In this document: piece by piece, positions 1 to 64,000 of the stretch | How positions within the stretch are numbered: position 1 is the stretch's first letter | Layout: each line of letters opens with the position of its first letter | Source: a virus | Length of the DNA stretch: 64,000 bases | Direction: 5' to 3' (one strand) | IMG/VR virus record: IMGVR_UViG_3300036981_000255 | Coordinates: 1-64,000 of that record | Made by a program: the position numbers and the translations under genes | The notes under the pieces: generated by a model | What the model saw: the letters and a program-made list of their open reading frames with translations, nothing else | Database searches by the model: none | What the model was told of the DNA's origin: nothing

Positions 1-53
1 TTTAAGTCTTCTTGGAAAGGAAAACTAATTCCTAAATATTTATCGTCTGTCAT
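1..53 (-). CDS. gp25-like baseplate wedge protein, N-terminal fragment at window edge
   Basis: Only 17 codons are visible, starting MTDDKYLGISFPFQED and running off the left edge. The YLGISFPF start is typical of gp25-like (gpW) wedge proteins of contractile phages, which form part of the baseplate inner ring. Its ATG lies one base beyond the stop of the ADP-ribosyltransferase-like gene, so the two are probably co-transcribed. The call rests on this short N-terminal pattern alone. Confidence 0.5.
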   Translation of the reverse strand, partial: MTDDKYLGISFPFQEDL

Positions 54-54
54 G

Positions 55-657
55 TTAAATTATTTCAGTTATAGCCGTATTGTCAAAAACAACATAGGCA
101 TTTTTGTTTCCAAGTCCAATATCGTCCAAATCTTCAATTTCTGATGTTGAATATTTTAACCCAATATAGCCCATTTTCTGTAATACTAAATTCATAGCAG
201 TACAAACATTGGCATAACTGTTGAAATCATTTGTATTTAGCTTATATTTCTTTAGTAAATCTTGAAAATCTTTTGTGGAGTCTAACGCCCAACTGATTCC
301 AATATAATCTTCGTTTGAAATATCTGCCAACTCATCTTCCTCGTAGTCTGTTATTTGTTTTAGATATTTTCGTCCAAGATTTGTTTTGAAAACTACATCT
401 AATTGAGTTAAAAACTGTGTCAATTCGCTTGAAGTGAAATTTCTTGTCGTGTCAAATATACTCCCAGTAATATCGTATTGTTTGATTTTATCACCGTAAA
501 ACTTGGCTACGCTCAAATCATCTGTTAGATATAATCCTTTGCCAAATAAATCAACATTGCCAGTTTCGTTTTTACCGACTCCACGAATAAGTTTCAAACC
601 TTCGTTTAAAGATAGATTTTCTACGATTAGATTGTTGATGTATTTTTGTAATGTCAT
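55..657 (-). CDS. ADP-ribosyltransferase-like protein with capsid-targeting-type leader
   Basis: 200 aa. After a short leader (residues 1-19, MTLQKYINNLIVENLSLNE, followed by Gly) comes an ART-like pattern: Arg25-Gly26, then FGKGLYLTDDLSVAKFYG (38-55), and near the C-terminus NAYVVFDNTAI (about 185-195). This order (R-G, GxGxYxT with a downstream A..YG, then YVVFD) matches ADP-ribosyltransferase domains of phage polyvalent and MuF-type proteins. The third catalytic residue is not obvious. The leader ends in L-N-E|G, which fits the T4 prohead protease consensus. By analogy with T4 Alt it could be packaged in the capsid and injected to modify host proteins; that role is inference. It sits 5 nt after the upstream small gene, probably in one operon under the promoter at 951-960. 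Confidence 0.55.
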   Translation of the reverse strand: MTLQKYINNLIVENLSLNEGLKLIRGVGKNETGNVDLFGKGLYLTDDLSVAKFYGDKIKQYDITGSIFDTTRNFTSSELTQFLTQLDVVFKTNLGRKYLKQITDYEEDELADISNEDYIGISWALDSTKDFQDLLKKYKLNTNDFNSYANVCTAMNLVLQKMGYIGLKYSTSEIEDLDDIGLGNKNAYVVFDNTAITEII

Positions 658-662
658 TTAAA

Positions 663-899
663 TTAACTTTTTATCTTATATTTTAATTTATTTTTTATTA
701 ACTTGCCTAATTCAATTTCTGAAAGATGTGGGTCAATATCAAATATTTTCGATAAAAGTTTAGATGTATTATGTAAGCCGTGTATTTCGTTATCTATCAA
801 TTTTAAATTATTGAAGATAGTATGTTTAAATACATCTAACGATGTTTCTCGTAATCTAGGGATTTTCTCACTTTCAATTTCATCGTGATTCTGTGTCAC
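663..899 (-). CDS. hypothetical protein, 78 aa
   Basis: Small protein with a charged N-terminus and a basic C-terminus (KNKLKYKIKS), probably helical. No family recognised. It is the first gene after the terminator at 978-1023 and the late-type promoter at 951-960, and is followed 5 nt later by the ADP-ribosyltransferase-like gene. Confidence 0.6.
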   Translation of the reverse strand: MTQNHDEIESEKIPRLRETSLDVFKHTIFNNLKLIDNEIHGLHNTSKLLSKIFDIDPHLSEIELGKLIKNKLKYKIKS

Positions 900-950
900 A
901 TTTTTTATTTCATCATTGCTTGATAACCAATTTGCATATTCTATCTTTTT

Positions 951-960
951 CTATAAATAT
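951..960 (-). promoter_or_regulatory. candidate late promoter (ATATTTATAG)
   Basis: On the minus strand this reads ATATTTATAG, about 52 nt before the 663-899 gene and just after a terminator hairpin. It belongs to the motif class found upstream of the sheath, tape-measure and tube-like genes. Confidence 0.5.
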
Positions 961-977
961 CCGTAAATCAATAAAAC

Positions 978-1023
978 AAAAAAAAAATCAAAAGACTTAC
1001 AACTTATGTCTTTTGATTTTTTT
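978..1023. terminator. bidirectional rho-independent terminator
   Basis: A-tract plus ATCAAAAGAC, an 11-nt loop, then GTCTTTTGAT plus T-tract: a perfect stem flanked by A and T runs, able to work both ways. On the minus strand it follows the remnant of the split gene and precedes the next promoter. Confidence 0.75.
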
Positions 1024-1104
1024 GTTTTCGTCCCAATTATTGCAATTATTTGGGATAAGTTTTGTTTGTAACAAAAAGCGTCATAATTTGTTACAAAAAA
1101 AAAG

Positions 1105-1226
1105 TTACAAACTAGATTCATGTTGAGCCATTTGACGTTCAAAGTCATTTCTTTCGACAATCGTATCAAAATAGTCTAACGGAAATCCTTCGACATTACT
1201 AATGCAATAGGATGTGTAAACGTAGT
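1105..1226 (-). pseudogene. 3' half of small Cys-rich gene split by TnpB element 1
   Basis: The frame encodes a C-terminus beginning YVYTSYCISNVEGFPL and ending in QHESSL-stop. Joining it to the 5' half at 2663-2762, after removing 1227-2662, gives a continuous 73-aa frame (…CDEDHADYVYTSY…). The clean in-frame junction shows that this is one gene broken by the insertion. Confidence 0.75.
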
Positions 1227-1303
1227 CTTACTAACGTCAATCATTAATAATACAATAACATTGAAAATCACATAAGAGTTCCATATAAAAAACTTTAATC
1301 TCG

Positions 1304-1314
1304 ACTATTTATAG
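1304..1314 (+). promoter_or_regulatory. promoter-like ACTATTTATAG upstream of tnpB copy 1
   Basis: It lies 28 nt before the tnpB TTG start and is the same as the element at the corresponding place in copy 2. It matches the motif seen upstream of late phage genes. Confidence 0.45.
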
Positions 1315-1342
1315 TTACATTACAATAAAACGAAAATCACAA

Positions 1343-2593
1343 TTGATAAGAATTTCACGTCATAGTATCAGTAACACGGCAAACCGAAATAAACTCAATA
1401 TTTTGGAACAGATGTGTGTTGACTATAAACACGATGTTCAATTATGTGTAAATAAACTTGTTAGTGGTGAATTACCATTAGCAAATTTACATTTACCAGA
1501 ATTTGTATTTGGTGGTATTTTAAAACATAGTCATTATGTGCGTGATATATATTCTAAAGCCAGTCAAATAGTTCGTGGAGAAATAACTGTTGCTGAAAAT
1601 CGCAGATTTGAATGTTATCAAGAAATCTACAAAGAGTTAATAGAAGCAGACAGACACCCTGCGTTCACAAATAAACGTTATAGTGAACTCAATCTCAAAC
1701 ACATTTTCAAAAGTAGGTTCTTCACAATTCCAGTTATCAAAAACATCACTATTGATTTAGCAAAAGATTTGGTTGACATTCAAGAAGGAAAACACTTTGA
1801 CAATTTTGTTAGATTGAAACTCCCTTATTTTAATGAAAGGGGAACTCTGTCAAAAAAAATCAAAATCCCAGTAAAGAACTATCAACACGCCAACAAGTTT
1901 ATCATAAAAGGATACATACGAAAAACGTCTATTCAAATCAAAAAAGTTGGCGATAAAATGTTTGTCAATTTTCTTTGGCAAAAAGATGAACCAATTGGCA
2001 ACCCTAAATTCAAAATTAAAAATAAGTCTAAACACAAAGTTAAACTCAATCCAGCCAACTATTCCAACCACATCGGCAATTCAATGGGCATCGACTTAGG
2101 CTATAAAAAACTAATTGTAACGTCAAAAGGTCAAGTCTTAGGAACTGACATGATAGACCTTTACAAAGAGATAGCCGATTGTACACGCAACACTAAAAAA
2201 TACAAACGTCTCATAAAAGAACGCAACAACAAAATGAATTATTACGTCAATCAAATTGATTTTGAAGGCATATCAGTTCTCAAAATAGAAGATTTGAAAG
2301 ACGTTAAAAAAGATACTAAAGGAAAATTTTCAAAAAACTTCAATGCAAAACTAGCAAGTTGGGTTTACGGTAAAATAATAAATAAGATTACGATGATATG
2401 TGAGGACAAAGGTATTTTGTTGGAGAAGGTTTCTCCTGCCTATACATCACAAACATGTTCATCTTGTAAGTCGGTACATAAAGAAAGTCGCAAAGGCGAA
2501 AAGTATGAGTGTATTGATTGTGGATTAAAGATTGATGCAGATTATAACGCAGCAATCAATATCAGCAATAGAGGGAGCTTGCAGTCCCCTTAA
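1343..2593 (+). CDS. tnpB: TnpB RNA-guided nuclease, copy 1
   Basis: 416 aa, the usual TnpB length. RuvC-I motif SMGIDLGYKKLIV (Asp near 251), RuvC-II VLKIEDLKDV (Glu near 315), zinc ribbon CSSC…CIDCG (about 372-396) and RuvC-III DADYNAAINI (about 398) are all present, so the nuclease looks intact. TnpB uses a right-end-derived RNA to cut DNA next to a short motif and keeps its element at donor sites. The TTG start is chosen because the following SRHSISNTAN segment is conserved in copy 2, which also starts with TTG, and because the first ATG would remove about 23 conserved residues. It lies opposite in direction to the surrounding phage genes. Confidence 0.92.
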   Translation: MIRISRHSISNTANRNKLNILEQMCVDYKHDVQLCVNKLVSGELPLANLHLPEFVFGGILKHSHYVRDIYSKASQIVRGEITVAENRRFECYQEIYKELIEADRHPAFTNKRYSELNLKHIFKSRFFTIPVIKNITIDLAKDLVDIQEGKHFDNFVRLKLPYFNERGTLSKKIKIPVKNYQHANKFIIKGYIRKTSIQIKKVGDKMFVNFLWQKDEPIGNPKFKIKNKSKHKVKLNPANYSNHIGNSMGIDLGYKKLIVTSKGQVLGTDMIDLYKEIADCTRNTKKYKRLIKERNNKMNYYVNQIDFEGISVLKIEDLKDVKKDTKGKFSKNFNAKLASWVYGKIINKITMICEDKGILLEKVSPAYTSQTCSSCKSVHKESRKGEKYECIDCGLKIDADYNAAINISNRGSLQSP

Positions 2594-2662
2594 CTTTATA
2601 AACTGATTTTGTGTGAGGACATTATACCATTTGGTTGATGTTTTTATATGGGATTGGTAACT
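2520..2662 (+). ncRNA. putative omega (guide) RNA region of TnpB copy 1
   Basis: The 3' part of tnpB and the right end are conserved with copy 2, including AGAGGGAGCTTGCAGTCCCC over the stop codon and GTTTTTATATGG…TTGGTAACT at the boundary. In characterised IS605-type systems this region makes the omega RNA, with the guide starting immediately after the right end. Here that would be CCGCATGGTCTTCGTCAC from 2663. The 5' limit is a guess. Confidence 0.5.
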
Positions 2663-2762
2663 CCGCATGGTCTTCGTCACAAACATCACAATTGCATGTG
2701 CCACTGTTGCGATATATTGGTTTACCGATTCTGTCCAAGAACCATTCTTTTGATTTTTGCAT
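2663..2762 (-). pseudogene. 5' half of small Cys-rich gene split by TnpB element 1
   Basis: Starts MQKSKEWFLDRIGKPIYRNS and continues to CNCDVCDEDHA, where the element cuts in. The KSKEWFxxRIGKxIYR start and CxCxxC cluster look like a small conserved phage protein, probably metal-binding; function unknown. Its ATG overlaps the stop of the upstream gene (TAATG), as expected in an operon. In the present state translation would run into the element and stop at 2622. Confidence 0.7.
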
Positions 2763-2986
2763 TATATGGATTGTTTATAGCGGTCAACAACTTCTTCAAA
2801 AGCAAATTTTACATTGTAGCCACATTTTATCATGTCGTAAAACACGTCCAACTTTTTTAAGTTTGTAAAATTCCAATGCCATAATGTAAACATTTGCCAT
2901 TTATTCAATGGATTGTGATTTTCAATGGCTTTTTGAAAAATCTGTTGCCTTTTTTGTTTTTCTGTTAATTTAATTGAGTTGTTCAT
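2762..2986 (-). CDS. hypothetical protein, 74 aa
   Basis: Basic N-terminus (LTEKQKRQQIFQKA) and aromatic-rich middle (WQMFTLWHWNF). No family recognised. Translationally coupled by TAATG to the gene broken by TnpB copy 1. Confidence 0.6.
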   Translation of the reverse strand: MNNSIKLTEKQKRQQIFQKAIENHNPLNKWQMFTLWHWNFTNLKKLDVFYDMIKCGYNVKFAFEEVVDRYKQSI

Positions 2987-2992
2987 AATTGT

Positions 2993-3298
2993 TTATTTAT
3001 ATTTTTCTAACAAATTATTTACAATTTCTTTTACTTTCTTGCATACATAAATGTCAGTTGCTGATAAATGAACAAATGCGTTTGAACCTAATTCATCAAG
3101 CAATTGAACCAAAGCAACTGCATATAGTTCAAGGTCTGTTGATGTATGCTCGGCAGCAACTTCACTTCTCGACAAGTTACAAAATGATTTAACATTTGTT
3201 CGTAAATAATCATGATGATAAGTGAATGGTACTCGACCTTTAGAATGTGGAAGCCTATCTATAACTTCTAAAATTTGTTGACTTGCAATATGTTCCAT
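2993..3298 (-). CDS. hypothetical protein, 101 aa
   Basis: Mostly helical prediction by eye, with a segment SRSEVAAEHTSTDLELYAVA. No signal peptide or known motif. First of a run of closely spaced small minus-strand genes of unknown role; such runs are typical of early phage regions. Confidence 0.6.
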   Translation of the reverse strand: MEHIASQQILEVIDRLPHSKGRVPFTYHHDYLRTNVKSFCNLSRSEVAAEHTSTDLELYAVALVQLLDELGSNAFVHLSATDIYVCKKVKEIVNNLLEKYK

Positions 3299-3311
3299 TT
3301 TTTTTATGTTT

Positions 3312-3521
3312 TTAACAATTAGCTACAATAGTAAAGTTTTCTGATACAAAAGTTTGACATTCCAAATGATTTTTACTGTAAAATACCATTTGCTCTCCAT
3401 CCCATTTGAACGGCTCTGCATAAATTCCTGCAAAACCATTGTTATTCAAATGCCTTATATCTTTTATCAAATGACTTATTGTGTAAAGTCTTTGGTCTTT
3501 GTTGTTGCGAAATATGTTCAT
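3312..3521 (-). CDS. hypothetical protein, 69 aa
   Basis: The start MNIFRNNKDQRLYTISHLIK is chosen over an upstream ATG because it lies one base beyond the stop of the preceding gene. Contains HLNNNGFAGIYAEPFKWDG. No family recognised. Confidence 0.55.
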   Translation of the reverse strand: MNIFRNNKDQRLYTISHLIKDIRHLNNNGFAGIYAEPFKWDGEQMVFYSKNHLECQTFVSENFTIVANC

Positions 3522-3522
3522 G

Positions 3523-3684
3523 TTAATCGTTAAGGTTGACCAGTAAACTATACAATTCTTCACTTATTGGTATCCATTCTCGTTTTGAAACTTCACAATA
3601 AACTTTTGCAAAATATTCACCATCTTTTAGTTTGACATGAAGTGAACCATAACAATTACCGAGACCTGCTATTTTAGTTTTCAT
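3523..3684 (-). CDS. hypothetical protein, 53 aa
   Basis: The start MKTKIAGLGNCYGSLHVKL is preferred to an ATG 36 nt upstream. It reads as a small beta-rich domain (CYGSLHVKLKDGEYFAKVY) ending ELYSLLVNLND. Unknown function; tightly linked to the next gene. Confidence 0.5.
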   Translation of the reverse strand: MKTKIAGLGNCYGSLHVKLKDGEYFAKVYCEVSKREWIPISEELYSLLVNLND

Positions 3685-3701
3685 TTTTATATAATTAAAA
3701 G

Positions 3702-4226
3702 TCAATAATTTATTTTCCAACCTCTGTTGTCCACATAATAGGCATCTGCATAAAAACGTTGTACTATTGCAAGCATATTGAACCGATTTTGACCATAAGT
3801 TTTCACAAGAAATCTCGTTTTTCCGTTGGCTTGACTGTAAATCAATTGATATCCAAGCGTTGAATCTTGTGATAATTCTTTAACAAAAGATTTTGCATAA
3901 AAATCTGTGGCTTGTCCGTCTGCCTTAGACAAATATTGTATCAACAAAGTATCGGGCAATTTCGTTTCTGTGAAATAGTCTTTTGATTGACCAACCTGTG
4001 CCGTTTGGCTGAAAGTCGTTTGGCTTGATAACAATAAAATTGTTGCCAATAGAAGTGTTTTTTTCATGTTTTTGTCATCTTTATTAAAATATTTAAGATT
4101 AAGTTCAAAATAAATTAATGTTAATAAAACATAAATTGCTTCATCATCCACAAAATATTTTAATGTTGCACACATCAGTACAACTATTACAAGTGGGATA
4201 AATCGTTTGATTAGATAATTTATCAT
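3702..4226 (-). CDS. membrane/secreted hypothetical protein with internal signal peptide
   Basis: The full frame encodes 174 aa. Residues 1-53 hold two hydrophobic stretches (FIPLVIVVLMCATL and IYVLLTLIYF). An internal Met at position 54 (start 4067) opens a clear signal peptide, MKKTLLLATILLLSSQTTFSQ, cleaved before TAQ. The mature part is about 100 aa with DTLLIQYLSKADGQ and ends NRGWKINY. Either this is a fusion of a two-helix membrane peptide and a secreted protein, or translation starts at 4067 and the upstream frame is a separate small gene that lost its stop. The SQ cleavage style is common in flavobacteria. Function unknown; a role at the host envelope is possible. Confidence 0.55.
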   Translation of the reverse strand: MINYLIKRFIPLVIVVLMCATLKYFVDDEAIYVLLTLIYFELNLKYFNKDDKNMKKTLLLATILLLSSQTTFSQTAQVGQSKDYFTETKLPDTLLIQYLSKADGQATDFYAKSFVKELSQDSTLGYQLIYSQANGKTRFLVKTYGQNRFNMLAIVQRFYADAYYVDNRGWKINY

Positions 4227-4248
4227 AGTTTTTTTTGTGATTTGTTAG

Positions 4249-5079
4249 TTAATTTGTAAAATAATAGCCATTATCTTCAACGTCAATTTGTTTGTTAATT
4301 GGTTGGCATCTGCGAAGCCTGTAAACTTCTGCCATCATTTCTTCTTCTGTGCAAAAATATTTTGTCCAACTATCATTGTCACTTCCAGATAATCTGATAT
4401 AAAATGGACAATGTTTTTCATCAACCTGTTCAGACTTATCTCCTTTCAAAAGATTTTTAATTGTATCTAATGAATTTTTTAAACCTAATGATTTGACGTG
4501 TGCCAATTTTGTCTTTTTATCCATCAAATACAAATTAAAATCAACCTTCACGTCACGTGGAATATGATGATTCCAAAGATTTAAAAAAGAATCCAAAGAT
4601 GTTAATTCTTGACTTCTGTTTTTGCCGAAAGTCAAATGACAACCTTCTTTGTCGTTTTGAACGTAGTTTCCATAAAATGATGTGTCTTCATCGACTTCAA
4701 TAAATTCCCCATTCTTTTCATTTTTTATTTTAACTGCCTTGATAATATCAGCAGAAATCCACTTATTTGCCTTGATTTCCAATTCTTGTAAAAATGTGGA
4801 ATTTGGAAAATGTTTGTCGAAAAATTTGTTGACTATTCCAAAATTGAAACCTTCAGAATATTTGTCAACGTCTGACAAATTGTCAATTGCAATAGTGAAA
4901 GTCGTTTGAAATAGTTTCTTTTTGTTAAGAAAATCTCCATAAAATACAATCACTGGCAATGCCATGTAAAGTTTTGCTTGACTCGTATTGTAATAAAAAT
5001 GAGCCAATTGACCAAATAATTTAACTTCATTGGAAAATCTAAAAAAAACCTTTTGTGGAAATATTGATGGCTCTGACAT
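4249..5079 (-). CDS. hypothetical protein, about 276 aa
   Basis: Start MSEPSIFPQKVFFRFSNEV is preferred; the frame is open 39 nt further upstream. Soluble and mixed charge, with a cysteine at KHCPFYIRLSG and a C-terminus QIDVEDNGYYFTN. No domain recognised. It is the largest unknown of the small-gene region left of the reductase genes. Confidence 0.6.
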   Translation of the reverse strand: MSEPSIFPQKVFFRFSNEVKLFGQLAHFYYNTSQAKLYMALPVIVFYGDFLNKKKLFQTTFTIAIDNLSDVDKYSEGFNFGIVNKFFDKHFPNSTFLQELEIKANKWISADIIKAVKIKNEKNGEFIEVDEDTSFYGNYVQNDKEGCHLTFGKNRSQELTSLDSFLNLWNHHIPRDVKVDFNLYLMDKKTKLAHVKSLGLKNSLDTIKNLLKGDKSEQVDEKHCPFYIRLSGSDNDSWTKYFCTEEEMMAEVYRLRRCQPINKQIDVEDNGYYFTN

Positions 5080-5160
5080 ATTTATGACATTTAAAGTTAT
5101 AAAAAGATTACAAAACAAACAACAGAAGATTTTTAAATTTAGTTCCTTGTATTATAAAAA

Positions 5161-5415
5161 TCATTTGCTATCTTCAACAACATAAGACTTATAGTCAAAA
5201 TCTTTTGACAAATGACCCCTATCTTTAAAAAATTGAATTTCTGAAAGCCAACAAATTCCACCTCTTTCTTGTCGCCTTTCCATTGTTTGATTGTTCTCGC
5301 CAAATATGGCTACATAAGCAGCCCAAAGGATTTTTGCGCCATCTTCTGATATTGTTGCATATCCGTTGCAACTGCCTTCGTGTTTTGTATCGAGTAGGAT
5401 TGTGTATGTTTTCAT
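5161..5415 (-). CDS. hypothetical protein, 84 aa
   Basis: Starts MKTYTILLDTKHEGSCNGYA. Contains WAAYVAIFGENNQT and a Gly/Cys segment ERGGICWLSEIQFF. Overlaps the upstream gene by 4 nt (ATGA), so translation is probably coupled. Function unknown. Confidence 0.6.
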   Translation of the reverse strand: MKTYTILLDTKHEGSCNGYATISEDGAKILWAAYVAIFGENNQTMERRQERGGICWLSEIQFFKDRGHLSKDFDYKSYVVEDSK

Positions 5416-5663
5416 ATTTTTTTTATAGTTTCAATAAAATCTTGTGCTATTTTAAGACCATAACTATATGGTGTACAAGCAATATCTTCGGCTTGTTCAA
5501 GTGAAAGTCCAACAGATATTTCTCTCATGTTAAAATAAATGTATAAATAAATCCCATGACTTTTTTCCATATCCTTATAGTATTTTACAACTATATCTTC
5601 TGAAACTTGGTTCAAAATGTCTATTGCTTTTAGATAAATGTCTTTTGGTTGTTGCATAATCAT
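5412..5663 (-). CDS. hypothetical protein, 83 aa
   Basis: Helical-looking protein with IYLYIYFNMREISVGLSLEQ. Stop overlaps the next gene's ATG. No family recognised. Confidence 0.6.
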   Translation of the reverse strand: MIMQQPKDIYLKAIDILNQVSEDIVVKYYKDMEKSHGIYLYIYFNMREISVGLSLEQAEDIACTPYSYGLKIAQDFIETIKKI

Positions 5664-5666
5664 GGT

Positions 5667-5981
5667 TTAATATTCCGAAAAAACTTCTGGTTTTAATAAT
5701 TCAAGCTCTTTATAAACAGATTCAAATTTTTCTGTTATATAAGGTTTTATTGGCATCTGTTTTGCGATATATGCCATACAAGCGTAAATCCCAGTCCAAC
5801 CATACTTTTGAAAGATTGGTAAAACCCAAACCAAATCCCTTTCATCGAGTAGAACCATGTCAGCGCAAGCATAGTCAAAAAAGTCATTGGCATTCAATGC
5901 AATGCCAAATGACCCTTTGATTAATTTTTTTAAATCTTCTTCCATTTGTTTATGTGCCATAAGATATTTGTAAAAAGCCAA
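5667..5981 (-). CDS. hypothetical protein, 104 aa
   Basis: Alternative start MAHKQMEEDLKK at 5960 shortens the overlap with the upstream gene from 32 to 11 nt. Contains DFFDYACADMVLLDERDLVW and FQKYGWTGIYACMAYIAKQM. Function unknown. Confidence 0.55.
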   Translation of the reverse strand: MAFYKYLMAHKQMEEDLKKLIKGSFGIALNANDFFDYACADMVLLDERDLVWVLPIFQKYGWTGIYACMAYIAKQMPIKPYITEKFESVYKELELLKPEVFSEY

Positions 5982-6198
5982 TGTTTATACAATTGTGATA
6001 ACCTTCGTAGAAGTTATCTTCATTCTCATGAATCCAATTGAATTTCCATTGTTTACGAATTGCAATCGTTAGATAACATAATTTCCATCGGAAAATCCTT
6101 CCTGCTATAAAATGATTGAAACCGCCATATTTATAGCCATTGGCATTGAAAGTGAAGATTCCCCACTTGAAGAATATTTTTTTTAGATAGGTTTTCAT
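5950..6198 (-). CDS. hypothetical basic protein, 82 aa
   Basis: Rich in aromatic and basic residues (FFKWGIFTFNANGYKYGGFN, FRWKLCYLTIAIRKQWKFNW). It lies 13 nt downstream of the nrdA stop. No family recognised. Confidence 0.5.
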   Translation of the reverse strand: MKTYLKKIFFKWGIFTFNANGYKYGGFNHFIAGRIFRWKLCYLTIAIRKQWKFNWIHENEDNFYEGYHNCINIGFLQISYGT

Positions 6199-6211
6199 GT
6201 TGTTATTTTAA

Positions 6212-9200
6212 TTAAGAAGAACAGCCGAAGCATTCAAATGGAGAATCCTTGGGTTTTTGTGGTAAATCAGTTGATTCTGTTACAGCTAACTTGTGATTAT
6301 TTTCTCGAATGTCTTTTGTTCGTGTGTAATACACACCAGTCTTCAAACCATTCTTCCAAGCAAACATCAATGCGCTTGAAATTTTACTGTATTTTGCGTC
6401 TGCATGATACACATTCAACGACTGTGATTGGTCAACATATTTATTGCGGATTGCTGATAATTCAAGCAACGTTTTCTGCGGAATCTCCCAAACATCTTTG
6501 TATCTGAAACGAATATCTTCTGGAATTTGGAAAATCTTTTGAATGCTGCCAGCATTTTTGATAAGTTCGTTTTTCATATTCTCATTCCAAAGACCCAATT
6601 CATCTAACTCGTTGATTAAATATTTGTTGATGATTACAAATTCCCCTTGACCTACTTTTCTTGTGAATAGATTTGAAGTTACAGGTTCAAACGACTCGAA
6701 AACACCCAAAAGAATTGCAGAAGAAGCCGTTGGCATTAAACCTACAAATAAGGAATTTAGAACAGCGATTGGTTTGCCATTTTCGCAAGGTGACCATCCA
6801 TCAATGTAGGTTAAACCTTGCTCATACGGACTACCATACCATGCAGGGTAAACTCTGCCTTGTTCCAACGACATTTTGTGGCTCTCCAAAAGAGCTGCTT
6901 TATAAATCGTTTGAAATATATCGTGATTCCATTGTTTTGCTTCTTCAGATTCAAATGATATTTTCTTTTTGGCAAAGAAATCCGCAAGTCCAGCGACTCC
7001 AATGGCTAAGGCTCTTTGGTCAAGTCCTGCGTTTTTTGACCAGTCATCTGACCATTTGTTTTTGTCAATGACAGCGTTCAACGCTCGAACCATAACGCTT
7101 GCGCTATGAGCGATGGTCTCCAAATTGTCATGTTCTGCGAGATTGATAGAACCGAGAGTGCATTGGGCTGTGTAATGTGGTTTGGATACTTGATATATTT
7201 CATTACAATTCCCTGTTAAAATTCCATTGAACATGCCTTTATGTTTTTTGGGTTCATTAAAACAATATGTATCGCTTAAAATTGGTTCTTTTTCAATATT
7301 TTGAATTTTTATAAATGTGTAAGCTTCTCTATTTGGTTGTTTAATGGTGTATTTGAGTCTATGACATTGCAAACCTAAATTATGTAATTTGTATAAAGAA
7401 TTGCCATTTATTAAAATTCTATATACTGTTTGGCAATCAAATAGTATGTTTTTTTCTTGATTCACGTTGTTAGATGGTAACAAATATTGACCAGCTTCTC
7501 TAGTTAATGTAACTTTTGAATACACACCCAATGTTTGCAGCATTAATTGTAAATCACTTAGAAATGGAATATTTACAGAAGCAATTTGTAAGCTTTGTGA
7601 ACCACAATTGTTTGTAACTGTTCCATCTGAATCTAATAAACCTGCCAACCAATCTAAACGGCTTTTAATAGAGTATTCTGAATTTGGAATAAAAAATTTA
7701 TCTTTCAAAACACGTGTATGACAATATTCTCTATCTTGTTTTTCTTGAGTTGACCATTCACCAATCAATGGCATTGTAAACAATGATTTCAATTCACGTT
7801 TTTGCCCATATAAATAAATTCTTTGACCACTATCCGTTAAACAACCATCGCCAGTGTAGAAACCATTTTCATACGCATATTCCAATTCTTTTTCTCCGTT
7901 GATTATTGGCAACTCATGTTTAATCAATTTATCACCAATTTGTAATTCGTTGGCTCTTTTTTCAATTAATTCGTATTTATTTTTTTTACTTTTTTGACCC
8001 TTATAACCAGTTTGCACATAAAACTTATGATATTCAGTACAAGTCAATTGGTGTCCAGAATCAGTTGTAATGTTTAACATCTGTTGATTTTCACCAGTCT
8101 TTTGGACAACTGTTTTTGAAAATTCTTCACCATTCCACACATTAACTTCTTGATTTTCTAACGTTTGAATTTCAATATATCCTTTATCTGTTAATATTTT
8201 AGTATTTGGCGCAACACACAAATTAGACTGCTTCACAACACCTATATTACGTTGCATGTTATTCTTATTTGCATTGTCTTTAAACATCACATAAGGCTTT
8301 CCGCTTTCAACTTGAGATTTGATAATAAAATCCCAAAGTTTTTTCGGTTCAATCGGTTGACCTAAACCTAAATCTACTGCTTTTTGATATTCTGCTTCAA
8401 ATTCTTTACCCCACAAATCGTGTAAAGGCTTGATTCCTGCCATTTCTAAATCATTCGGGCAGAACAGATGCCAAAGTTCATTAGATTGCAATTTTTCCAT
8501 GAATAAATCATTTATAACGACTGCTGTGAACAAATCTCTTGTTCTCATTTGTTCGTCACCTGTTGGCAAAGTCAGCTCAAGGAAATCAACAATGTCTTTA
8601 TGCCAAAGCGACAAATATAATGCACAACTTCCTGCTCTGCTACCTTGTTTGTAAAAACGCATTTTTGCTTGAACCATGTCAGCCAAACGAACTACGCCAC
8701 CTGCTTTTCCGTTGAAACTTTTCACATAAGATTGTTTGCTTCTGATTGGGTCAATCAATAAACCAATTCCAGAACCTTCTTTTGAAGCGTAAGCAATTTT
8801 TGTTAAAGTTTCTTCAATATCTTCAATCGTGTCACCTGCAAGCATCGTCAAATTGCAAGAAATTCCTGCGCCACGATTTTCAATACCCATATTTGTATAA
8901 ATGGGTGTGGCAAAGTTCATGCGTTTAGTCATGAGTTCCTCTAACATCAATTGACATTCATCTTCATCTGCTGATAAATAAGAAGCCACCCGATGATACA
9001 TACAAGATGGCAATTCTACTGGCACATTGTTAATTCTTTTGGAGTATTTTTCCAAAAACGTAGTGGCAGCAAAAAAATCGTAAGACATGTCAACTTCTGC
9101 CAAAGGTTTATCAATTAATTTCGATTGACGACTCATTAAAATTCTTCCGCCTAACAATGAATAATCTGGGTGATTTAAACATTTGTCAGCAGATTCAAAA

Positions 9201-9373
9201 GCTATAATTTCGTCAATTTTCGTAGATGACATTTTGTCTGTTATCAACGGTATCACATCTTGGAATAATTGTGCAGCATCAACCTTCAATCCTTTGGCTT
9301 GTGCTTTAATTCTATTGTAAATTTTGTTGGGCATGAACTCTTGGACAGAGCCATCATTTTTTGTTATTTTCAT
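6212..9373 (-). CDS. nrdA: ribonucleotide reductase, class I large subunit, with intein
   Basis: 1053 aa; about 716 aa remain after removing the 337-aa intein (residues 386-722). Reduces ribonucleoside diphosphates to deoxy forms for phage DNA synthesis, with the NrdB-like subunit encoded upstream. A short ATP-cone-like N-terminus (MKITKNDGSVQEFMPNKIYN) is followed by the first redox Cys (GISCNLTMLAGD, Cys173) and, after splicing, QSNLCNEIYQ, whose Cys723 corresponds to the thiyl-radical cysteine (E. coli C439). The C-terminal ECFGCSS is the external redox pair. MPTASSA, the substrate-binding motif, is also present. The intein interrupts directly before the radical Cys, so activity depends on splicing. 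nrdB is 278 nt upstream with one small gene between. Confidence 0.93.
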   Translation of the reverse strand: MKITKNDGSVQEFMPNKIYNRIKAQAKGLKVDAAQLFQDVIPLITDKMSSTKIDEIIAFESADKCLNHPDYSLLGGRILMSRQSKLIDKPLAEVDMSYDFFAATTFLEKYSKRINNVPVELPSCMYHRVASYLSADEDECQLMLEELMTKRMNFATPIYTNMGIENRGAGISCNLTMLAGDTIEDIEETLTKIAYASKEGSGIGLLIDPIRSKQSYVKSFNGKAGGVVRLADMVQAKMRFYKQGSRAGSCALYLSLWHKDIVDFLELTLPTGDEQMRTRDLFTAVVINDLFMEKLQSNELWHLFCPNDLEMAGIKPLHDLWGKEFEAEYQKAVDLGLGQPIEPKKLWDFIIKSQVESGKPYVMFKDNANKNNMQRNIGVVKQSNLCVAPNTKILTDKGYIEIQTLENQEVNVWNGEEFSKTVVQKTGENQQMLNITTDSGHQLTCTEYHKFYVQTGYKGQKSKKNKYELIEKRANELQIGDKLIKHELPIINGEKELEYAYENGFYTGDGCLTDSGQRIYLYGQKRELKSLFTMPLIGEWSTQEKQDREYCHTRVLKDKFFIPNSEYSIKSRLDWLAGLLDSDGTVTNNCGSQSLQIASVNIPFLSDLQLMLQTLGVYSKVTLTREAGQYLLPSNNVNQEKNILFDCQTVYRILINGNSLYKLHNLGLQCHRLKYTIKQPNREAYTFIKIQNIEKEPILSDTYCFNEPKKHKGMFNGILTGNCNEIYQVSKPHYTAQCTLGSINLAEHDNLETIAHSASVMVRALNAVIDKNKWSDDWSKNAGLDQRALAIGVAGLADFFAKKKISFESEEAKQWNHDIFQTIYKAALLESHKMSLEQGRVYPAWYGSPYEQGLTYIDGWSPCENGKPIAVLNSLFVGLMPTASSAILLGVFESFEPVTSNLFTRKVGQGEFVIINKYLINELDELGLWNENMKNELIKNAGSIQKIFQIPEDIRFRYKDVWEIPQKTLLELSAIRNKYVDQSQSLNVYHADAKYSKISSALMFAWKNGLKTGVYYTRTKDIRENNHKLAVTESTDLPQKPKDSPFECFGCSS
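7208..8218 (-). other. class 1 intein with LAGLIDADG endonuclease in NrdA
   Basis: Residues 386-722 of the precursor. Starts with Cys (CVAPNTKILTDKGYIEIQTL, block A), has block B-like TTDSGHQLTCTEYHKFYV, two LAGLIDADG-type motifs (GFYTGDGCL near 504-512 and DWLAGLLDSDGTV near 574-586), and ends NGILTGN before Cys+1. The residue before the terminal Asn is Gly rather than the usual His. Endonuclease acidic residues are present, so it may still be an active homing intein. Confidence 0.88.
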
Positions 9374-9388
9374 TATTTTATTGATTTT

Positions 9389-9604
9389 TTATTCTGAAAT
9401 AATTATTCCTTTACATTTATTACATTTATTATTGACATTTTCATAAACAGTTATCTTTCTCCGTTTTGAACATACACATAATTTGTTTGAATAACCGAAA
9501 ATGTTCAAAATTTGTTCAATTGCTACATTTTTGTCAATATTATCGTGGTCGTATTCAACAAGTATTTCTCTTAGTTCTCTGTTAATTAAGTCAAGTTGCG
9601 TCAT
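9389..9604 (-). CDS. small zinc-ribbon-like protein, 71 aa
   Basis: N-terminal helix (MTQLDLINRELREILVEYDH), then a possible zinc site CVC…CNKCKG near the C-terminus. Lies between nrdB and nrdA and probably shares their transcript. Function unknown; a redox or regulatory link to the reductase cannot be shown. Confidence 0.55.
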   Translation of the reverse strand: MTQLDLINRELREILVEYDHDNIDKNVAIEQILNIFGYSNKLCVCSKRRKITVYENVNNKCNKCKGIIISE

Positions 9605-9650
9605 AGTTAAAAGTCTTGTTTTAACAAGTTAAAAATCCTGTTTTGATAAA

Positions 9651-10604
9651 TCAAAAATCTTCGTCAAAAATGTTAGCGTTATTCGTTGGAATTTCAACCT
9701 TTGTATATTGACCAGAGCGTTGTTCAAAGAAATTGTTTTTTGCTAAAAGCCCTAGACGTGCCATATAATTCAAAGGATTATTCACATTGAAAGCCTTAGA
9801 TATTCCAAAATCGTTTAGAATTGTATCTGTAACAAATTGAACATATTGAATCATCATATCCTTTGTAAGACCTGACAATCCTTCTGGCATAGATTCTTCT
9901 ACAAATACCTTTTCAACTTCGTAACACTCTAAGATTATTTGTTGTATGTCTTTAGATGATAATTTAAAATCGTCTGAAATGTAGTTATTGTACAAATAAA
10001 CAGCAAAATTATAATGTGAAGTTTCATCACGAATAATCAATTCATTCATTGCGCCCAAGCCCTCCATCTTATTACGGCTTCTGAACCAAAATACACCTGC
10101 GAAAACTGATGAAAACGACAAACCTTCAACACAAGCAAAAGCAATCAATCGGTGGACTAATGATTGGTGGTCAAGCCATTTTTTTGCCCAAGATGCTTTT
10201 TTACTGACAGCTAAATTTGTGTCCATCGAATTGAAAAGGTCTTTTTTATCTTTCAAATCCGTGATATATGTGTCAATTAGCAAACTATACGCTTCTGCGT
10301 GAATTTGTTCAATGGCTATTTGGTTTCCATAGAAATATTGGGCTTCCATAATATCAACATTGTTGTAAAACATTGTGGCAATGTTGTCAATTACCAATCC
10401 ATCAGAAATTGTGAAAAACGCAAGAATATTTTTCAAATAAATTTGCTCATTTGGCAATAATTCATCATATTTGTCTTTGCTTAAATCTACGTCTTCTGCA
10501 AGCCAAGGTTGCTTTTTATTAACATTATAAAAGTCCCATAAATCTTGGTACAAAATTGGAAACAATGAATACCTTTTTTCAACTTCTTTTGTTTTGAAAT
10601 ACAT
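9651..10604 (-). CDS. nrdB: ribonucleotide reductase, class I small (beta) subunit
   Basis: 317 aa, slightly short for NrdB. Provides the radical-generating metal cofactor for NrdA. The ligand pattern is visible: Asp in FTISDGLVIDN, IEQIHAEAY with E-xx-H and the radical Tyr at the expected +4 spacing, Glu in ACVEGLSFSS, and RDETSH with E-xx-H. The C-terminus ends NIFDEDF, an acidic tail that could dock on NrdA. It is class I with the usual tyrosine, not a radical-lacking variant as far as the motifs show. Confidence 0.92.
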   Translation of the reverse strand: MYFKTKEVEKRYSLFPILYQDLWDFYNVNKKQPWLAEDVDLSKDKYDELLPNEQIYLKNILAFFTISDGLVIDNIATMFYNNVDIMEAQYFYGNQIAIEQIHAEAYSLLIDTYITDLKDKKDLFNSMDTNLAVSKKASWAKKWLDHQSLVHRLIAFACVEGLSFSSVFAGVFWFRSRNKMEGLGAMNELIIRDETSHYNFAVYLYNNYISDDFKLSSKDIQQIILECYEVEKVFVEESMPEGLSGLTKDMMIQYVQFVTDTILNDFGISKAFNVNNPLNYMARLGLLAKNNFFEQRSGQYTKVEIPTNNANIFDEDF

Positions 10605-10622
10605 TTGTTAGTTATTTGATGT

Positions 10623-10922
10623 TTAATTGTTGCAAGTATCACTTGCAACCAGAGTTTGATAATATTGTGATGTGCTGTTGTCGGAAATAGAATTGCAAAA
10701 AACTTCATAAGGTTTTTGTCCTTCTAAATAGTAATACGGTTGGATTATAGGCATATTGGGATTGTACGGAATTTCCTTTTGCAATGTGATGATTTGTAAA
10801 TTCGGTACAATTTTAAACTCTTTAAGTTCAGGCATTTTTGTCAAAAGGTCTACAATCTGTTCAACAGATACTTCATTAAGAATCTGGAGAGTTTTTTCTG
10901 TAAAGTTAATGTTAATGTTCAT
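10623..10922 (-). CDS. hypothetical protein, 99 aa
   Basis: N-terminal half resembles a small helical domain (ILNEVSVEQIVDLLTKMPEL), followed by a Pro/Tyr-rich segment (EIPYNPNMPIIQPYYYLEGQ). 18 nt upstream of nrdB. Function unknown. Confidence 0.55.
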   Translation of the reverse strand: MNININFTEKTLQILNEVSVEQIVDLLTKMPELKEFKIVPNLQIITLQKEIPYNPNMPIIQPYYYLEGQKPYEVFCNSISDNSTSQYYQTLVASDTCNN

Positions 10923-10946
10923 AGTTTATTGTTAATTATTTGTATG

Positions 10947-11402
10947 TTATTGCATCTGTTGAATATCTTCTTCTGTGTTAGGTACAAAGTCAAAAGAAAC
11001 AGTTTTAGAATAAACCCTTTGAGCTTTTGGAAAATTTACTGATGATATTGTTTCATCTTCATTGGATGTAGTATCAGACTTATCAACATTTTGAAAATAT
11101 TGAAACCATTTATCTTTAATCAGTTTAAAATCCTTTTCGCTGTCAAATGAAGTTTCAGATGCGTTTTTATTCAAATGTATATAGTTTGAAGATTCCCTTG
11201 AATTTTGCCAAAATCTATGGTCTTCATGATTTTCACATTGATAAACGCTGTTGCCGTCCATTACCAATAACATTTGATTGTCATCAGTGTACAAATCACT
11301 ATTACAGCAAGGACATTTTAGGTGGGATTTTTCTACCTTTGCGAATTTATTTTTCTTTAGATTTTCTATTAGTTCTGTCATTGTTTCTTTATTCTGTGTC
11401 AT
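10947..11402 (-). CDS. hypothetical zinc-finger-like protein, 151 aa
   Basis: Contains KCPCCNSDLY and, 28 residues later, YQCENHEDH, a likely treble-clef or ribbon-type metal site near the N-terminus. An alternative start is Met8. The rest is polar with no recognised domain. Confidence 0.55.
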   Translation of the reverse strand: MTQNKETMTELIENLKKNKFAKVEKSHLKCPCCNSDLYTDDNQMLLVMDGNSVYQCENHEDHRFWQNSRESSNYIHLNKNASETSFDSEKDFKLIKDKWFQYFQNVDKSDTTSNEDETISSVNFPKAQRVYSKTVSFDFVPNTEEDIQQMQ

Positions 11403-11523
11403 TAAAAGAGATAAGTTTCGATAAAATCGTTATTAAACAAATTGTGACCATTATTTCAAACCCTAAAAATTTATCTAAGGCACAAACACAGATTGCTATT
11501 GTGAGTAATTTTACAATATCCAT
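11389..11523 (-). CDS. small membrane protein, 44 aa
   Basis: MDIVKLLTIAICVCALDKFL followed by a second hydrophobic stretch FEIMVTICLITIL and a short tail ISFNDTE. Two predicted transmembrane helices. Overlaps the start of the next gene by 14 nt. Upstream, 11524-11701 holds no convincing gene. Confidence 0.4.
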   Translation of the reverse strand: MDIVKLLTIAICVCALDKFLGFEIMVTICLITILSKLISFNDTE

Positions 11524-11701
11524 CTTATTTTTCTTTTTATTTGTATGTTATTATAAGTATCGGTCAAATTTATTTTAAGGATATTGTTCAGATTTATTTT
11601 TTATAATTTCTGCTCTCATAATTTCATATATTTGGAGTAAGAAAAACACCCATCAACTTTACTGTGGTTGGGTAGTTTATTGAACGCATTTATCATAAGA
11701 C

Positions 11702-12115
11702 TTACAAGTTATAATATTCCTTTAATTCTGGTTCAAGATGTATATTCCCAATGACTTCACATTCATGCCAAGCGAAATCGCCATTGATATACCAAAGAAT
11801 TTCCGCTTGGAATTGCCAAATCTCTTTACCTTCGTTGTAAGATAAAAGTCCAATGCTTTCTCTTTCATTATCTGCGCTTTTTTGTCTACTATGATGATAT
11901 TTGAAAATATCACCCTCTTTCATTTCTTGACCATTCATGTCTTGTTGGTTGGTAGAACGTAATTTAGTTTTAGTTGCTAACTTTTGTTCATCGACCAGTT
12001 GGGACATTAAAAAATTTGCATGATTTTCAGCATCGTTACGAAAATTCGATGCAAAGGCGTGAAAACAACTATCGACTATTTTTAAAACGTCTGAAGATGT
12101 GTAATTATGTGTCAT
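11702..12115 (-). CDS. hypothetical protein, 137 aa
   Basis: Helical N-terminus (DVLKIVDSCFHAFASNFRND), then a beta-rich C-terminal half (EGDIFKYHHSRQKS, IWQFQAEILWYINGDFAWHE) that looks like a small barrel domain. No family assigned. Confidence 0.6.
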   Translation of the reverse strand: MTHNYTSSDVLKIVDSCFHAFASNFRNDAENHANFLMSQLVDEQKLATKTKLRSTNQQDMNGQEMKEGDIFKYHHSRQKSADNERESIGLLSYNEGKEIWQFQAEILWYINGDFAWHECEVIGNIHLEPELKEYYNL

Positions 12116-12162
12116 TTGTTTTTTATTTTAGTTAATACTTGTGTTGATTTCCAGCCCATAAT

Positions 12163-12327
12163 TTAAGAATTTTTAGTAATTTGGTTTATTTTTTCCTTTA
12201 ATCTTGTGTTGAAGAAATTATCCTTACCATGTGTTTTAGTTTCAATAATAGTTTCACCTAAATAGACGAATAGTTTATATTTGTCTTCTTCTGACATGTC
12301 TTTCACAATGTTTTGCAGATTTTCCAT
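12163..12327 (-). CDS. hypothetical protein, 54 aa
   Basis: The start MENLQNIVKDMSEEDKYKLF is chosen because it follows the upstream stop by 2 nt. Short, charged, helical. Unknown function. Confidence 0.45.
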   Translation of the reverse strand: MENLQNIVKDMSEEDKYKLFVYLGETIIETKTHGKDNFFNTRLKEKINQITKNS

Positions 12328-12329
12328 AA

Positions 12330-12635
12330 TTATTCGTTTTCTAAACAAGTGTCATCAAACACGAAGAAATCTTTATAACCTTCAAATGAAGTTATAGTCA
12401 AATGATTTGCCATTGATTTCAAAATGTCTTCTAAATCACCACAAGACATGTTTGGTAATTCTTTGGTGAATGTTCCTCCGAGCATTTGGAGATAGGGTAT
12501 TTTTTCAAAGATAGAATTTAATGTGTTTTCAACGTCTGTTGACATAAATGAGTCATAATTCTCTTGAAAGTCGTAAATTAATTCTTCGGCATGTTTTCGA
12601 GTGAAAACTTTTTTTGTTTCGGTTGCTGTGTTCAT
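12330..12635 (-). CDS. hypothetical protein, 101 aa
   Basis: Acidic helical protein (EELIYDFQENYDSFMSTDVE) with a C-terminal EGYKDFFVFDDTCLENE. Coupled to the 54-aa gene behind it. No family recognised. Confidence 0.55.
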   Translation of the reverse strand: MNTATETKKVFTRKHAEELIYDFQENYDSFMSTDVENTLNSIFEKIPYLQMLGGTFTKELPNMSCGDLEDILKSMANHLTITSFEGYKDFFVFDDTCLENE

Positions 12636-12706
12636 TGTCTATGTTATTTTTTTTGCTTGTGATATTAATGAAACGTCCTTTGATTTATTTTAGTTCCATT
12701 TGTTTC

Positions 12707-12746
12707 TAAAAAAGTCATTAGTTTTTAAAAAAAGTCATTAGTTTTT
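12707..12746. repeat. tandem 20-bp direct repeat at the end of the homing nuclease gene
   Basis: Two adjacent copies of TAAAAAAGTCATTAGTTTTT (one base longer in the second). The second copy contains the stop codon of the nuclease gene, so the repeat marks the downstream edge of that gene. Confidence 0.7.
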
Positions 12747-13718
12747 CAAGTGAAAATTCAAAAGAGAAATTATTTCTTCATCAGATAATGTATAGGGAAT
12801 TTCGATAAGATTAAAACCATTAGATTTTGCGAAAAGTCTTTTGATTTGGTCACGTTGCTGATTTAATTCAAATTTTTTCACTCCTCCAAATCTTTTAACT
12901 GGTTCGTAATGTTGAATTCCTTGATATTCTATAATAATCTCTGAATTTATTGTCAAATGTGTATTTTTATCCATAGGAATGTAAAAGTCAAATGCTAACC
13001 TTTTTTTGTTAACACATTTAGCGAATTTAGCTTGTTGTATATATTGAATTTGATTATCGTCTAACCAGTTTTTTATAAATAACTCTCCCTTTGAACTGAC
13101 GCAATTCCTACAACCATATTTTTTATATATATGATTTGCAAGTATTTGTTCAAAAATTGTGTGGCATTTATTACATATAATTTTTATTTTTACACGACTG
13201 TTTTTGTATTCTACTAATTTATAATCATATTTGTCTGCGCCATGCACCTTTTGGGCTTCATTTATAAAATTTATTAAAGATTTTTTACGAATTAAACTTA
13301 AATTGTTATGGCTACAAACTTTACAACCTTGTTTACTATTTAGATGATTATCAGGTGTTTGTTCAAATATAATTTGACACTTATTACATTTAATTTTTAC
13401 TTTAATTTTACTATTTTTATAATCAACTAAACTATAATCATATTTATCAATACCATGTGTGTTATGTGCTTCATTAATGAATTCATTTTTTGTTTTAGTG
13501 TAATAGGATGAAACACTATTAAACTTACAAATATTACAACTACTATTTCCACGTAAATGTGTATCTGGAATAACTTCAAAAACATGCTGACATTTTTTAC
13601 AAGTTAATTGTACTTTAGTTTTACAATTTATGTAATTAACGTCAGCGTATATAAAACTTTCAAATCCATATTTTTTTATTGATTTTGCTATGAAATCCTC
13701 TGCTGTTAATTTCTTCAT
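12738..13718 (-). CDS. free-standing homing-type endonuclease with three zinc-ribbon repeats
   Basis: 326 aa. Residues about 1-215 hold three copies of a module reading KYDYSLVDYKNSKIKVKI, then CNKC…FEQ…H…GC..C, each with two CxxC-type pairs, probably DNA-binding zinc ribbons. The C-terminal domain (about 220-326) carries LAFDFYIP, IIEYQGIQHYEP, FGGVKKF and NLIEIPY, the pattern of VSR/PD-(D/E)xK-like nucleases often found as phage homing enzymes. It lies 3 nt downstream of the intein-containing helicase gene, a common place for a homing nuclease that spreads with its neighbour. The target is not known. Confidence 0.8.
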   Translation of the reverse strand: MKKLTAEDFIAKSIKKYGFESFIYADVNYINCKTKVQLTCKKCQHVFEVIPDTHLRGNSSCNICKFNSVSSYYTKTKNEFINEAHNTHGIDKYDYSLVDYKNSKIKVKIKCNKCQIIFEQTPDNHLNSKQGCKVCSHNNLSLIRKKSLINFINEAQKVHGADKYDYKLVEYKNSRVKIKIICNKCHTIFEQILANHIYKKYGCRNCVSSKGELFIKNWLDDNQIQYIQQAKFAKCVNKKRLAFDFYIPMDKNTHLTINSEIIIEYQGIQHYEPVKRFGGVKKFELNQQRDQIKRLFAKSNGFNLIEIPYTLSDEEIISLLNFHLKN

Positions 13719-13721
13719 ATA

Positions 13722-16202
13722 TTATTTCTTTTTATTTTTATAAATCTCATCAGTTGTTATGCTTGTGATGCTTCCCTTGTCTTTCACCTCGATTTCCATT
13801 GTTCCATTATTGAAAATACATTTATAAGAATGTCCGTCTCGTCCAATACGACTTCCAAGCACTGAAATTGTACCTTCATTTTCAAGGCGTTGTTCTAAAC
13901 TTCGACCTATTGACATTATGAAATGTCCGATTTTGGCTTTTGAAAGACCTCCTCCCATCATGTCAACGGTTACAAGTGATGCGCCAGTTGAAGCTCTACC
14001 CCCTTGAGTAAATGCCCAAACCGCAAGGTCGTGATTTGTAGCAACACGTTCCAAACCCCTCATGATTTCAGCATCACCTTCATAAGATTCTTTATATTTA
14101 CCTTCTGTTTTTAAAACATCTATATAATCAATTACAACCATGTCAAAAGATATTTTTTTAAATTCCCCCGATTTTACACCATTTTCATCAATATTTTGAA
14201 AATAAACCCCTCTATTTTTTGCTTTTTGTAGTAATTTGTCTATATCGGAAACTTTTGTATTTGTGCAATCCATTTTGTGGATTACTAGACTTCCGCCAGC
14301 ATCTTTAATTTTTTTCAATTTGGCATCTGAACGTGTAATTACAGTTTTTTTATTTTTAACATTTCCAACTGCATTTAAGCCCATTCCAGAAAATTTACTT
14401 CTATGTTTTTTAAAGATTTGGCTTTTGGTATCTTCAAACACAATTTGTAAAACATTATACCCTTGTAAACTTGCATGATTGCAAATATATGAACCGAAAG
14501 TTGTATTATGAGTTAAAATCATATCTGTTGTTACATATAATTCATCTGGATTAGACACTTTAATACATGTACATTCGACTTTACCAACAAGCTCAATAGA
14601 CTTAAATCTTCTTTCTTTAGGTTTTACATTTAATGGTTGATACTTCTTTTGTCTGTCACCGAAATATGATATTAGACCGAATGGATATGAGAAGTTAAAT
14701 CTAGTTCGATAAGCAATTCTTTGTTTTTTATTTCTTTGCCCCAATATAAATTGAGCTGTTGAAGGGACTTTTGAATATTCAGATATTATAAAGCCACCTA
14801 ACGAGAAAAGAAGTGTTTTGAAATCCTGTTGCAATTGTTCTGAAAGTGATGTAAATGCCATTTTTCCGTTATAAACTGCTACTCCTGCATCATACATACC
14901 ACGGAACAATTCACGTCTGTTTTCAAGGCTCGAAAATAACGCATTGTGTGGAATGAACTTTTGAGTTTGTTTTTTGTCAAATAAGTTGAGTTCTTTCAAC
15001 ACATTTAAAGTTTCTTCACAATCAATTGTGTAATGTGTGAAGCCAGATATTTGAACTGTTCCATTTGGTAGAAAAGTTTGCAATAAATCACGCTGCTTTT
15101 GGTCTGTGCAATAAAATCTTAAATTTTGACGAAAATAATCTCCTCGGACTAACAAAAACCCCAATAGATATGGATGAATCTTTGGAAATTCATTTGTAAA
15201 ATCAAAAGGTTTGATTTTTGGAATGATATATCCACAGGTGATTTTATCAAAATCTTTCGATATTTCTTCTAAATCTTTGGTGAGGTATCGTTGAACGCCA
15301 CGTTTTTTGAAATGGTCTTGACATTTTCTATCTTGAACAGTCCAAAGATGTTCCTTGCAACATTGGGTTTTTGAACCATCTTCAAAAGATACTTCATAAA
15401 CGTCTTTTAAACCCTGTGGATATACACCTAACACCTTTTGACTTTTACCGTCACTTCCAAGGATTTCGTCACCCACTTGAATTTCACCCATTAATTTGTA
15501 ACCATTTGGCGTGTAGATTCTACAAGTGTTTGGTTGTGCTTTTCCTACTTTAAGGGCTGCGATTACCAAAGCCAATTCCTTATTTGATAACCCACCTGAC
15601 ATGTCGCTATCTAGTTCAGCAATGCCAGTAGGAATTGGGTGTCTTTGTCCTTCCTCAAGGTCATCTATGAAACCTTCTGTGAATGCTTCAAGTTCATCTT
15701 CATCTTCCATTTCTACAATAGCACTCGACATTATCTGTGCTATTTCTTTGTAGTCGCTATATTTCCCTTTGTTTATATAGTTATTCTCTATGTTTTGCCA
15801 AGCGAGATAGATGTTTTTAGTGTTGATAAAGTCTATGGAATTTTGTTTAACATATTCAGCATCTTCATCATCAACGCATTTGACTTGCTTTAAATACTCC
15901 ATAAGAATATCAACTTGCAATTCATTGGACACATTTTTGGTTTTGATTATTGATTCTAATGTATCATAAAAAGGAATATTGGTGTTGGAATTGTAATATT
16001 CTTTGATGTAGTTGATAAGGATTTTGGCATTATTGTTTTCAAAGTGAGAATTTGAAATTTTGTGAATCATTTTTTTTCCAAAGACGGCATCACGTTTGTA
16101 TTTGTCGCCTTTTAATTCTTTTGTGCCGATGATTTGTTTTAGAACCTTTTTTTCATAGGATTCTCCGAAATATCTAAGGTTTTTTTCGTTGAAATTGTGC
16201 AT
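13722..16202 (-). CDS. dnaB: DnaB-type replicative helicase with class 3 intein
   Basis: 826 aa; 481 aa after removing the intein (222-566), close to T4 gp41 and DnaB sizes. Unwinds DNA at the fork. The N-terminal half is a helical domain, followed by HPIPTGIAELDSDMSGGLSN before the Walker A region, KVGK|TTFGSY after splicing. Downstream are VVIDYIDVLKT (Walker B), VWAFTQGGR (sensor-like, Q) and SRIGRDGHSYKC (arginine-finger region). The intein separates the Walker A Lys from the following Thr, so the precursor cannot bind ATP properly. A terminator at 16265-16301 separates it from upstream genes, and no primase gene is visible nearby. Confidence 0.92.
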   Translation of the reverse strand: MHNFNEKNLRYFGESYEKKVLKQIIGTKELKGDKYKRDAVFGKKMIHKISNSHFENNNAKILINYIKEYYNSNTNIPFYDTLESIIKTKNVSNELQVDILMEYLKQVKCVDDEDAEYVKQNSIDFINTKNIYLAWQNIENNYINKGKYSDYKEIAQIMSSAIVEMEDEDELEAFTEGFIDDLEEGQRHPIPTGIAELDSDMSGGLSNKELALVIAALKVGKAQPNTCRIYTPNGYKLMGEIQVGDEILGSDGKSQKVLGVYPQGLKDVYEVSFEDGSKTQCCKEHLWTVQDRKCQDHFKKRGVQRYLTKDLEEISKDFDKITCGYIIPKIKPFDFTNEFPKIHPYLLGFLLVRGDYFRQNLRFYCTDQKQRDLLQTFLPNGTVQISGFTHYTIDCEETLNVLKELNLFDKKQTQKFIPHNALFSSLENRRELFRGMYDAGVAVYNGKMAFTSLSEQLQQDFKTLLFSLGGFIISEYSKVPSTAQFILGQRNKKQRIAYRTRFNFSYPFGLISYFGDRQKKYQPLNVKPKERRFKSIELVGKVECTCIKVSNPDELYVTTDMILTHNTTFGSYICNHASLQGYNVLQIVFEDTKSQIFKKHRSKFSGMGLNAVGNVKNKKTVITRSDAKLKKIKDAGGSLVIHKMDCTNTKVSDIDKLLQKAKNRGVYFQNIDENGVKSGEFKKISFDMVVIDYIDVLKTEGKYKESYEGDAEIMRGLERVATNHDLAVWAFTQGGRASTGASLVTVDMMGGGLSKAKIGHFIMSIGRSLEQRLENEGTISVLGSRIGRDGHSYKCIFNNGTMEIEVKDKGSITSITTDEIYKNKKK
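14505..15539 (-). other. class 3 intein in helicase Walker A
   Basis: Residues 222-566, 345 aa. The first residue is Ala (AQPNTCRIYTPNGYKLMGEI), not Cys or Ser. The W-C-T triad that defines class 3 inteins is visible: Trp287 two after the block B His (KEHLWTV), Cys546 in block F (CTCIKVSNPDELYV), and Thr564 before His565-Asn566 (ILTHN), with Thr as +1. GVYPQG after block A is also typical. Endonuclease motifs are degenerate (LLGFLLVRGDYF and LFRGMYDAGVAV), so homing activity is doubtful. Confidence 0.85.
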
Positions 16203-16264
16203 CTTTTTGCGTTTGGTTAAGCGGTTAGAGAAATGAAGGGATTTGAGCGAGTTTGAATAAGAAA

Positions 16265-16301
16265 AAAAGAACTCAAAAGATTTTACGTTTTGAGTTCTTT
16301 T
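16265..16301. terminator. rho-independent terminator, bidirectional
   Basis: AAAAGAACTCAAAA, 9-nt loop, TTTTGAGTTCTTTT: a 14-bp perfect stem with A and T tracts. On the minus strand it ends the operon running from 19.7 kb to 16.3 kb before the helicase gene. Confidence 0.8.
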
Positions 16302-16340
16302 GGTTTTAAGGTTTTACTATGTCGGTTATAAACAACATTT

Positions 16341-16706
16341 TTAGGTTAGTTTGTCGATAATATACGACATCAATTGAACTGTGCAATATTTCCATTGATT
16401 TGGATTATCGTCATTGGACATTCTATCTTTTAAATCTTTTGGCATTCTGTCGATTAAACCTGCGTATAGGTATGTGGGATAATTACCATGAAATCTAGGT
16501 TGAATACCTATCAAAGTGGTTTCGTCCAAGCCTAACAATTGTAATTCCGATTTAATAACTTTAATGTTCCAATTACGATTGATATTATACAATTTCATCA
16601 ATTTAGATTGGTCTATATAATGCCTATCTTTATCGTTCTTACTAGTTATGAAATTTGGAAATATGCCAAAAATTGGCTCTTTTTCAAAGAAATCGAATAT
16701 GTACAT
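16341..16706 (-). CDS. hypothetical protein, 121 aa
   Basis: The start MYIFDFFEKEPIFGIFPNFI avoids the 11-nt overlap that the longer frame would have. Contains FHGNYPTYLYAGLIDRMPKD and ends CTVQLMSYIIDKLT. Unknown function; last gene before the terminator. Confidence 0.5.
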   Translation of the reverse strand: MYIFDFFEKEPIFGIFPNFITSKNDKDRHYIDQSKLMKLYNINRNWNIKVIKSELQLLGLDETTLIGIQPRFHGNYPTYLYAGLIDRMPKDLKDRMSNDDNPNQWKYCTVQLMSYIIDKLT

Positions 16707-16713
16707 GGTTATT

Positions 16714-16944
16714 TTATTTATCAAGGCATTTCAAGCTACAAAAACTGCCAAATTCGACATTATCATGTTCAATAGAACATAGTGGGCAAATAGTGTTGTG
16801 ATTTGGTCTTAATTTATGTTTAACATCTAGCGACCTTTTCCAGTACGCCTTTCGATTTCCAGAATATATGCCGTTGATTTCATTATCTGTTATCAACGAC
16901 ATAATATGGTTTATTTCGGCTTTTGTTAGTTTTACTGTTTCCAT
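16714..16944 (-). CDS. small zinc-finger protein, 76 aa
   Basis: The start METVKLTKAEINHIMSL is preferred. The C-terminal half has CPLCSIEHDNVEFGSFCSLKC, which spaces as CxxC…CxxxC, a probable zinc site. Function unknown. Confidence 0.55.
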   Translation of the reverse strand: METVKLTKAEINHIMSLITDNEINGIYSGNRKAYWKRSLDVKHKLRPNHNTICPLCSIEHDNVEFGSFCSLKCLDK

Positions 16945-16949
16945 TAAAA

Positions 16950-17990
16950 TTACATAGTCAAACAAGAACCAACAATTTCTGCGCTATTGGCTGTGAAAGT
17001 ATTCACCTTTGGACTTACAGTTAAAAATCTATTGGTATAATCATCAGCTCCGAAGGCTTCTTTGATGATGGTTCTCAAACCTTTGAAAGTTGTGTTTTCA
17101 TAATTTGTGATTTTTTTATCAGCAGCAGCCAAAGCCTTTTCAAGAGATTTGGTTTTGATGTTATCTTGACCTTCCAATGCTTCGGTGTACTTTTCAAATA
17201 CAACTGCTTTTTCACGTTTCAAAGAAGCAATTGTTCCCATAATAGATTGATAATCTTCAATATCTGCATAGGTCACGTTTTCTTTTTGCACCAATGGCTT
17301 TGGACTTTTAAAATAAACATTGAAGTCTTTCCAAATTTGGTTCAAAGGAGGTGTGAAATCTTTTCCATTGTATGAATAATCATCGGCTGAAAATGAACAT
17401 CTGAAGAGTTCACGTTTAACATACATGTCTTTCAATTGTTTTGACAATGAATGTAGTTCATCCCTTTCTTGTGGTGTGATTTTTCCAAAAACATTCATTT
17501 CTTGCAATTTGGCAAGTTTGTTTTTCAAAATATCAACTCTTGGTAAAAGACCTTCTTCATCACGTTTTAGTGAATGGTTGTCATAAATGACAAGTGTGAA
17601 TTTGTTGCCAGATGACTTTTGAGATTGTAAATTTGTGGCATAAATAGATGTGCTGCTGCGAGAAAGATATTCTTCTGTACCTTGACGTAAAGCCAATCGG
17701 AATACTTCAATCATTTTGTCGCCCATTGAGACGGCTTCCCATGAGTTTTCAAACACGTTTTCATAAATATGTGGCTTATTTTTACTGTTTTGAATTTCAG
17801 TCAATGGATTTGCGCCCAACCCTTCTGGTTCGTAAAATCTTGAATCAAAATCACGCTGCGCAATGTATTCTTGCCCATTGCGGTCAAAATTAGCAATCAA
17901 CTTGTCGTTGTACAACATTTGAAGTTGGAAACGATTTGGTTGTGATTTGTAATCACGTTCTTCACTTTTTTGGTTTTTGTTAGTTTGCAT
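16950..17990 (-). CDS. hypothetical protein, 346 aa, replication-region
   Basis: Starts MQTNKNQKSEERDYKSQPNR; overlaps the nuclease gene by 11 nt. Contains FKLN-free polar segments, a middle coiled-coil-like stretch (ILKNKLAKLQEMNVFGKI) and a C-terminal LTVSPKVNTFTANSAEIVGS. Its place between the FEN-like nuclease and helicase suggests a replication accessory role, but no motif supports a specific one. Confidence 0.6.
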   Translation of the reverse strand: MQTNKNQKSEERDYKSQPNRFQLQMLYNDKLIANFDRNGQEYIAQRDFDSRFYEPEGLGANPLTEIQNSKNKPHIYENVFENSWEAVSMGDKMIEVFRLALRQGTEEYLSRSSTSIYATNLQSQKSSGNKFTLVIYDNHSLKRDEEGLLPRVDILKNKLAKLQEMNVFGKITPQERDELHSLSKQLKDMYVKRELFRCSFSADDYSYNGKDFTPPLNQIWKDFNVYFKSPKPLVQKENVTYADIEDYQSIMGTIASLKREKAVVFEKYTEALEGQDNIKTKSLEKALAAADKKITNYENTTFKGLRTIIKEAFGADDYTNRFLTVSPKVNTFTANSAEIVGSCLTM

Positions 17991-19050
17991 TAGTTATAAT
18001 AGTTTTATAAAAAGGTTTGAAAAAATTATTTATTGTTTTATGCTTTTCAGTCAATATAATGAACAAATCATCAGATTTCAAATTTAACATCAAAAGATTT
18101 CCATTATTCGCTTGGAATTTCTCTCTTTTGAGGAAATTTATGCTTTGCAGGTTCTTTTTGCAAGTTTCTGTGATAAATTCGTGGTTTTTTAAGTTTACTA
18201 TCCTTTCATTTGTTGTGAGAATATGTTTGCCTTGAATGCCGTCTGTTACACCATTGAGAATGTTATTGTAGGTTCGTTGTTGGACTTTACCAATATTATC
18301 ATCGTTTAATTTAGAAGCACATTCAGTTAAGATATTTTGAATTGAGCAAGGAGTTTGTTGGATTTGTGGGAATGCGTTGAAAAGCGATGTTTCTTTGACC
18401 AATTTGACATTGGAAATATCATCAGAATTATCACCACAAATACTTTTGATAAGAACAATGTTCTCGGATGGATAACCGAAAAACTTATGAAAGTTTTTGT
18501 GGGTAATCGTTTGGAATTGGTCAACTTTATCAGTTTTTGATGATTTGAATTTGAATTTCTTATTCAAATAGTAAACTTCAACATTGGGTTGTAGAAGTTG
18601 CATTATATCCACATCGCCAGTAGCAATAGTGATTTTTTCCGTTTCGTCTTTGCCAAGTACATATAAAGCAATAATGTCATCGGCTTCTACCTTTTCATCT
18701 TCGTAAGTGGCTACAAAGTAAGATAGTATTGTTTTTAATCTTTCTTTTTGATTGTTGAAATCAAGTCTCTTCTCTTTATCGTAAGGACTTTCGTTTTTTG
18801 GCGTAAGTCTTGATTTTTTGTAGTGAGGATAAACAAATCTGCGCAAAACTCCTTTATGGTTGCCATCAAATGCAATCCGAAGTAGAGAATAGTTACCATA
18901 GTCTAATAAGGATTGGACTTTGAGTAAAAATGCAGCAACAGCCAAAAGATTTTTAGCATTAAAGTCTTCAGAGTTGTATGTTGCTTCAAATGATGTTTTG
19001 AACAAGGAGTTTCCATCAATAAAAAGCGTTCTGTGGCATTGCTCTTGCAA
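17980..19050 (-). CDS. rnh: 5'-3' exonuclease / RNase H of the FEN family
   Basis: 356 aa, near the T4 Rnh length (305 aa). Removes RNA primers on the lagging strand. FEN-family acidic motifs are present in order: LFIDGNSLFK (Asp12 region), RIAFDGN…RRFVYPHYKKSR, VEADDIIALY, IATGDVDIMQLL, and ICGDNSDDISNV, the last being the helix-hairpin region Asp pair. All metal-binding acidic positions appear kept. It lies in the replication block between the MazG-like gene and the 346-aa gene. Confidence 0.85.
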   Translation of the reverse strand: MQEQCHRTLFIDGNSLFKTSFEATYNSEDFNAKNLLAVAAFLLKVQSLLDYGNYSLLRIAFDGNHKGVLRRFVYPHYKKSRLTPKNESPYDKEKRLDFNNQKERLKTILSYFVATYEDEKVEADDIIALYVLGKDETEKITIATGDVDIMQLLQPNVEVYYLNKKFKFKSSKTDKVDQFQTITHKNFHKFFGYPSENIVLIKSICGDNSDDISNVKLVKETSLFNAFPQIQQTPCSIQNILTECASKLNDDNIGKVQQRTYNNILNGVTDGIQGKHILTTNERIVNLKNHEFITETCKKNLQSINFLKREKFQANNGNLLMLNLKSDDLFIILTEKHKTINNFFKPFYKTIITNAN

Positions 19051-19126
19051 TTTTGTGACTTTGTTTAAAGGGTTAAAAAAAAGATTGTGCCTAAAGTAAA
19101 TGATATAATAATCATGCTTACAAAGA

Positions 19127-19687
19127 TTAAAAATAAATCTTATTAGACGGATTTTCTGGATTCAAATTGTTCAAAACAATGTCACAAAATTCACCTTTTT
19201 CAAGTGCTTTCATTTCAATTGCTGTCCAAAGGTCTTTATATTGAAATCCATTGACTTGAGCAAAATCCATTGCGACTTGTACAAGGTCAGCAAATTCCAT
19301 AATATCCTTATGATTAGCCATTTGAATTTCATTCATTTCCTCTTGAATTTTCAAAGCGTATAGTTTGTTCAACTCGTCTTTGTCATGGACGATTTCACAT
19401 TCACTTGGGTCGAGTCTAAAGACCATGTTGCTGCGGATGAGTTTTTTGGGCTTTTGTTCGACTTTGTTCAAATCTAACAAGTAACCACGACCATCAATTG
19501 AACCTTTCAATTTATAAAGGATTTGATTATCTTTTAATTCAAGTGTATTTGGAAAATTACCTAGAATTATATGTCTCAATCCACCTTTTTCAAATTCTCC
19601 ATCTTCCCATTGATAGACCACTTTTGTTGGGTCAGACTTACAGTAACAAAATGATGGACTTTCAACTTCAATTATTGTGCCTTGCAT
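19127..19687 (-). CDS. protein with MazG/PRA-PH-like C-terminal domain
   Basis: 186 aa. The N-terminal half is beta-rich and unrecognised (FCYCKSDPTKVVYQWEDGEF). The C-terminal half reads LKIQEEMNEIQ…DIMEFADLVQVAMDFAQ…K…KGEFCDIVL, the helix pattern of MazG-type nucleotide pyrophosphohydrolases: E-xx-E then E-xx-D, with a Lys and Gly-x-Phe near the end. Such enzymes hydrolyse NTP or dNTP to monophosphate. Phage versions may clean nucleotide pools or lower alarmone levels. The family assignment is by motif only. Confidence 0.55.
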   Translation of the reverse strand: MQGTIIEVESPSFCYCKSDPTKVVYQWEDGEFEKGGLRHIILGNFPNTLELKDNQILYKLKGSIDGRGYLLDLNKVEQKPKKLIRSNMVFRLDPSECEIVHDKDELNKLYALKIQEEMNEIQMANHKDIMEFADLVQVAMDFAQVNGFQYKDLWTAIEMKALEKGEFCDIVLNNLNPENPSNKIYF

Positions 19688-19702
19688 GTTTATTATAGTA
19701 GT

Positions 19703-19930
19703 TTATTTTTTATAGTCGTCATCATTTGTAAAGTCTTCGTAATCTTGTTCTAATTTTTGAATAACCTTTGGCAACGCTTCAAGTGCTTGAGATTCTTTCT
19801 GTTTTCGGCAGAAATCACAAAAACGTAATGACCAATTGTAGAAAACGTTGGGATAATCTTCGTTCCATTTTTTTAACAATGTTGGTTTTTCATAAGCTAC
19901 AAGACATTTTTCGCATTTGAGATTTAACAT
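19703..19930 (-). CDS. small zinc-ribbon protein, 75 aa
   Basis: CEKC near the N-terminus and CDFC at about 37-40 make a two-CxxC zinc site, followed by a charged helix ending NDDDYKK. Possibly nucleic-acid binding. Unknown function. Confidence 0.55.
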   Translation of the reverse strand: MLNLKCEKCLVAYEKPTLLKKWNEDYPNVFYNWSLRFCDFCRKQKESQALEALPKVIQKLEQDYEDFTNDDDYKK

Positions 19931-19932
19931 AG

Positions 19933-20430
19933 TTAATCTTTTTTCAAAGTTTTCTTGATTTGGCAGTCGATGAGACCTTTTTCTATGCCGAACTTCAAAT
20001 TTGAGGCAAGCATCTTGATTGCATCGAACTTTCGGTTCATGTCAAAATATAATGCCGTCAGATTTTTACTAATCAGTGAAGACAAACGTATTTCGTTACG
20101 CCCTCGCAGGTTGATTTGATGATTTGTAGATGATTTAGAAGATAATTTATAGTCAGCCGTTTGATTTTTACGCCACTCTTCATCAGCTAATGACAAAAGA
20201 TTTTCAAGTAACATTTCAGCTATTGATTTTGCCATTCCTACGGTTGTCATATAACTACTGATTTTTATCATGTCTTCTGATATGAGCCAAGGGTCTTCGT
20301 TGTTATTGTTTAAGTCCTTGTTAAGAAAAATCAAAGTTTGTTCATAAAAATCGACTAAGATTTGTAGGGCTTCATCCGAATCTATTTTTTGATTTTTGAG
20401 AAGACTACTGTTGAGTTGTTGAATATTCAT
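19933..20430 (-). CDS. hypothetical helical protein, 165 aa
   Basis: Almost fully helical by eye (SLLKNQKIDSDEALQILVDF, GMAKSIAEMLLENLLSLADE), with a basic middle (NLRGRNEIRLSSLISKN). No domain recognised. 2 nt spacing to both neighbours implies one operon. Confidence 0.6.
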   Translation of the reverse strand: MNIQQLNSSLLKNQKIDSDEALQILVDFYEQTLIFLNKDLNNNNEDPWLISEDMIKISSYMTTVGMAKSIAEMLLENLLSLADEEWRKNQTADYKLSSKSSTNHQINLRGRNEIRLSSLISKNLTALYFDMNRKFDAIKMLASNLKFGIEKGLIDCQIKKTLKKD

Positions 20431-20432
20431 AA

Positions 20433-20600
20433 TTAACTGTTTTCATTTTGTTCATCAATATATGTAGAGATTGAATCTAAACTTAAAAATGTAGAAGCCC
20501 ATACATAATAATCAAATAAATGGTGTTCAATATTGAACAAATACAATGTGAATAATGTCACTATTGTTGGCGGAATAAATATAGGATTTATAGTTATCAT
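20433..20600 (-). CDS. small membrane protein, 55 aa
   Basis: Start MITINPIFIPPTIVTLFTLY chosen because it follows the stop of the next upstream small gene. One or two hydrophobic segments and an acidic C-terminus (YIDEQNENS). Function unknown. Confidence 0.45.
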   Translation of the reverse strand: MITINPIFIPPTIVTLFTLYLFNIEHHLFDYYVWASTFLSLDSISTYIDEQNENS

Positions 20601-20605
20601 TGTTA

Positions 20606-20776
20606 TCAGTCCTCTTCTTCGACAGCATTTAATGAAAAATAAGCGTTGATTGCTCCATAACAAAGCAAAAAAGAACCAAATGCCATCCAACCGCTAATGT
20701 CACTGTTTAAATGGAATGTGTAAGCCGTTAGCAATATGAAGCATATTGGCAAAAGGAAAATTATAATATATTTCAT
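20606..20776 (-). CDS. small membrane protein, 56 aa
   Basis: MKYIIIFLLPICFILLTAYT and a second helix MAFGSFLLCYGAINAYFSL, ending AVEEED: two transmembrane helices and an acidic tail. It follows the terminator at 20805-20831, so it probably starts a new transcript. Paired small membrane proteins can be lysis or superinfection proteins, but nothing here identifies them. Confidence 0.5.
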   Translation of the reverse strand: MKYIIIFLLPICFILLTAYTFHLNSDISGWMAFGSFLLCYGAINAYFSLNAVEEED

Positions 20777-20804
20777 GTGATTTTTTATTTAAAGTGAAAA
20801 GAAA

Positions 20805-20831
20805 GTGCCAGAACATTGGAAGTTCTGGCAC
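20805..20831 (-). terminator. rho-independent terminator after the SSB-like gene
   Basis: Perfect 10-bp stem GTGCCAGAAC/GTTCTGGCAC with a 7-nt loop, followed on the minus strand by TTTCTTTTC. It lies 18 nt beyond the stop of the SSB-like gene and is the most GC-rich hairpin in the window. Confidence 0.85.
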
Positions 20832-20848
20832 AAATTTGATATTTAGGT

Positions 20849-21973
20849 TTAAAACGGAAGGTCTTCTTCTAAGATGTCAGAAGGTTTTTCAACAGTATCT
20901 TTTGGTGTTTCAGAAAGTCCGTTGATTGGTGTGAGATAAATGACTTCACGTCTTTTTTCATTTGAACCATCTTTCAAAAACTTGTCTTTATAAAATTCGT
21001 CCTTTATTTCCATATCCCAACCCATAGTTTTAAAGAACTCTGTAACGTGAGGTTTTAAGATTTCTGATTGGAAATTTGATACAATTCTTTTATAAAATTC
21101 TAAAATTTGTCTATCTCCGCCACCACCAACTTTATTATTAAATGCTTTTAAAAATTCAGCGTTATTAGACTCTGTGCCTTGTGGGGTTGCTACGCTTATT
21201 TTATTTTTATCGTCATATACACTAACCTCATAACACCCTGCAATATCTGTATATCCATATTTTGAATCTTTATCTACAATTGAAACATTTGGACTAACTT
21301 TTATTTGGTCTCCGTATTTGGATTTGTATCTATTCAAAGAAATTTTCACATCGCTTTTCAATTGCTCATTTGTCATTGAACAAATTCTGTCAATAAATTT
21401 TCTTGCAACAACTGCGATTGCACATTCAAATGAATACCTTTCGTTATTATCGAAATCCATAATATCAGCAGTAAACTTATTTTTCACTTGTTTATTTTTC
21501 AAAGTGTCTGCAATATAATAGAAATTTAACAGTTTACCAGATATGAATTGTTCGGTGTTACCGTTATCGAAATTTTTAGTTATCGAAATTTCATGTTTTT
21601 TTAACGGCTTTTTATATTTACTTTTTACTGTAATAACCGTTTCTTTTAACAAAACATCATTACCATCTTTCATTGTGTTATATAATTCATTGAAAGCAAA
21701 TTTCTCTTGTTCTGTTCCAACAAAAATTTCCGTTGACCAATTATTCTTTTTAGCTTTTAAAAAATCAATTTCATTTTCATTGAAAATTTTTAAAGCCACT
21801 TGGTATGATTCATCATCTGGAAATATTGCAGCATCTGGTTCGTTGTACGGAACTTTAGCGACAAATTTTTCTTCGTCTTTCGTTGCGAAGAATTCAACCT
21901 CTATAAACCTAGTGTTGTTAATAGGGGTGATGGTTTTTGTGAACTCGTTAGCTGTTTGGTTTGGTCGTGCCAT
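20849..21973 (-). CDS. putative single-stranded DNA-binding protein with SSB-type acidic tail
   Basis: 374 aa. The last residues SDILEEDLPF match the C-terminal tip (acidic run then Asp-(L/I)-Pro-Phe) that bacterial SSB and some phage SSBs use to recruit replication partners. The rest, beta-rich with many Lys and aromatics (MARPNQTANEFTKTITPINN; TDIMDFDNNERYSFECAIAV), is not recognisable as a standard OB fold by eye. It is longer than T4 gp32 (301 aa). It sits beside the replication block and has its own strong terminator, fitting a highly expressed gene. An upstream AATTTATAAC resembles the late-type motif. Alternative: an unrelated protein with a convergent tail. Confidence 0.6.
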   Translation of the reverse strand: MARPNQTANEFTKTITPINNTRFIEVEFFATKDEEKFVAKVPYNEPDAAIFPDDESYQVALKIFNENEIDFLKAKKNNWSTEIFVGTEQEKFAFNELYNTMKDGNDVLLKETVITVKSKYKKPLKKHEISITKNFDNGNTEQFISGKLLNFYYIADTLKNKQVKNKFTADIMDFDNNERYSFECAIAVVARKFIDRICSMTNEQLKSDVKISLNRYKSKYGDQIKVSPNVSIVDKDSKYGYTDIAGCYEVSVYDDKNKISVATPQGTESNNAEFLKAFNNKVGGGGDRQILEFYKRIVSNFQSEILKPHVTEFFKTMGWDMEIKDEFYKDKFLKDGSNEKRREVIYLTPINGLSETPKDTVEKPSDILEEDLPF

Positions 21974-22078
21974 AGTTTGTTTAATTTTAATCGTTTGTTA
22001 TGTTATAAATTTATTGTCCTTAGTAATATAATGAACTTTGTGTCAAAAATCAAATTATTTTGAGATTATTTTTATTTT

Positions 22079-22879
22079 TTAACGCAATTTCATATTATTG
22101 TAGTTAAAACTTTGCTTCACATTGCTTTCACTGTACGAATCGTCAACGTCTTTGTCAGTTAAAACAAATTCTTCGGGTTTTTCATCTTCATCATTTGATT
22201 TGATTGAAACGTCAAAGGTTGGTTCTTGTGAAGGTTTTCCATTCTCAATGGAATAGTCATACTCTTTACCAGCAGCAGGTTTCCAATAGTCAGTCAATTT
22301 TTGATTGTAAGGGTAAGATGAAAGAGATTGTAACATCAATTCTTCATTTGGTGTTGGAACACGTTTTAAAAATTGTTGCTCCATGTTTTTTTCCATTTGA
22401 CTCACTTGCGCCATCACTTGAGAACTATGTTTCATCATTTTCTCAATTTGTTGGTTAAAAGTTGTTGCAATTGAATCAATCTTTTGAGTTATCCCATCAA
22501 TGGCTTCTGAATTTTGGTCAATACCGTCTGTGATTTCAGTAACATCTACTTCAACTTCATCTCCTCCACCCATATCGTCTGCTGGTATATCTTCTCCACC
22601 TTCGGCATCAAAATCAATTTCGTCTGCTAATTCTGCATTCAAATCATCTCCACCGTCATCTGCGCCATCTTGTGTATCATCTGTTGGTTGGTCGTCTGCT
22701 GGCGCATCAGTATCAGTTGCATCTTCAATGTCGTCACCTGCCTGTGGTTGGTCTTCGGCATTTTGATTTTCATCTTCAGGCGCTTCATTAAGTTCTTCGG
22801 GTTTTGGATTGTAATACTTGTATTCTGAAACAAGATTAATTCTTTCAGTCAATTTATCAATGTTAAAACGTTGTTTCAT
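22079..22879 (-). CDS. acidic virion-type protein, possible scaffold/internal protein
   Basis: 266 aa. N-terminus MKQRFNIDKLTERINLVSE resembles the capsid-leader class (Glu at 19). Residues 25-110 are extremely acidic and low-complexity (EDENQNAEDQPQAGDDIEDA). A coiled coil follows (ITQKIDSIATTFNQQIEKMM) and then LMLQSLSSYPYNQKLTDYWK and a C-terminal EEFVLTDKDVDDSYSESNVK. Acidic plus coiled coil suits a scaffold or internal head protein. Function unproven. Confidence 0.55.
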   Translation of the reverse strand: MKQRFNIDKLTERINLVSEYKYYNPKPEELNEAPEDENQNAEDQPQAGDDIEDATDTDAPADDQPTDDTQDGADDGGDDLNAELADEIDFDAEGGEDIPADDMGGGDEVEVDVTEITDGIDQNSEAIDGITQKIDSIATTFNQQIEKMMKHSSQVMAQVSQMEKNMEQQFLKRVPTPNEELMLQSLSSYPYNQKLTDYWKPAAGKEYDYSIENGKPSQEPTFDVSIKSNDEDEKPEEFVLTDKDVDDSYSESNVKQSFNYNNMKLR

Positions 22880-22927
22880 TGTTCGATTTGTTTTTGTTTT
22901 TGCTTTGTTAATTGGATTGATTGGGAA

Positions 22928-23137
22928 TTATAGTAAAAGTTGGCGACCATCTTCCAAAACGAGTTTTTTATCAACTTGTTCTACCAATTCTTTGTCAAAG
23001 CAAGTTTTTTTTGCTTTTTGGTTTGATGTACACTTTTCACACGTTGCAGCTTTACATTTTCCGTTTTTGCATTTTGACAAGATTTTGTCCAATGCTTCAT
23101 TTAATTTGGCTGATTTTTCAGTTTGTTCAGTAATCAT
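22928..23137 (-). CDS. Cys-rich small protein, 69 aa
   Basis: Contains CKNGKCKAATCEKCTSNQ and another Cys, five in about 30 residues, suggesting a metal or disulphide site. Preceded by the late-type motif at 23159-23167. Function unknown. Confidence 0.55.
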   Translation of the reverse strand: MITEQTEKSAKLNEALDKILSKCKNGKCKAATCEKCTSNQKAKKTCFDKELVEQVDKKLVLEDGRQLLL

Positions 23138-23158
23138 AAGTTTAAATTTTGTTTTTTA

Positions 23159-23167
23159 TATAAATAT
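23159..23167 (-). promoter_or_regulatory. candidate late promoter (ATATTTATA)
   Basis: Lies 21 nt before the start of the Cys-rich gene, within the 322-nt gap after the hub gene. Confidence 0.45.
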
Positions 23168-23357
23168 GAACGATGTTGGAAATTGCATCTCGTTGCAACC
23201 ACATTGTTCCAAATATCAACTAGGTTTAAATAGTTCCAAACAACTATATTTTTTCAACAAAAAACACAATTATTTTTCAAATTAAAAAGAGTTTTCTTTT
23301 ATCGCATTACAAATTACAATTATATGACAGGTGGCAACTCACTTGTAGCCGTTTTTC

Positions 23358-23412
23358 AACTATACTTTTTTATTCCTTTTTATATAGAAGAATTAACCCA
23401 CTAAGTATAGTT
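23358..23412. other. stem-loop in the 322-nt intergenic gap 23138-23459
   Basis: AACTATACTT and AAGTATAGTT form a 10-bp stem around a 35-nt loop with a weaker inner stem. The gap also holds a repeated CTACAGAA. No convincing gene is seen in the gap. The hairpin lies 48 nt after the hub gene stop, so it could be a terminator or processing site, although a following T-tract is weak. Confidence 0.4.
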
Positions 23413-23459
23413 TTATAGGTCTCTACAGAATATAGATTCCTACAGAAAAAGAAGACTTT

Positions 23460-26400
23460 TTAAGCCATTCGCAATTTATTAATTGTCTTGCTTTTGAACG
23501 GATAGTAAGCTATAATTTTCGTTGAATTTGGTTGTGTTATGACACTTTTAACTTGATGATGTAAATGTCCATTTGCATAAATCGCAACGTGTGTTACTGC
23601 TAAAAACGGTTGTCCTAATTGTTTTTCATTTGTATCAACATTCAATAGATTTTTCAGTGCATTTATTTTGACTTGACTTGCATTATTTTGAATTACAGAT
23701 ATTGCAGCAGATTTACTTTTGCTTGTTATATATGTTGAAAATACAATTGACCCATCAGGAACACCAATGTCTGACAAATCAGCATTCGACCAACTTCCAG
23801 AACCATTTGATTTTAACTTAGCTTGATATGTTGTTGTATCCACAAACTCTAATTCAGCATCATTCATGGCTGCAAATAAATTCCAAGCATTGAAACCAAA
23901 TGGCTTCACAGTTATTCCAATGTCCCTCAACGCATATTTAACCCATCTTGCACAATATCCAACTTTAGTATCTGCATAACTAACTGGCGTATTTGCATTA
24001 AATCTTGAATTATATAATTGTAAAAATGCGCTTTCTGTCATTTGATTGGCATAGAAAGTATAATTTTCTGTTGCACTTTGGGCTACAAAAACAACATTGT
24101 TTGCAGTTTCTAATGCTGTAAATTCAGCAGCAGATGGTACATCGTTATATCCAACAATTGCGCCTGTATCTTCACCTAAAGAATAAAATCCTTCGTCTTC
24201 ACCATTCAGAGGTCTTATGACACTCTTATTCAACTCTTCTGCATTAAATAATGTGTCTGATAAAGGAATATTTACAAAACTTGTGGCTTTGTCAACTATC
24301 GGATACACAAATCTTGGCATTCTTGCGCCTGTAAATGTAGTTTTTATCATATTAGGTGAAATAACATGTGAAACTTTTGTAATAAGATATGCGCCATGAA
24401 AAAATGGAATATTGTCCAATTGAAAATAATTCAATGGATGTATTTGCATATTTCCCATACATTCAACAGAACATTTGTAACTTCTAAGGGCAAATACATT
24501 GTATAGATTTGTCCCCTTATAAAATCGTTTTGTTCCACCACGCCCATCAAATATTTCAGCAGTTGCAATTCTTGATTCTTCTGTTTCTCGGTTTTCTTGT
24601 TGACTTAAATCTTTAATACTTGTGAAAATAGATTGATTTTGGTCAGCATAACCTACACGGAAAACAACCATGTTATATTTGAATCTTTCATCAGGGTCAA
24701 GTTTACCATAACCTGTTGGAACACGTCTGTCTGTAAAATCTTTAGGGATGTTAACACTGTCAAATTCTCGCAAATCGAAACCATCATTCACATAGAAGGA
24801 CTTTTCTCCAATATCTAAAACTTTTGATGTTCCACCAACGTACATTGCGATATACGCTGCACCAGCATTGACATTTTTTAAATCAGTGTGGGGTTTCCAC
24901 ATGTCACTGACTTCTTGAGGATTTCTATAATTTACATAAGTGGGTAAAACGTGAAAATCAAACTTACTTGCTCTACAAATACGTCCAATATAACTGTAAA
25001 GAGGGATTCCAACTTCCTTAGACAATACTAATAAAGCCTTTGGGTCAACTACTGCCGTATCGCCAATATATGACCATGCTCGGTTGATGAAGTGAAATCT
25101 ATCAATCAGTCTTTTTTCTTTACTCACATCGCCATTGCAACCACAACTATTGAAAATTTGTGCATTTCCACTCCCACCTATCCATTTATCATATAAATTT
25201 TTAAAATGCCCATAAGCTGCTAATTTATATGCACTATCAGTTATATAGAACTCTTGGTCTTGCGAAGTATTTTGTCCATTTCCAGATAGTTTGACGTTTG
25301 TTTTGTTGGTAATTGTAACATTCTTTTTGAAATTAGTTATCCAGACCTCTAAATATTGGCGCAACGTTGTTTCGTCCATTATAGATAATCCCAAGTCTGA
25401 ATACAACACAGATGATTCTTTAACGATATTCAAAGGGTTTATAACACATATCTTTTGAATATTTGCAAACTCTAACAATATGTCATTGTATGCCAAAGTG
25501 TAATCAGTATAATTCAAATATGTTGGATTTGAAAACTCGGACATTGTGCAATATTGTTTAAACTTGTCTTCAATTCCGCTATTTGTGATATATTCGTTAG
25601 CAACCCAATTCTCGAAATATGCTGACATTTTATCAATGAAAACAGTTGTAAAATTGTCTAAATTTGGTAAATAATAAGAAGTTTTTAATTTCAAACTTGC
25701 ATATTGTTGTCTAAATTGAACATAACGATTATCGTAATAGGTATTCAAAAAAGCCAAATCAATTGACGTTTCAAACCAGTCAGTTGATATTGATTGTTGT
25801 TTCGCTCGGTAAAATTGGGCAGCAATCCATACCAATTGCATCTTACTGATTGAATAAACGCCCGAAATTTCAAATATCTTATTCCAATCGACAATCTTAT
25901 CCATTGGCAAAGTTGAAATCAAAAGATATGCCTTTAAAACGTCTGATGAACTATTGTAATATTGTGTGTCAAAAAGACATTTTGAAGAATCAACTGATAT
26001 TCCGTTAATGGCAATTGATTTTCTTGCATTATTAGTGAATTTTTCTTCTGAACTTTTCGGCTTTGTATAATCAATAGCAGCATTTATTTGTCCATCAAAA
26101 ATTGTCAAATCATTAACATTTTCAAGCACAATAGTGTTGTTTGAAATGTCATCTTTTAAATCATTGGTTGTTTTTGATTTGTGATATTTTTGGATGTTCT
26201 TCTGAACATCGTCAGTCCAAAATTTGGCAGTCAAATCCCCAACAACAAAATTGGCGTTGCGATTAGTTTCTAACGTTCTATGGTATCTCTTCTTGTTTTT
26301 AGTAATGAAAATGTCGTTCAATTTCAAACCAAAACCGTTGATTGTGTCATCCACAGATGTTGGCAAAACTTTATCACTTTGATTTACAATTGAACTTATG

Positions 26401-28511
26401 AGACTTGTGTCAACATCAGAATATCCTTCAATTAAAAAACCATCATTAGATTTTATGTCATAGCCATTGATTTGGTATAAGTCTGGATTGTCGGTTATGA
26501 ATCCGCTGTCTGTTAAAACTTCATTTACGAAGTCTGTCAAATCAATATTTTTGATAACTTGTTTCAAAGTTTCATTCACAATTTGACTTGCAGCATAAGC
26601 CGATTCAAGTTGTGCAACATTATTGATTGACGAACCTTTATAGCAACTGTTGTTGTATGCCAATAATGCTCTTTTCACAATATTAATTGCTAAAATGTCT
26701 GGAATTGTGTTGCCAATAAATTGTAAAGTGTCAATAAACTGAAGACCATTATTTGAATAGTCAATTGGATTTAAAGTTACCCAACCAGTCGGATTTGTAA
26801 TGGTTGAAACTCTACTGTTGTTTTGTTTTCTATTTTTTGTTTGAGTATTATTAGACGCAACTGACGAATTAATAACCTGTCTAACCAAATCAATTTCTGG
26901 AAATGCAGGGTTGTCTTCACCAACAACATCACCAAGCCACAATTCATTGCCAGTGACACTATCATAGACTGATGGAAATGGAAAAATACGATTTGCCACA
27001 GAACTGATATCAGTTCGCACATTAGTCAAATTACCAACTCGTTGTGCCTGAATATTAGCATTATCAGCTTCAACTGCGACATTATAAACTACTTCTAAAA
27101 ACGCTTCAACATTTCCAATGATTATATTAAAAACCGTTTGAATACTTAAATCAAAACCTAATTCTTGTGATAATTGTTCGTTCAACTCTTCGTTGACTTT
27201 GATTTCTAAAGCATTTTTCTTTTCACCAATTTTTGCAAGAAGGTCAGCAACTTGTTTTCTAAATTTGAAATAATTGATAATGTAAAATTCTTTGGTGGAT
27301 GTATCGTCAACATTCAAACGGCTTTCCAAAACATCTAAAGACACCAATTTTAAATTTCCTGTGATTCCATCTTTTAGAACCTCTTGATTGATTTCATTTA
27401 CAACACTTTCAGTTATTTTTTTAGCTAAAGTTGGCTTCGACACATCAGAATCGGTTATTTTATAACTGCTGATATACGATTGACTTTTTTGGTTATCATC
27501 AATGAATTTATTGTACTCGGCAACAAATTTTGTTAAATCTTCAACGATTATGTCGTAAATGTCTTCCTTTTGTTTGGAAATAATACCAACATCACGAACA
27601 AATAATTGGTCTGTGTTAATTTTGAGTTGAGTGATACGGAGGATGTTACCAAATTCAGAGGTATAGTTAATGTCAACTGGTTGAGCTATAATCTTTTGGA
27701 GTTTGTCTAATTGAAAAATCAGTGAATTGACAGTTTTCAACTCTTTGAACGAAGTTGAACTACTTTTTAATGATTCTGAAATTGTTGTAATTTTCCCAAG
27801 ACTTGACAAAAAATCATTCAAAGGCATTACACCAGCATTCGTCAGAGCATTATCGGCAATTGATGAAGATGTAATGTCTAAAACATAATTCATTAAAATA
27901 TCTGACAAAAATGCGAATGTATATCCAACGAATTTGGCAGTTATTATGAAATTTCCAGTAGCAGCATCAAAAGCTGCATTCCAAGTCCTTAGATGAAGGC
28001 AATATTTGACGGCTCTTCCATAAAATCCTTTGACTGTTAATTCAAAAATCGGATGAGGAAGTCTAAAGAATGTTGAAAATTCTGATGAATTGTATTTTGT
28101 TCCATTTTCGTCATTGTACTCGTATCCATTGAACAAAGCTGCGCCACGAACATCAACAAAAGTTATGGAAACTTCTGGCACAAGACTTGCGCCATATTCC
28201 ATTTGAATGTCTGTAATTCCAAATGCTTCTCTTTCACTAGATTGTGAACCACCAATATTAGTGTAATTGGTTGTTAAATACCCTTTACCATTTTGCTCTG
28301 TGGAAGTGATAAATTGAACTCCTTTGGCATCAAATAAATCACTTGAATATGTGCCATCCGTTTCAATGATTGACCTTGACTTAGGCAATGCCCTGAAATC
28401 TACATACACGAATAAGTCTTCTGGCGCATGAATATCTTTACCTGTTGGATTTGGGTCAACTATCCATGTGAATAGGTCATTATTGGAAATTTGTTCAAAT
28501 TTGTCAGCCAC
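23460..28511 (-). CDS. baseplate hub protein with C-terminal cell-wall peptidase/CHAP-like domain
   Basis: 1683 aa. The N-terminal part (LFTWIVDPNPTGKDIHAPED… ITDIQMEYGASLVPEVSITF… LPHPIFELTVKGFYGRAVKY) and the segment near 1340-1400 (CSVECMGNMQIHPLNYFQLD, GAYLITKVSHVISPNMIKTT) match hub proteins of contractile phages related to T4 gp27 and gpD. A final domain has GYCARWVKYALRDIG (Cys near 1517) and VTHVAIYANGHLHH (His near 1640), the Cys-His arrangement of NlpC/P60 or CHAP peptidases. It probably holds the centre of the baseplate and digests peptidoglycan during entry. In T4 the hub and lysozyme (gp27, gp5) are separate chains; here they appear fused. Confidence 0.75.
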   Translation of the reverse strand: MADKFEQISNNDLFTWIVDPNPTGKDIHAPEDLFVYVDFRALPKSRSIIETDGTYSSDLFDAKGVQFITSTEQNGKGYLTTNYTNIGGSQSSEREAFGITDIQMEYGASLVPEVSITFVDVRGAALFNGYEYNDENGTKYNSSEFSTFFRLPHPIFELTVKGFYGRAVKYCLHLRTWNAAFDAATGNFIITAKFVGYTFAFLSDILMNYVLDITSSSIADNALTNAGVMPLNDFLSSLGKITTISESLKSSSTSFKELKTVNSLIFQLDKLQKIIAQPVDINYTSEFGNILRITQLKINTDQLFVRDVGIISKQKEDIYDIIVEDLTKFVAEYNKFIDDNQKSQSYISSYKITDSDVSKPTLAKKITESVVNEINQEVLKDGITGNLKLVSLDVLESRLNVDDTSTKEFYIINYFKFRKQVADLLAKIGEKKNALEIKVNEELNEQLSQELGFDLSIQTVFNIIIGNVEAFLEVVYNVAVEADNANIQAQRVGNLTNVRTDISSVANRIFPFPSVYDSVTGNELWLGDVVGEDNPAFPEIDLVRQVINSSVASNNTQTKNRKQNNSRVSTITNPTGWVTLNPIDYSNNGLQFIDTLQFIGNTIPDILAINIVKRALLAYNNSCYKGSSINNVAQLESAYAASQIVNETLKQVIKNIDLTDFVNEVLTDSGFITDNPDLYQINGYDIKSNDGFLIEGYSDVDTSLISSIVNQSDKVLPTSVDDTINGFGLKLNDIFITKNKKRYHRTLETNRNANFVVGDLTAKFWTDDVQKNIQKYHKSKTTNDLKDDISNNTIVLENVNDLTIFDGQINAAIDYTKPKSSEEKFTNNARKSIAINGISVDSSKCLFDTQYYNSSSDVLKAYLLISTLPMDKIVDWNKIFEISGVYSISKMQLVWIAAQFYRAKQQSISTDWFETSIDLAFLNTYYDNRYVQFRQQYASLKLKTSYYLPNLDNFTTVFIDKMSAYFENWVANEYITNSGIEDKFKQYCTMSEFSNPTYLNYTDYTLAYNDILLEFANIQKICVINPLNIVKESSVLYSDLGLSIMDETTLRQYLEVWITNFKKNVTITNKTNVKLSGNGQNTSQDQEFYITDSAYKLAAYGHFKNLYDKWIGGSGNAQIFNSCGCNGDVSKEKRLIDRFHFINRAWSYIGDTAVVDPKALLVLSKEVGIPLYSYIGRICRASKFDFHVLPTYVNYRNPQEVSDMWKPHTDLKNVNAGAAYIAMYVGGTSKVLDIGEKSFYVNDGFDLREFDSVNIPKDFTDRRVPTGYGKLDPDERFKYNMVVFRVGYADQNQSIFTSIKDLSQQENRETEESRIATAEIFDGRGGTKRFYKGTNLYNVFALRSYKCSVECMGNMQIHPLNYFQLDNIPFFHGAYLITKVSHVISPNMIKTTFTGARMPRFVYPIVDKATSFVNIPLSDTLFNAEELNKSVIRPLNGEDEGFYSLGEDTGAIVGYNDVPSAAEFTALETANNVVFVAQSATENYTFYANQMTESAFLQLYNSRFNANTPVSYADTKVGYCARWVKYALRDIGITVKPFGFNAWNLFAAMNDAELEFVDTTTYQAKLKSNGSGSWSNADLSDIGVPDGSIVFSTYITSKSKSAAISVIQNNASQVKINALKNLLNVDTNEKQLGQPFLAVTHVAIYANGHLHHQVKSVITQPNSTKIIAYYPFKSKTINKLRMA

Positions 28512-28555
28512 TTGTTAGGTTTTTTTGTTAATAATATAATTGAATTAATTGAAAA

Positions 28556-28870
28556 TCAAAGTCCACTACGATTAATGTAACGCTGAACGCCATCTTGGTA
28601 TTGTTGCTTAGTATCCTTATATGGAAACGGAATTCGTATCAAAGTTCCATCTGGAATGTCAAATTCGTCTCCATATTGTGGATTAGCCATCATGATGAAA
28701 ATGCCACCGAAAGGATGGTCATAATAGGCTTGACTTATTTTGTCCATTCTATCAATTTGCTTATTCCAAATTCTTGACTTATCAGTAGATTTTACTTCAA
28801 GTTTTATAAATGGAACGATAGCCATTTGACCATTTGATATGAAATTTGAATATCGGTTGTAGTTCGGCAT
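28556..28870 (-). CDS. gp53/LysM-like baseplate protein
   Basis: 104 aa. MDKISQAYYDHPFGGIFIMM followed by ANPQYGDEFDIPDGTLIRIP matches the pattern of LysM-type domains in gp53-like baseplate wedge proteins (helix, Asn-Pro, DIPDGT, IPFP). Lies between two large baseplate genes with close spacing. It may bind peptidoglycan or only serve as a structural adaptor. Confidence 0.7.
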   Translation of the reverse strand: MPNYNRYSNFISNGQMAIVPFIKLEVKSTDKSRIWNKQIDRMDKISQAYYDHPFGGIFIMMANPQYGDEFDIPDGTLIRIPFPYKDTKQQYQDGVQRYINRSGL

Positions 28871-28895
28871 GTTTGGTTTTTTTTTGTAAAAAAAA

Positions 28896-31800
28896 TTATG
28901 TGGTTTTAAAATCTATTCTGTTTCCAAGGTCATCAAAATAAATCTCTTTGTTTGACTGTAAAAAATCCAAAGACGTATCGTTTAAACCCTCTGATGTTAA
29001 TTGGCTTGGGTCTGAAACTGTTGCTTGCATCCATTGGTTGTAATAATTGTCAAAAACTTCTTTATTAGTTTTACCTTCATTAAAAAGCAAGGCTTGTTGA
29101 TTTAATTCTGAATTTTCATCTTTTAATGATGTAATTGAACTATTTTTAACCTCACCTAAAGTAATGGGTTCAATTTTAGTAGTCGAAAACTTATTAGCGG
29201 TTGCTTCACTCGTTTTAACATCAATTTTTTCAGTTCCAGTCATTGAAAGTCCAAGGCGTTTTTTCATTTCTAACAATGAACCAACTTCACCAGCCGTTTC
29301 AATGTTTGCAGAGACGTTGGTTGAATTTGGTAAAGTTATTCGACCTTGTTTTCTCAATTTGGCAAGTCTTGCTTGTTGTTGAGATTGTGAAAAATTCGTT
29401 ATTGATGACAATTTGATACCATCAACGATTTTACCATTCTTTTGTGTGCCAAATGTGTCTGTATCTCCTTTGCCACTATCCACAAAAACAACACTATCTG
29501 CTCTACCATCATACATTTCAGTATTTGCGTAATAGTTGAAAGACATTGCATTTTGCAAACGATTGATAGGCGCAGTCATTGAACTTCCACCGAGTATTTT
29601 TATACCCATAGATACTTTAGCCAACATCGGTTGAACTCCAATGCCTTCTGGGTTTAAATCCCAAGTGATTTGACCTGCCACATCATAACTGATGTTCAAA
29701 CTTTCAATAATGATTCTAGTGTGATAAAAATCACCAATTCTCAAAATACAAACTGGTGGTCGTCCAAAGGCAAGATTTTTCCAATTTGCAGTTCCATCTT
29801 TTCCGATGCTATCCCCTTGTCGCAAGCATTGATTTAAAAACGTCAGACGACTATTAAAACCTTGTGGTGTGATAGAGTGATAAGCAGCCCAAAAATATTT
29901 AATACGCTCTGAAATGGTTTGATAAACCAAAGGTTGATTTTTCTCAAGATATTCAAAGAAATCACATTCGGTATAAACCAATTTCTTTAGAATTGCAGGG
30001 TCAATATCAGATACAGGTTCAGTGTCTTGTGTGTCTGTGTCAGTTTCATCAGTATCAGTCGTCAAAGTTTCCTTTGTTGGGTCTAATGGAACATCAGTTG
30101 AACCGCTTGATGGTATTGGTTCAACTTCTTCCTCATCTTGTGCAAGAACTTTTACATAAATGTCAACTTTTCTTGTTTGTTTACAATATACATTATCGGC
30201 TCTATCGCAATCTTGGCAATATGCAGGATTTCCTTTACTATCACGTACATCATCTGCCTTTTTCTTGGCATCTTCATTTGCTGCTTGTGATGTTGCTGGT
30301 AATCCACCGAAATCAATATTAGGGTATAAAGGTTTAACATTTTTAACAAACCATGCTTTGGCATTATCAGAACGTTTTTCAGCAAGAGTTTTATTGACCT
30401 CGCCAGTTGGTTTTGCACCTGATGCGTTTCCCATAAAAGTCACTTGAACTTTTGTTGCTCCTTCAAACGCTTTTTTAAAAATTTCTTGCCATTGGAAGTA
30501 AAACTTCTCATTCAAACCGTTGTTATTTTCATCGTGATAACCTTCAGGTGAATTTGTATTTGTTGTACAAACCTTACCACTATTTACCAATTTATCTTTC
30601 AAATAAGTATATCCACCATTTTCAGGCGGTGTTTTTCCATTTTTGAAATATTTTATACCCTCCCCTGTATTAATTGTATAACCATCAGATGTTTTGACAT
30701 TAAATCCATCGTTTTTTCCACCATCTTCATAACCGATGTTCAAACTTTTTAACGTGGAAGAGGATAAATCAGTTCGAGCAGACAAATTTCCGTCTTGCCC
30801 ATTTAAACTTGACTCTGGAAGTACAGTAACAGCATTTGGGAAATATATAGATAACGCAATGTTTCCTAAATCACCAACATCAGCCTTTTTACTAACTTCT
30901 TCTTCATCGTTCAAAGTCTTTTGTTCTTCAGTTATCTTAGTTCCATCTTCAACTTTTACAATAGGCGTTAACTGTTTCTTAATTTTTTCAATTTCTTCAA
31001 TTTCATTTTGAGATAATTTTTTATTTATCAATCTTTTGGCTTTCACATCATCTTCAATGGATTTATCACCTTTGAAATAACGTTCCCAATAATGCGTTTT
31101 TTCGCCAACCAATTGATGCACAACATCTGGATGGTCAACGATTATTGTGAAAGATAAAGTTGCGCTTCTTTCTGCATTTTTATAAGTATAAACTGGTTCA
31201 CCACGTCCGATGAATTGAGTTGCTTCCCAAGGCGCACTAGTATTATCATCAATTTTCAAATCATAAGGCGGAAACCACATCAAACGACCTCTTGTGCCTG
31301 TTACTGGGTCACCAATCCCTTGCTCACATTCTGGCAAATCATTCATGTGGTCATTCCATGCAAGATTTTCAATAGAAAACATATATCTTTTGATAATGTC
31401 ATCAGAAATTAAACCGTTTGTTGCATTAGCCCTTCTAGTCGTTGGTGCAATATTAACTAAACCATTATCATTGAGAACTGAACGAACATCACCATTGTCT
31501 AACGCCCTGTGGCGCAAAGTTCTGTCTAATCTATCATATTTACGTTTTTTTGTCCAAACACGAAAATATTCACCTTTAGCGATAGCAGTTCCATCATCGG
31601 CAATATAATCATTGGCAGCAGTTGTAGAATCACCCCTAGATATTGTAATACTTTCACCATTAGACGTTTCAACATGTTCTTTAGCATTCATATCCATAAA
31701 TGCTTCAGGATTTGAAAATAACAATTCTTGTGTTTTAAAAAGCAAGGATTTGGGGTCAAATTTATTGAAACCATCGTTTTCACCACGTTTATCAGTTGTC

Positions 31801-32960
31801 CAACCTACTGAATGTCGGTTAATGTCACCAAAAGTCCAAGCAAATTCAAATTTGTCTGAAATCAATTGACCAGTCACAGATGCCTTATGAATACTTGTAA
31901 CACCATAAGGTTCATAAAAGCCACGTCCAGTGGATTGTGTATTCATTTGATTTGCAACAAAATCACTTGTGTTAACCCTAGAAATCGCAAGATTGTAATC
32001 TCTAACGTATGTGGAATTGTCAATAGTTTCGTCAGACCCTATAATTTTAGGATGATATAAATTTAATTTCAAAAGATTTATCAAATGTTGCTGCTGACCT
32101 AATCCTGTATATTCCAAAAGAAGGTTCGTCCGTTCTTCTGATGTAAGATTGCTGCCAATATAAGACACAGAACCGTCCTTATTTTTTTGTGGTAAGCGTT
32201 CATATTCAAATGCTCCGTTAGGTAAATATGAAACAGGCACTTGAAATCCTGCTAACGAAGCTAGAAATTCAGCAGTTCTTTCCTTTTCACCTTTTGGTTT
32301 ACTAATATCATAATCGGGTCTATATAAAGCCTGACCTTGCAACAAAGAAATCACTTGATTATTTATACGTCCAAGGGTTTCACGTTTCAAATTCGTTTCG
32401 ACTTGGACATTCATAGCATTATTTAACGCTTTCTCACCGATAGTCCCAATAGGAGAATCTTCTTGATTGAAAATACCTTGAAAAACATTGGCTAACGTTG
32501 TACCATTGTTGTTGAGGGATTGTTTAATTTTTTCAATGTAATCTCCATAAGAGCCATCACAACCAACGGCAATAGCTGCTTCAACCGAATAAGGTAGATA
32601 ATCAAGCGAACAATATTTGTTATATTTGACGTTGTTAAGATAAATGTCCTTGGAAATCTCATCAATCTCTGGCATATCAATAACAGAAGCATCCCCAAGA
32701 CTTGCATCATATCTTCGGTATTCTTTTTGTGCAAACACATTTAAGTCTTTGGAATCCTTTAACGCTTTGTCGCCAACCGCAATAACATTTGGGCTTTCTT
32801 TGTTAGTGTCGTTTGAATAATCTAACCCTTGGAAAATTCCAAAATCATTTGCATAACCCTTCCATTGACTATTTTGAACGTCATCTGTTGTTGCAAGGTT
32901 TTTATTCTTGATACGATTCAGTTCATTTTCAGCGATGATTTGTAATATTGATTTGCCCAT
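28896..32960 (-). CDS. large baseplate protein with embedded OmpA-like domain
   Basis: 1354 aa. Structural motifs: WFPPYDLKID… FIGRGEPVYTYKNAERSATL (about 570-615) and GDFYHTRIIIESLNISYD… WDLNPEGIGVQPMLAKVS… RLQNAMSFNYYANTEMYD (about 1085-1145), a combination seen in large baseplate proteins of flavobacterial and marine myophages. Residues about 830-945 look like an OmpA peptidoglycan-binding domain (VTFMGNASGAK…LAEKRSDNAKAWFVKN…TRKVDIYV). A Thr/Asp-rich linker (about 955-990) follows. It probably anchors the baseplate to the wall during infection. ATG start with an A-rich leader. Confidence 0.75.
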   Translation of the reverse strand: MGKSILQIIAENELNRIKNKNLATTDDVQNSQWKGYANDFGIFQGLDYSNDTNKESPNVIAVGDKALKDSKDLNVFAQKEYRRYDASLGDASVIDMPEIDEISKDIYLNNVKYNKYCSLDYLPYSVEAAIAVGCDGSYGDYIEKIKQSLNNNGTTLANVFQGIFNQEDSPIGTIGEKALNNAMNVQVETNLKRETLGRINNQVISLLQGQALYRPDYDISKPKGEKERTAEFLASLAGFQVPVSYLPNGAFEYERLPQKNKDGSVSYIGSNLTSEERTNLLLEYTGLGQQQHLINLLKLNLYHPKIIGSDETIDNSTYVRDYNLAISRVNTSDFVANQMNTQSTGRGFYEPYGVTSIHKASVTGQLISDKFEFAWTFGDINRHSVGWTTDKRGENDGFNKFDPKSLLFKTQELLFSNPEAFMDMNAKEHVETSNGESITISRGDSTTAANDYIADDGTAIAKGEYFRVWTKKRKYDRLDRTLRHRALDNGDVRSVLNDNGLVNIAPTTRRANATNGLISDDIIKRYMFSIENLAWNDHMNDLPECEQGIGDPVTGTRGRLMWFPPYDLKIDDNTSAPWEATQFIGRGEPVYTYKNAERSATLSFTIIVDHPDVVHQLVGEKTHYWERYFKGDKSIEDDVKAKRLINKKLSQNEIEEIEKIKKQLTPIVKVEDGTKITEEQKTLNDEEEVSKKADVGDLGNIALSIYFPNAVTVLPESSLNGQDGNLSARTDLSSSTLKSLNIGYEDGGKNDGFNVKTSDGYTINTGEGIKYFKNGKTPPENGGYTYLKDKLVNSGKVCTTNTNSPEGYHDENNNGLNEKFYFQWQEIFKKAFEGATKVQVTFMGNASGAKPTGEVNKTLAEKRSDNAKAWFVKNVKPLYPNIDFGGLPATSQAANEDAKKKADDVRDSKGNPAYCQDCDRADNVYCKQTRKVDIYVKVLAQDEEEVEPIPSSGSTDVPLDPTKETLTTDTDETDTDTQDTEPVSDIDPAILKKLVYTECDFFEYLEKNQPLVYQTISERIKYFWAAYHSITPQGFNSRLTFLNQCLRQGDSIGKDGTANWKNLAFGRPPVCILRIGDFYHTRIIIESLNISYDVAGQITWDLNPEGIGVQPMLAKVSMGIKILGGSSMTAPINRLQNAMSFNYYANTEMYDGRADSVVFVDSGKGDTDTFGTQKNGKIVDGIKLSSITNFSQSQQQARLAKLRKQGRITLPNSTNVSANIETAGEVGSLLEMKKRLGLSMTGTEKIDVKTSEATANKFSTTKIEPITLGEVKNSSITSLKDENSELNQQALLFNEGKTNKEVFDNYYNQWMQATVSDPSQLTSEGLNDTSLDFLQSNKEIYFDDLGNRIDFKTT

Positions 32961-33031
32961 GTTTATGTTTGCTTATGATAATGTTGTAAAAAATCAAATG
33001 ACTTTATAGTAAATATCTAAGGAAATGTTTT

Positions 33032-35038
33032 TTACTTATAACTGTATCCATCAGAACCTGCACCAGTGTTAAATTTAATAACATATTGTTGTAATTGCGT
33101 CCATTCTGCTTCAGTAAATGATTCAGTTTTTTTACTACCATCTGGCATTTCAAAAATAATAGTCCTAGTTGTACTATTACCGCTATCTTTTATATTATCT
33201 GATAATAATTTTTTAGATTCTAAAACTTTGTTCATACTTTCCTGTTTATTATTAATATCAGGCAACATCCATATAGGTAAATTAGTATTTGGGTCAATGG
33301 ATGTATTTGGAGTATCTCTAGTTATCTGTTTATCAAATATCCCTTCCAGTGGATTTTTTTCAGGTACAATTGCATTAGGGATTATATATCCTAAAGGCGT
33401 TTCATTTAACGTTTTAGTTCCAACACCAATTGCTTTAATAATTGTATCATACAAATTATTCCATGCACTCCCTGCTGCACCCCAAAAAGATTCTGTCGAT
33501 GGTTGATTAATCAATGCCGACAATGATTCTAAAGTTGTATTAAAAGTTGCACCTGCTTTATCTCCTAAATTTCTAAAACCTTCAGCAAAACCTTTTATTG
33601 CGCCAGTTTCAATTGAAACTGCCATTTTATCTGCAAATTTATCCATTGATTGATAACTGACTTCTGATATTGCGCTTAACTTCAACTCTTTAAAATTTCT
33701 TTCTATTTTTTCACCTAAAGTTTCATTATCTGTAACTGTTTTTTGAAACATATTTTCTTTATTTGTACCCATTGTACCCATTTGTCGTGCTTGTTCAGTA
33801 GTTAAACTACCAACACTTTTGGCTTGACCTCCAACTACCACTTCATAAGTTTGTTTAGCTTTATTCCAAGTTGCAGAACTAGACACCTTTGTTAATATAT
33901 CATCAAAATCTGCTGCGCCACGTATGCTCGAATCAAACAAATTACCAACATTTGCTTCTTGTGCTAATTTTTTTGCGCCCATTGCAACTTCACCATAGTT
34001 AAACCCTAATGTTTTTGCTGCATCTCTTAATTTTTCTAAACCAAGCGCATCAATTTCCATTTCGCCTGTTTCTTTATTAAGTACAGCTAATTCACTTGCA
34101 GCCATTTGAATATCTTTTGCAAATTCTTCAGGACTATTTCTAGCCTTTTCATAAATTTGAAAAGCATCACCCATTTGCGCAAATCCGCCACCTAATAATT
34201 GTAAATCTGATGCAATTTGGATTGCGCCTTCAATACCACCATCAAGTATTTTTTCAGTCATCTGATTGACAGATTCCATTGATATTTTAGTTTGAAGCGC
34301 ATATTTTGCCATTTCTTCTAAACCTTTTCGACCATCTCTAAAATGCAACGTGTTTATAAGCCCAATATTTTGTTTCAATTTTTCCATAACTTGTTGACTA
34401 TTAATGCCAATTTTATGTGATTCTTGAACCAACGACTTTAAACTTTCAGAAGAATCTTGAATAGATACGCCTAACATTCCGTAAGTTGAAAATATTTTAC
34501 TTGCAGATTCCCCATATACTGCTTGTATTTCAACTAATTTAATAAGTTGTTGACTACTCAATTCTTGATTTATCCCAGTTTCAGTGATAAAATCTTTATA
34601 TGATTGTGCAACTGCTTTAAATTCTAAACCCAGTCTAGCAGTGGTTTCTAACGTACCTCTGAAATTTGCTTCTAAATTCTTACCATATTGACCTGCAATA
34701 CCTAATTGTAAGTTAACATCTCGCTGTGTACTATATATTTTATCCCAATAATTGATTGAACCGTAAGGTGAAAATTCTTTTGCGCCAATGTTTTTTCCCA
34801 TTTCACCCATTGAATCTTCAATATGTTGTAACCCTCTTGAAATTCCATCTTGGATATATCCTTCAAAACCATGTGTGATTGCAACAGCAATCTGTTTCAT
34901 ATCTGGTTTAATATAATCTATACCTTTAGATATGCCAACTTTCAACATATCACCACCCATACTTAACCCACTTGAAGCAAAATCACCTAATTTCCCTAGA
35001 ACATAACCACCAACTTGTGTAACAAAATGACCCCACAT
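33032..35038 (-). CDS. tape measure protein
   Basis: 668 aa from MWGHFVTQVGGYVLGKLGDF. The frame is open 63 nt further, but that start would fall before the promoter motif at 35066-35076, so 35038 is chosen. The protein is mostly helical with Gly/Ala-rich segments (GIEGAIQIASDLQLLGGGFA), typical of tail-length rulers, and lies directly after the tail-assembly chaperone pair as expected. It sets tail length and is filled into the tube. It is short for a long-tailed phage; lineage recognition is by position and composition. Confidence 0.7.
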   Translation of the reverse strand: MWGHFVTQVGGYVLGKLGDFASSGLSMGGDMLKVGISKGIDYIKPDMKQIAVAITHGFEGYIQDGISRGLQHIEDSMGEMGKNIGAKEFSPYGSINYWDKIYSTQRDVNLQLGIAGQYGKNLEANFRGTLETTARLGLEFKAVAQSYKDFITETGINQELSSQQLIKLVEIQAVYGESASKIFSTYGMLGVSIQDSSESLKSLVQESHKIGINSQQVMEKLKQNIGLINTLHFRDGRKGLEEMAKYALQTKISMESVNQMTEKILDGGIEGAIQIASDLQLLGGGFAQMGDAFQIYEKARNSPEEFAKDIQMAASELAVLNKETGEMEIDALGLEKLRDAAKTLGFNYGEVAMGAKKLAQEANVGNLFDSSIRGAADFDDILTKVSSSATWNKAKQTYEVVVGGQAKSVGSLTTEQARQMGTMGTNKENMFQKTVTDNETLGEKIERNFKELKLSAISEVSYQSMDKFADKMAVSIETGAIKGFAEGFRNLGDKAGATFNTTLESLSALINQPSTESFWGAAGSAWNNLYDTIIKAIGVGTKTLNETPLGYIIPNAIVPEKNPLEGIFDKQITRDTPNTSIDPNTNLPIWMLPDINNKQESMNKVLESKKLLSDNIKDSGNSTTRTIIFEMPDGSKKTESFTEAEWTQLQQYVIKFNTGAGSDGYSYK

Positions 35039-35065
35039 AATAAATTTATTTTTAATTATCTTTCT

Positions 35066-35076
35066 ACTATAAATAC
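35066..35076 (-). promoter_or_regulatory. candidate late promoter (GTATTTATAGT)
   Basis: Located 28 nt before the tape measure start and immediately after the terminator hairpin at 35079-35110, an arrangement also seen at 951-1023. Confidence 0.55.
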
Positions 35077-35078
35077 AA

Positions 35079-35110
35079 AAAACGTGATTATTTTTCAACA
35101 ATCACGTTTT
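35079..35110. terminator. rho-independent terminator between chaperone and tape measure genes
   Basis: AAAACGTGATT, 10-nt loop, AATCACGTTTT: 11-bp stem. On the minus strand it begins just after the chaperone stop and is followed by a T-run. Confidence 0.75.
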
Positions 35111-35112
35111 GA

Positions 35113-35325
35113 TTAATCTTTTTTATTTTGTTGTAACAATTTTTCTACATAATACCGTTTTTCCCATATTGGCATCTTTAAAACATCACTTCTTGTGAAA
35201 CCTCCAACTTTTGTTAAGAATAGTCGTTCATCAAGCATGTAATTTGCGTAGTTAGATGGCAGGGTAAAAAAACTCTGCGGTGATAGGTATATCTGCACGA
35301 AATCGTCCCCCCGAAGGGGCAGCAA
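35113..35325 (-). CDS. tail-assembly chaperone, C-terminal (frameshift) part
   Basis: The frame ends GGFTRSDVLKMPIWEKRYYV plus a basic tail, a pattern known from downstream partners of tail chaperones. It overlaps the preceding gene by 74 nt and has no good start: a TTG at its beginning and one internal ATG without context. Expression by ribosomal frameshift at the T7 run (35266-35272) is the simplest explanation. It would add 50 residues after Phe-Phe. It chaperones the tape measure during tail assembly. Confidence 0.65.
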   Translation of the reverse strand: MLPLRGDDFVQIYLSPQSFFTLPSNYANYMLDERLFLTKVGGFTRSDVLKMPIWEKRYYVEKLLQQNKKD

Positions 35326-36064
35326 CTTCTATATCGAGTTGTATTGTTGGTGTTACTTTGTCCATATAAGCGTGAAGTCTTCGGGCATCCATCATTGGCA
35401 TAGATTTTAAAAACTTCTCCTTGGCAAACATGTCGTTAATTCCTTCGACATTCACAACTAATCGCATGAGTTTATAAAAATTGAAAAAATTCTCATCAGA
35501 TTTTCGGATAGACTTTTCGTTGTCAGCAGCCATTTTGATTTCTAACTCATCTTCATGTGTCATTAATTTAAATGTGACTCTTTTTTGACATTTGGGTAAA
35601 ATGAAATCAAACATACCCTTATCATTTGGCTGTTCTTCCATTTCTTGTTGCTCCAAAGCCATCAAATCAATTGCATGTTCAAATGGCTGACGTGTTTTAG
35701 GGTCAATCAACATCACTTTGTAGAATTGCTCCATAGTGGCTCTCAAAAACACTAGAATCGCAACTCTATCGCCAGTCAATAATTTGGTCAACGGTATTGA
35801 ACATTCAACTTTCTTTTCTAACAATGTGTCCAACAATTTGCCACTATTGATAATATTAGGTGAAGTCATAATACCTTCATCTTCTGCTGTTAGATAGTAA
35901 ACTTTAACGGAATCTACCTTTTTTCCATCCACTTCTGGATAAAAAATTCCTTTAGACGGCAAAGGCACAATGTCGAAGGCAGGTTCAAACTCCTTGTAAG
36001 GGTTGTGCTGCTGCATCATCAATTGGGTTTCCTCGGAGGTCATTTGATTTTGAATTATTTTCAT
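35252..36064 (-). CDS. tail-assembly/baseplate chaperone (T4 gp26-like family)
   Basis: 270 aa. FDIVPLPSKGIFYPEVDGKK, VYYLTAEDEGIMTSPNIINS, LLTGDRVAILVFLRATMEQF and ILPKCQKRVTFKLMTHEDEL match the T4 baseplate protein family represented by gp26-type proteins and tail-assembly chaperones of related phages. In the canonical frame it ends FFYPAI. A +1 slip on TTT TTT T would replace YPAI by the downstream frame. Lies directly upstream of the tape measure, the expected place for this function. Confidence 0.7.
   Translation of the reverse strand: MKIIQNQMTSEETQLMMQQHNPYKEFEPAFDIVPLPSKGIFYPEVDGKKVDSVKVYYLTAEDEGIMTSPNIINSGKLLDTLLEKKVECSIPLTKLLTGDRVAILVFLRATMEQFYKVMLIDPKTRQPFEHAIDLMALEQQEMEEQPNDKGMFDFILPKCQKRVTFKLMTHEDELEIKMAADNEKSIRKSDENFFNFYKLMRLVVNVEGINDMFAKEKFLKSMPMMDARRLHAYMDKVTPTIQLDIEVAAPSGGRFRADIPITAEFFYPAI
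35266..35272 (-). promoter_or_regulatory. candidate +1 frameshift site (T7 run)
   Basis: On the minus strand GAG TTT TTT TAC: seven T residues. Peptidyl-tRNA Phe can re-pair one base forward, moving into the frame ACC CTG CCA. A -1 slip would give a different, non-conserved frame. Confidence 0.5.
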
Positions 36065-36078
36065 AAGTTATTGTTTTA

Positions 36079-36525
36079 TTATTCGTTAACTATTTGTTTG
36101 TGGTCGAGAACTAAAACTGTTAAAGTTCTATCATCAGATTTTACAGTAAAACCATAAGATTTTTTGTTTTGATATTCGTTGGCTTGTATATATGTATCAC
36201 CGACTTCTAAATTTTCGTAACTTTTGACAAAATCATGTACAAGTTTCAACAATTCACAAGGTTCAAAATTGGCTTCAGCATCTTGTGGATTTTTTCTATC
36301 TGTAATGTCGTCAACAGCCACTTGATAGTGTTTAGTTTTATGGATGCCATCTTCTAGTAATGTCATAACCGCAAATCCTAATTCAAAAGACATTAATTGA
36401 ATCTCTGGACTTGGAAAGAAGCCTAATGATTTTTCAGTGGATTCCAAATGATTTTTGATGTTTAACATCAATTGTCTTTGTGCTGATAGTTGCACAGTTG
36501 TGCGTTCAAATGTTTGTTTGTTCAT
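36079..36525 (-). CDS. hypothetical protein, 148 aa
   Basis: N-terminal helical half (LSAQRQLMLNIKNHLESTEK) and beta-rich C-terminus (YGFTVKSDDRTLTVLVLDHK). 14 nt upstream of the chaperone gene. Not recognised. Confidence 0.6.
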   Translation of the reverse strand: MNKQTFERTTVQLSAQRQLMLNIKNHLESTEKSLGFFPSPEIQLMSFELGFAVMTLLEDGIHKTKHYQVAVDDITDRKNPQDAEANFEPCELLKLVHDFVKSYENLEVGDTYIQANEYQNKKSYGFTVKSDDRTLTVLVLDHKQIVNE

Positions 36526-36556
36526 AAGTTATTAATTAATATTTTTATTTTTATTT

Positions 36557-37045
36557 TTAATCTGTAATAATGTTTTTACGTTCTTCTACTCTAAGTTGAC
36601 TATCTTTTCTAGCTTTCTCCATGTTAGCATCATATTCTGCATCAGTCACATAACCACGATTTGCCAACACATAAGCCATAATTTCAGACATATAAAATTC
36701 AAAAAAATCAGATGACTTCAAATCTGAAAAATCAATTGAATTTGTTTCAAAATTTACATAATCAGCAGGGTTAAAGTTGGGCTTATTGTCGTATTTTCCT
36801 AAAACTTGAAAAAGAATGTCGTATTTATTATCTCTAAAAGCCAACGCTTCAATCACATAATAATGTTCTTTTGTTTCTACTAAATTTAAAAATTCTTGAC
36901 TCGTAAATCCGCCTGTTTTTAAATTTACACGTTTACCTTTAAAACATGTTAAAATTGGTTCATGGCTATTTCTATAATCTGAAAAGTAAACATTTTCCAA
37001 TGAAGCCAATGTTTCTAAAAATCCTTTGTTATTTTGGTTTGTCAT
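36557..37045 (-). CDS. hypothetical protein, 162 aa
   Basis: Contains LTCFKGKRVNLKTGGFTSQE and a helical DFFEFYMSEIMAYVLANRGY, with a charged tail. No family recognised. Confidence 0.6.
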   Translation of the reverse strand: MTNQNNKGFLETLASLENVYFSDYRNSHEPILTCFKGKRVNLKTGGFTSQEFLNLVETKEHYYVIEALAFRDNKYDILFQVLGKYDNKPNFNPADYVNFETNSIDFSDLKSSDFFEFYMSEIMAYVLANRGYVTDAEYDANMEKARKDSQLRVEERKNIITD

Positions 37046-37050
37046 AAGAT

Positions 37051-37260
37051 TTAATCTTGTGGTTGTAAACTATGCTTTGTAACTTTTTCAACGTTTAATC
37101 TAAAACCGATTCTTCCGTCAACAATGATTCCAAGCATAGTGTCATCATTTTCTGGATTCATCATCATTGGTGTTGCTTTGAATCTATCTGTACTGTTGAT
37201 AAAATTTTGCAACATTGTTGTAAACTCTGTTTGAAGTTTGTTAAATTCTGTAATATTCAT
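37051..37260 (-). CDS. hypothetical protein, 69 aa, duplicate A
   Basis: MNITEFNKLQTEFTTMLQNF… MLGIIVDGRIGFRLNVEKVT. Differs from the copy at 37515-37724 at only about 8 of 69 positions, so this is a recent tandem duplication. Function unknown. Confidence 0.65.
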   Translation of the reverse strand: MNITEFNKLQTEFTTMLQNFINSTDRFKATPMMMNPENDDTMLGIIVDGRIGFRLNVEKVTKHSLQPQD

Positions 37261-37268
37261 AAGATTGC

Positions 37269-37508
37269 TTATTTTAATCTGTTTTTATAATCTTGAAATG
37301 CTGTTTCTATTGTTTCTCCAATGCCGTAATTTATATTCCCCCATTGACTTTCCATGTAATCATGTGGTTCATATTGAGTTTCTTCATCATCTTCTAAAAA
37401 ACTTATACAATGTGCATTAGAATTTGCATTTATAATAGCCAATTTTTCATATTTCATTGAAACTATTGTCAATGGATATATATCTTCAAGTCTATTGATT
37501 GTTACCAT
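37269..37508 (-). CDS. hypothetical protein, 79 aa
   Basis: Starts MVTINRLEDIYPLTIVSMKY and has DDEETQYEPHDYMESQWGNI. It lies between the two nearly identical 69-aa genes. Function unknown. Confidence 0.55.
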   Translation of the reverse strand: MVTINRLEDIYPLTIVSMKYEKLAIINANSNAHCISFLEDDEETQYEPHDYMESQWGNINYGIGETIETAFQDYKNRLK

Positions 37509-37514
37509 AATATG

Positions 37515-37724
37515 TTAATTTTGTGGTTGTAAACTATGTTTTGTAACTTTTTCAACGTTCAATCTAAAGCCAATTCTTCCGTCAACGATGATTCCTAACA
37601 TTGTATCATTAGTTTCTGGATTCATCATCATTGGTGTGGCTTTAAATCTATCTGTACTATTGATAAATTCTTGCAACATTGTTGTGAACTCGTTTTGGAG
37701 TTGGTTAAATTCTGTAACATTCAT
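37515..37724 (-). CDS. hypothetical protein, 69 aa, duplicate B
   Basis: Paralogue of the 37051-37260 gene, with the same length and a shared central block FINSTDRFKATPMMMNPE. Function unknown. Confidence 0.65.
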   Translation of the reverse strand: MNVTEFNQLQNEFTTMLQEFINSTDRFKATPMMMNPETNDTMLGIIVDGRIGFRLNVEKVTKHSLQPQN

Positions 37725-37771
37725 AAGATTTCAATTTTTGTCTTTTGATTGTTAATATAATGGTTGTTTTG

Positions 37772-37845
37772 TGGAATTAAAACTCATAAATTCGTTTATG
37801 ACAAACCTCGCAAACAGTTTGTGATAAACTCGTAACCTCGTTATG
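37772..37845. repeat. intergenic palindromic block, related to the TnpB-2 leader
   Basis: CATAAATTCGTTTATG forms a 6-bp stem with a TTCG loop, and CAAACAGTTTG is a second palindrome. Bases 37772-37815 match 39626-39670 in inverted orientation at almost every position. The 130-nt gap holds no gene. Confidence 0.6.
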
Positions 37846-37854
37846 ATAAATCTA

Positions 37855-38259
37855 TTAATTGCACAATAAATCAATTTGTTTTTTTAATTTCATATCTTCG
37901 TCAACAGTGTTATTTATTTGTACTATAAAATTATCAAGTTTTTCTAATTCAAGTGAATCTTTGAACTCTAATTCAAATAAACTTTTATTGGCGTTTAAAA
38001 TAGATATTAAACTATTCAGATTATAAATCTTCCCATAATCACAAAATAATCTTCTAATAACAGGAATTAACATTATTTGTGTATCTGAATTAAGTCTTCC
38101 ACTTTTTGCATGAATCTTTTTTAAACCATTCTCAAATAAAACACTCAAAATAGCCTTATTTTTATAGTTATCAATTCCTAACAGCCAATTGGCTTTTGAT
38201 TCACCCATTGACTCATATTTGACTATTAATTGGTCAATTTTTTCTTTTGATAGTTCCAT
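37855..38259 (-). CDS. hypothetical protein, 134 aa, paralogue of next
   Basis: Start MELSKEKIDQLIVKYESMGE chosen to follow the upstream stop by one base. NWLLGIDNYKNKAILSVLFE parallels NWLSGITDYQTKLQLACLYE in the neighbour, which suggests an old tandem duplication. Ends in IDLLCN. Function unknown. Confidence 0.55.
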   Translation of the reverse strand: MELSKEKIDQLIVKYESMGESKANWLLGIDNYKNKAILSVLFENGLKKIHAKSGRLNSDTQIMLIPVIRRLFCDYGKIYNLNSLISILNANKSLFELEFKDSLELEKLDNFIVQINNTVDEDMKLKKQIDLLCN

Positions 38260-38260
38260 G

Positions 38261-38761
38261 TTATTGTTTATATTCACACATTTTGTCTATTTGTTGCCCA
38301 TGTTCAAAATCTTCAAACATTTGATAATTCAAATAGTCTGATTTTCGCATAAAATCAGTTAAAACAGTTTTGCTAACTTCTTGTAAATCCGTCCATTTAA
38401 CATGGTCATCAAAACCAAAAAGCAAAAATTCTTTGTGTAAAACTTGAACAAAAGACTTTGCAGAATAACATCTTTTGAATTTGATTGTAAATCCTTTGGC
38501 GAGTGGAAATATTAAATATTCAAATAATCTTGAATAATCTTTGTTGAATACCATTTTTTTAGCAATTTCCTCATAAAGACACGCAAGTTGCAATTTAGTT
38601 TGATAGTCAGTTATCCCAGAAAGCCAATTGGATTCTTTGTAGAATGAAATATTACATTCATTTGTTTCAGCCCTGTGAGAAGCGTGTTTTTCGTCAACTT
38701 TACTACCAATGTTGGAATATCTATTTAGTAAAGCAGAAATCAATTCAGTTGTTAAAGTCAT
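38261..38761 (-). CDS. hypothetical protein, 166 aa, paralogue of previous
   Basis: Helical protein with NWLSGITDYQTKLQLACLYE and QQIDKMCEYKQ at the end, matching the architecture of the 134-aa neighbour including the QIDxxC tail. Not recognised further. Confidence 0.6.
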   Translation of the reverse strand: MTLTTELISALLNRYSNIGSKVDEKHASHRAETNECNISFYKESNWLSGITDYQTKLQLACLYEEIAKKMVFNKDYSRLFEYLIFPLAKGFTIKFKRCYSAKSFVQVLHKEFLLFGFDDHVKWTDLQEVSKTVLTDFMRKSDYLNYQMFEDFEHGQQIDKMCEYKQ

Positions 38762-38792
38762 TTGTTATTAGTTTGTGGCTTCGTCAAGAAGT

Positions 38793-39368
38793 TCAGTCAA
38801 TTTCTTTGTAACTTTTTTCACCATCTACAACGTGTGTCCACTTAACAGTTTCAACGTCAGATTTACAAAAATCAATAGATGTTATTTTAGCCTTTAGATT
38901 TACAGAAATTAATCGTCCACCTTTTGGGTTATCACGAATGATTTCAGGATTTTTTAAAAACTTTAAACCGTAACTTTTATCATCCATTTCATTTGGCGCA
39001 ACATCGGTTGGAACAATGTCAAATTTCAAATATCCTTCACTATCGTCAGAAACGTTAGAATTTTCAAACTTTACATCAGATAACTTATAAACATATCTTC
39101 CCTCATCAGTTGTAACTTCGATTATCAAAAATTTCAAATCGTTTTCACAAACGATAAATTCTAAAGTTCTATAAACAATATCGTTGAAATATTTCTTTTG
39201 ATATTCAAACTGAATTTCTATTGGTTTCCAAAAGTTAAGTCTATTGAATGCCAATTCATCATCTTCACATTCAAGGTGAACCTTTGTTTTTGTTTGTAAA
39301 TCATTTGGAAGTTTGATTGCCGATGGCTCAAAATCCATTATATCGGCTAAGGAGATTATTGTTTTCAT
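38793..39368 (-). CDS. hypothetical protein, 191 aa
   Basis: Start MKTIISLADIMDFEPSAIKL preferred over ATGs 6 codons upstream. Beta-rich (LKFLIIEVTTDEGRYVYKLS; GYLKFDIVPTDVAPN). Follows the hairpin at 39432-39490 and no promoter motif is seen. Unknown function. Confidence 0.55.
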   Translation of the reverse strand: MKTIISLADIMDFEPSAIKLPNDLQTKTKVHLECEDDELAFNRLNFWKPIEIQFEYQKKYFNDIVYRTLEFIVCENDLKFLIIEVTTDEGRYVYKLSDVKFENSNVSDDSEGYLKFDIVPTDVAPNEMDDKSYGLKFLKNPEIIRDNPKGGRLISVNLKAKITSIDFCKSDVETVKWTHVVDGEKSYKEID

Positions 39369-39431
39369 TTTGTTTGTTTTCATCAATATAACAACCTTTT
39401 AACATTATTAAAGTGATGGCAATAGACAAAA

Positions 39432-39490
39432 AAAAGACATTCAAAGGATATTCAACCGAAAAATCCGTTGAAATTCTTTGAATGTCTTTT
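39432..39490. terminator. long stem-loop/terminator next to TnpB element 2
   Basis: AAAAGACATTCAAAG pairs with CTTTGAATGTCTTTT (15 bp), with an inner TTCAAC/GTTGAA stem. On the minus strand it would end transcription from the tail-tube side before the 38793 gene. Confidence 0.65.
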
Positions 39491-39670
39491 GACTTGGGGA
39501 TGTCTTTAGACTAGATAAAAAAACTGATGAAAGGTTAATAAAGTATTGTCATCGTTAATCAGTAACCATACAATATCGTTGAAAATCATATAAAAGTTCC
39601 ATAAAAAAAACTTTATCGCAACCGAGTTTACGAAGGTTTATCATAAACGAATTTATGAGGTTTAATTCCA

Positions 39671-39681
39671 ACTATTTATAG
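39671..39681 (+). promoter_or_regulatory. promoter-like ACTATTTATAG upstream of tnpB copy 2
   Basis: 31 nt before the TTG start, identical to the copy 1 site, while the surrounding sequence differs. Confidence 0.45.
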
Positions 39682-39712
39682 TTATATTATAACAAAAACA
39701 AAACACTATCAA

Positions 39713-40975
39713 TTGCTAAGAACATCCCGACATAGTATCAGTAACACAGCAAATCAAGGCAAACTCAATGTTTTGGGGCAATTCGTTAATGATTACAAAC
39801 ATGATGTTCAATTGTTTGTTAATAAGATTGTCAAAGGTGAATTTCCGTTACAAACACTATATTCTCCAAAGGGTGTTGAAGGTGCAATCTTAAAACACAG
39901 TAAATACAAACGTGACATTTACACAAAAGCAAGTCAAATAGTTAGAGGAGAAATAGCAGCAGCCGAGGAACGCAGATACCAAGCCTACAAGAAATTGTAC
40001 AAGAAACTTATTAAGCTAAATATTCATACTGCATTCACTAATAAACGATATAGCGAACTGAACCTCAAACACATTTTCAAAACCGATTTTTTCACTATTC
40101 CAGAAATCAAAAATATCACTATTGATTTGGCAAAAGATTTGGCTGACATTCAAGACGGCAAACACTTTGACAATTTTGTAAGAATCAAACTTCCATATTT
40201 CAATGAAAAAGGCACACGAGCCTTACAAATCAAGTTACCAGTCAAAAATTACAAACATTCAAACAATTTTATCACTAAAGGTTACACAAGAAAAACGTCA
40301 ATCCAACTAAAGAAAGTCAATAACAAATTCTTCATAAACTTCTTGTGGGAAAAAAACGAAATCAAAAAATCAAAACTATCTTTCAAACCCAAAGTAAAAG
40401 CCAAATCAAAAACAGACGAACGCCCTAAACAAAGCGACATAATTCTATCCAAAACAGATAACTCAATGGGCATTGACTTAGGCTACAAAAAACTAATTGT
40501 AACGTCTAAAGGTCAAATCTTAGGAACTGATATGATAAACATTTACAAGAAATTGGTGGCTTGTAAAAGTGGAACAGCAAAATATAAACGTTTAAAAAGA
40601 GAACGAGATAACAAAATAAACTTCTATGTCAATCAAATTGACTTTGATGGTGTTGAAGTTTTGAAAATCGAAGACCTCAAAGACGTAAAAAAAGATTCAA
40701 AAGGTAAAAAATCAAAAAAGATAAATTCACTTCTCTCAAAATGGATTTATCCAAAAATTATAAGTAAAATAACGATGACATGTGAGGACAAAGGTATTTT
40801 GTTGGTAAAGGTTTTACCAGCATATACATCACAAACATGTTCATCTTGTGGTGAAATACATAGAAAGAGCCGTAAAGGTGAACTTTACAAATGTGTTTCG
40901 TGTGGTTTTGAATTGGATGCAGACTTAAATGCAGCAATCAATATCAATAACAGAGGGAGCTTGCAGTCCCCTTAA
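39713..40975 (+). CDS. tnpB: TnpB RNA-guided nuclease, copy 2
   Basis: 420 aa. SMGIDLGYKKLIVTSKGQIL (RuvC-I), VLKIEDLKDVKKD (RuvC-II), CSSCGEIHRKSRKG…CVSCGF (zinc ribbon) and LDADLNAAININNRG (RuvC-III) are all intact. Clearly homologous to copy 1 along the full length but diverged, mostly in the linker before RuvC-I (about 210-240). TTG start, as in copy 1. Same function as copy 1, with a different guide. Its antisense position in the tail operon and the terminator-like hairpin to its left limit read-through. Confidence 0.92.
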   Translation: MLRTSRHSISNTANQGKLNVLGQFVNDYKHDVQLFVNKIVKGEFPLQTLYSPKGVEGAILKHSKYKRDIYTKASQIVRGEIAAAEERRYQAYKKLYKKLIKLNIHTAFTNKRYSELNLKHIFKTDFFTIPEIKNITIDLAKDLADIQDGKHFDNFVRIKLPYFNEKGTRALQIKLPVKNYKHSNNFITKGYTRKTSIQLKKVNNKFFINFLWEKNEIKKSKLSFKPKVKAKSKTDERPKQSDIILSKTDNSMGIDLGYKKLIVTSKGQILGTDMINIYKKLVACKSGTAKYKRLKRERDNKINFYVNQIDFDGVEVLKIEDLKDVKKDSKGKKSKKINSLLSKWIYPKIISKITMTCEDKGILLVKVLPAYTSQTCSSCGEIHRKSRKGELYKCVSCGFELDADLNAAININNRGSLQSP

Positions 40976-41045
40976 CCAAAAAACTGGATTTGTGTGAAAA
41001 TGTGAAATCTTTAGGATTCTATGTTTTTATATGGATTTGGTAACT
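40905..41045 (+). ncRNA. putative omega (guide) RNA region of TnpB copy 2
   Basis: Shares AGAGGGAGCTTGCAGTCCCC and the right end GTTTTTATATGG…TTGGTAACT with copy 1. The guide would begin at 41046: CTTAGGCAGTATTGCAGT, the antisense of a tail-tube gene 3' end. The 5' limit is uncertain. Confidence 0.5.
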
Positions 41046-41122
41046 CTTAGGCAGTATTGCAGTTGGATTGAAAATGAAATTTCTCTAACTTTAACATCAG
41101 TGTAGTCAAAAGTTCCCATCTA
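41046..41122 (-). pseudogene. 3' remnant of a tail-tube paralogue, split by TnpB element 2
   Basis: Encodes GTFDYTDVKVREISFSIQLQ then YCLR, against EFSYGDAKVREISFTIQPQ then RCLRLY-stop in the intact gene. The final codons and stop lie beyond the element at 39535-39544. No 5' part remains; an in-frame stop precedes the fragment. It shows that the phage once had two adjacent tube genes or acquired a foreign tube 3' end. Confidence 0.8.
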
Positions 41123-41130
41123 CCTTAAAA

Positions 41131-41487
41131 AAAGAAGAAGGGCGTTTCATTGTAATTTATACAGAACAAGACTTATCAAGCAAATTATTAAAACAAAATA
41201 TTGTCAAATTGTCTGGAACAGACATAACAAACAAAACACGTCATAAAACAAGTGAGAATCGTTCCAAAGAAACAAGGTTACATCGTTTTTGAAGTGGTCT
41301 ATGAAGTCAAAGAAATTCCAAAAAAGAAAGACAATAAACGTTACCTTTCAATAGACTTAGGCATCAACAATCTATCAACGTTATCAAAGCACAAATCATC
41401 AACGGTAAACCACTAAAATCAATAAACCAAATTTCCAATAAACAAGTATCAAAACTGAAATCAATTATCACAACGATAAATAAAAAA
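41131..41487 (+). pseudogene. decayed TnpB fragment of a different lineage
   Basis: Three reading frames are needed to follow it: EEGRFIVIYTEQDLSSKLLK, then QVRIVPKKQGYIVFEVVYEV and RYLSIDLGINNLST (RuvC-I), then IINGKPLKSINQISNKQVSK. This is the classic order of the 'INGKPLKSINQ' TnpB lineage, unlike copies 1 and 2. Two frameshifts and both ends missing, so it is dead. It lies between the tail-tube remnant and the intact tube gene. Confidence 0.8.
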
Positions 41488-41979
41488 CTAGTAAAGTCTT
41501 AGGCAACGTTGTGGTTGTATAGTAAATGAAATTTCACGGACTTTTGCATCACCATAACTAAATTCACCAAAATCTAATTCACCTGTTACAATGGCATTTT
41601 CAATCAACCATTTAGATACTGCTACACCAGTTGGGTCTAATAGTTCAAGTTCAAGATTTTTTGCGCATCCTATATTGTATCCCATACGACCTGTGGCAGA
41701 TTCAGCGTGAAGACGTACCCACTCCATCAATGCTTCACCTTGAGAGGGTGCAACAAAATCTCTAACTTTTATTGCCATTTCTTTCCACTCATACGAGCCA
41801 TTCACGTATGTTTTAGTATTTAAAAAAGCAATATCAATTTTTTGCAAGGACATTTTCGGTGAACCGCAAGATATTAATGACCATGTTTGAATACCAACAT
41901 CTGATGGAAAACGTAAAATCCAACGATTTGTTAGCATAATTTCATATTGCAAAGGACTTTTTAATAGTAAATCCGCCAT
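41488..41979 (-). CDS. tail tube protein (T4 gp19-like)
   Basis: 163 aa, same size as T4 gp19. NRWILRFPSDVGIQTWSLIS near the N-terminus, LELLDPTGVAVSKWLIENA and FGEFSYGDAKVREISFTIQP match gp19-type tube subunits, which stack inside the sheath. The protein at 62031-62543 is a diverged relative. Sheath and tube are separated by two other genes. Its 3' end holds the uninserted equivalent of the TnpB-2 site (TAAAGT|CTTAGGCA). Confidence 0.88.
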   Translation of the reverse strand: MADLLLKSPLQYEIMLTNRWILRFPSDVGIQTWSLISCGSPKMSLQKIDIAFLNTKTYVNGSYEWKEMAIKVRDFVAPSQGEALMEWVRLHAESATGRMGYNIGCAKNLELELLDPTGVAVSKWLIENAIVTGELDFGEFSYGDAKVREISFTIQPQRCLRLY

Positions 41980-42110
41980 GATAATCAGTAAGTTATATAT
42001 TTTATTTGTTCTTTGTTGTTGCTCAATTTTGGCAACCTCTTTTTTATTCCAAAGATAAACTTTATGAATCTTTATATTAAATATCAGTCAAATGATTTTT
42101 TTTATAATCA

Positions 42111-42296
42111 TCAGACAGGATTACAAACAACCGCACAAGTGAATGTCAATGCTTGAACATTTGGGCATTGTTGTGCTTGTTTTGCAGTAATCTGTGTATT
42201 CGTCATTATATCAAAATAAACCACAGACGTTGTAACAGTTCCATCTGGATTCATCATATTGATTGTCATTTTTCTAATGTTATCGCAATTAATCAT
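42111..42296 (-). CDS. hypothetical protein, 61 aa
   Basis: MINCDNIRKMTINMMNPDGT, then a Cys-containing beta-rich tail ending TCAVVCNPV. Lies between the tail tube and the 507-aa gene. Possibly a small virion protein; not recognised. Confidence 0.55.
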   Translation of the reverse strand: MINCDNIRKMTINMMNPDGTVTTSVVYFDIMTNTQITAKQAQQCPNVQALTFTCAVVCNPV

Positions 42297-42303
42297 AAGA
42301 TAT

Positions 42304-43827
42304 TTATTTTCTTTTTCTTTTTCTTTTGTTCTTGTTTGCTTTGAGCGCTTCTTGCTCTCTCAACTTTTTCATCGTTAATTTGATGAAAATTTCAACATTA
42401 CCTTTTACGTGGTTTACAACTGATTCATCTGTGAAAATTTTCTCTAACACATTGGACATTGATTTGAATGCTTCGTCTTTAAGATAAAGTCCTCGTGAGT
42501 TCTTGACAACATATTTTAAAATCGGTAAAGTCACAATTTCAGCAACTCTTGAAACACTTCTTCCATCAATAATGTTTTCAATATCTTGGTAATCCATACC
42601 AAAAACAGCCGTTTTGACTTCACGTTTGATTTCAGTTCGTAAATTTGGAAGATTGTCAAGAATACCATCCAATATTTTCCACTTATTCCGTTCAATTGAA
42701 CCCTTCAAATGCCTACCTTTAAACTCGTCATATTTATCACTAAAATACCCTTCAGACATTTGATTATTCATCAGTTTTTTCACACCTAAAACATCACCAA
42801 CATCAAGCAACGTTATCAACATCTTATGAATATTTTGTTTATCAATAGTGTTCAATTTTTCCATTGAATCAACAAACATTTTACTGATTTGATTACCGAT
42901 ATTAGAATCTAAATTTAAACTATCAAAAAACTTGTCCAAGTTTTCTTCACCATCATCAATAATTTTTACCAACTCTTTAATTTCAGGCGCAATAAAATCT
43001 TTGGCAGTTACTTCATTCAATAGTTTATCATAAATATCATAAGATTCATTTTTATTCGCTTGACTTTGCAAAAAACTGATGATTTCACGATATTTAGGGA
43101 CAAATGATTTTTTAACCCAATTGGAATATGTTTCTTTGTATTGTTTGAACTGTCCAATAGACTTTTCATCATTCATTTGACTTTCAACATTGTCGAAAAC
43201 ATTTAAAATGTTGTCATTTGATTTTCTACTAACTCCACTTGATTGTGGTTGGGCAGTTTTTGCATTTGGCAACACACTAGAAATCAAATCTTGGTATTCT
43301 TTTGAATTTGAAAGGTCTTGTAATTTACCTTTTAAAACTTTCTCAAGATTTGTCTGCAACATCTCACGAACTTTACCATTTCTCACAACTTCTCCAAGGG
43401 CTTCAAACACATGTCTATCGAGTTCACTATTACCAGTGGATACTTTGGACATTAATGGTGTATATTGACGGATTTTACCGCCTATGGATGCTTCACCGAA
43501 TGTCTTATCAACAAAGTAAGAAAGCATTGGAATCCCTATAAGTCTAAAGACGTTTTGATAGTCCGTAGAGTTTGGATTTTTTTGATAATCAGTCAACGTT
43601 TTTAAAATATCAACGTTTGATTTCCCTGCTTCAATTAACTTTTTGTACAAATATTTTGCAAATTCGCCTTCAAATGTTTGTGAAAGAATAGATGCAATTT
43701 TTTTGTTATTGATACTTTGTTCTGACGAGCCGAAATTACGAATCTTGTTCAATACAGATTTGGGGTCAATTTCATTCAATTGACCCCTCTGTTCAAGTTT
43801 TATTTGTTCAAGTATGTAATCTCGCAC
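42304..43827 (-). CDS. putative internal virion protein, 507 aa, with leader-like N-terminus
   Basis: GTG start (MRDYILEQIKLEQRGQLNE, then IDPK). The leader ends L-N-E like those of other tagged proteins. The body is helical with many Asn and Lys, and the C-terminus is strongly basic (KANKNKRKRKRK), suited to DNA contact. It follows the sheath gene by 13 nt. No enzymatic motif recognised. It may be a capsid-internal protein or a tail structural protein. Confidence 0.6.
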   Translation of the reverse strand: MRDYILEQIKLEQRGQLNEIDPKSVLNKIRNFGSSEQSINNKKIASILSQTFEGEFAKYLYKKLIEAGKSNVDILKTLTDYQKNPNSTDYQNVFRLIGIPMLSYFVDKTFGEASIGGKIRQYTPLMSKVSTGNSELDRHVFEALGEVVRNGKVREMLQTNLEKVLKGKLQDLSNSKEYQDLISSVLPNAKTAQPQSSGVSRKSNDNILNVFDNVESQMNDEKSIGQFKQYKETYSNWVKKSFVPKYREIISFLQSQANKNESYDIYDKLLNEVTAKDFIAPEIKELVKIIDDGEENLDKFFDSLNLDSNIGNQISKMFVDSMEKLNTIDKQNIHKMLITLLDVGDVLGVKKLMNNQMSEGYFSDKYDEFKGRHLKGSIERNKWKILDGILDNLPNLRTEIKREVKTAVFGMDYQDIENIIDGRSVSRVAEIVTLPILKYVVKNSRGLYLKDEAFKSMSNVLEKIFTDESVVNHVKGNVEIFIKLTMKKLREQEALKANKNKRKRKRK

Positions 43828-43840
43828 TTTTCGTTATTTG

Positions 43841-46800
43841 TTAAATATTTGTAAAATCAACCCCTACTGGTGAAAGCACAAATTCAATGTTGATGTACTC
43901 TAAAGTTCTAATAGGTTGAATCGCAATTTTACAATTCATGGCATTACTATTGAAACTATCGGCTGAACGGTCAATTTGAATTTGATAATCAAAAATACCA
44001 CGTTCATCACGGATGTTCGCCAAAATCGGATTCACAAGATTTTCAAATTGTCTTCTGACTTCTTCATCGTTTTGTTCAAACAATAATGTTAAAGACACAT
44101 CTTCAATTAAACGTCTCATGTACAAGATTAAACGTCTAACGTTGATACGGTCAAGAGCAGATTCTGCAATTTGTAGATTTTTATTACCCCAAATATACAC
44201 TGGGCTAGTTCCGTTTGCTTGTTTGAGTGTGATAAGTGAATTGATACGTCCTTCAAATAAAGCATCACGCTCATCGAATGTCAATTTCTTTCTCGCTTGT
44301 CTAAATTCAGTTTCACCTATTTTTGTACCAGCAGCAGCGCCCCAAGGTTTTCTCAATTTATCATTCAAAGCAAAAATACGCATCGCTTCAGCAGTGGGTG
44401 GCAACCACAAATAAACATTGTTCACTTCATCAAACATTTGACCCCAAGGAAAATACGTTGCTGTATAACTTGAGTCAAACAAACCATCAATTACACCAGC
44501 AGCATCTTTTGCTTTTAAAGTTTGTCCACCTGAATCTTGGTCAAGAGTAGTTGTAACGTAGAATGTATCACAACGCTCGTTTTCAACCATATCAATAGTT
44601 TCTTCGATAAGGTCAGTGTTTTCAGTTGTGTTCAAATTAGGTGTTGCCAACAAGTTCATACGAATTTCATCTCTATTCGCTAGAACTCTGATACCTTCCA
44701 AATATGCGTAAAAGTCAGAATTGATAACAGTTTGACCGTTATTGATATTTTCAGAAGAATATACACCAAAATTTCCACTGACTAAACCTTTTTGTCCAAG
44801 GCTTCCTTTTACAGAATATTGGTCTGTGTTTGTACGTCTTTTTCTATGAATATCCCAACCGTCAAAGCCACCATAAACCATCATTGTGAATTTTCTTGCG
44901 AAAACTTGTTCGTAATCAGTACCAACCATGTCAGATTCGTTTTGGAACGCAAATTCACCTCTGTCAAACTCTACAGCTCCAAAGCCTTCAACTGTTACCC
45001 CTGTGGCATTAACGTCCATGTGGAATCCATGTGTTGAACCTGTCCAAAATGGCAAATCTGGGTCAGATGGAACACCTTTATAAGTGAAAAAGTCAGCGTC
45101 AAAACCTAATGTGTCTGTAAATCCAAGGTAAACTTGACGTATTCTGTCAAAATCTTCGTACTTAGTTTTATAAACAATTTGCGGAGCTAAAGCACACTCG
45201 TAATCACGAACAGGATAGCCTTCAAAACCTGCTGGGAATGATTCATCTTGACATTGAACACCCATTTCAATCATAATGTGCTTACTTTGCAACACATGGT
45301 CTCCATCGACTGTACCAATACGTCTTGCGATATAGTTGGTATCATTGGCTCTCAACGTAACGTTTGTGAAACTTTCCAAAACCACAGGACGTTTATCTGT
45401 ATCACCATAAGAACGAACTTGAACATCAAAAGATTTTTTGTCAGGTCTTATGTTTGTAATAGACACTTTAACATCAGTGTTTGCAGCATCACCATCAGAA
45501 AATGTATGGAAACGGAACAAACGGAACACTCTGTTACCACGAAGCTCGGATACAACCCAAGGTGTCATAGCAGGTTGATATGGCTCTTTGTAATCGTCCA
45601 AATCTTGTGTATAACAAACAGTCGGCTTGATACAATAAATCAAACCATTTTCGTACAAATAATTGAATGTTGTACCAAAAAATTCCTCCAAATATAACTG
45701 TGTTGCAGGTGGGCAACAAGGAATAAATTGTGTAAATACACGTAGAATGAAATTCTTTTTGGTTTTGTCCAATGATACGTTGTATTCAAAAGCAACACCA
45801 TTTCTGTTTGTTCCTTTGATTAAGAAATCGTCCAATGGTTTTATAATGCCACCATCCAATGATTCAATAGTGACAACATTTCCTTCAACCGCAAAATTTA
45901 GAATTTCATCTCCGTCATAAGTTGCAAATGAACGAATCAAAGCAACAATAGTGTTATCGTATTGAGCATAAGGTGTTCCTGACAATTCAATAACAGTTCC
46001 ACTAAACTCGTGTGTCACTAAACCCGATGGAATTTGGGAAACCACTTGTTGTGTTGTGCCAGAAACCACCGAAGTTGTGATGATAGTTGTACCAGTTGTG
46101 ATAGTGAAATTGACACCTTGAATGGTTTCACAGTCATAAACTGCTGCGTTTCCTGCCAAGTCGCAAATTTTATATTCACCGCCACTGAAAACGTCACCGT
46201 TAGGGAAGAAAATCGAACCATTTTCAATCACTATAGAACCGTCAACATTATGTGTAATTGTTCCACCGACTAAAGTTACAATTCCAGATTCTACAATGGT
46301 AAGTTCATTTGTATCAACGTTTTGAACAACCATTGGGTTAGTAACTGTAATAACAAATGTACTATCAGTAGTAACTGTACCACCACTATAAAGCACAAGA
46401 CAATTTTGAACTTCACTTGGGACATCAATTGTAACACCAACAGCAGTTTCACCTGTGATACAAATATAAGTTTCTTCTGATGTCAGCAATTGCATGGTAA
46501 ATCTTGCGCCTGTGAAGGTTGAACAATCGCCCATCAATGTATTCCCCAAAGAAACTGATTGACCAGTCGCCAAATCTGCTCCACCGAAAACAGTAGTTGC
46601 AATTTCACCTGCATCATACAAATCTTGCAAAACGGTGTTGCTGAAAGTTACGTTAGAAACTGCGCCATTTGCATACTTGATAGTAGCAGTGAAAGCAGAA
46701 GTTGAAGTTGTTGTGATAGTTGCAGGGTCAAGTGATGCGCCAAAAGAAATACCCCAAGAATCACCAGCATCATATCCTGTGAATCCTAAAATTCTACTGA

Positions 46801-47074
46801 CGAATAGTTGGTCTGATTCTTTCAAATATTGTTTTGCAATATACGACCCTTCGTAAATCGGTTGTTGACCTTCTGCATATTTACAAGCATCCAAATCTCC
46901 AAAGCATTGTTTGAAAAGGGAATAAGTATTAATTGCGATAGGTGTAAATGCACGTCCTTTGGGAAACTCACCAGCTATACCCAACGATGTTATACCAAAG
47001 TTTTGAGTGGTGAAAGTTAAGTCAGTTTCAGTAAAATTTATAGACGGACTAAGATTTGGTCTTTGAGTTGCCAT
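43841..47074 (-). CDS. tail sheath protein (T4 gp18-like), enlarged
   Basis: 1077 aa, against about 660 in T4. N-terminus MATQRPNLSPSINFTETDLT… GEFPKGRAFTPIAINTYSLF and C-terminal third (PWGAAAGTKIGETEFRQARK, LINSLITLKQ-like region, IDRSADSFNSNAMNCKIAIQ, EFVLSPVGVDFTNI) are the conserved sheath core. The C-terminal part provides contraction contacts. About residues 130-430 are a Thr/Val/Gly-rich insertion of beta type, probably surface domains. The late-type motif CAAATATTTATAAT lies 17 nt upstream. Confidence 0.9.
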   Translation of the reverse strand: MATQRPNLSPSINFTETDLTFTTQNFGITSLGIAGEFPKGRAFTPIAINTYSLFKQCFGDLDACKYAEGQQPIYEGSYIAKQYLKESDQLFVSRILGFTGYDAGDSWGISFGASLDPATITTTSTSAFTATIKYANGAVSNVTFSNTVLQDLYDAGEIATTVFGGADLATGQSVSLGNTLMGDCSTFTGARFTMQLLTSEETYICITGETAVGVTIDVPSEVQNCLVLYSGGTVTTDSTFVITVTNPMVVQNVDTNELTIVESGIVTLVGGTITHNVDGSIVIENGSIFFPNGDVFSGGEYKICDLAGNAAVYDCETIQGVNFTITTGTTIITTSVVSGTTQQVVSQIPSGLVTHEFSGTVIELSGTPYAQYDNTIVALIRSFATYDGDEILNFAVEGNVVTIESLDGGIIKPLDDFLIKGTNRNGVAFEYNVSLDKTKKNFILRVFTQFIPCCPPATQLYLEEFFGTTFNYLYENGLIYCIKPTVCYTQDLDDYKEPYQPAMTPWVVSELRGNRVFRLFRFHTFSDGDAANTDVKVSITNIRPDKKSFDVQVRSYGDTDKRPVVLESFTNVTLRANDTNYIARRIGTVDGDHVLQSKHIMIEMGVQCQDESFPAGFEGYPVRDYECALAPQIVYKTKYEDFDRIRQVYLGFTDTLGFDADFFTYKGVPSDPDLPFWTGSTHGFHMDVNATGVTVEGFGAVEFDRGEFAFQNESDMVGTDYEQVFARKFTMMVYGGFDGWDIHRKRRTNTDQYSVKGSLGQKGLVSGNFGVYSSENINNGQTVINSDFYAYLEGIRVLANRDEIRMNLLATPNLNTTENTDLIEETIDMVENERCDTFYVTTTLDQDSGGQTLKAKDAAGVIDGLFDSSYTATYFPWGQMFDEVNNVYLWLPPTAEAMRIFALNDKLRKPWGAAAGTKIGETEFRQARKKLTFDERDALFEGRINSLITLKQANGTSPVYIWGNKNLQIAESALDRINVRRLILYMRRLIEDVSLTLLFEQNDEEVRRQFENLVNPILANIRDERGIFDYQIQIDRSADSFNSNAMNCKIAIQPIRTLEYINIEFVLSPVGVDFTNI

Positions 47075-47090
47075 TCAATGTAAGTTTTTT

Positions 47091-47104
47091 ATTATAAATA
47101 TTTG
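47091..47104 (-). promoter_or_regulatory. candidate late promoter of the sheath gene (CAAATATTTATAAT)
   Basis: Minus-strand CAAATATTTATAAT, 17 nt before the sheath ATG. The best example of the motif; the same 13-14 bases precede the tube-like gene at 62543 and the plus-strand gene at 52364. Confidence 0.65.
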
Positions 47105-47124
47105 ACTTTTTTCAAATGTTTGAC

Positions 47125-47454
47125 CTATATTACTACATCGCAACTATTGACAATCTTTATTGTTGGAGAAAAATCACAATCTCCATTGACATAAACTGTT
47201 TTCAAACGGAAGTAATTGATTTCATTTTTTGTCAAGCAAGAATATTGCTGCTTTGGCATATCTATCAATGCTTTGTCAAAAGATATAAAATCAAATCCGT
47301 TTGGGCTATATTGAATTTCAATGGATTTGATATTTTCATTAGTATTATGCTGAACGTTTAAATAGATAACGCAATTGTCTGAATATCCTTCAATAGTTTG
47401 AGCGTTGACGGCAAAAGACATTAAGGAAAGCCAAATGGCTAAAATGAGTTTCAT
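47125..47454 (-). CDS. small secreted protein, 109 aa
   Basis: Signal peptide MKLILAIWLSLMSFAVNAQ, predicted cut after VNA. The mature domain is beta-rich with Cys in DNCVIYLN, YSCLTKN, GDCDFSP and NSCDVV. The fold suggests a small fibronectin-like domain (SIEIQYSPNGFDFISFDKAL). Lies between sheath and neck genes with its own promoter motif. Unusual for a phage; could act in the periplasm or as a decoration exported by the host. Confidence 0.6.
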   Translation of the reverse strand: MKLILAIWLSLMSFAVNAQTIEGYSDNCVIYLNVQHNTNENIKSIEIQYSPNGFDFISFDKALIDMPKQQYSCLTKNEINYFRLKTVYVNGDCDFSPTIKIVNSCDVVI

Positions 47455-47480
47455 TTGAATTTTTAGATTTATATATGTAA

Positions 47481-47494
47481 ATTATAAATATATG
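47481..47494 (-). promoter_or_regulatory. candidate late promoter of the secreted protein gene
   Basis: Minus-strand CATATATTTATAAT, 27 nt before the start. Confidence 0.5.
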
Positions 47495-47510
47495 TGTATT
47501 CTATAAAAAA

Positions 47511-48518
47511 TTACAATTTACGTCCACAAACCTTAATATTGACCACATTGTTGCCAATGTTGTGTGCCACAATCAATTCATCAGACCTTCTCACAACAAA
47601 AGGCAATTGAACTATAGAACCATTGACAAAATAATCGTAATCATTTGACGGATTTTGATTGTCATAATATAATTCTAAATCCATTGGAATTTTTATTGTT
47701 TTACTTTTGCCAGTTTTTTTTGTGAATTTGAAATTGAAACATAGGTCACAATCTGCATTTTCAGTTGTAATAACACACTCGTTGGGGTTGGGTTTACCTG
47801 TTTCAATAGCTAACGTTATTTTGTCAACAGAAGATAATTTTTTATAATCTTCTTCACGAAGCAAATACCCTTTGAGTGTCATGGTATAAGTCTTGTGATA
47901 GTAACGTCTTTTGTCAATATTTGAAGTTTCTGATGAATCGTCCATTGATTCCAAATAAAGTGGCATATAATGTCCATTGACTTGAATATAATATTGAGCT
48001 TCTTTGAAATTGTGCAAAACAAGTTCGTCCATTCTATTCAATTCTTCAATAAATCGACAAAAGATATGAATTTTATATCCAACGTCAATATTGACTGGCT
48101 GTGGAATTTGATAATATTCTACTGATGTTTTGCCATTCTTTAGAATGGGTCTTCGCCATAGATTGAAGGTGGGTGTGCTTGGAACGTTGTAGTTTCCTCC
48201 TAAATTCGTACCCTTCTTAGTAGATTCCCGAACAAGCGCAATGAATGGCAGTTTCACAGTGTTTGTATTATCTGTGTTTTGCCAAAGGCTCATGTGTTCT
48301 GCATATCTTTCAATTGAAAAAATGGAAATCGTTGGAATTTTAACACCATTTGAAACAATTTCAAAGCCATTTTCAAAAGCCAATTTTACACATCTATCCA
48401 TATCGTCTAAATGGATACCCTTTGGAAAAAAGGTATCTCCTTTGACAATATTTTTGACAAGTTGTGTTGCTTGTTCTTTACCTTGTAGAATTTGTTTGAC
48501 TTTTATTGTTTTTTTCAT
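47511..48518 (-). CDS. putative neck/tail-completion protein (gp15-like position)
   Basis: 335 aa. Core FNLWRRPILKNGKTSVEYYQ, IPQPVNIDVGYKIHIFCRFI, EAQYYIQVNGHYMPLYLESM and RRYYHKTYTMTLKGYLL follow the pattern of tail terminator or sheath-stabiliser proteins in T4-like phages (P-V-x-I-x-Y, then a 'ghYM' segment, then G-Y). Located between portal and sheath, where such genes usually are. Exact T4 equivalent (gp3 or gp15) cannot be decided by eye. Confidence 0.55.
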   Translation of the reverse strand: MKKTIKVKQILQGKEQATQLVKNIVKGDTFFPKGIHLDDMDRCVKLAFENGFEIVSNGVKIPTISIFSIERYAEHMSLWQNTDNTNTVKLPFIALVRESTKKGTNLGGNYNVPSTPTFNLWRRPILKNGKTSVEYYQIPQPVNIDVGYKIHIFCRFIEELNRMDELVLHNFKEAQYYIQVNGHYMPLYLESMDDSSETSNIDKRRYYHKTYTMTLKGYLLREEDYKKLSSVDKITLAIETGKPNPNECVITTENADCDLCFNFKFTKKTGKSKTIKIPMDLELYYDNQNPSNDYDYFVNGSIVQLPFVVRRSDELIVAHNIGNNVVNIKVCGRKL

Positions 48519-48535
48519 TAACGATTAATAAAAAG

Positions 48536-50482
48536 TTACATTTTTTCGATAAATTTTTTCATTTTTTCTATGGCATTTTCAAATAAAACGTCCTTAGATT
48601 TTTCACTTTTACCGTTTGTTTTGATGTTGTCAAAATTTTCAATCAAAAGTGGTTTTTTCTTATTGTGTGATTCAACCTTTTCAGTTGGTTGTTCGGTTGT
48701 TTCTGCTGCGCCCTCTTCTGCCCCTGTATCTGCTCCGCCTTCGCCTTCAGTTCCACCTTCCACGTCTAAACCAAGGTCTGCATCGTCAAATTCACCACCA
48801 ATATCGCTGCCACCCAAATCACCACCGCCTAGTCCACCGCCACCGCCTAGTCCACCGCCACCACCTCCTCCGCCACCACCGCCCAAGTCATCTCCACCAC
48901 CACCACCATCTGTCCCTTCTGTGGATGGTTTGGATATACCCATAGATTCATCACCGTAAAGGCTGATGATGTTATCAAATAAAGTGGTTTTGCTGACAAC
49001 TTCTGGTGCTTTTTCAATTTCTGCCCCTGCTGCTCTTTCCAAATATTGTTGTTCAAAATCAAGCTTGATTTCGTTGTTAGTTTGTCCAAGAATTTCTTTT
49101 TTAGCTTTTGTAACAGACATTGCAGATAAACCGAAACCATTTGCATCTGAAACAGCATTTCTAAAGATATTGATTTGTTTGTCAAGCAAATCCATACGCA
49201 TTATTTCAGATTGGATAGACGGATTGTTCAAAGATAGTTCAAAATTTGACATTTCGTCTTCCAATCCAAGCAATAATAAATGAACTAAAGCAATTTTATT
49301 CAACTCCATGATAACAGATTGTTGAATTCTATTGATTTTTCGTGCAAATCTTATGTCTTGCATGGACAAATTCTTACCTTCACCTGCTGCGTCTTCAAAT
49401 TGTAAAAATGGTTTTGGAATACCTAATGCAGCAAATAATTGATTCAAATCGTATTCAATATCGGCAATATCAGCAATATTTGATGCGCCTTGGATGGTTT
49501 CAATTCTTGTACCTTCATCTTTATCACGAATAGGAATGAAATAATCTTGGTCATATCCCATGACATTAAATTTCAAATCTTCTTGACCAGTATAAGGGTC
49601 AACTTGTTTTGTTCGTTTAAACCTGTCAGTAATTTTGTCCATGAACGCTTCAACATCTGCTGGGTCAATATTACCAACATTGATGTAATAGGCTCTACGG
49701 TCAATCGCTCGAAGTAAACGGAGAGTTCTCATGGCATCTTCCACAAGCAAAAGATTTTTCCAAATTCTTCTGGCTTTTTCTAAAACCGAAACACCATAAG
49801 GAAGTCTTCTGTCATCTACTAAAAGTCTAAAGTGAGCAATTTGATAATATTTAAACTCAACTATGTCTAATGATTTCCAACGAAAAACCGTTTCATTTTC
49901 ATCATAATTAAGGTAACTTTGCATTGGATTTACGCCATCAACTTCTAATCTTTCAACTTCAATTGTTGGCAATTGTCTTGCGCCAGTGATTCCATTATCA
50001 CCATCCATTGACAAATAAACAAAATTATCACCTGTTTTCACCATATTTCTAGTCCACATGAAAAGATTGGTGTGAATATTCAAACGATTGAAAAACAAGT
50101 CTTCCAAGGCTTCTTGAACACGTTTACTTTCGGAATATATGTTGAGAACTTTACCCTTTACGTTTGTTGTTGTTGATTCTTCTGCTAAAATGTCTAAAGC
50201 TTGCCCAATAATTGGATAATGTTCCATCAAATCATAATCAAGATAAGATGGATAACGTTGAGTTTCATAAACCAATGACTTATTATGAATATGTCTTGAG
50301 ACTTTTTTCCATTGAGCTTGAAAGAACTTCTCTTGTTGTTTTTCAAGTTTTTTGGTTTCATATTCAGCTCTATTGGTTGTCCTTAGAATTTCTTTCGGTT
50401 GACTTGAATCATATCTCCCAATAGCTTTATCAGTTTTGAAATAATTTGTAAGGCTATTGAATTTTGTGAATATTGTTGACAT
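48536..50482 (-). CDS. portal protein (T4 gp20-like) with Gly-rich C-terminus
   Basis: 648 aa. PSYLDYDLMEHYPIIGQALD, WTRNMVKTGDNFVYLSM, IPKPFLQFEDAAGEGKNLSM and QDIRFARKINRIQQSVIMEL are conserved portal motifs. The dodecameric portal is the DNA channel and starting point of head assembly. Residues about 520-600 are almost only Gly, Asp, Leu and Ser, then a basic/amphipathic tail (KKKPLLIENFDNIKTNGK). This long Gly tract is absent from T4 gp20. No terminase gene is visible in the window. Confidence 0.88.
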   Translation of the reverse strand: MSTIFTKFNSLTNYFKTDKAIGRYDSSQPKEILRTTNRAEYETKKLEKQQEKFFQAQWKKVSRHIHNKSLVYETQRYPSYLDYDLMEHYPIIGQALDILAEESTTTNVKGKVLNIYSESKRVQEALEDLFFNRLNIHTNLFMWTRNMVKTGDNFVYLSMDGDNGITGARQLPTIEVERLEVDGVNPMQSYLNYDENETVFRWKSLDIVEFKYYQIAHFRLLVDDRRLPYGVSVLEKARRIWKNLLLVEDAMRTLRLLRAIDRRAYYINVGNIDPADVEAFMDKITDRFKRTKQVDPYTGQEDLKFNVMGYDQDYFIPIRDKDEGTRIETIQGASNIADIADIEYDLNQLFAALGIPKPFLQFEDAAGEGKNLSMQDIRFARKINRIQQSVIMELNKIALVHLLLLGLEDEMSNFELSLNNPSIQSEIMRMDLLDKQINIFRNAVSDANGFGLSAMSVTKAKKEILGQTNNEIKLDFEQQYLERAAGAEIEKAPEVVSKTTLFDNIISLYGDESMGISKPSTEGTDGGGGGDDLGGGGGGGGGGGLGGGGGLGGGDLGGSDIGGEFDDADLGLDVEGGTEGEGGADTGAEEGAAETTEQPTEKVESHNKKKPLLIENFDNIKTNGKSEKSKDVLFENAIEKMKKFIEKM

Positions 50483-50488
50483 TTATTA

Positions 50489-52276
50489 TTATGGTTTACA
50501 GACGAATGTATCTCTATGTCTATTGTATTTTTGTTTTTCGATATTCCAATTGCATTGTATCTCACTGAAACAAAGTGGTCTATCGTGTAATCTAAAGGCT
50601 GCGATTCCCCCAATGAAAGAGCCAGCAAAATTTTCTTCTAGTGTGCCACATTTTCCTTGGTGTGGTAATACTTCGTAGCATCTGATTTTGCATACGCCTA
50701 AAGAACCACCATTAGAATATAATAAATTGTTTATGACACTTAAAGAGCCATTGATTTCAATTTTTAAAGTCGTCCGATTATTAAATTGAGACCCAAAGAC
50801 GTTTATTTTCCCTAATCTACGTGGAATGTGCATTTCAAGCCACATTTGTATCAATTCTGGTTCTGCAACTGATAATGGTGGACTTATAAAAGTTTCTCCA
50901 TCTACAACTATTCCACCGAATTGGCAAGGGCTTACTAGACTTGTCACGTAATCACAAACAGTGTATCCGCTTGCATCAAAATATAAAGCATCACCACTTG
51001 GAATTACTTCTAACAAACCTTGTGTTCCACCACCAATACTGATATTGTATGGGACTGCCAATTGTTTATCTCGATGTTCGTCTAATGGATATGGTTGGAA
51101 GTCTGGAAAGTCGTCTATTTTGAGCTTTAAAAAGCCATCTACAAAAATACACAAAGTTCCAAGTCTGCCCTTTATAATGCAATCGCTTTTGACATAAGGT
51201 TCAAATCTATATACAATATAATGCCATTTGCCATTTTCTATAATGTCTTGTGCAGAATAGAACTCTTCAATTATCGGTGTTCCAGAATATTGAATTGTTC
51301 CATCTGTCATTGTCATACATTCTCCCGAAGTGGTCAAAATTCGTACTCCAATAGCTCCTTCGTCATCAATTCTAAAAGCCATTGCATTGTTTAAAAGTCC
51401 ATTGCAACAATCATCAATTGTGGCAGTAGGATTTGGCTGCGGTTGACACAACATTTTGCGATTATAGTATAAAAAAGGGTTGATAGACGGCTGAAAGTCG
51501 TTCACTTCAAGTTCTGGACTTAAAGGTATTCCTGTACAGGTTGTCATTCCTGAAAGTGGACTGAATAGACAAAACTTATTTTCGGCTCTTAACCCCCAAT
51601 AATAGAAAATATTGTCATTCTCTGGATATACTTCATTCAATTGAGGTTTGGTAGGACAGGTGTCGCCACTTAAAACATCCAATGACCATATTTCAGTTAC
51701 CTCGGTCTGACCTGTTCCATTTGGCTCATAATAAACGCTTTCTCCTGTGATTGTAACTGTAAAGCCCGATGGACATTCATCACGTTTCAACCAAAACTCT
51801 TTAGTCCAACCAATTGGATAATAATTCGGTAAAACTTCAAAGTCGTATTCGTGCAATTTATAAAAACCTTGAAAAAAACCACCGCAAAAATGAACATGCT
51901 CTGGAATTGTTGAAGTTGCAAGGACATGATTCATTTCATAACAAAAAGTGTCACCAGATACTCGCTTAATACAAAACGCTGTGCTTCCAGAAGGATTGTA
52001 TGTTTCACCTGTAAAATTATCAACAAATCTGTTATCAACGCCTGTTAGACCAATATCGCATAAATCAGCGTTAAAACTTACAGCATCCTCCCATTGGATA
52101 TTACTACACATTCCACTGATATTAGTAAAATCAAAAGATGTTATAACATCGCCTGACACTAAAATATCACAATTGTAACATTGTACATTGTCCATTGATA
52201 GTTGTAAATCCCAATAATTTGACTTATTTAACTTCAAATCGAAGATGTTATTGTAATTCTTACGAATATTGCTCAT
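50489..52276 (-). CDS. LamG/concanavalin-like virion protein, Cys-rich
   Basis: 595 aa. NGKWHYIVYRFEPYVKSDCI, GRLGTLCIFVDGFLKLKIDD and GIAAFRLHDRPLCFSEIQCN fit a LamG-like jellyroll that binds carbohydrates. About 20 Cys residues (CYNCDILVSG, FCGGFFQGF, DDCCNG) are unusual for a cytoplasm-assembled virion protein. Near the portal and tail genes; possible adhesin or fibre for the host glycan coat. Own promoter motif at 52295-52305. Stop lies 6 nt from the portal start. Confidence 0.65.
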   Translation of the reverse strand: MSNIRKNYNNIFDLKLNKSNYWDLQLSMDNVQCYNCDILVSGDVITSFDFTNISGMCSNIQWEDAVSFNADLCDIGLTGVDNRFVDNFTGETYNPSGSTAFCIKRVSGDTFCYEMNHVLATSTIPEHVHFCGGFFQGFYKLHEYDFEVLPNYYPIGWTKEFWLKRDECPSGFTVTITGESVYYEPNGTGQTEVTEIWSLDVLSGDTCPTKPQLNEVYPENDNIFYYWGLRAENKFCLFSPLSGMTTCTGIPLSPELEVNDFQPSINPFLYYNRKMLCQPQPNPTATIDDCCNGLLNNAMAFRIDDEGAIGVRILTTSGECMTMTDGTIQYSGTPIIEEFYSAQDIIENGKWHYIVYRFEPYVKSDCIIKGRLGTLCIFVDGFLKLKIDDFPDFQPYPLDEHRDKQLAVPYNISIGGGTQGLLEVIPSGDALYFDASGYTVCDYVTSLVSPCQFGGIVVDGETFISPPLSVAEPELIQMWLEMHIPRRLGKINVFGSQFNNRTTLKIEINGSLSVINNLLYSNGGSLGVCKIRCYEVLPHQGKCGTLEENFAGSFIGGIAAFRLHDRPLCFSEIQCNWNIEKQKYNRHRDTFVCKP

Positions 52277-52294
52277 TAATCGGTTTTCATTTTT

Positions 52295-52305
52295 CTATAA
52301 ATAGT
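52295..52305 (-). promoter_or_regulatory. candidate late promoter of the lectin-like gene (ACTATTTATAG)
   Basis: Minus-strand ACTATTTATAG, 18 nt before the start, identical to the motif in both TnpB elements. Confidence 0.5.
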
Positions 52306-52335
52306 TTTCATTATTCTAAATATTACTTGTGTTGG

Positions 52336-52350
52336 CAAATATTTATAATC
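52336..52350 (+). promoter_or_regulatory. candidate late promoter of the plus-strand operon (CAAATATTTATAATC)
   Basis: Same sequence and distance (13 nt to ATG) as the sheath promoter but on the plus strand, so the motif is directional and follows the gene. Starts the operon 52364-54989. Confidence 0.65.
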
Positions 52351-52363
52351 AAAACAATCAGTA

Positions 52364-52900
52364 ATGAAAAACCGTAAAATATATCTAAGTGAATCACAAA
52401 TCAAAGGCTTAAAATCAATAGGATTGCAAGAAATAATTGATGCAGATGGCTCTCTAATAAGTGGCGATGAAATTTCTAACGAAAAAACCATTAAAACCAA
52501 CACTATAAAACCCGATGGACGACCACAAACATCTGATGATTTTGCTAAAGAAACAGGTAAGCAATCTGACATGTATTTGAATCGTTATGGTTTTTCAATT
52601 ACAGAAGGTGAAGATGCGTTGACAGAAGCAGACGACTTTGTATCTAATAATGCAAAACCGAGTGGATTCATGGATAAAAATTCAAAAATCCCTGAAACTA
52701 CTGAATTATCAAAAAGTTATAAAAAACCCGATATTCAAAGCTCTTTGAATGATTTGATACGCAAAATAACTCAAAATTCAATTGAAAAGGAATTGCAACA
52801 AGATATTAACGCAATTGTATTGAAAGGGTTGCTATCATCTGTTAATTTTAGTAATATGAAACCACAACACAAAAAAGAAATCCAAAATATGTTAAAATAA
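52364..52900 (+). CDS. leader-tagged hypothetical protein, 178 aa
   Basis: Starts with KIYLSESQIKGLKSIGLQE, a version of the KIxLxESQ leader found in the next genes. The rest is polar with two Lys/Asp-rich regions (KAN-free) and a C-terminal helical part (NDLIRKITQNSIEKELQQDI). No domain recognised. First gene of the plus-strand operon; the next ATG overlaps its stop by one base. Confidence 0.6.
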   Translation: MKNRKIYLSESQIKGLKSIGLQEIIDADGSLISGDEISNEKTIKTNTIKPDGRPQTSDDFAKETGKQSDMYLNRYGFSITEGEDALTEADDFVSNNAKPSGFMDKNSKIPETTELSKSYKKPDIQSSLNDLIRKITQNSIEKELQQDINAIVLKGLLSSVNFSNMKPQHKKEIQNMLK

Positions 52901-53907
52901 TGGCAAATAGCGATTTGGTTGGAAAAATGTGGAAAATTCCAAGTCCATATTTATCAAAATTAAGAGAAAAATTGAACAATCATCAAGGTGATAAACACGT
53001 TGAAGGGTACACTCGACTTCAAAATCTTTTGCAAAGTGGTAAAATATCTTACGAGAATTTGAAGAATGTGAAACACATTCTGGACAAGAATATAAAAAAT
53101 GAAACTATCTACGAATTAAATGGCGGTAAAGATTTTCACCGATGGATTAACGACCAACTATCAGTTGCAAGAAATAGTATTGAAAGCGGAAAGAAAATTC
53201 AGAAAGATGTTGGAAATCAGAACGCATACAAGAAACCTCACGAAAAAGATTCAACAAACAAAGGGAAAGTTCGTACAGCAAGACTCGACAAATCTACAAG
53301 TTCAAAAGACATTTATAACAATAATGTGAACTATGAATCTGTTCAAAGGTCATCTATTAAAATTGTAATATCTGAAAGTCAATATCGTCAACTTTTCCAA
53401 GAATCAAATGATATTCCAATTAGCCCATCAGTTATTAACGAAATATTGAAAGGTTATATTCAAGCTGCGCTATGGCTTGAAAAGGAAAGATTGGAGGAAG
53501 ATTTTAATTCTATCATGGGTTATGACGATGAAGATGACTATGACTATGAAGAATCCGAAGAGACTAATGAACTTCAAAAGTTGATTAAAATGTCAGCAGA
53601 TATCAATAAAAAATCTTTTGATAGTTTTATGGCACAGGATATGGATTCAAATTCAAAAATTCAAGCCTATTTGGACATTAAAGATTTTATAAAATCTGCT
53701 GGAATGGATGCAATCAACGAAGTTTTAGAAACAGACGGAGCAAATGACTTAGGAATGGATATTTGGCTCACAAGAAATCGTCATGGTGCAGGTTTTTTTG
53801 ACCGAACTTACGACCATGAATCGGAATTAATGGATGCAGCTCATAAATTAGGCGAAGTTGACCTATATATTGGGGACGATTTGTTATTATATTTTAGCAA
53901 TATTTAG
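52900..53907 (+). CDS. two-part protein with internal leader motif, 335 aa
   Basis: Residues 1-115 (MANSDLVGKMWKIPSPYLSK… EGYTRLQNLLQSGKISYENL) form a helical domain seen in other large phages, function unknown. At about 153-167 stands KIVISESQYRQLFQESND, which elsewhere in this operon is an N-terminal leader. After an acidic stretch (YDDEDDYDYEESEE) the C-terminal domain has DIWLTRNRHGAGFFDRTYDH and DLYIGDDLLLYF, a widespread phage domain of unknown activity. Looks like a fusion of two genes, or a precursor cut in the middle. Confidence 0.6.
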   Translation: MANSDLVGKMWKIPSPYLSKLREKLNNHQGDKHVEGYTRLQNLLQSGKISYENLKNVKHILDKNIKNETIYELNGGKDFHRWINDQLSVARNSIESGKKIQKDVGNQNAYKKPHEKDSTNKGKVRTARLDKSTSSKDIYNNNVNYESVQRSSIKIVISESQYRQLFQESNDIPISPSVINEILKGYIQAALWLEKERLEEDFNSIMGYDDEDDYDYEESEETNELQKLIKMSADINKKSFDSFMAQDMDSNSKIQAYLDIKDFIKSAGMDAINEVLETDGANDLGMDIWLTRNRHGAGFFDRTYDHESELMDAAHKLGEVDLYIGDDLLLYFSNI

Positions 53908-53910
53908 AAA

Positions 53911-54513
53911 ATGAAAATAATATTAACCGAAAATCAATATAATTCACTATTCAACGAAATCTATTTTTCCACTTTCAGTGAAAACCAACAAACGCCAGTA
54001 AACTGTGATTGCTGTCAATATTTTGATTTTGAATCTTTGATGCAATATGGTGGCTTCGAGCATCCCATTTATTATCTTATCAATAAACGTGAGACTAATG
54101 ACCTTCAATTCATGTCTCCTGATGATTATATAAAATCCATTGCCAAAGCATCAAACCTTTCGACTTCTGAAATAGTAAATTCAAATGTTGTTTTTCAACA
54201 AAAAATAGATAAATATGCCGAGTTGATGCGAAACGGCACTAAGTTCCCTATCGGTTTTTATACAATTGGTAAATCTTATCAAGAAGGTCGTCATCGAACC
54301 TTGGCAGCAAAACAAATTGGTTGTTTATCAATACCTATGGTAAGGATTGTAAAAAATATTTCAACAAAAGATGTTGAGAAAGTCGTAAGAGGTTTGATTG
54401 GAAAGTCAAGAGAAGTGGTCAATCAAATGTATGTCGATAAGGGCTTTAAAGGGATTACAGATTTGGATTGGCGAGAATTAAACAATTATCAAAAATATTA
54501 CTTAAATCAATAA
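53911..54513 (+). CDS. leader-tagged ParB/sulfiredoxin-fold-like protein, 200 aa
   Basis: Leader MKIILTENQYNSLFNE (1-16). CDCCQYF at 32-38. C-terminal part PIGFYTIGKSYQEGRHRTLA then AKQIGCLSIPMVRI fits the GxHR motif of the ParB-like/sulfiredoxin fold, which binds nucleotide phosphates (EGRHR at 125-129). In this fold the motif hydrolyses CTP in ParB or acts as kinase or nuclease in others. Role in this phage unknown; the tag suggests virion packaging. Confidence 0.5.
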   Translation: MKIILTENQYNSLFNEIYFSTFSENQQTPVNCDCCQYFDFESLMQYGGFEHPIYYLINKRETNDLQFMSPDDYIKSIAKASNLSTSEIVNSNVVFQQKIDKYAELMRNGTKFPIGFYTIGKSYQEGRHRTLAAKQIGCLSIPMVRIVKNISTKDVEKVVRGLIGKSREVVNQMYVDKGFKGITDLDWRELNNYQKYYLNQ

Positions 54514-54515
54514 AA

Positions 54516-54989
54516 ATGAAAATATTTCTGAACGAAAGTCAATATAAAGTGTTATTTGAAAATTCTGCAACTAAAACAAAACTCAAAGGTTTAAAACCTA
54601 TGGGAGTTTATATGAAAGCAGCATTTGATTCTGGGTATGATGAAGAATCAATGGCAAAAATGCAAATCAATAGATTTTTGAGCCGTCTAACAAATTTGCC
54701 AGAAGTTGTAACGTTATATCGAGTTGTTTTTGTTGATGATGAATCAAAGATTGACCATGTAAACATTGGTGAACATTATGGTGTCAATGAGCGAAACCTT
54801 TTAGCAAGCCATTACAGACAATCACACGTTGGAGGTGGAAAACCATTCTTGTTAACAGTCAAAGCAGATAGAAATCTTGTGAATTTCCATGAAACTCTTT
54901 TGAATAATATCATCTATCCACATGAAAACGAGATTACTTTGAAGAACAATGGACGTGGTGCAAATATTGTGAAAATTAAACCGTTGTAA
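54516..54989 (+). CDS. leader-tagged R-S-E type ADP-ribosyltransferase-like protein, 157 aa
   Basis: The start MKIFLNESQYKVLFE is chosen because it aligns with the leaders of the neighbours; the frame is open 48 nt further up into the previous gene. TLYRVVFVDD gives a candidate catalytic Arg69. After a short beta strand (PFLLTVKA) comes YPHENEITLKNNG, with Glu137-Asn-Glu139 as an ExE motif followed by a beta strand, as in arginine-specific toxins and T4 Alt/ModA. The middle STS motif is not clear. The family call rests on motif order. Probably injected with the DNA. Confidence 0.55.
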   Translation: MKIFLNESQYKVLFENSATKTKLKGLKPMGVYMKAAFDSGYDEESMAKMQINRFLSRLTNLPEVVTLYRVVFVDDESKIDHVNIGEHYGVNERNLLASHYRQSHVGGGKPFLLTVKADRNLVNFHETLLNNIIYPHENEITLKNNGRGANIVKIKPL

Positions 54990-54990
54990 A

Positions 54991-56217
54991 TCAACCAATT
55001 CTAATATTTAAGTCTAACAAAGATTCCATATTAAAATTCAAAAGTTTTTTCACCATATCATCTTGTGATGTTGGAAGTCCGTGGTATGGATGAACATGGT
55101 TTGCAATGACGTTCTTTAGAAGATTCAAAAAATCCACAAGATTATCACCATAAACCATTGGATGTGCAGTAGAGTTGATTTCTAATTGCGTTGCATCATC
55201 AATTTGCTTCTCTGGGTCTGTTAAGTTATAGTTTTTTGCGCTTTTATGTGACAGAAGATTTAATTTTTCTGCCACAAGATTCATCACAGAACCTGCGAAT
55301 TGGTCATATTCATTGGCTTTTTTATCTTCTACTTGTTGTTTGACAATCTTTTGATTGTTAGGGAAAATCGTTGGCTCACTTGCAAGTTCTTGCTCGGATG
55401 TGTTCAAATTCCATTTAACGTATGTGCGTTGAAAGTCTTTAATTTTTCTCTTAGTTGCACTAATCAATTCCTCACGACTTGCATAACCTTGATTGAAATT
55501 TTCTTCAATAAAATTGTCAGATAGGCGAATGACTTTAATCATCAGACGATTTTGACTGTCACTTGTGATGTTAATGTTATGGGTCGCAGGAATATTTTCA
55601 ACCTTTGTGATTGTTTTGAAAGTCTTTTGATTGGATGCGTTTTCAATTCCATAACGCATTTGAATAAAAACAGGGTCTTTACGATTGAATGAGGTTGGTT
55701 TATCCTTTTCATGCTTACCTGCTCGAATCAAAACCTCACTATCTTTGAAAATTAAGTCTGTATTTTTACGTCCCTGCAACCCAATTTGGTCTTTGGTGAG
55801 ATATGTACCTTTAGCAGTTGGAATTTCTGAAATTGGCGTTCCACGTTCTACCCAACCATCAGACTCGTTAGATGTTGCTGTGTAATAGAATGGGTCAAAG
55901 TCAAGATTTTCAATTTGAGAAATGGTGATAGCAAGATAATAACGCTTCTCTTGATTTGTTGTTTTATCAGCATTATAGATTCTATCTAAGACAACGGCAA
56001 CTCTTTCCCCAACTTTAGGAACAAAATGCAAAAATGGGCTTGTTAATGGATAACAAGGTGGCAAATCAGCATTCTCTACCCTTTTGTCAAAGTCTGGAAT
56101 CCGAACTTTGATTTGTCTTGTCTCATAAGGGTCTGTAATGTCAACAACTTCACCGAAATATATAATCCTTTCTGAAAGTTGAACATCATTAGGTGAAAAG
56201 GAATCTGGTCTGCCCAT
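54991..56217 (-). CDS. gp5-OB-fold baseplate spike-like protein, 408 aa
   Basis: IIYFGEVVDITDPYETRQIK, VRIPDFDKRVENADLPPCYP and VPKVGERVAVVLDRIYN match the OB-fold domain of gp5/VgrG-like spike proteins. C-terminus HPMVYGDNLVDFLNLLKNVI, ANHVHPYHGLPTSQDD resembles the trimerising tip region of baseplate spikes. It sits convergent with the plus-strand operon (one base between stops). Lysozyme domain absent, consistent with the lysin domain being on the hub protein. Confidence 0.65.
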   Translation of the reverse strand: MGRPDSFSPNDVQLSERIIYFGEVVDITDPYETRQIKVRIPDFDKRVENADLPPCYPLTSPFLHFVPKVGERVAVVLDRIYNADKTTNQEKRYYLAITISQIENLDFDPFYYTATSNESDGWVERGTPISEIPTAKGTYLTKDQIGLQGRKNTDLIFKDSEVLIRAGKHEKDKPTSFNRKDPVFIQMRYGIENASNQKTFKTITKVENIPATHNINITSDSQNRLMIKVIRLSDNFIEENFNQGYASREELISATKRKIKDFQRTYVKWNLNTSEQELASEPTIFPNNQKIVKQQVEDKKANEYDQFAGSVMNLVAEKLNLLSHKSAKNYNLTDPEKQIDDATQLEINSTAHPMVYGDNLVDFLNLLKNVIANHVHPYHGLPTSQDDMVKKLLNFNMESLLDLNIRIG

Positions 56218-56230
56218 TGTTGTAAATACT

Positions 56231-56446
56231 TTAGTAATAATATCTTAAATCTATCTTCAAACCGTCCAATCTATGAATAAATTCACTTGTCAACAACCGT
56301 TCTTTAAAAAAGACTGTATTTTTAGTGCCATCCTTAAATTTAACAGATGGCACTCTGTTGTCAAATTCTTTTGAAACTTTTTCTATTTCGGCTTCAACTG
56401 TTTCGATAGAGATAAAACCGAATTTAAGCATTATTTTTTTAAACAT
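56231..56446 (-). CDS. hypothetical protein, 71 aa
   Basis: MFKKIMLKFGFISIETVEAE with a predicted helix and beta tail (VSKEFDNRVPSVKFKDGTKN). Precedes the spike gene by 14 nt. Function unknown. Confidence 0.5.
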   Translation of the reverse strand: MFKKIMLKFGFISIETVEAEIEKVSKEFDNRVPSVKFKDGTKNTVFFKERLLTSEFIHRLDGLKIDLRYYY

Positions 56447-56466
56447 GACTTATGTTTTTATTTTAG

Positions 56467-56631
56467 CTATTTACTATACTTCCATTTAAGGTATTCTTCA
56501 CGTGTTTCAAAGCCATTATCTTTAGCTTCTTGAACCAGTAATCTGTCTAAGAAATCTCTACATATTAAACTAGCCCTTGGTCTAATCCCAATCGGAAATT
56601 GTGGTGTTGGCGGTGTCACATTTTGTTCCAT
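56467..56631 (-). CDS. hypothetical protein, 54 aa
   Basis: MEQNVTPPTPQFPIGIRPRA, then CRDFLDRLLVQEAKDNGFET and a basic tail EYLKWKYSK. Its NGF(E/A) helix segment recalls DNGFASNENV in the next gene. Unknown. Confidence 0.5.
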   Translation of the reverse strand: MEQNVTPPTPQFPIGIRPRASLICRDFLDRLLVQEAKDNGFETREEYLKWKYSK

Positions 56632-56636
56632 AATAA

Positions 56637-56852
56637 TTAATTCAAGTTAGGTTTCAAAATAGCATCAATAGACTTCAAAACGTCTTTTGACCTTTCAACG
56701 TTTTCGTTTGATGCGAAGCCATTATCTACAAATTTTTGTAGATAATTGAGCAGCATTTGTTGTTGGATTTTCCATTCTTCTAATTCTCCGACATTTAGTA
56801 GTTGGATTGTCTCATTTATCTCGTTTGAGATTTCCTCTTCTTCGCTAATCAT
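56637..56852 (-). CDS. hypothetical helical protein, 71 aa
   Basis: All-helical (EIETQ-free; NEINETIQLLNVGELEEWKI, QQMLLNYLQKFVDNGFASNE). Shares a 4-nt overlap with the upstream gene. Not recognised. Confidence 0.55.
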   Translation of the reverse strand: MISEEEEISNEINETIQLLNVGELEEWKIQQQMLLNYLQKFVDNGFASNENVERSKDVLKSIDAILKPNLN

Positions 56853-57133
56853 AATTGTTTGTTTATTTCATTATATAAAGCTGCTTTTTCTTTGACTTTC
56901 GAAATTTCTTCTATTTCAAACTCATCTGACCCTCCAAATAATGGGTATTTTGTATATAAAATCTTCCCTACTCCGTCTACTACGAATTGGATACTCCCAA
57001 GACACATCCCAACAGTGAAACTCTTAACAGTTTTAAATACGTCATAGATTTTCCCTTGTTTATCATAAGCAATTAAATCTTCACATTTTTCAATGTCTTG
57101 TAATTGACCGTTGATTTCTACTTGTTTTTTCAC
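56849..57133 (-). CDS. hypothetical protein, 94 aa
   Basis: Beta-rich (IQFVVDGVGKILYTKYPLFG). N-terminal MKKQVEINGQLQDIEKCEDL. Preceded by the repeated leader at 57161-57216. Not recognised. Confidence 0.55.
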   Translation of the reverse strand: MKKQVEINGQLQDIEKCEDLIAYDKQGKIYDVFKTVKSFTVGMCLGSIQFVVDGVGKILYTKYPLFGGSDEFEIEEISKVKEKAALYNEINKQL

Positions 57134-57160
57134 TTTATTAAAATTTAATGATTAAAAAAT

Positions 57161-57216
57161 AAACCTTTCATAAGATTCTAAAACTAGAACCAAAAGATTT
57201 TCAATAAAGTTCCTTT
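57161..57216 (-). repeat. intergenic leader repeat, copy A
   Basis: On the minus strand AAAGGAACTT…AGAATCTTATGAAAGGTTTA; about 75% identical to 61550-61608. Includes a possible mini-ORF MKGLFFNH. Lies directly after a gene stop and before the 56849 gene. Confidence 0.55.
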
Positions 57217-57757
57217 AGATAAAATCTTTTTCATCGACATAAGAATAATCTATTGATGTTTTTAATTGTGGTAAGCCAACATTTAATGCTGATACAACTC
57301 TATGATGACCATCTGTAACAACCCAAGCATATCTTCCTAAATCATCTTCTGTTATTTTTTCACCACTCAAAAAATATTTAAACCTTTCAATGTCACCTTC
57401 ATCAATAATGATAGGGTAGCCTTTTATTGGTGGGAAGTCATGCTCCATCATTTTTAATCTCATTTCATCAGAATATTTTTCTATTTTATCAGATGAAATG
57501 GGATTGGCAAAAGCAGATATTACATAATCTGGTGAAATCCATCCTCTGTTTTTTAAAGGTTCGTCAAATGTTGGCTCATCAGTTTTTTTCACTAAACTTT
57601 TATGTATCCAAGAACCTTTAGGAAAATTATTATTTTTAAAAAAATATTGGGTATCCGTTTTATCTAAAATCTTACCGTAATTGGTATTATCTCCAATATT
57701 TGCGTTTTCGTTCAAATATTCTCTTATAGTGGTCGCTACAAACTTTCTTAGTCCCAT
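57215..57757 (-). CDS. leader-tagged ParB-like-fold protein, 180 aa
   Basis: Leader MGLRKFVATTIREYLNE (1-17), ending L-N-E|N. Body: RGWISPDYVISAFANPISSD, then YPIIIDEGDIERFKYFLSG and AWVVTDGHHRVVSALNVG (DGHHR at 149-153), then LPQLKTSIDY. The GHHR signature and the flanking strand/helix match the ParB/sulfiredoxin-like nucleotide-binding fold. Similar motif in the 53911 protein but little else is shared. Own promoter motif. Activity unknown. Confidence 0.55.
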   Translation of the reverse strand: MGLRKFVATTIREYLNENANIGDNTNYGKILDKTDTQYFFKNNNFPKGSWIHKSLVKKTDEPTFDEPLKNRGWISPDYVISAFANPISSDKIEKYSDEMRLKMMEHDFPPIKGYPIIIDEGDIERFKYFLSGEKITEDDLGRYAWVVTDGHHRVVSALNVGLPQLKTSIDYSYVDEKDFI

Positions 57758-57770
57758 ATTTATTCAATTT

Positions 57771-57783
57771 ATTATAAATATTG
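57771..57783 (-). promoter_or_regulatory. candidate late promoter of the ParB-like gene (CAATATTTATAAT)
   Basis: 13 nt before the ATG, between 57758 and 57785, close to the sheath version. Confidence 0.55.
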
Positions 57784-57785
57784 AA

Positions 57786-58175
57786 CTAACTAATAACACC
57801 AGTTCCAGTAGCAAAATTAATGGTTGCGCCTTGCACTACAACAGAACCGACAGGACACACCCCTGTGGCTGTTAGCGGAATACCTGCTGGAATTACAATT
57901 GTTAATCTAGCGTCTTCAAGGATAGCTCTGACGATTTCTTCAATACGAATGCGTTCCATTTTTTCTGTAACGCTTTCAGAGCCATCTGGTAAGTTGCCAA
58001 TAGGCGCACCAGCTTCTTGTTGCCTTGTGATAATTTTTTTAGCAATGCTTCTTGCAGACAATCCAACACGACTAAAGCCACCACTTAAAATCAAAGGTGG
58101 TGGCACAGGAAGGGCTGACGATGTGTTTGTTGCGATTACCGCTTGTACGATTTGTACTATTTCTTCGGTTGTCAT
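57786..58175 (-). CDS. hypothetical virion-type protein, 129 aa
   Basis: Helical N-terminus, Pro-rich PVPPPLILSGGFSRVGLSAR, then a beta-rich C-terminal half (LTIVIPAGIPLTATGVCPVG, VVVQGATINFATGTGVIS) resembling small structural proteins. It follows the 58172 gene with an ATGA overlap. Function unknown. Confidence 0.55.
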   Translation of the reverse strand: MTTEEIVQIVQAVIATNTSSALPVPPPLILSGGFSRVGLSARSIAKKIITRQQEAGAPIGNLPDGSESVTEKMERIRIEEIVRAILEDARLTIVIPAGIPLTATGVCPVGSVVVQGATINFATGTGVIS

Positions 58176-58522
58176 TGTTTAAATTCGTTTAAAACAGTTT
58201 CAATTTTACTTAGATTTTCGCCAGAAATTGAAGAAGTTTCATCATCACCATTTTCAGATAATACCCTAATCATGCAAAATTTTGCAAAATTTAACTTGTC
58301 TTGAGAATTTGATTTTAAATATGATGATAATTCTTTAAATCTATTGATTAATTCACTGAAAATCATGTCTGTATCTTTGACATTAGCTGGAACTCGCATT
58401 GTAAAACTTTGACCGCCTGTATCGCATAATCGTTTTAATTCTTCCAAAGCCAATTCTATGAGTTCGTTGTTTGTCATATTGACTCGTGCTTCGTCAAAAA
58501 TTTCTGTTAATGTTTTTTGCAT
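58172..58522 (-). CDS. hypothetical helical protein, 116 aa
   Basis: Helical with acidic segments (NDELIELALEELKRL-like start TNNELIELALEELKRLCDTG) and a short serine stretch ETSSISGENLSKIETVLNEF. Not recognised. Confidence 0.55.
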   Translation of the reverse strand: MQKTLTEIFDEARVNMTNNELIELALEELKRLCDTGGQSFTMRVPANVKDTDMIFSELINRFKELSSYLKSNSQDKLNFAKFCMIRVLSENGDDETSSISGENLSKIETVLNEFKQ

Positions 58523-58530
58523 GTTTGTTA

Positions 58531-58668
58531 TTATCTACTAAATTTTTTAGAATTATCTTTCGGATACAATACTTTCATCAATTTCTTCCACTCTTTGTCG
58601 GAAATATCTTTTGATGTTAAACTTGTATCATCAGAATTTGTCAAGTTTTTGTTTTCGTTGTCGGTCAT
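58531..58668 (-). CDS. hypothetical protein, 45 aa
   Basis: MTDNENKNLTNSDDTSLTSK, then DKEWKKLMKVLYPKDNSKKF. Small charged protein, 5 nt from the GNAT gene stop. Not recognised. Confidence 0.45.
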   Translation of the reverse strand: MTDNENKNLTNSDDTSLTSKDISDKEWKKLMKVLYPKDNSKKFSR

Positions 58669-58673
58669 TATTA

Positions 58674-59078
58674 TTAAATCAGTTTATTTTTTTCCCAATA
58701 TTTTTTTATTTCTGGTGATTGCTTTATTGGTGAAGGTTTAATTTTTTCGCCAATAGCATCTTCAATAAATTTATATAAATATGTTGCTAACCCTAATCTT
58801 CGATACTCTGGTTGTATTCGGATATTATCTAAATACACACCATCAAAATTAGAATCATAATCATTTAACGATGCCGACCCAACTTCACCAACACCATCAA
58901 CTTCGATGACGAATTTTTTACTATGGTTAAGTTTCAAAAAATTATAAATCACACCATTAATATTTAACCTTTTCCATATTGAAATCATGTCTAAATCATC
59001 TTTATTTAAAGGCATAGATTCAAAACCTTCACTTATAGTGACATGTAATATTCCGTTTATAAATTTTCTTATGTTCAT
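58674..59078 (-). CDS. leader-tagged GNAT-family acetyltransferase-like protein
   Basis: 134 aa. Leader MNIRKFINGILHVTISE|G (1-17), an I-S-E|G site. The rest fits a short GNAT domain: strands YNFLKLNHSKKFVIEV and GSASLNDYD, then VYLDNIRIQPEYRRLGLATY (RRLGLAT at 93-99, the acetyl-CoA P-loop motif) and LYKFIEDAIGE. GNATs move acetyl groups from acetyl-CoA to amines. In a capsid-packaged enzyme the target could be a host protein; this is inference. Confidence 0.6.
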   Translation of the reverse strand: MNIRKFINGILHVTISEGFESMPLNKDDLDMISIWKRLNINGVIYNFLKLNHSKKFVIEVDGVGEVGSASLNDYDSNFDGVYLDNIRIQPEYRRLGLATYLYKFIEDAIGEKIKPSPIKQSPEIKKYWEKNKLI

Positions 59079-59080
59079 AG

Positions 59081-60475
59081 TTACAATTTAGCAATCAAGT
59101 CTCGAATATTTGCAGGAACTCCAACCAATGACAAAATCTGTAACTGTTGATTTTTCACCATCTCCAATGACCTTCCAACTTGGTCTTCCAATATTAGTTG
59201 AGTTACATATTTGATAACCAACTTCAAAAGAAATTCGACCAACAAAGGAAGCAGGGCATCTCTGATGATTTCAATAATAAATTGCGTATTTTGTTGCAAG
59301 AAATCATCAAATCCGATAAATCCTATGGTGTTGGAAACTATTTTGAAATACGTGACGAACAAAAACATAATTTTTGGTGCAAACACAATATTCGCCAAGG
59401 CTTGCAGGATTCCTTTGAATAATTGCTCGAAGAAGTCTAAATTGCCATATTTTTGATTGGCTGGGTCAAGATTTTGTGTGGCTTGCGCAGATAACACCGA
59501 GAAACGATTGTCCAAAGTTGTTTTGATTTCTACCAAACTCGAAGTTGCCTGTAAAGCAACGTGAGTGTCATACAAATCGTCAAAATTAACAAAACTTGAG
59601 ATATAATTACAATCCTTTAGAACTCTTCGTCCATTAGACCTTTCATCAATCCTTTGATTTATATAGTCCAAATCATCAGCCGTAAATGTGAAGTAACTAT
59701 CGTCAATAATAGTGTCTGGAAGGTCAACTACTTTGTTCACAAGCGTTTGCAATTGAACTTCTGCTTGAATAGTCTGTGGACTTTTATTCAAAAATGCTGC
59801 TATCGTTCCAAAAATAGTGTCAAAAATATTATTGATTAATGTTGGCAACGTGAAAAGTACAATGCTGTCCACAAACGTATTGATAAAAGAGTTAACTGTT
59901 TTTCCAGTCCACGAACTATCAATTTTGACGTTGAAAACGTTTGATTTTAATACACCATCAACGATTCCCTGTTGTTGAAAAGTTACAACCAAAAGACTTT
60001 TCCAAGTTCCATTGTTTCCTTGTAAAATCCCATGAAGAAATTTGTTCAAGTCTTGGTCGATATTGCCGTATATCATTTGACCTGCAACGGACGTTGGATT
60101 TACTTTCAGTATTTCAAAGAAATCTATTTGACTGACTGCAACGTTAAATCCAACACCAGAGCCGTCAATCAAAGAAGCAGGAATCAAGGCATCAATGCTA
60201 CACGAAAACTTACTTTTCATGATTCGCTTCAACACTTTTTTGATATTTGCTTCGATTGTTGCAGTGTTATAAGTCAAAAAACGAATTAACTCTTCTTTGA
60301 TTTGCTCAAATCCAACGACTGTTTTCAATAAATCCAAAAGAAAATCTGTGGCATTCGCCTTATTGTTCAAAGAAGGAAACGAAGAACCAAAATCCAATTC
60401 TGGAAAGCCGTTGTTCAAGCTTTTTAAAGCCGAAACTTGATTTAATAAACTGCTTTTTTGGTCGAATAATGACAT
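59081..60475 (-). CDS. putative baseplate/virion structural protein, 464 aa
   Basis: LNQVSALKSLNNGFPELDFG at the N-terminus; several hydrophobic helices (VLFTLPTLINNIFDTIFGTI, IIRDALLPLLVEFLLKLVIK) and a central beta region. Large virion proteins with this helix pattern occur beside baseplate genes in related phages, but I cannot name the family. Its stop lies 2 nt from the GNAT start. Confidence 0.5.
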   Translation of the reverse strand: MSLFDQKSSLLNQVSALKSLNNGFPELDFGSSFPSLNNKANATDFLLDLLKTVVGFEQIKEELIRFLTYNTATIEANIKKVLKRIMKSKFSCSIDALIPASLIDGSGVGFNVAVSQIDFFEILKVNPTSVAGQMIYGNIDQDLNKFLHGILQGNNGTWKSLLVVTFQQQGIVDGVLKSNVFNVKIDSSWTGKTVNSFINTFVDSIVLFTLPTLINNIFDTIFGTIAAFLNKSPQTIQAEVQLQTLVNKVVDLPDTIIDDSYFTFTADDLDYINQRIDERSNGRRVLKDCNYISSFVNFDDLYDTHVALQATSSLVEIKTTLDNRFSVLSAQATQNLDPANQKYGNLDFFEQLFKGILQALANIVFAPKIMFLFVTYFKIVSNTIGFIGFDDFLQQNTQFIIEIIRDALLPLLVEFLLKLVIKYVTQLILEDQVGRSLEMVKNQQLQILSLVGVPANIRDLIAKL

Positions 60476-60532
60476 TGGTTATTATTTATTTACTACCTGT
60501 TGCAAGTTTTGTGTTTTTAGTGAATAAAATTA

Positions 60533-61519
60533 TTATACCCATAAGATTCGTGTATGGGTGTCTTTTGAAATTTTTTCTTCTGTTAATTTTCCATTTTTTG
60601 AAATAGTTATTGTTTGAAGTTGCATATTATCAGAACACTCTAAATGTGTTAATTCAAGGTTGTTTGATAAATCAAGGTTTTCTAAAGAATTTTTACAACA
60701 TACTAAAAACCTAAGTTTCAAATTTTTCGTTAAATCTAAAGATTTTAATTTATTTTCATTACAACATAACACTTCGAGTTCAAGGTTATTCAAAGTGTTT
60801 AACTTTTTTAAAGAATTATAATTAACGCTTAGTTTGATTAGGTTTGTATTTTCACTTAAATCAATATCTGTTAAGAAATTGGAATTAACATCTAATGAAT
60901 ATAAAATTTTATTTTTCGACACATCAAGAGATTCTAATTGATTGTTAGTGCAACACAATATTTCCAAGTTAACATTATTAGAAACATTGATTTCTTCTAA
61001 TAAATTATTAGAACAAGATAACCACGTTAAGTTTAAACTCCCCTCCACATTGATTCTTTTTAATCTGTTATGTGAACAGAATATTTTTTTAAGATTAACT
61101 AACAAATGGAAATTTTCTGGAAAAGACTTTAAGTATTTATATGAAAAATCCAATTCTTTGATACTGGTAATCCAATCAACTTGTTCTTGTAAATCCCAAG
61201 ATTTTATGTTAATTCCAATTGTATCAAATAATTCGATAATGTCTTGGTAATCTGATTGTTTTTTATCTGTTTTTTCCGAAATTAACTTTTTTATAAATGA
61301 GGGTTGAGTTAAGTTGGAATTTTTTGAAACATAAATTATTTCGTAATCTTTTTCTGAAATAAAAGTGGACATTCCAATATTTTCACAAACAGTAAATTTA
61401 CCATCTTCCATAAAACCTTGATATGGTAAATTTTCAAAGAAAACCTTCCCTTTTTTAAAGTTGTTGGAAAAATTGACTACATTGTTTAATAAAATTATTC
61501 CTTTTACTAATTTATTCAT
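60533..61519 (-). CDS. leucine-rich-repeat protein, 328 aa
   Basis: Residues about 125-300 hold about 9 repeats of the LxxLxCxxNxLxxLDLSxN type (NLEILCCTNNQLESLDVSKN, LEVLCCNENKLKSLDLTKNL). The N-terminal region has GKFTVCENIGMSTFISEKDY. Such internalin-like repeats bind proteins and are common in Bacteroidota. No signal peptide. Role may be host or virion protein binding. Preceded by the repeated leader at 61550-61608. Confidence 0.75.
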   Translation of the reverse strand: MNKLVKGIILLNNVVNFSNNFKKGKVFFENLPYQGFMEDGKFTVCENIGMSTFISEKDYEIIYVSKNSNLTQPSFIKKLISEKTDKKQSDYQDIIELFDTIGINIKSWDLQEQVDWITSIKELDFSYKYLKSFPENFHLLVNLKKIFCSHNRLKRINVEGSLNLTWLSCSNNLLEEINVSNNVNLEILCCTNNQLESLDVSKNKILYSLDVNSNFLTDIDLSENTNLIKLSVNYNSLKKLNTLNNLELEVLCCNENKLKSLDLTKNLKLRFLVCCKNSLENLDLSNNLELTHLECSDNMQLQTITISKNGKLTEEKISKDTHTRILWV

Positions 61520-61549
61520 TATTTTAGTTGTTTTTTATTGTTAAAAATT

Positions 61550-61608
61550 AAACATTTCATAAGATTCTACAACTTTAAACCATTAGATTTCAAATTAAGT
61601 TCCTTTGA
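61550..61608 (-). repeat. intergenic leader repeat, copy B
   Basis: Matches copy A at 57161-57216. Includes a possible mini-ORF starting MKCLIFNN. Sits upstream of the LRR gene, on the same strand and in the same position relative to the start. Confidence 0.55.
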
Positions 61609-61627
61609 ACACGTATAATACAGCAAA

Positions 61628-62026
61628 CTATTTTTTAGGTGTCAATTGTGATAAATCATAAACGTTTTCTTTCTTACGATTGTCAGCCATCAAACGAATT
61701 TCATTAATGTCCAATGATGATAGACCAATCTTTGAATCATCTGTATCATCGTTGTCAGCAACTACTTGTGATTTTGACGTTATCAATTTGGCTTGAATCT
61801 GAAGAAGTTTTGTTTTTTTGTCCAAAATATCATTTAAAAGTCGCATGGAATCGTTTTCCAATTTCCCAAGGTTACATAATTCATCAATGTCTGTTGGCGC
61901 AAACAATTTGCCACGTTTGTCCATTGTGTCTGTAATGATTTTTTTCTGTTCATCACAGTCAATAAAAACCTCTTGCATTGCTTCTAACAATGATTCAGTG
62001 TTGTCTTCGAGTTTTCGTTTTGCCAT
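61628..62026 (-). CDS. hypothetical coiled-coil protein, 132 aa
   Basis: Start MAKRKLEDNTESLLEAMQEV is chosen because the frame further up overlaps the tube-like gene; this ATG lies 4 nt past its stop. Long central coiled coil (ELCNLGKLENDSMRLLNDIL, KKTKLLQIQAKLITS). Size and coiled coil would fit a small terminase-type protein, but there is no sequence evidence for this. Confidence 0.5.
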   Translation of the reverse strand: MAKRKLEDNTESLLEAMQEVFIDCDEQKKIITDTMDKRGKLFAPTDIDELCNLGKLENDSMRLLNDILDKKTKLLQIQAKLITSKSQVVADNDDTDDSKIGLSSLDINEIRLMADNRKKENVYDLSQLTPKK

Positions 62027-62030
62027 TTTT

Positions 62031-62543
62031 TTATTTAATTGGAATAAAATAGTCTTTTTGAAACGGGATTTCAGTTGAATTTTGAATAGTTGGAATAACA
62101 ACCACATTACTTGGTGAAATTGTAATGAAAGGTTCTAGTATTTCGTCTGCGCCATAATTGAAAAGACCAAAATTTATCTTTTTTATTTTGCTACTTTCAA
62201 CCAAAAACTTTTGAACCACCACGCCAGTTGGGTCACATAAATCAATTTCAATAACAAACGATTGGTCACCATATTGTTGAACAAATTTATCTAAAATTGT
62301 GATTGTTGGTGGAGCAATAAATGCTCTAAAGTGAATTGTAATATCAGCCCAGTTATTATCGTTATATTCAATTGGTGATAATTTAGAAACCGACCATGGA
62401 GGTAAATCAACATCTGCTGGAAATCTCACAATAAATCTATTGGCTTGCATTGGTTCGTAAAGATGAAATAAACCTGCGCTGTGCTTTTCCTTATAACTTT
62501 TACTAAAAAAACCTTTGATTTTCTGGAATATCTTTTGTACCAT
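62031..62543 (-). CDS. second tail-tube-like protein (T4 gp19/gp54-like)
   Basis: 170 aa from MVQKIFQKIKGFFSKSYKEK; the ATG 9 nt upstream would leave only 3 nt after the promoter motif. ANRFIVRFPADVDLPPWSVS, DLCDPTGVVVQKFLVESSKI and NFGLFNYGADEILEPFITIS align with the tail tube protein (same order, clearly diverged). In T4 the tube initiator gp54 is a gp19 relative, so this may initiate the tube on the baseplate. Basic N-terminal extension of 20 residues. Confidence 0.75.
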   Translation of the reverse strand: MVQKIFQKIKGFFSKSYKEKHSAGLFHLYEPMQANRFIVRFPADVDLPPWSVSKLSPIEYNDNNWADITIHFRAFIAPPTITILDKFVQQYGDQSFVIEIDLCDPTGVVVQKFLVESSKIKKINFGLFNYGADEILEPFITISPSNVVVIPTIQNSTEIPFQKDYFIPIK

Positions 62544-62555
62544 TGTTTGCATTTG

Positions 62556-62568
62556 TTATAAATATTTG
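62556..62568 (-). promoter_or_regulatory. candidate late promoter of the tube-like gene (CAAATATTTATAA)
   Basis: Minus-strand CAAATATTTATAA, 12 nt before the chosen start. Confidence 0.6.
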
Positions 62569-62595
62569 TTCCAATTGTTTTTGTTTGTGTAAAAA

Positions 62596-63336
62596 TCACA
62601 AATCATTTTTATAATCTTGATTGATTTTTTCACGTTTTCTATTGAAATACAATGCTTTGAACTTCTTTAGATTTTCTCGAATGTCTTTAGTATTTAAACC
62701 TGTGACACATCTTAGGCATTCCAAGACTTGGTTTTTGTTGTAATTTTTTCCACCGTCATCAAAGACAGATTCCCAATTTTCCATCAGTTCTATGATTGCA
62801 TAACCGAGAAGTTCTTCTGAATCGCTCAAATATCCTGTGTCATCGTTTGTTGCCAAAGTTTCTTTGATAATGTCAATGTACTGGTAGAAGAAATCTCTCA
62901 TGGCATTCGTTTCAGTTTCAATAGTGTATGAATATTTTTCATCTTCTATCAAAACGTCCACTTTACTTTCGTAAGATGTTTGCCTTATTTTTCTTTGGAC
63001 TTCTTTTTGTCTTCTGCCGATTAAATCATTTTTGATGATTGTACCATAATAAGAATATGCCTTTGCGCCATTCGATGGGTCAAACAAATCTATTTTGGTG
63101 TGCAAGAAACTTAACGTTTCAAACATCAAATCGTCAAACGTTATTTCTTCACTCCACAATTTGTATCTGTTAATAATACTTTCAACCATTTTGAATAGTG
63201 GTTGCGCAAGATATTTTTCATAAATTTCATTGCGTACCACATCATCGTCACTGTTGAGGTATTGAATAACAGCTTCTTCTTGCGGAGTGTCAAAATATCG
63301 TACTTGGGTTCGAGGTCTCCCTCTTGGTTTTTTCAT
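62596..63336 (-). CDS. late transcription sigma factor (T4 gp55-like)
   Basis: 246 aa. MKKPRGRPRTQVRYFDTPQE has an AT-hook-like start (RGRPRT). Helices RNEIYEKYLAQPLFKMVESI, YKLWSEEITFDDLMFETLSF and DLFDPSNGAKAYSYYGTIIK, NDLIG resemble sigma region 2 of gp55-type factors. It probably directs host RNA polymerase to late promoters such as the CAAATATTTATAAT motif. A short C-terminal helical region replaces region 4. No other sigma or co-activator is seen. Confidence 0.7.
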   Translation of the reverse strand: MKKPRGRPRTQVRYFDTPQEEAVIQYLNSDDDVVRNEIYEKYLAQPLFKMVESIINRYKLWSEEITFDDLMFETLSFLHTKIDLFDPSNGAKAYSYYGTIIKNDLIGRRQKEVQRKIRQTSYESKVDVLIEDEKYSYTIETETNAMRDFFYQYIDIIKETLATNDDTGYLSDSEELLGYAIIELMENWESVFDDGGKNYNKNQVLECLRCVTGLNTKDIRENLKKFKALYFNRKREKINQDYKNDL

Positions 63337-63374
63337 TTTTTATTGGTTAGTAAATAGTTTGTTTTTGCCAATCG

Positions 63375-63617
63375 TCATTTAGTAAATTTAACTTTACCAT
63401 CACTAATTGATTGTAGCATTTTTTGCCCATAATCTTTTAATAATTGTTCACGTGAAATTGACCAACCTATTGGTGGCATCGAATAATCTTCAAAATATGT
63501 GAATCTAATCATTCCTGTCATGTTATCACCACCATTTCGTTTTTCACCATTTGGCAATTCACATTCAAAAACACCATTTCCAAGATGTGTTGCGATATAT
63601 TCTAATTGATTTTCCAT
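63375..63617 (-). CDS. hypothetical protein, 80 aa
   Basis: MENQLEYIATHLGNGVFECE… DNMTGMIRFTYFEDYSMPPI. Small, soluble, unknown. Confidence 0.55.
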   Translation of the reverse strand: MENQLEYIATHLGNGVFECELPNGEKRNGGDNMTGMIRFTYFEDYSMPPIGWSISREQLLKDYGQKMLQSISDGKVKFTK

Positions 63618-63641
63618 TGTTATATTTTATTTATTAAAAAA

Positions 63642-64000
63642 TTACGCAAAAGCAATTTCACGGTCATAGTCAAAATGGTACTCTTTTTTGGCTGCGTCAT
63701 ACCAGAACTTTGTTTCTGTGATAGGCATATCTTTTGTTTGTGAAAAAATTGAACCTTCACGTCCATTGATGTGTTCGTAGATGAATTTTGGAATAACGTA
63801 GAAAGTTTTACCAACATTCAACATTCTTAGCAAAAACTCATAATCATGGAATTTCACCATAGACTTTTTGAATCCACCGACTTGCAAAAATGCAGACTTT
63901 CTGATTGTTGCGCCAGTTAAACTATACATGTGGAAATTGTGTGTTTTGGCATTTTTAAGGTCGAAATGACCAAATTTTTCCATGTGACCTAAAGACCAAA
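63642..64000 (-). CDS. glycosyltransferase family 2, C-terminal part, cut by window edge
   Basis: The frame continues past 64000; an internal ATG at 63983 is probably not the start. SLTGATIRKSAFLQVGGFKK and HDYEFLLRMLNVGKTFYVIP match the GT2 acceptor region (Arg-x-x-x-x-x-GGF, then D-x-E). GT2 enzymes transfer sugars from nucleotide-sugars. In a phage this could glycosylate DNA, virion proteins or the host surface. Substrate unknown. Confidence 0.65.
   Translation of the reverse strand, partial: WSLGHMEKFGHFDLKNAKTHNFHMYSLTGATIRKSAFLQVGGFKKSMVKFHDYEFLLRMLNVGKTFYVIPKFIYEHINGREGSIFSQTKDMPITETKFWYDAAKKEYHFDYDREIAFA

What the first reader, a model, noticed from the sequence alone, without database searches (positions are those of the whole stretch)
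55..657. Possible Alt-like ADP-ribosyltransferase with an L-N-E|G cleavage site
Arg25-Gly, GKGLYLTDD…AKFYG and YVVFD are in ART order. The leader ends exactly at a T4-type prohead protease site (LNE|G). T4 Alt is likewise a capsid-packaged ART. Sequence similarity to Alt itself is not seen.
Basis: partly seen in the sequence, partly recalled or inferred. Interest (0 to 1): 0.7.

Follow-up and report, generated by a model that had tools for sequence, protein, structure and literature searches.

The report
Phage ADP-ribosyltransferase with capsid-targeting leader
A T4-like virus of bacteria appears to carry a small NAD-using (ADP-ribosyltransferase-fold) protein with a cut-off address tag for loading into the virus head; similar tags sit on many unrelated proteins of this virus and its relatives, which suggests that these viruses inject a whole kit of effectors together with their DNA.

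Summary
The ORF is real: minus strand 55-657, 200 aa, at one end of a 98.6-kb T4-like phage fragment. The ART reading holds at fold level. An HMM built from 19 phage ART-PolyVal domains, without the query, hits it at E=7e-10; both halves beat every shuffle; a profile-guided AF2 model (pLDDT 78) best matches the anti-CRISPR ART AcrIF11 and PARPs. It is not Alt-like: the motifs are PARP/PolyVal type (FGKGLYLTD, YVVFD), with the class histidine replaced by Arg25 and the glutamate by Ala187. Catalysis is therefore unproven. One true homologue exists (49%), the first of several ART domains in a protein of a huge-phage relative. LNE|G alone is weak, since about half of this phage's ORFs have such a tripeptide near the N-terminus. 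The leader as a whole is better supported: three non-homologous proteins share M.[LI][RQ]K[FY][IV]; seven others share MKxILNExQY; the homologue's contig has T4-CTS-like leaders on 17 of 43 ORFs; close relatives encode a gp21-type protease and a capsid protein with LNE at the mapped maturation site. Best explanation: a head-packaged, protease-trimmed, injected ART-fold effector. Packaging of phage ARTs is known; the leader-tagged multi-effector kit looks undescribed.

The parts
55..657 (-). ORF, 200 aa: leader plus ART-fold domain
   Evidence: homologue at 49% over 177 aa in L107
601..657 (-). leader, residues 1-19 (MTLQKYINNLIVENLSLNE), predicted capsid-targeting sequence; L3, Y6, I7 have the spacing of Y4, F7, I8 in T4 IPIII
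   Evidence: sequence; T4 IPIII N-terminus MKTYQEFIAEA; three-protein leader motif; helix 3-15 only in a low-confidence model
598..609 (-). putative prohead-protease site: cut after L17-N18-E19 (609-601), before G20 (600-598)
   Evidence: sequence; LNE also at the mapped capsid-protein maturation site of close relatives; not significant alone
574..591 (-). motif 1, L23-I-R25-G-V-G28; Arg25 aligns with the His of YHG in PolyVal/PARP ARTs
   Evidence: invariant in L107
493..546 (-). motif 2, F38-GKGLY43-LTDDLSVAKFYG55, PARP-signature-like
175..426 (-). helical insertion (residues about 78-161) between the two halves of the beta core
   Evidence: AF2 model, (confidence low to medium here)
82..171 (-). 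motif 3, G163-YIGLKY ... N186-A187-YVVFD192; Ala187 replaces the PARP/PolyVal catalytic Glu
57215..57757 (-). non-homologous ORF with the same A-type leader (MGLRKFVATTIREYLNE|N); ParB-like DGHHR by eye
   Evidence: no significant Pfam/PHROG hit
58674..59078 (-). GNAT acetyltransferase with the same A-type leader (MNIRKFINGILHVTISE|G)
   Evidence: (Acetyltransf_1, 2.5e-6)
53911..54513 (+). B-type leader MKIILTENQYNSLFNE; ParB-like by eye
54516..54989 (+). B-type leader MKIFLNESQYKVLFE (ATG inside the longer ORF 54468); possible ART by eye only
   Evidence: no significant family hit
52364..52900 (+). B-type leader MKNRKIYLSESQ, unknown cargo
48536..50482 (-). T4-type portal protein (context)
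   Evidence: phrog_213, 4e-50

Best explanation
The ORF encodes an ADP-ribosyltransferase-fold effector of a T4-like phage. Its first 19 residues are a capsid-targeting leader: the protein is drawn into the prohead core, the T4-type prohead protease cuts after LNE, and the mature protein (from G20) stays in the head and is injected with the DNA. In the host it most likely binds NAD+ at a PARP/PolyVal-like site (Arg25, Tyr43) and modifies a host protein or a defence component; the helical insertion probably recognises the target. Shown: ORF, motif order, homology to PolyVal/PARP ARTs, one family member, recurrence of leaders on unrelated proteins, gp21-type protease and matching capsid-protein site in relatives. 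Inferred: packaging (about 0.7), cleavage at E19 (about 0.6), injection (about 0.65), NAD use (about 0.55). Target unknown.
For: Fold: HMM of 19 PolyVal ARTs without query or homologue, E=7.3e-10, 34.6 bits vs 13.8 for the best of 3000 shuffles; both ends separately; the joint profile aligns to PARP2 at both the GKGIYFAD and the NEYIVYNPNQ motifs; AF2 with 20 rows pLDDT 77.7, pTM 0.73; Foldseek PDB best 6kyf, an AcrIF11 ART, E=2e-3, prob 1.00, then PARP1/2; viral library: named PolyVal ADP-ribosyltransferases at 1.4e-4 and 5e-4. Leader: three non-homologous ORFs share the A-type leader; 7 B-type leaders vs 0.0 expected; 17 of 43 ORFs on the homologue's contig have T4-CTS-like leaders vs 1.7 expected, among them 8 of 11 ART-like ORFs; huge phage LR756501 has 22 of 74 vs 6.0 expected, e.g. 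MISYNNFINEA, cf. T4 IPIII MKTYQEFIAEA. Protease: gp21 homologues in close relatives, their HMM finds T4 gp21 at 1.5e-36; capsid protein has ILNE|Q or LILE|Q where T4 has FLTE65|A.
Against: Curated HMMs are below threshold (PARP 0.021, ART-PolyVal 0.13). The good AF2 model used an MSA that assumes PolyVal homology; the two-sequence model was poor (49.5) and matched nothing. His->Arg and Glu->Ala could mean an inactive or altered enzyme. The loose A-type regex is not enriched over all ORFs of this record (9 vs 6.0) and hydrophobic-x-E near the N-terminus is common. No gp21 or gp23 found in this 98.6-kb fragment. No virion data.
Confidence: 0.55

Rival explanations
1. ART-fold protein that has lost transferase activity (pseudo-ART): it binds NAD/ADP-ribose or a host partner without catalysis; still packaged.
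For: His->Arg and Glu->Ala in both known members; in the homologue it is one of several ART domains, the others keeping YH motifs.
Against: Arg25, Gly26, Tyr43 and the surrounding motif are almost invariant between two phages at 49% identity; the window protein stands alone.
Confidence: 0.2
2. NAD-destroying enzyme (NADase/NAD phosphorylase) rather than a protein modifier, by analogy with RES-family ARTs, whose R-S-E residues became R-Y-N (PMC9503650).
For: Arg25, Tyr43 and Asn186 give a similar residue set; RES removes NAD as a toxic reaction (PMC9503650).
Against: No RES Pfam hit; Asn186 is adjacent to, not at, the Glu column; sequence and structure hits are PARP/PolyVal/AcrIF11.
Confidence: 0.1
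3. ART-fold protein made after infection (like ModA/ModB), not packaged; the N-terminal segment is an ordinary amphipathic helix.
For: Hydrophobic-x-E in the first 25 aa is common in this genome; the gene is not next to head genes; no protease found in the record.
Against: Leader shared with unrelated proteins, T4-CTS-like leaders on ART ORFs of the homologue's contig, capsid-protein site match in relatives.
Confidence: 0.2

Closest known systems
ART-PolyVal (Pfam PF18760), ARTs of phage polyvalent proteins
   Same: Motif order [YL][HR]G / GKGxY[LF]TDxxxxAxxY / GYxGxK / YVVFDxxxI; match at E=7e-10 with a custom profile
   Different: Below the Pfam cut-off (13.5 vs 31.2 bits); Arg for His, Ala for Glu; standalone, with leader and a helical insertion
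T4 Alt (head-packaged RNA polymerase ART)
   Same: Predicted ART with a short N-terminal propeptide, proposed to be packaged and injected
   Different: No meaningful sequence similarity; PARP-like, not R-S-E, motifs; 200 vs 682 aa
T4 internal proteins IPI-IPIII with capsid-targeting sequence
   Same: Short N-terminal leader with hydrophobics at i, i+3, i+4 and a hydrophobic-x-E site (PMC9026906)
   Different: Cargo is enzyme-like; site 19 instead of 10 residues in; packaging untested
AcrIF11, anti-CRISPR ART
   Same: Best PDB fold match (6kyf); beta core split by a variable helical region predicted to recognise the target (PMC12421852)
   Different: Not found by sequence (as listed); AcrIF11 depends on D115 (Pae1) or D146/E147 and H20/Y46 (Pae2); no leader reported

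Membership tests
ART superfamily (fold) | split beta-sandwich ART fold | tested here: met
   Foldseek AcrIF11/PARP/PolyVal hits on a pLDDT 78 model; TM-scores only about 0.3-0.5, and the model's MSA assumed homology
ART-PolyVal (PF18760) | score above the curated cut-off | tested here: not met
   13.5 vs 31.2 bits
ART-PolyVal (PF18760) | H-Y-E active-site set | tested here: not met
   R25-Y43-A187
T4 Alt / R-S-E ARTs | sequence similarity to Alt | tested here: not met
   best local match 24 bits, E=0.004 in a single pairwise comparison, outside the motifs
T4 Alt / R-S-E ARTs | Arg, Ser-x-Ser and catalytic Glu | tested here: not met
   second motif is GKGLY, no Glu at the third
PARP catalytic domain (PF00644) | H-Y-E triad and score above cut-off | tested here: not met
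   14.8 vs 26.7 bits; only Tyr kept
RES ARTs | RES profile match | tested here: not met
   no RES hit at E<=10
T4-type capsid-targeted internal proteins | CTS-like N-terminal leader ending in hydrophobic-x-E | tested here: met
   sequence; shared leader, T4 leaders
T4-type capsid-targeted internal proteins | gp21-type protease in the same phage | tested here: inconclusive
   not found in the 98.6-kb fragment, present in relatives
T4-type capsid-targeted internal proteins | present in virions, trimmed after the site | not testable with these tools
   needs virion mass spectrometry

The most novel reading that the evidence does not exclude
T4-like phages related to Flavobacterium phage immuto and 700-kb-class huge phages use a modular, protease-cleaved capsid-targeting leader as a general loading code, and have built packaged arsenals of many ARTs (about nine on one 33-kb stretch) plus GNAT, ParB-like, kinase-like and LRR proteins; the window protein is a leader-tagged member with an unusual R-Y-A active site.
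Probability: 0.45. Interest if true: 0.8.

Novelty: new variant of a known kind. Interest (0 to 1): 0.6.

Why it matters
Head-packaged phage ARTs were so far inferred mainly from MuF or polyvalent fusions and gene neighbourhood (about 44% of phage ARTs, PMC9503650). A readable N-terminal address tag would let injected effectors be listed directly from sequence in uncultured and huge phages, and the list can be checked in one virion proteome of an isolate. The R-Y-A active site would extend what is known of ART catalysis if it proves active.

Tried and rejected
The POR1 Orf70 hit was a chance match inside a cellulase-like protein. Single-protein scan of viral contigs: no relatives. The first relaxed ART DNA pattern was out of register (my error); corrected. 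Alignment-based scans of viral contigs gave only the L107 contig again and of genome contigs nothing; a fixed-spacing family pattern again gave only L107. Two-sequence AF2 model too poor to use. phmmer against PDB: nothing relevant. Prohead protease in own record: none (whose controls were silent too). Arg25 as an R-S-E arginine: rejected by alignment. LNE|G as stand-alone evidence: rejected. T4 Alt homology: rejected.

Full report
Observation. The window is positions 1-64000 of a 98,616-base linear virus record, so the ORF lies at the record's edge. ORF 55-657(-) is 200 aa. The record is a T4-like myovirus fragment: portal phrog_213 at 4e-50, closest isolates by portal Microcystis phage Mel-JY01 and Flavobacterium phage immuto at 37-39%, closest uncultured relatives at 63-67%.

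Is it an ART? Curated libraries give only hints: PARP 0.021, ART-PolyVal 0.13. I scanned 2.9 million viral contigs for DNA that encodes the GKGxYxT(D) core and the longer core that also has AxxY. Apart from one homologue these returned mostly ARTs of large polyvalent proteins. The homologue, L107, is 49% identical over 177 residues and keeps LIRGVGKN, DL(F/Y)GKGLYLTD, FYGD, GYIGxKYSTS and NAYVxFD. Unguided MAFFT puts the query's motifs onto those of PolyVal ARTs. An HMM of 19 PolyVal domains made without query and homologue finds the query at E=7.3e-10 among the ORFs of four phages, rank 3; the best of 3000 shuffles reaches 13.8 against 34.6 bits. Residues 1-60 and 140-200 each beat all shuffles. 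The rows were chosen through a DNA pattern for motif 2 and filtered for a motif-3-like end, so these scores are somewhat favourable. The joint profile matches PARP2 at YMFGKGIYFAD...ANYC and at NEYIVYNPNQ, which I know as the catalytic-Glu motif. AF2 with the 20-row alignment: pLDDT 77.7, pTM 0.73, core blocks above 90. Foldseek: 6kyf (the AcrIF11 ART, identified through PMC12421852) E=2e-3, prob 1.00, then PARP1/2; viral library: named PolyVal ARTs at 1.4e-4 and 5e-4. TM-scores are modest, and the alignment presupposes PolyVal homology; with the two family members alone the model is poor and matches nothing.

Which ART? Not Alt: no meaningful similarity. The motifs are of the PARP/PolyVal (H-Y-[EDQ]) kind, but Arg25 stands at the His and Ala187 at the Glu; Tyr43 is kept. 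Both known members share this. RES ARTs, with R-Y-N in place of R-S-E, break down NAD (PMC9503650), so an altered reaction is possible, and so is loss of activity. The helical insertion resembles in position the variable helical region of AcrIF11 that is predicted to recognise the target (PMC12421852).

The leader. A hydrophobic-x-E within 25 residues occurs in 55% of this record's ORFs, so LNE|G alone proves nothing. But the leader recurs. MTLQKYI (this protein), MGLRKFV (57215-57757) and MNIRKFI (58674-59078, GNAT) share a motif expected 0.05 times in 105 ORFs (regex written after seeing them). A second type, MKxIILNExQYxxLFE, is on 7 ORFs against 0.0 expected, and on 6 in the 125-kb relative G004 (this regex too was written after inspection). 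Its cargoes include an ART-like protein at record 72243-72662 (ART-PolyVal 0.017) and LRR proteins. On the homologue's 33-kb contig 17 of 43 ORFs have T4-CTS-like leaders against 1.7 expected, e.g. MKTYEQFINDN-KLTLYHGTS, beside T4 IPIII MKTYQEFIAEA; 8 of 11 ART-like ORFs there carry one against 9 of 32 others (Fisher p=0.014; ART-like defined by a loose YHxT/LIRGVG pattern). Pfam supports ART domains for several. That contig's tail sheath is closest to the 735-kb phage LR756501, where 22 of 74 ORFs in one 50-kb piece have such leaders against 6.0 expected, e.g. MISYNNFINEA and MITNFSTYINEA. In T4 the first 10 residues of IPIII suffice for packaging, with residues 4 and 7 for targeting and 8 and 10 for processing (PMC9026906); here L3, Y6, I7 repeat the Y4, F7, I8 spacing. 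In the homologue, the junction of the first two ART domains (NIFESNENKRLFYHATK) resembles the N-terminus of the neighbouring ART ORF (KIFESSINKQWFYHATK), as if a second leader had been caught in a gene fusion.

The protease. None of gp21 or gp23 was found in this fragment, but close relatives encode them, and an HMM of their gp21 finds T4 gp21 at 1.5e-36. T4 gp23 is cut after residue 65 (PMC9026906; FLTE|A); the aligned places are IVSE|A (immuto), LISE|A (Mel-JY01), LLDE|A (L012) and, one residue off, ILNE|Q or LILE|Q in the closest relatives. So L-N-E is a plausible site in this phage group.

Mechanism. Shown: sequence features, homology, recurrence of leaders, protease and site in relatives. 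Inferred: packaging, trimming at E19, injection, NAD use. Known: phage ARTs are often packaged, argued from MuF/polyvalent fusions and gene context; the searched text of that survey does not mention a targeting sequence (PMC9503650). I found no description of leader-tagged ART arsenals in the held literature, which lacks most subscription journals.

Noticed in passing
G007 (L115/L116, IMG/VR contig 3300037087_000097) 1566-11674 and 20701-26022: About nine ART-like ORFs with CTS-like leaders on 33 kb, including an 854-aa protein with four ART-type motif sets and a 406-aa ART fused to a kinase-like C-terminus (by eye).
   Followed up: partly
LR756501 530001-580000 (L117): 735-kb phage with T4-IPIII-like leaders ([FY]xx[FY]INE|A/G and variants) on about 30% of ORFs of a 50-kb stretch.
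   Followed up: partly
L013/L023 (Flavobacterium phage immuto): Cultured relative with repeated leaders, e.g. MENFDLKKFLVENRLTYNSKLINEG and close variants on four ORFs; a ready test system.
   Followed up: partly
window 1343-2593 and 39713-40975 (+): Two TnpB/OrfB-like genes (CxxC zinc motifs by eye), one about 700 bases from the ART gene, which may mark insertions.
   Followed up: no
window 6212-9373 and 13722-16202 (-): Ribonucleotide reductase and DnaB-like helicase ORFs look intein-interrupted by eye.
   Followed up: no
G004 38390-40246 (-) and 42294-44813 (-): Prohead protease (618 aa vs 253 in L005, split HMM match) and portal (839 vs 638 aa) of the relative look intein-interrupted.
   Followed up: partly
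G004 116272-123032: Array of about 20 small ORFs starting MENLNxKI..QL..QL (about 70 aa each), unexplained.
   Followed up: no
window 37051-37260 and 37515-37724 (-): Two very similar 69-aa ORFs flanking another small ORF.
   Followed up: no
record 83000-83680 (L003:200-880, -): ORF with an A-like leader and a kinase-like N-lobe by eye (GGGSAREVFKIDDEKCLKVA); phrog_4301, unknown function, 6.5e-11.
   Followed up: partly

Follow-up and report, generated by a model that had tools for sequence, protein, structure and literature searches.

Short N-terminal leaders, shared by otherwise unrelated proteins of an uncultured phage whose head and tail genes are of T4 type, are most probably capsid-targeting propeptides that are removed by a prohead protease, and the bodies behind them are probably injected into the next host. 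Judged from sequence, the leader system would best be read as a new, larger variant of the capsid targeting of T4. We found that the leaders are N-terminal, modular, conserved at the protein level and ended by (I/L)xE, and that they are exchanged at this site between homologous bodies. The window, i.e., the whole stretch of DNA analysed, comprises 64 kb out of a 98.6-kb viral record, which is incomplete. The phage is T4-like because a gp20-type portal protein is encoded at 48536..50482 on the minus strand (phrog_213, E 4e-50); a contractile tail sheath is encoded on the same strand at 43841..47074 (phrog_23, E 5e-37). A record-wide search for leaders and the prohead protease, the check that accompanied the initial annotation, yielded five more leader-A genes, while no gp23-type capsid gene, S77 prohead protease gene or head cassette was found in the incomplete record. 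S77 protease and gp23-type capsid genes were found in its near relatives, one such protease being encoded at L004:4181-4942, and gp23 occurs together with S77 in all 25 leader-A or leader-C records having a clear capsid match, a count that covers leader-bearing records only.

Leader A has the consensus K(I/L)I(I/L)(T/S/N)ExQYxxL-x-E. It is N-terminal in two window proteins (53911 and 54516) and in five outside the window, at record positions 72243, 86138, 86947, 91401 and 92022, and it is internal in a third window protein. The six N-termini named at first are present in the sequence as claimed, and the set of carriers is larger than was then noted. A degenerate form of the motif was N-terminal in 48 of 49 matches, all from IMG/VR, the remaining match being cut by a contig edge. 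When ~2.3 million windows were scored with a 14-column matrix made from the leaders, 237 non-redundant matches at or above the threshold of 18 were N-terminal versus 7 elsewhere; three of the latter belong to tandem leaders, of which they are the second copy, and the others lie within multidomain proteins. The pattern MKIII(T/S)ExQY had no match in ~85,000 bacterial and archaeal genomes. A tblastn comparison of leader A and of leader C with cultured phages was uninformative; its weight as evidence is small, given the low sensitivity of queries this short. Behind 257 leader-A proteins there are 109 body clusters, which bears out the claim that shared leaders precede unrelated bodies. The late-type promoters reported near leader genes did not hold for leader A, as TATAAATA or TATTTAT is found upstream of none of its seven genes in the record.

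The second family, leader C, reads MKKIVRLTESDL...xE, with RLTESDLxRIVKRVI as its front half. It ends at Glu22 in 70 of 71 cases (99%), residue 21 is free, and conservation stops at Glu22. That the leaders are a chance resemblance among short hydrophobic N-termini is scarcely credible: this explanation draws on the frequency of LxE in G000 genes and may still hold for single members of leader B (e.g., 55-657 and 42304), but it is ruled out for leader A by the N-terminal restriction and the lack of a prokaryotic match, and for leader C by the conservation of Glu22. It is also very improbable that the shared 5' ends spread as DNA, for instance as a recombination joint or as a cassette for translation start, and that the encoded peptide has no role. 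The clustering of leader genes in G015 and the somewhat high codon identity of leaders in G023 and G036 would fit such spreading, whereas in G000, G004, G014 and G015 the residues are conserved and the codons differ about as much as expected if they were independent. Leader A is thus conserved as a protein, identical residues mostly having independent codons, and its copying at the DNA level is contradicted by these codon data.

Within the window, the protein 53911-54513 bears leader A MKIILTENQYNSLFNE at 53911..53958 (plus strand; N-terminal score 37.0), and its body has no Pfam match, with a segment that looks ParB-like. The neighboring protein starts at the ATG at 54516 within the ORF 54468-54989; its leader A, MKIFLNESQYKVLFE, is followed by Asn and spans 54516..54560 (plus strand; score 36.6). 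Among its homologues, leader A ending in INE occurs in L386, and a different short leader, MKLLPILSE, with the putative cut at its end, occurs in L298, L314 and L391. The body of this protein (54561..54989, plus strand) may be ART-like, as judged from PDB matches and an AlphaFold2 model, which is mostly confident for the body and of low confidence in the leader region; the best PDB matches, ADP-ribosylating toxins, are weak (E 0.04, TM 0.35-0.41). The fusion ORF 52900..53907 (plus strand) consists of a conserved N-terminal domain, an internal leader A and a second domain, as indicated by separate homologues: residues 1-137 match a stand-alone protein in G004, and residues 169-332 match a stand-alone L009 protein bearing its own leader, MKIKLNELKVLVKRIINE, up to the putative cut. 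The internal leader at the domain junction, KIVISESQYRQLFQE, is followed by Ser, lies at 53359..53403 (plus strand) and is the top-scoring match outside N-termini (34.2). The N-terminus of 52364-52900, MKNRKIYLSESQIKGLKSIGLQE followed by Ile (52364..52432, plus strand), is leader-A-like by a weak regular-expression match, and the G004 orthologue has a different start.

The end site was evaluated with leaders chosen by their front half only. After the front half of leader A, (L/I/V)xE is present in 58 of 77 cases (75%) versus 11.8% in the control, and its middle residue (P2) is free; about a quarter of leader-A proteins have no (L/I)xE at the expected place. The residue after the putative leader-A cut is not limited to Ala or Gly, with Ser, Gln and Asp being the commonest, so the Gly or Asn first noted there is not general. 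Homologous bodies sit behind different leaders or follow other domains in fusions, and at most one residue separates (L/I/V)xE from the projected swap junction in 34 of 49 pairs versus 4.9% in the control (tail ~2e-33), where 49 is the strict count and 95 pairs are obtained when repeats of one subject are kept. LxE alone proves nothing, because plain (L/I/V)xE is nearly as common in downstream windows (24-29%) as at residues 10-24 (32%) of G000 genes; a bare per-genome LxE count likewise tests little, since these sites abound everywhere. The end-site enrichment, the swaps at the site and the co-occurrence with gp23 and S77 strongly support, at the level of sequence, the earlier proposal of a sorting signal ending at a T4-type (I/L)xE. 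It is quite unlikely that the leaders are uncut docking peptides in which (I/L)xE merely ends a short helix; the siteless quarter and the general frequency of (L/I/V)xE in these proteins would be in line with this, but without cutting one would not expect the free residue flanked by conserved L/I and E, the exact match to swap points or the recurrence of the site at fusion junctions.

Of the two leader types described at first, A is upheld by the N-terminal restriction and the matrix scores, whereas B in most window proteins is a resemblance only. Leader B (57215, 58674, 55-657, 42304 and 22079) is a looser class than leader A, with short IRxIL-type helices. Because homologue searches for 57215, 58674, 55-657 and 42304 found none, leader B in these four proteins rests on resemblance. 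The candidates, all on the minus strand, are MGLRKFVATTIREYLNE before Asn in 57215-57757 (57707..57757), MNIRKFINGILHVTISE before Gly in the GNAT protein 58674-59078 (59028..59078), MTLQKYINNLIVENLSLNE before Gly in the protein 55-657 with an ART-like body (601..657), and MRDYILEQIKLEQRGQLNE before Ile in 42304-43827 (43771..43827, putative GTG start). The protein 42304 was also considered as a gp23 capsid protein and rejected, since it has no PDB relative and the whole record is devoid of PF07068 matches. Homologues are available for the acidic protein 22079-22879 (N-terminus MKQRFNIDKLTERINLVSE before Tyr; 22823..22879, minus strand), and those in G011, G015, G016 and G023 have other N-termini that likewise reach (L/I)xE. 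Orthologues of 22079 and 82632 retain the (L/I)xE end, and swap confirmation of leader B in the record is confined to 83000-83680.

The bodies behind leaders are ART-like, GNAT, LRR and kinase-like in the record, and peptidoglycan hydrolases and ECF sigma factors in relatives. Among the body types named at first, GNAT is confirmed for 58674 (Acetyltransf_1, PF00583, E 2.5e-6, 28.2 bits versus a Pfam cut-off of 20.7). The ParB-like type was not recovered in 53911 or 57215, the latter matching no ParB-like profile in Pfam and DUF1015 at E 0.076, and the ART-like body of 55-657 stayed below the cut-offs (PARP, 14.8 bits versus 26.7; ART-PolyVal, 13.5 versus 31.2). The structure model of the kinase-like 83000 is of low quality (pLDDT 41). 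As a set, ART-like, GNAT, LRR and kinase-like proteins, hydrolases and sigma factors would suit cell entry and host take-over. The leaders could also be cut in another role, keeping effectors inactive up to the cut or docking them to the membrane, the tail or a phage compartment. This is unlikely, given a site of the prohead-protease type, the co-occurrence with gp23 and S77 and the loading of T4 heads with the same layout, although cleavage-site evidence is silent on the destination of a protein and some bodies, being lysozymes or cell-wall hydrolases, could function at the lysis stage.

If the leaders are capsid-targeting propeptides, as we prefer to read them, the front half, which is conserved (KIIITExQY in leader A), would bind the prohead during assembly, at its scaffold or core, and carry the attached protein inside. 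A T4-type S77 prohead protease would then cut behind the last Glu, that of the terminal (I/L)xE, and free the body in the head, and the freed bodies would leave with the DNA and enter the next host.

The capsid-targeting sequence of T4 has 10-19 residues, with a targeting half and a processing half (PMC9026906). It likewise provides a short N-terminal leader for unrelated mature parts (IPI-III and the propeptides of Alt and gp24, which gp21 cuts), with the targeting half in front, the (I/L)xE processing site last and an ART among the cargo, and the portal, MCP and S77 protease of the related phages are of T4 type. Compared with the T4 N-termini, including MKTYQEFIAE, the leaders have only a short pattern in common and no demonstrable sequence similarity. 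Unlike T4, there are several leader families per genome, ~54 leader-like candidate carriers in one 292-kb relative (G015) versus a handful in T4, and leaders that are swapped among homologous bodies and also lie internally in fused proteins. Counted against the capsid-targeting reading are the siteless leader-A proteins, the occurrence of residues other than Ala or Gly after the putative cut, the tens of cargo proteins per phage, a load far above that of T4, and the absence of the protease and MCP from the incomplete record. In the giant phages phiKZ and SPN3US, many head-protein propeptides are cut after Glu by the prohead protease, and the ejected load is large (PMC5694885, PMC9026906); however, these phages have (S/A)xE as the motif, their propeptides are mostly longer than 100 residues, and a leader common to unrelated bodies is not typical. 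Disparate effector domains, including ARTs, also occur in the polyvalent proteins and the MuF- or portal-fused effectors of phages, for which packaging and injection are predicted (PMC5512222, PMC9503650), but from fusion to structural domains or gene neighborhood rather than from a short cleavable leader.

More tentatively, and with somewhat less than even probability, large uncultured T4-headed phages may practise multi-address head loading, in which exchangeable leader families sort tens of effectors and leader A is perhaps a mimic of the MCP propeptide. The cargo would include sigma factors, cell-wall hydrolases, ART-like enzymes and fused proteins with internal cut sites. Leader A may mimic the end of the MCP propeptide (LxENQAxxLLxE) to enter the prohead; in G004, G005, G008 and L004 the resemblance is one of the best 2-3 internal windows, and elsewhere it is only within about the top 0.3-2.3%. 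It is a suggestion only, because the ranks are uneven and it was noticed post hoc.

Head-carried, injected proteins are normally identified only by proteomics of cultured phages. A readable leader with its cut site would allow injected effectors to be listed from sequence in phages that have not been grown, and would single out candidates for host take-over and anti-defence amid hundreds of unknown genes. The leaders would also be of use as tags, short and possibly independent, with which proteins could be loaded into phage heads.

The N-termini described in the initial annotation were found in the sequence, and leader A, one of the short N-terminal leader families, also occurs beyond the window at positions 72243, 86138, 86947, 91401, and 92022 of this record. 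Its one internal copy lies within ORF 52900–53907, a fusion ORF in which the leader marks the joint between two segments that relatives encode as independent proteins. A degenerate leader-A motif matched 49 times in all of IMG/VR, 48 times at an ORF start and once where the contig edge clipped it, and the motif MKIII(T/S)ExQY had no matches in ~85,000 bacterial and archaeal genomes. With a score matrix run over ~2.3 million windows of local DNA (score ≥18), 237 hits were N-terminal versus 7 elsewhere; three of the latter are second copies of tandem leaders and the others lie inside multidomain proteins. Clustered by body, the 257 leader-A proteins form 109 groups, so the leader is common to these proteins while the bodies behind it are not, as had been proposed. 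Four N-termini in the window (57215, 58674, 55–657, and 42304) were assigned to leader B, a looser class, by resemblance only. Literature searches of an open-access library turned up no account of these leaders, and short leader queries of cultured records returned no leader-bearing phage.

Tandem copies of leader A are present at the N-termini of L312, L361, and L392; in L312 and L361, the (L/I)xE end is missing from the first copy and kept in the second. A leader-A-like sequence, KIIVTEEQFRFIQKNKI, is located at the extreme C-terminus of a protein of the relative G004 (~2977–3030, L031), a homologue of the N-terminal domain of 52900–53907, hinting that the tag may function at the C-terminus too.

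The conserved unit is mainly the leader peptide rather than its DNA, because identical leader residues within one genome use differing codons about as often as independent choice expects (38–46% in G000, G004, G014, and G015, against 41–47%). The share is lower in G023 (33%) and G036 (28%) than the expected 44–46%, which suggests some recent duplication in these two genomes.

The leaders were further proposed to end at a T4-type (I/L)xE site, a reading that leaders A and C support. To avoid circularity, leader-A sequences were picked by the front half alone (M-K-phi-phi-phi-x-E-x-Q-Y); a hydrophobic-x-E then follows 4–8 residues past it in 58 of 77 dereplicated leaders, as compared to 11.8% of random body windows. 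The P3 residue is L in 44, I in 13, and V in 1; P2 is open, and P1' is chiefly S, Q, or D. The second family, leader C (MKKIVRLTESDL...), was first met on a leader-swap partner; 70 of its 71 dereplicated proteins carry Glu at position 22, after a free residue 21, and conservation stops at the Glu. (I/L)xE is the established cleavage consensus of T4 gp21, and the N-termini of T4 gp23, gp22, ipII, and ipIII, as read here, agree with it. In the T4 capsid targeting sequence, targeting is governed by the first part and processing by residues 8 and 10 (PMC9026906), a two-part layout that the present leaders resemble.

Homologues of leader-A bodies that do not carry leader A were gathered, and the junction was projected onto each. 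Of the 49 pairs left after strict dereplication, 34 have (L/I/V)xE no more than one residue from the projected junction (control 4.9%) and 26 have it exactly there (control 1.7%), with a binomial tail of ~2e-33; in a looser set of 95 pairs, which includes repeats, 58% lie within one residue. In a few partners the leader is not a different one but a leader A that has diverged. As a clear example of swapping, a protein that matches DHH weakly begins in four phages with MKMVITESQYKRLLNE, MKNLIRKFLKEHTLILE, MKKLIIE, or MKDLIIKIMIEESKKLLVE, each directly followed by SGIR after the putative cut. The kinase-like protein 83000 of this record (...FILDE, then AYPEAF) pairs with a leader-A protein of G011 (...NKIFE, then MAYPVTF), and in other cases the homologous body forms the C-terminal portion of a longer ORF, where LNE, INE, or ISE marks the junction.

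The window covers bases 1–64000 of this IMG/VR record, which is classed as linear and probably incomplete. It encodes a T4 gp20-type portal (48536–50482) and a contractile sheath (43841–47074), and neither the gp23-type capsid (PF07068) nor the S77 prohead protease (PF03420) has a match in the 98,616 bases of the record. Both profiles exceed curated cut-offs in five of the eight nearest portal relatives; in a sixth, the protease match is weak and end-clipped. The 125.6-kb G004 has the order portal, protease, scaffold-like acidic protein, and major capsid protein (MCP). The protease–scaffold–MCP cassette, which comes after the portal in relatives, is neither beside the portal here (47511–50482) nor elsewhere in the record, and may belong to the missing part of the genome. 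By portal, the nearest cultured relatives are Microcystis phage Mel-JY01, Flavobacterium phage immuto, and Rhodothermus phage RM378 (30–39% identity); immuto_2-6A (NC_055915) has its own leader, MENFDLKKFLVENKLTxNSK, common to three proteins (1803, 103806, and 118632).

Over-long protease and portal genes of relatives, their S77 or portal sequence interrupted by inserts that look like inteins, are found in G004 (38390–40246 and 42294–44813; L032, L033), G005 (3606–6752; L038), and G016 (125408–127234). In the window, ORF 13722–16202 (−) matches terminase large subunit profiles at residues 210–580 and a DnaB-like helicase profile at 567–808. The similar ORFs 1343–2593 and 39713–40975 (+), which share an N-terminal match (RxSRHSISNTAN) and run opposite to most genes, look by eye like transposon-type (TnpB-like) genes.

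Among leader-bearing records, a clear gp23 match is present in 10 with leader A and 15 with leader C, all of which have the S77 protease. None has the protease without a capsid, and in one more the capsid match is only weak. Records with neither gene are mostly short, but three exceed 150 kb. MCP propeptides of these and other T4-like phages end in LxENQA(K/S)xLLxE (ENEA in one or two), and the likeness to E(S/N)QYxxLxE of leader A, spotted post hoc, is only suggestive. By loose patterns, ~54 of the 335 ORFs of G015 (292 kb) have leader-like N-termini of four classes, many of them grouped at 206–275 kb. Late promoters, which had been noted near several leader genes, are not enriched.

Bodies that follow leader A in relatives match Pfam families such as phage lysozyme, cell-wall hydrolase, SLT transglycosylase, and ECF sigma factor. 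The ECF-type sigma factors are at L398:8111–8668 and L369:2093–3100, the latter with its sigma domain downstream of another domain and preceded by ILTE. This record has a GNAT body at 58674 (a leader-B candidate), two LRR proteins (91401 and 92022), and several weakly supported ART-like proteins. The closest PDB matches of the AlphaFold2 model of 54516 are ADP-ribosylating toxins, at a weak E value of 0.04, and its leader region is of low confidence. Packaging of ARTs in heads is known for T4 Alt and widely predicted (PMC9503650, PMC5512222).

The finding of the initial annotation holds up, and more strongly than it was put there. It is best explained as a T4-type capsid-targeting propeptide system, in which, judging from sequence, the leaders would be cleaved and their carriers located in the head and injected. 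On this account, it differs from the T4 system in that the leader families are new and several, and the set of carriers is far larger.
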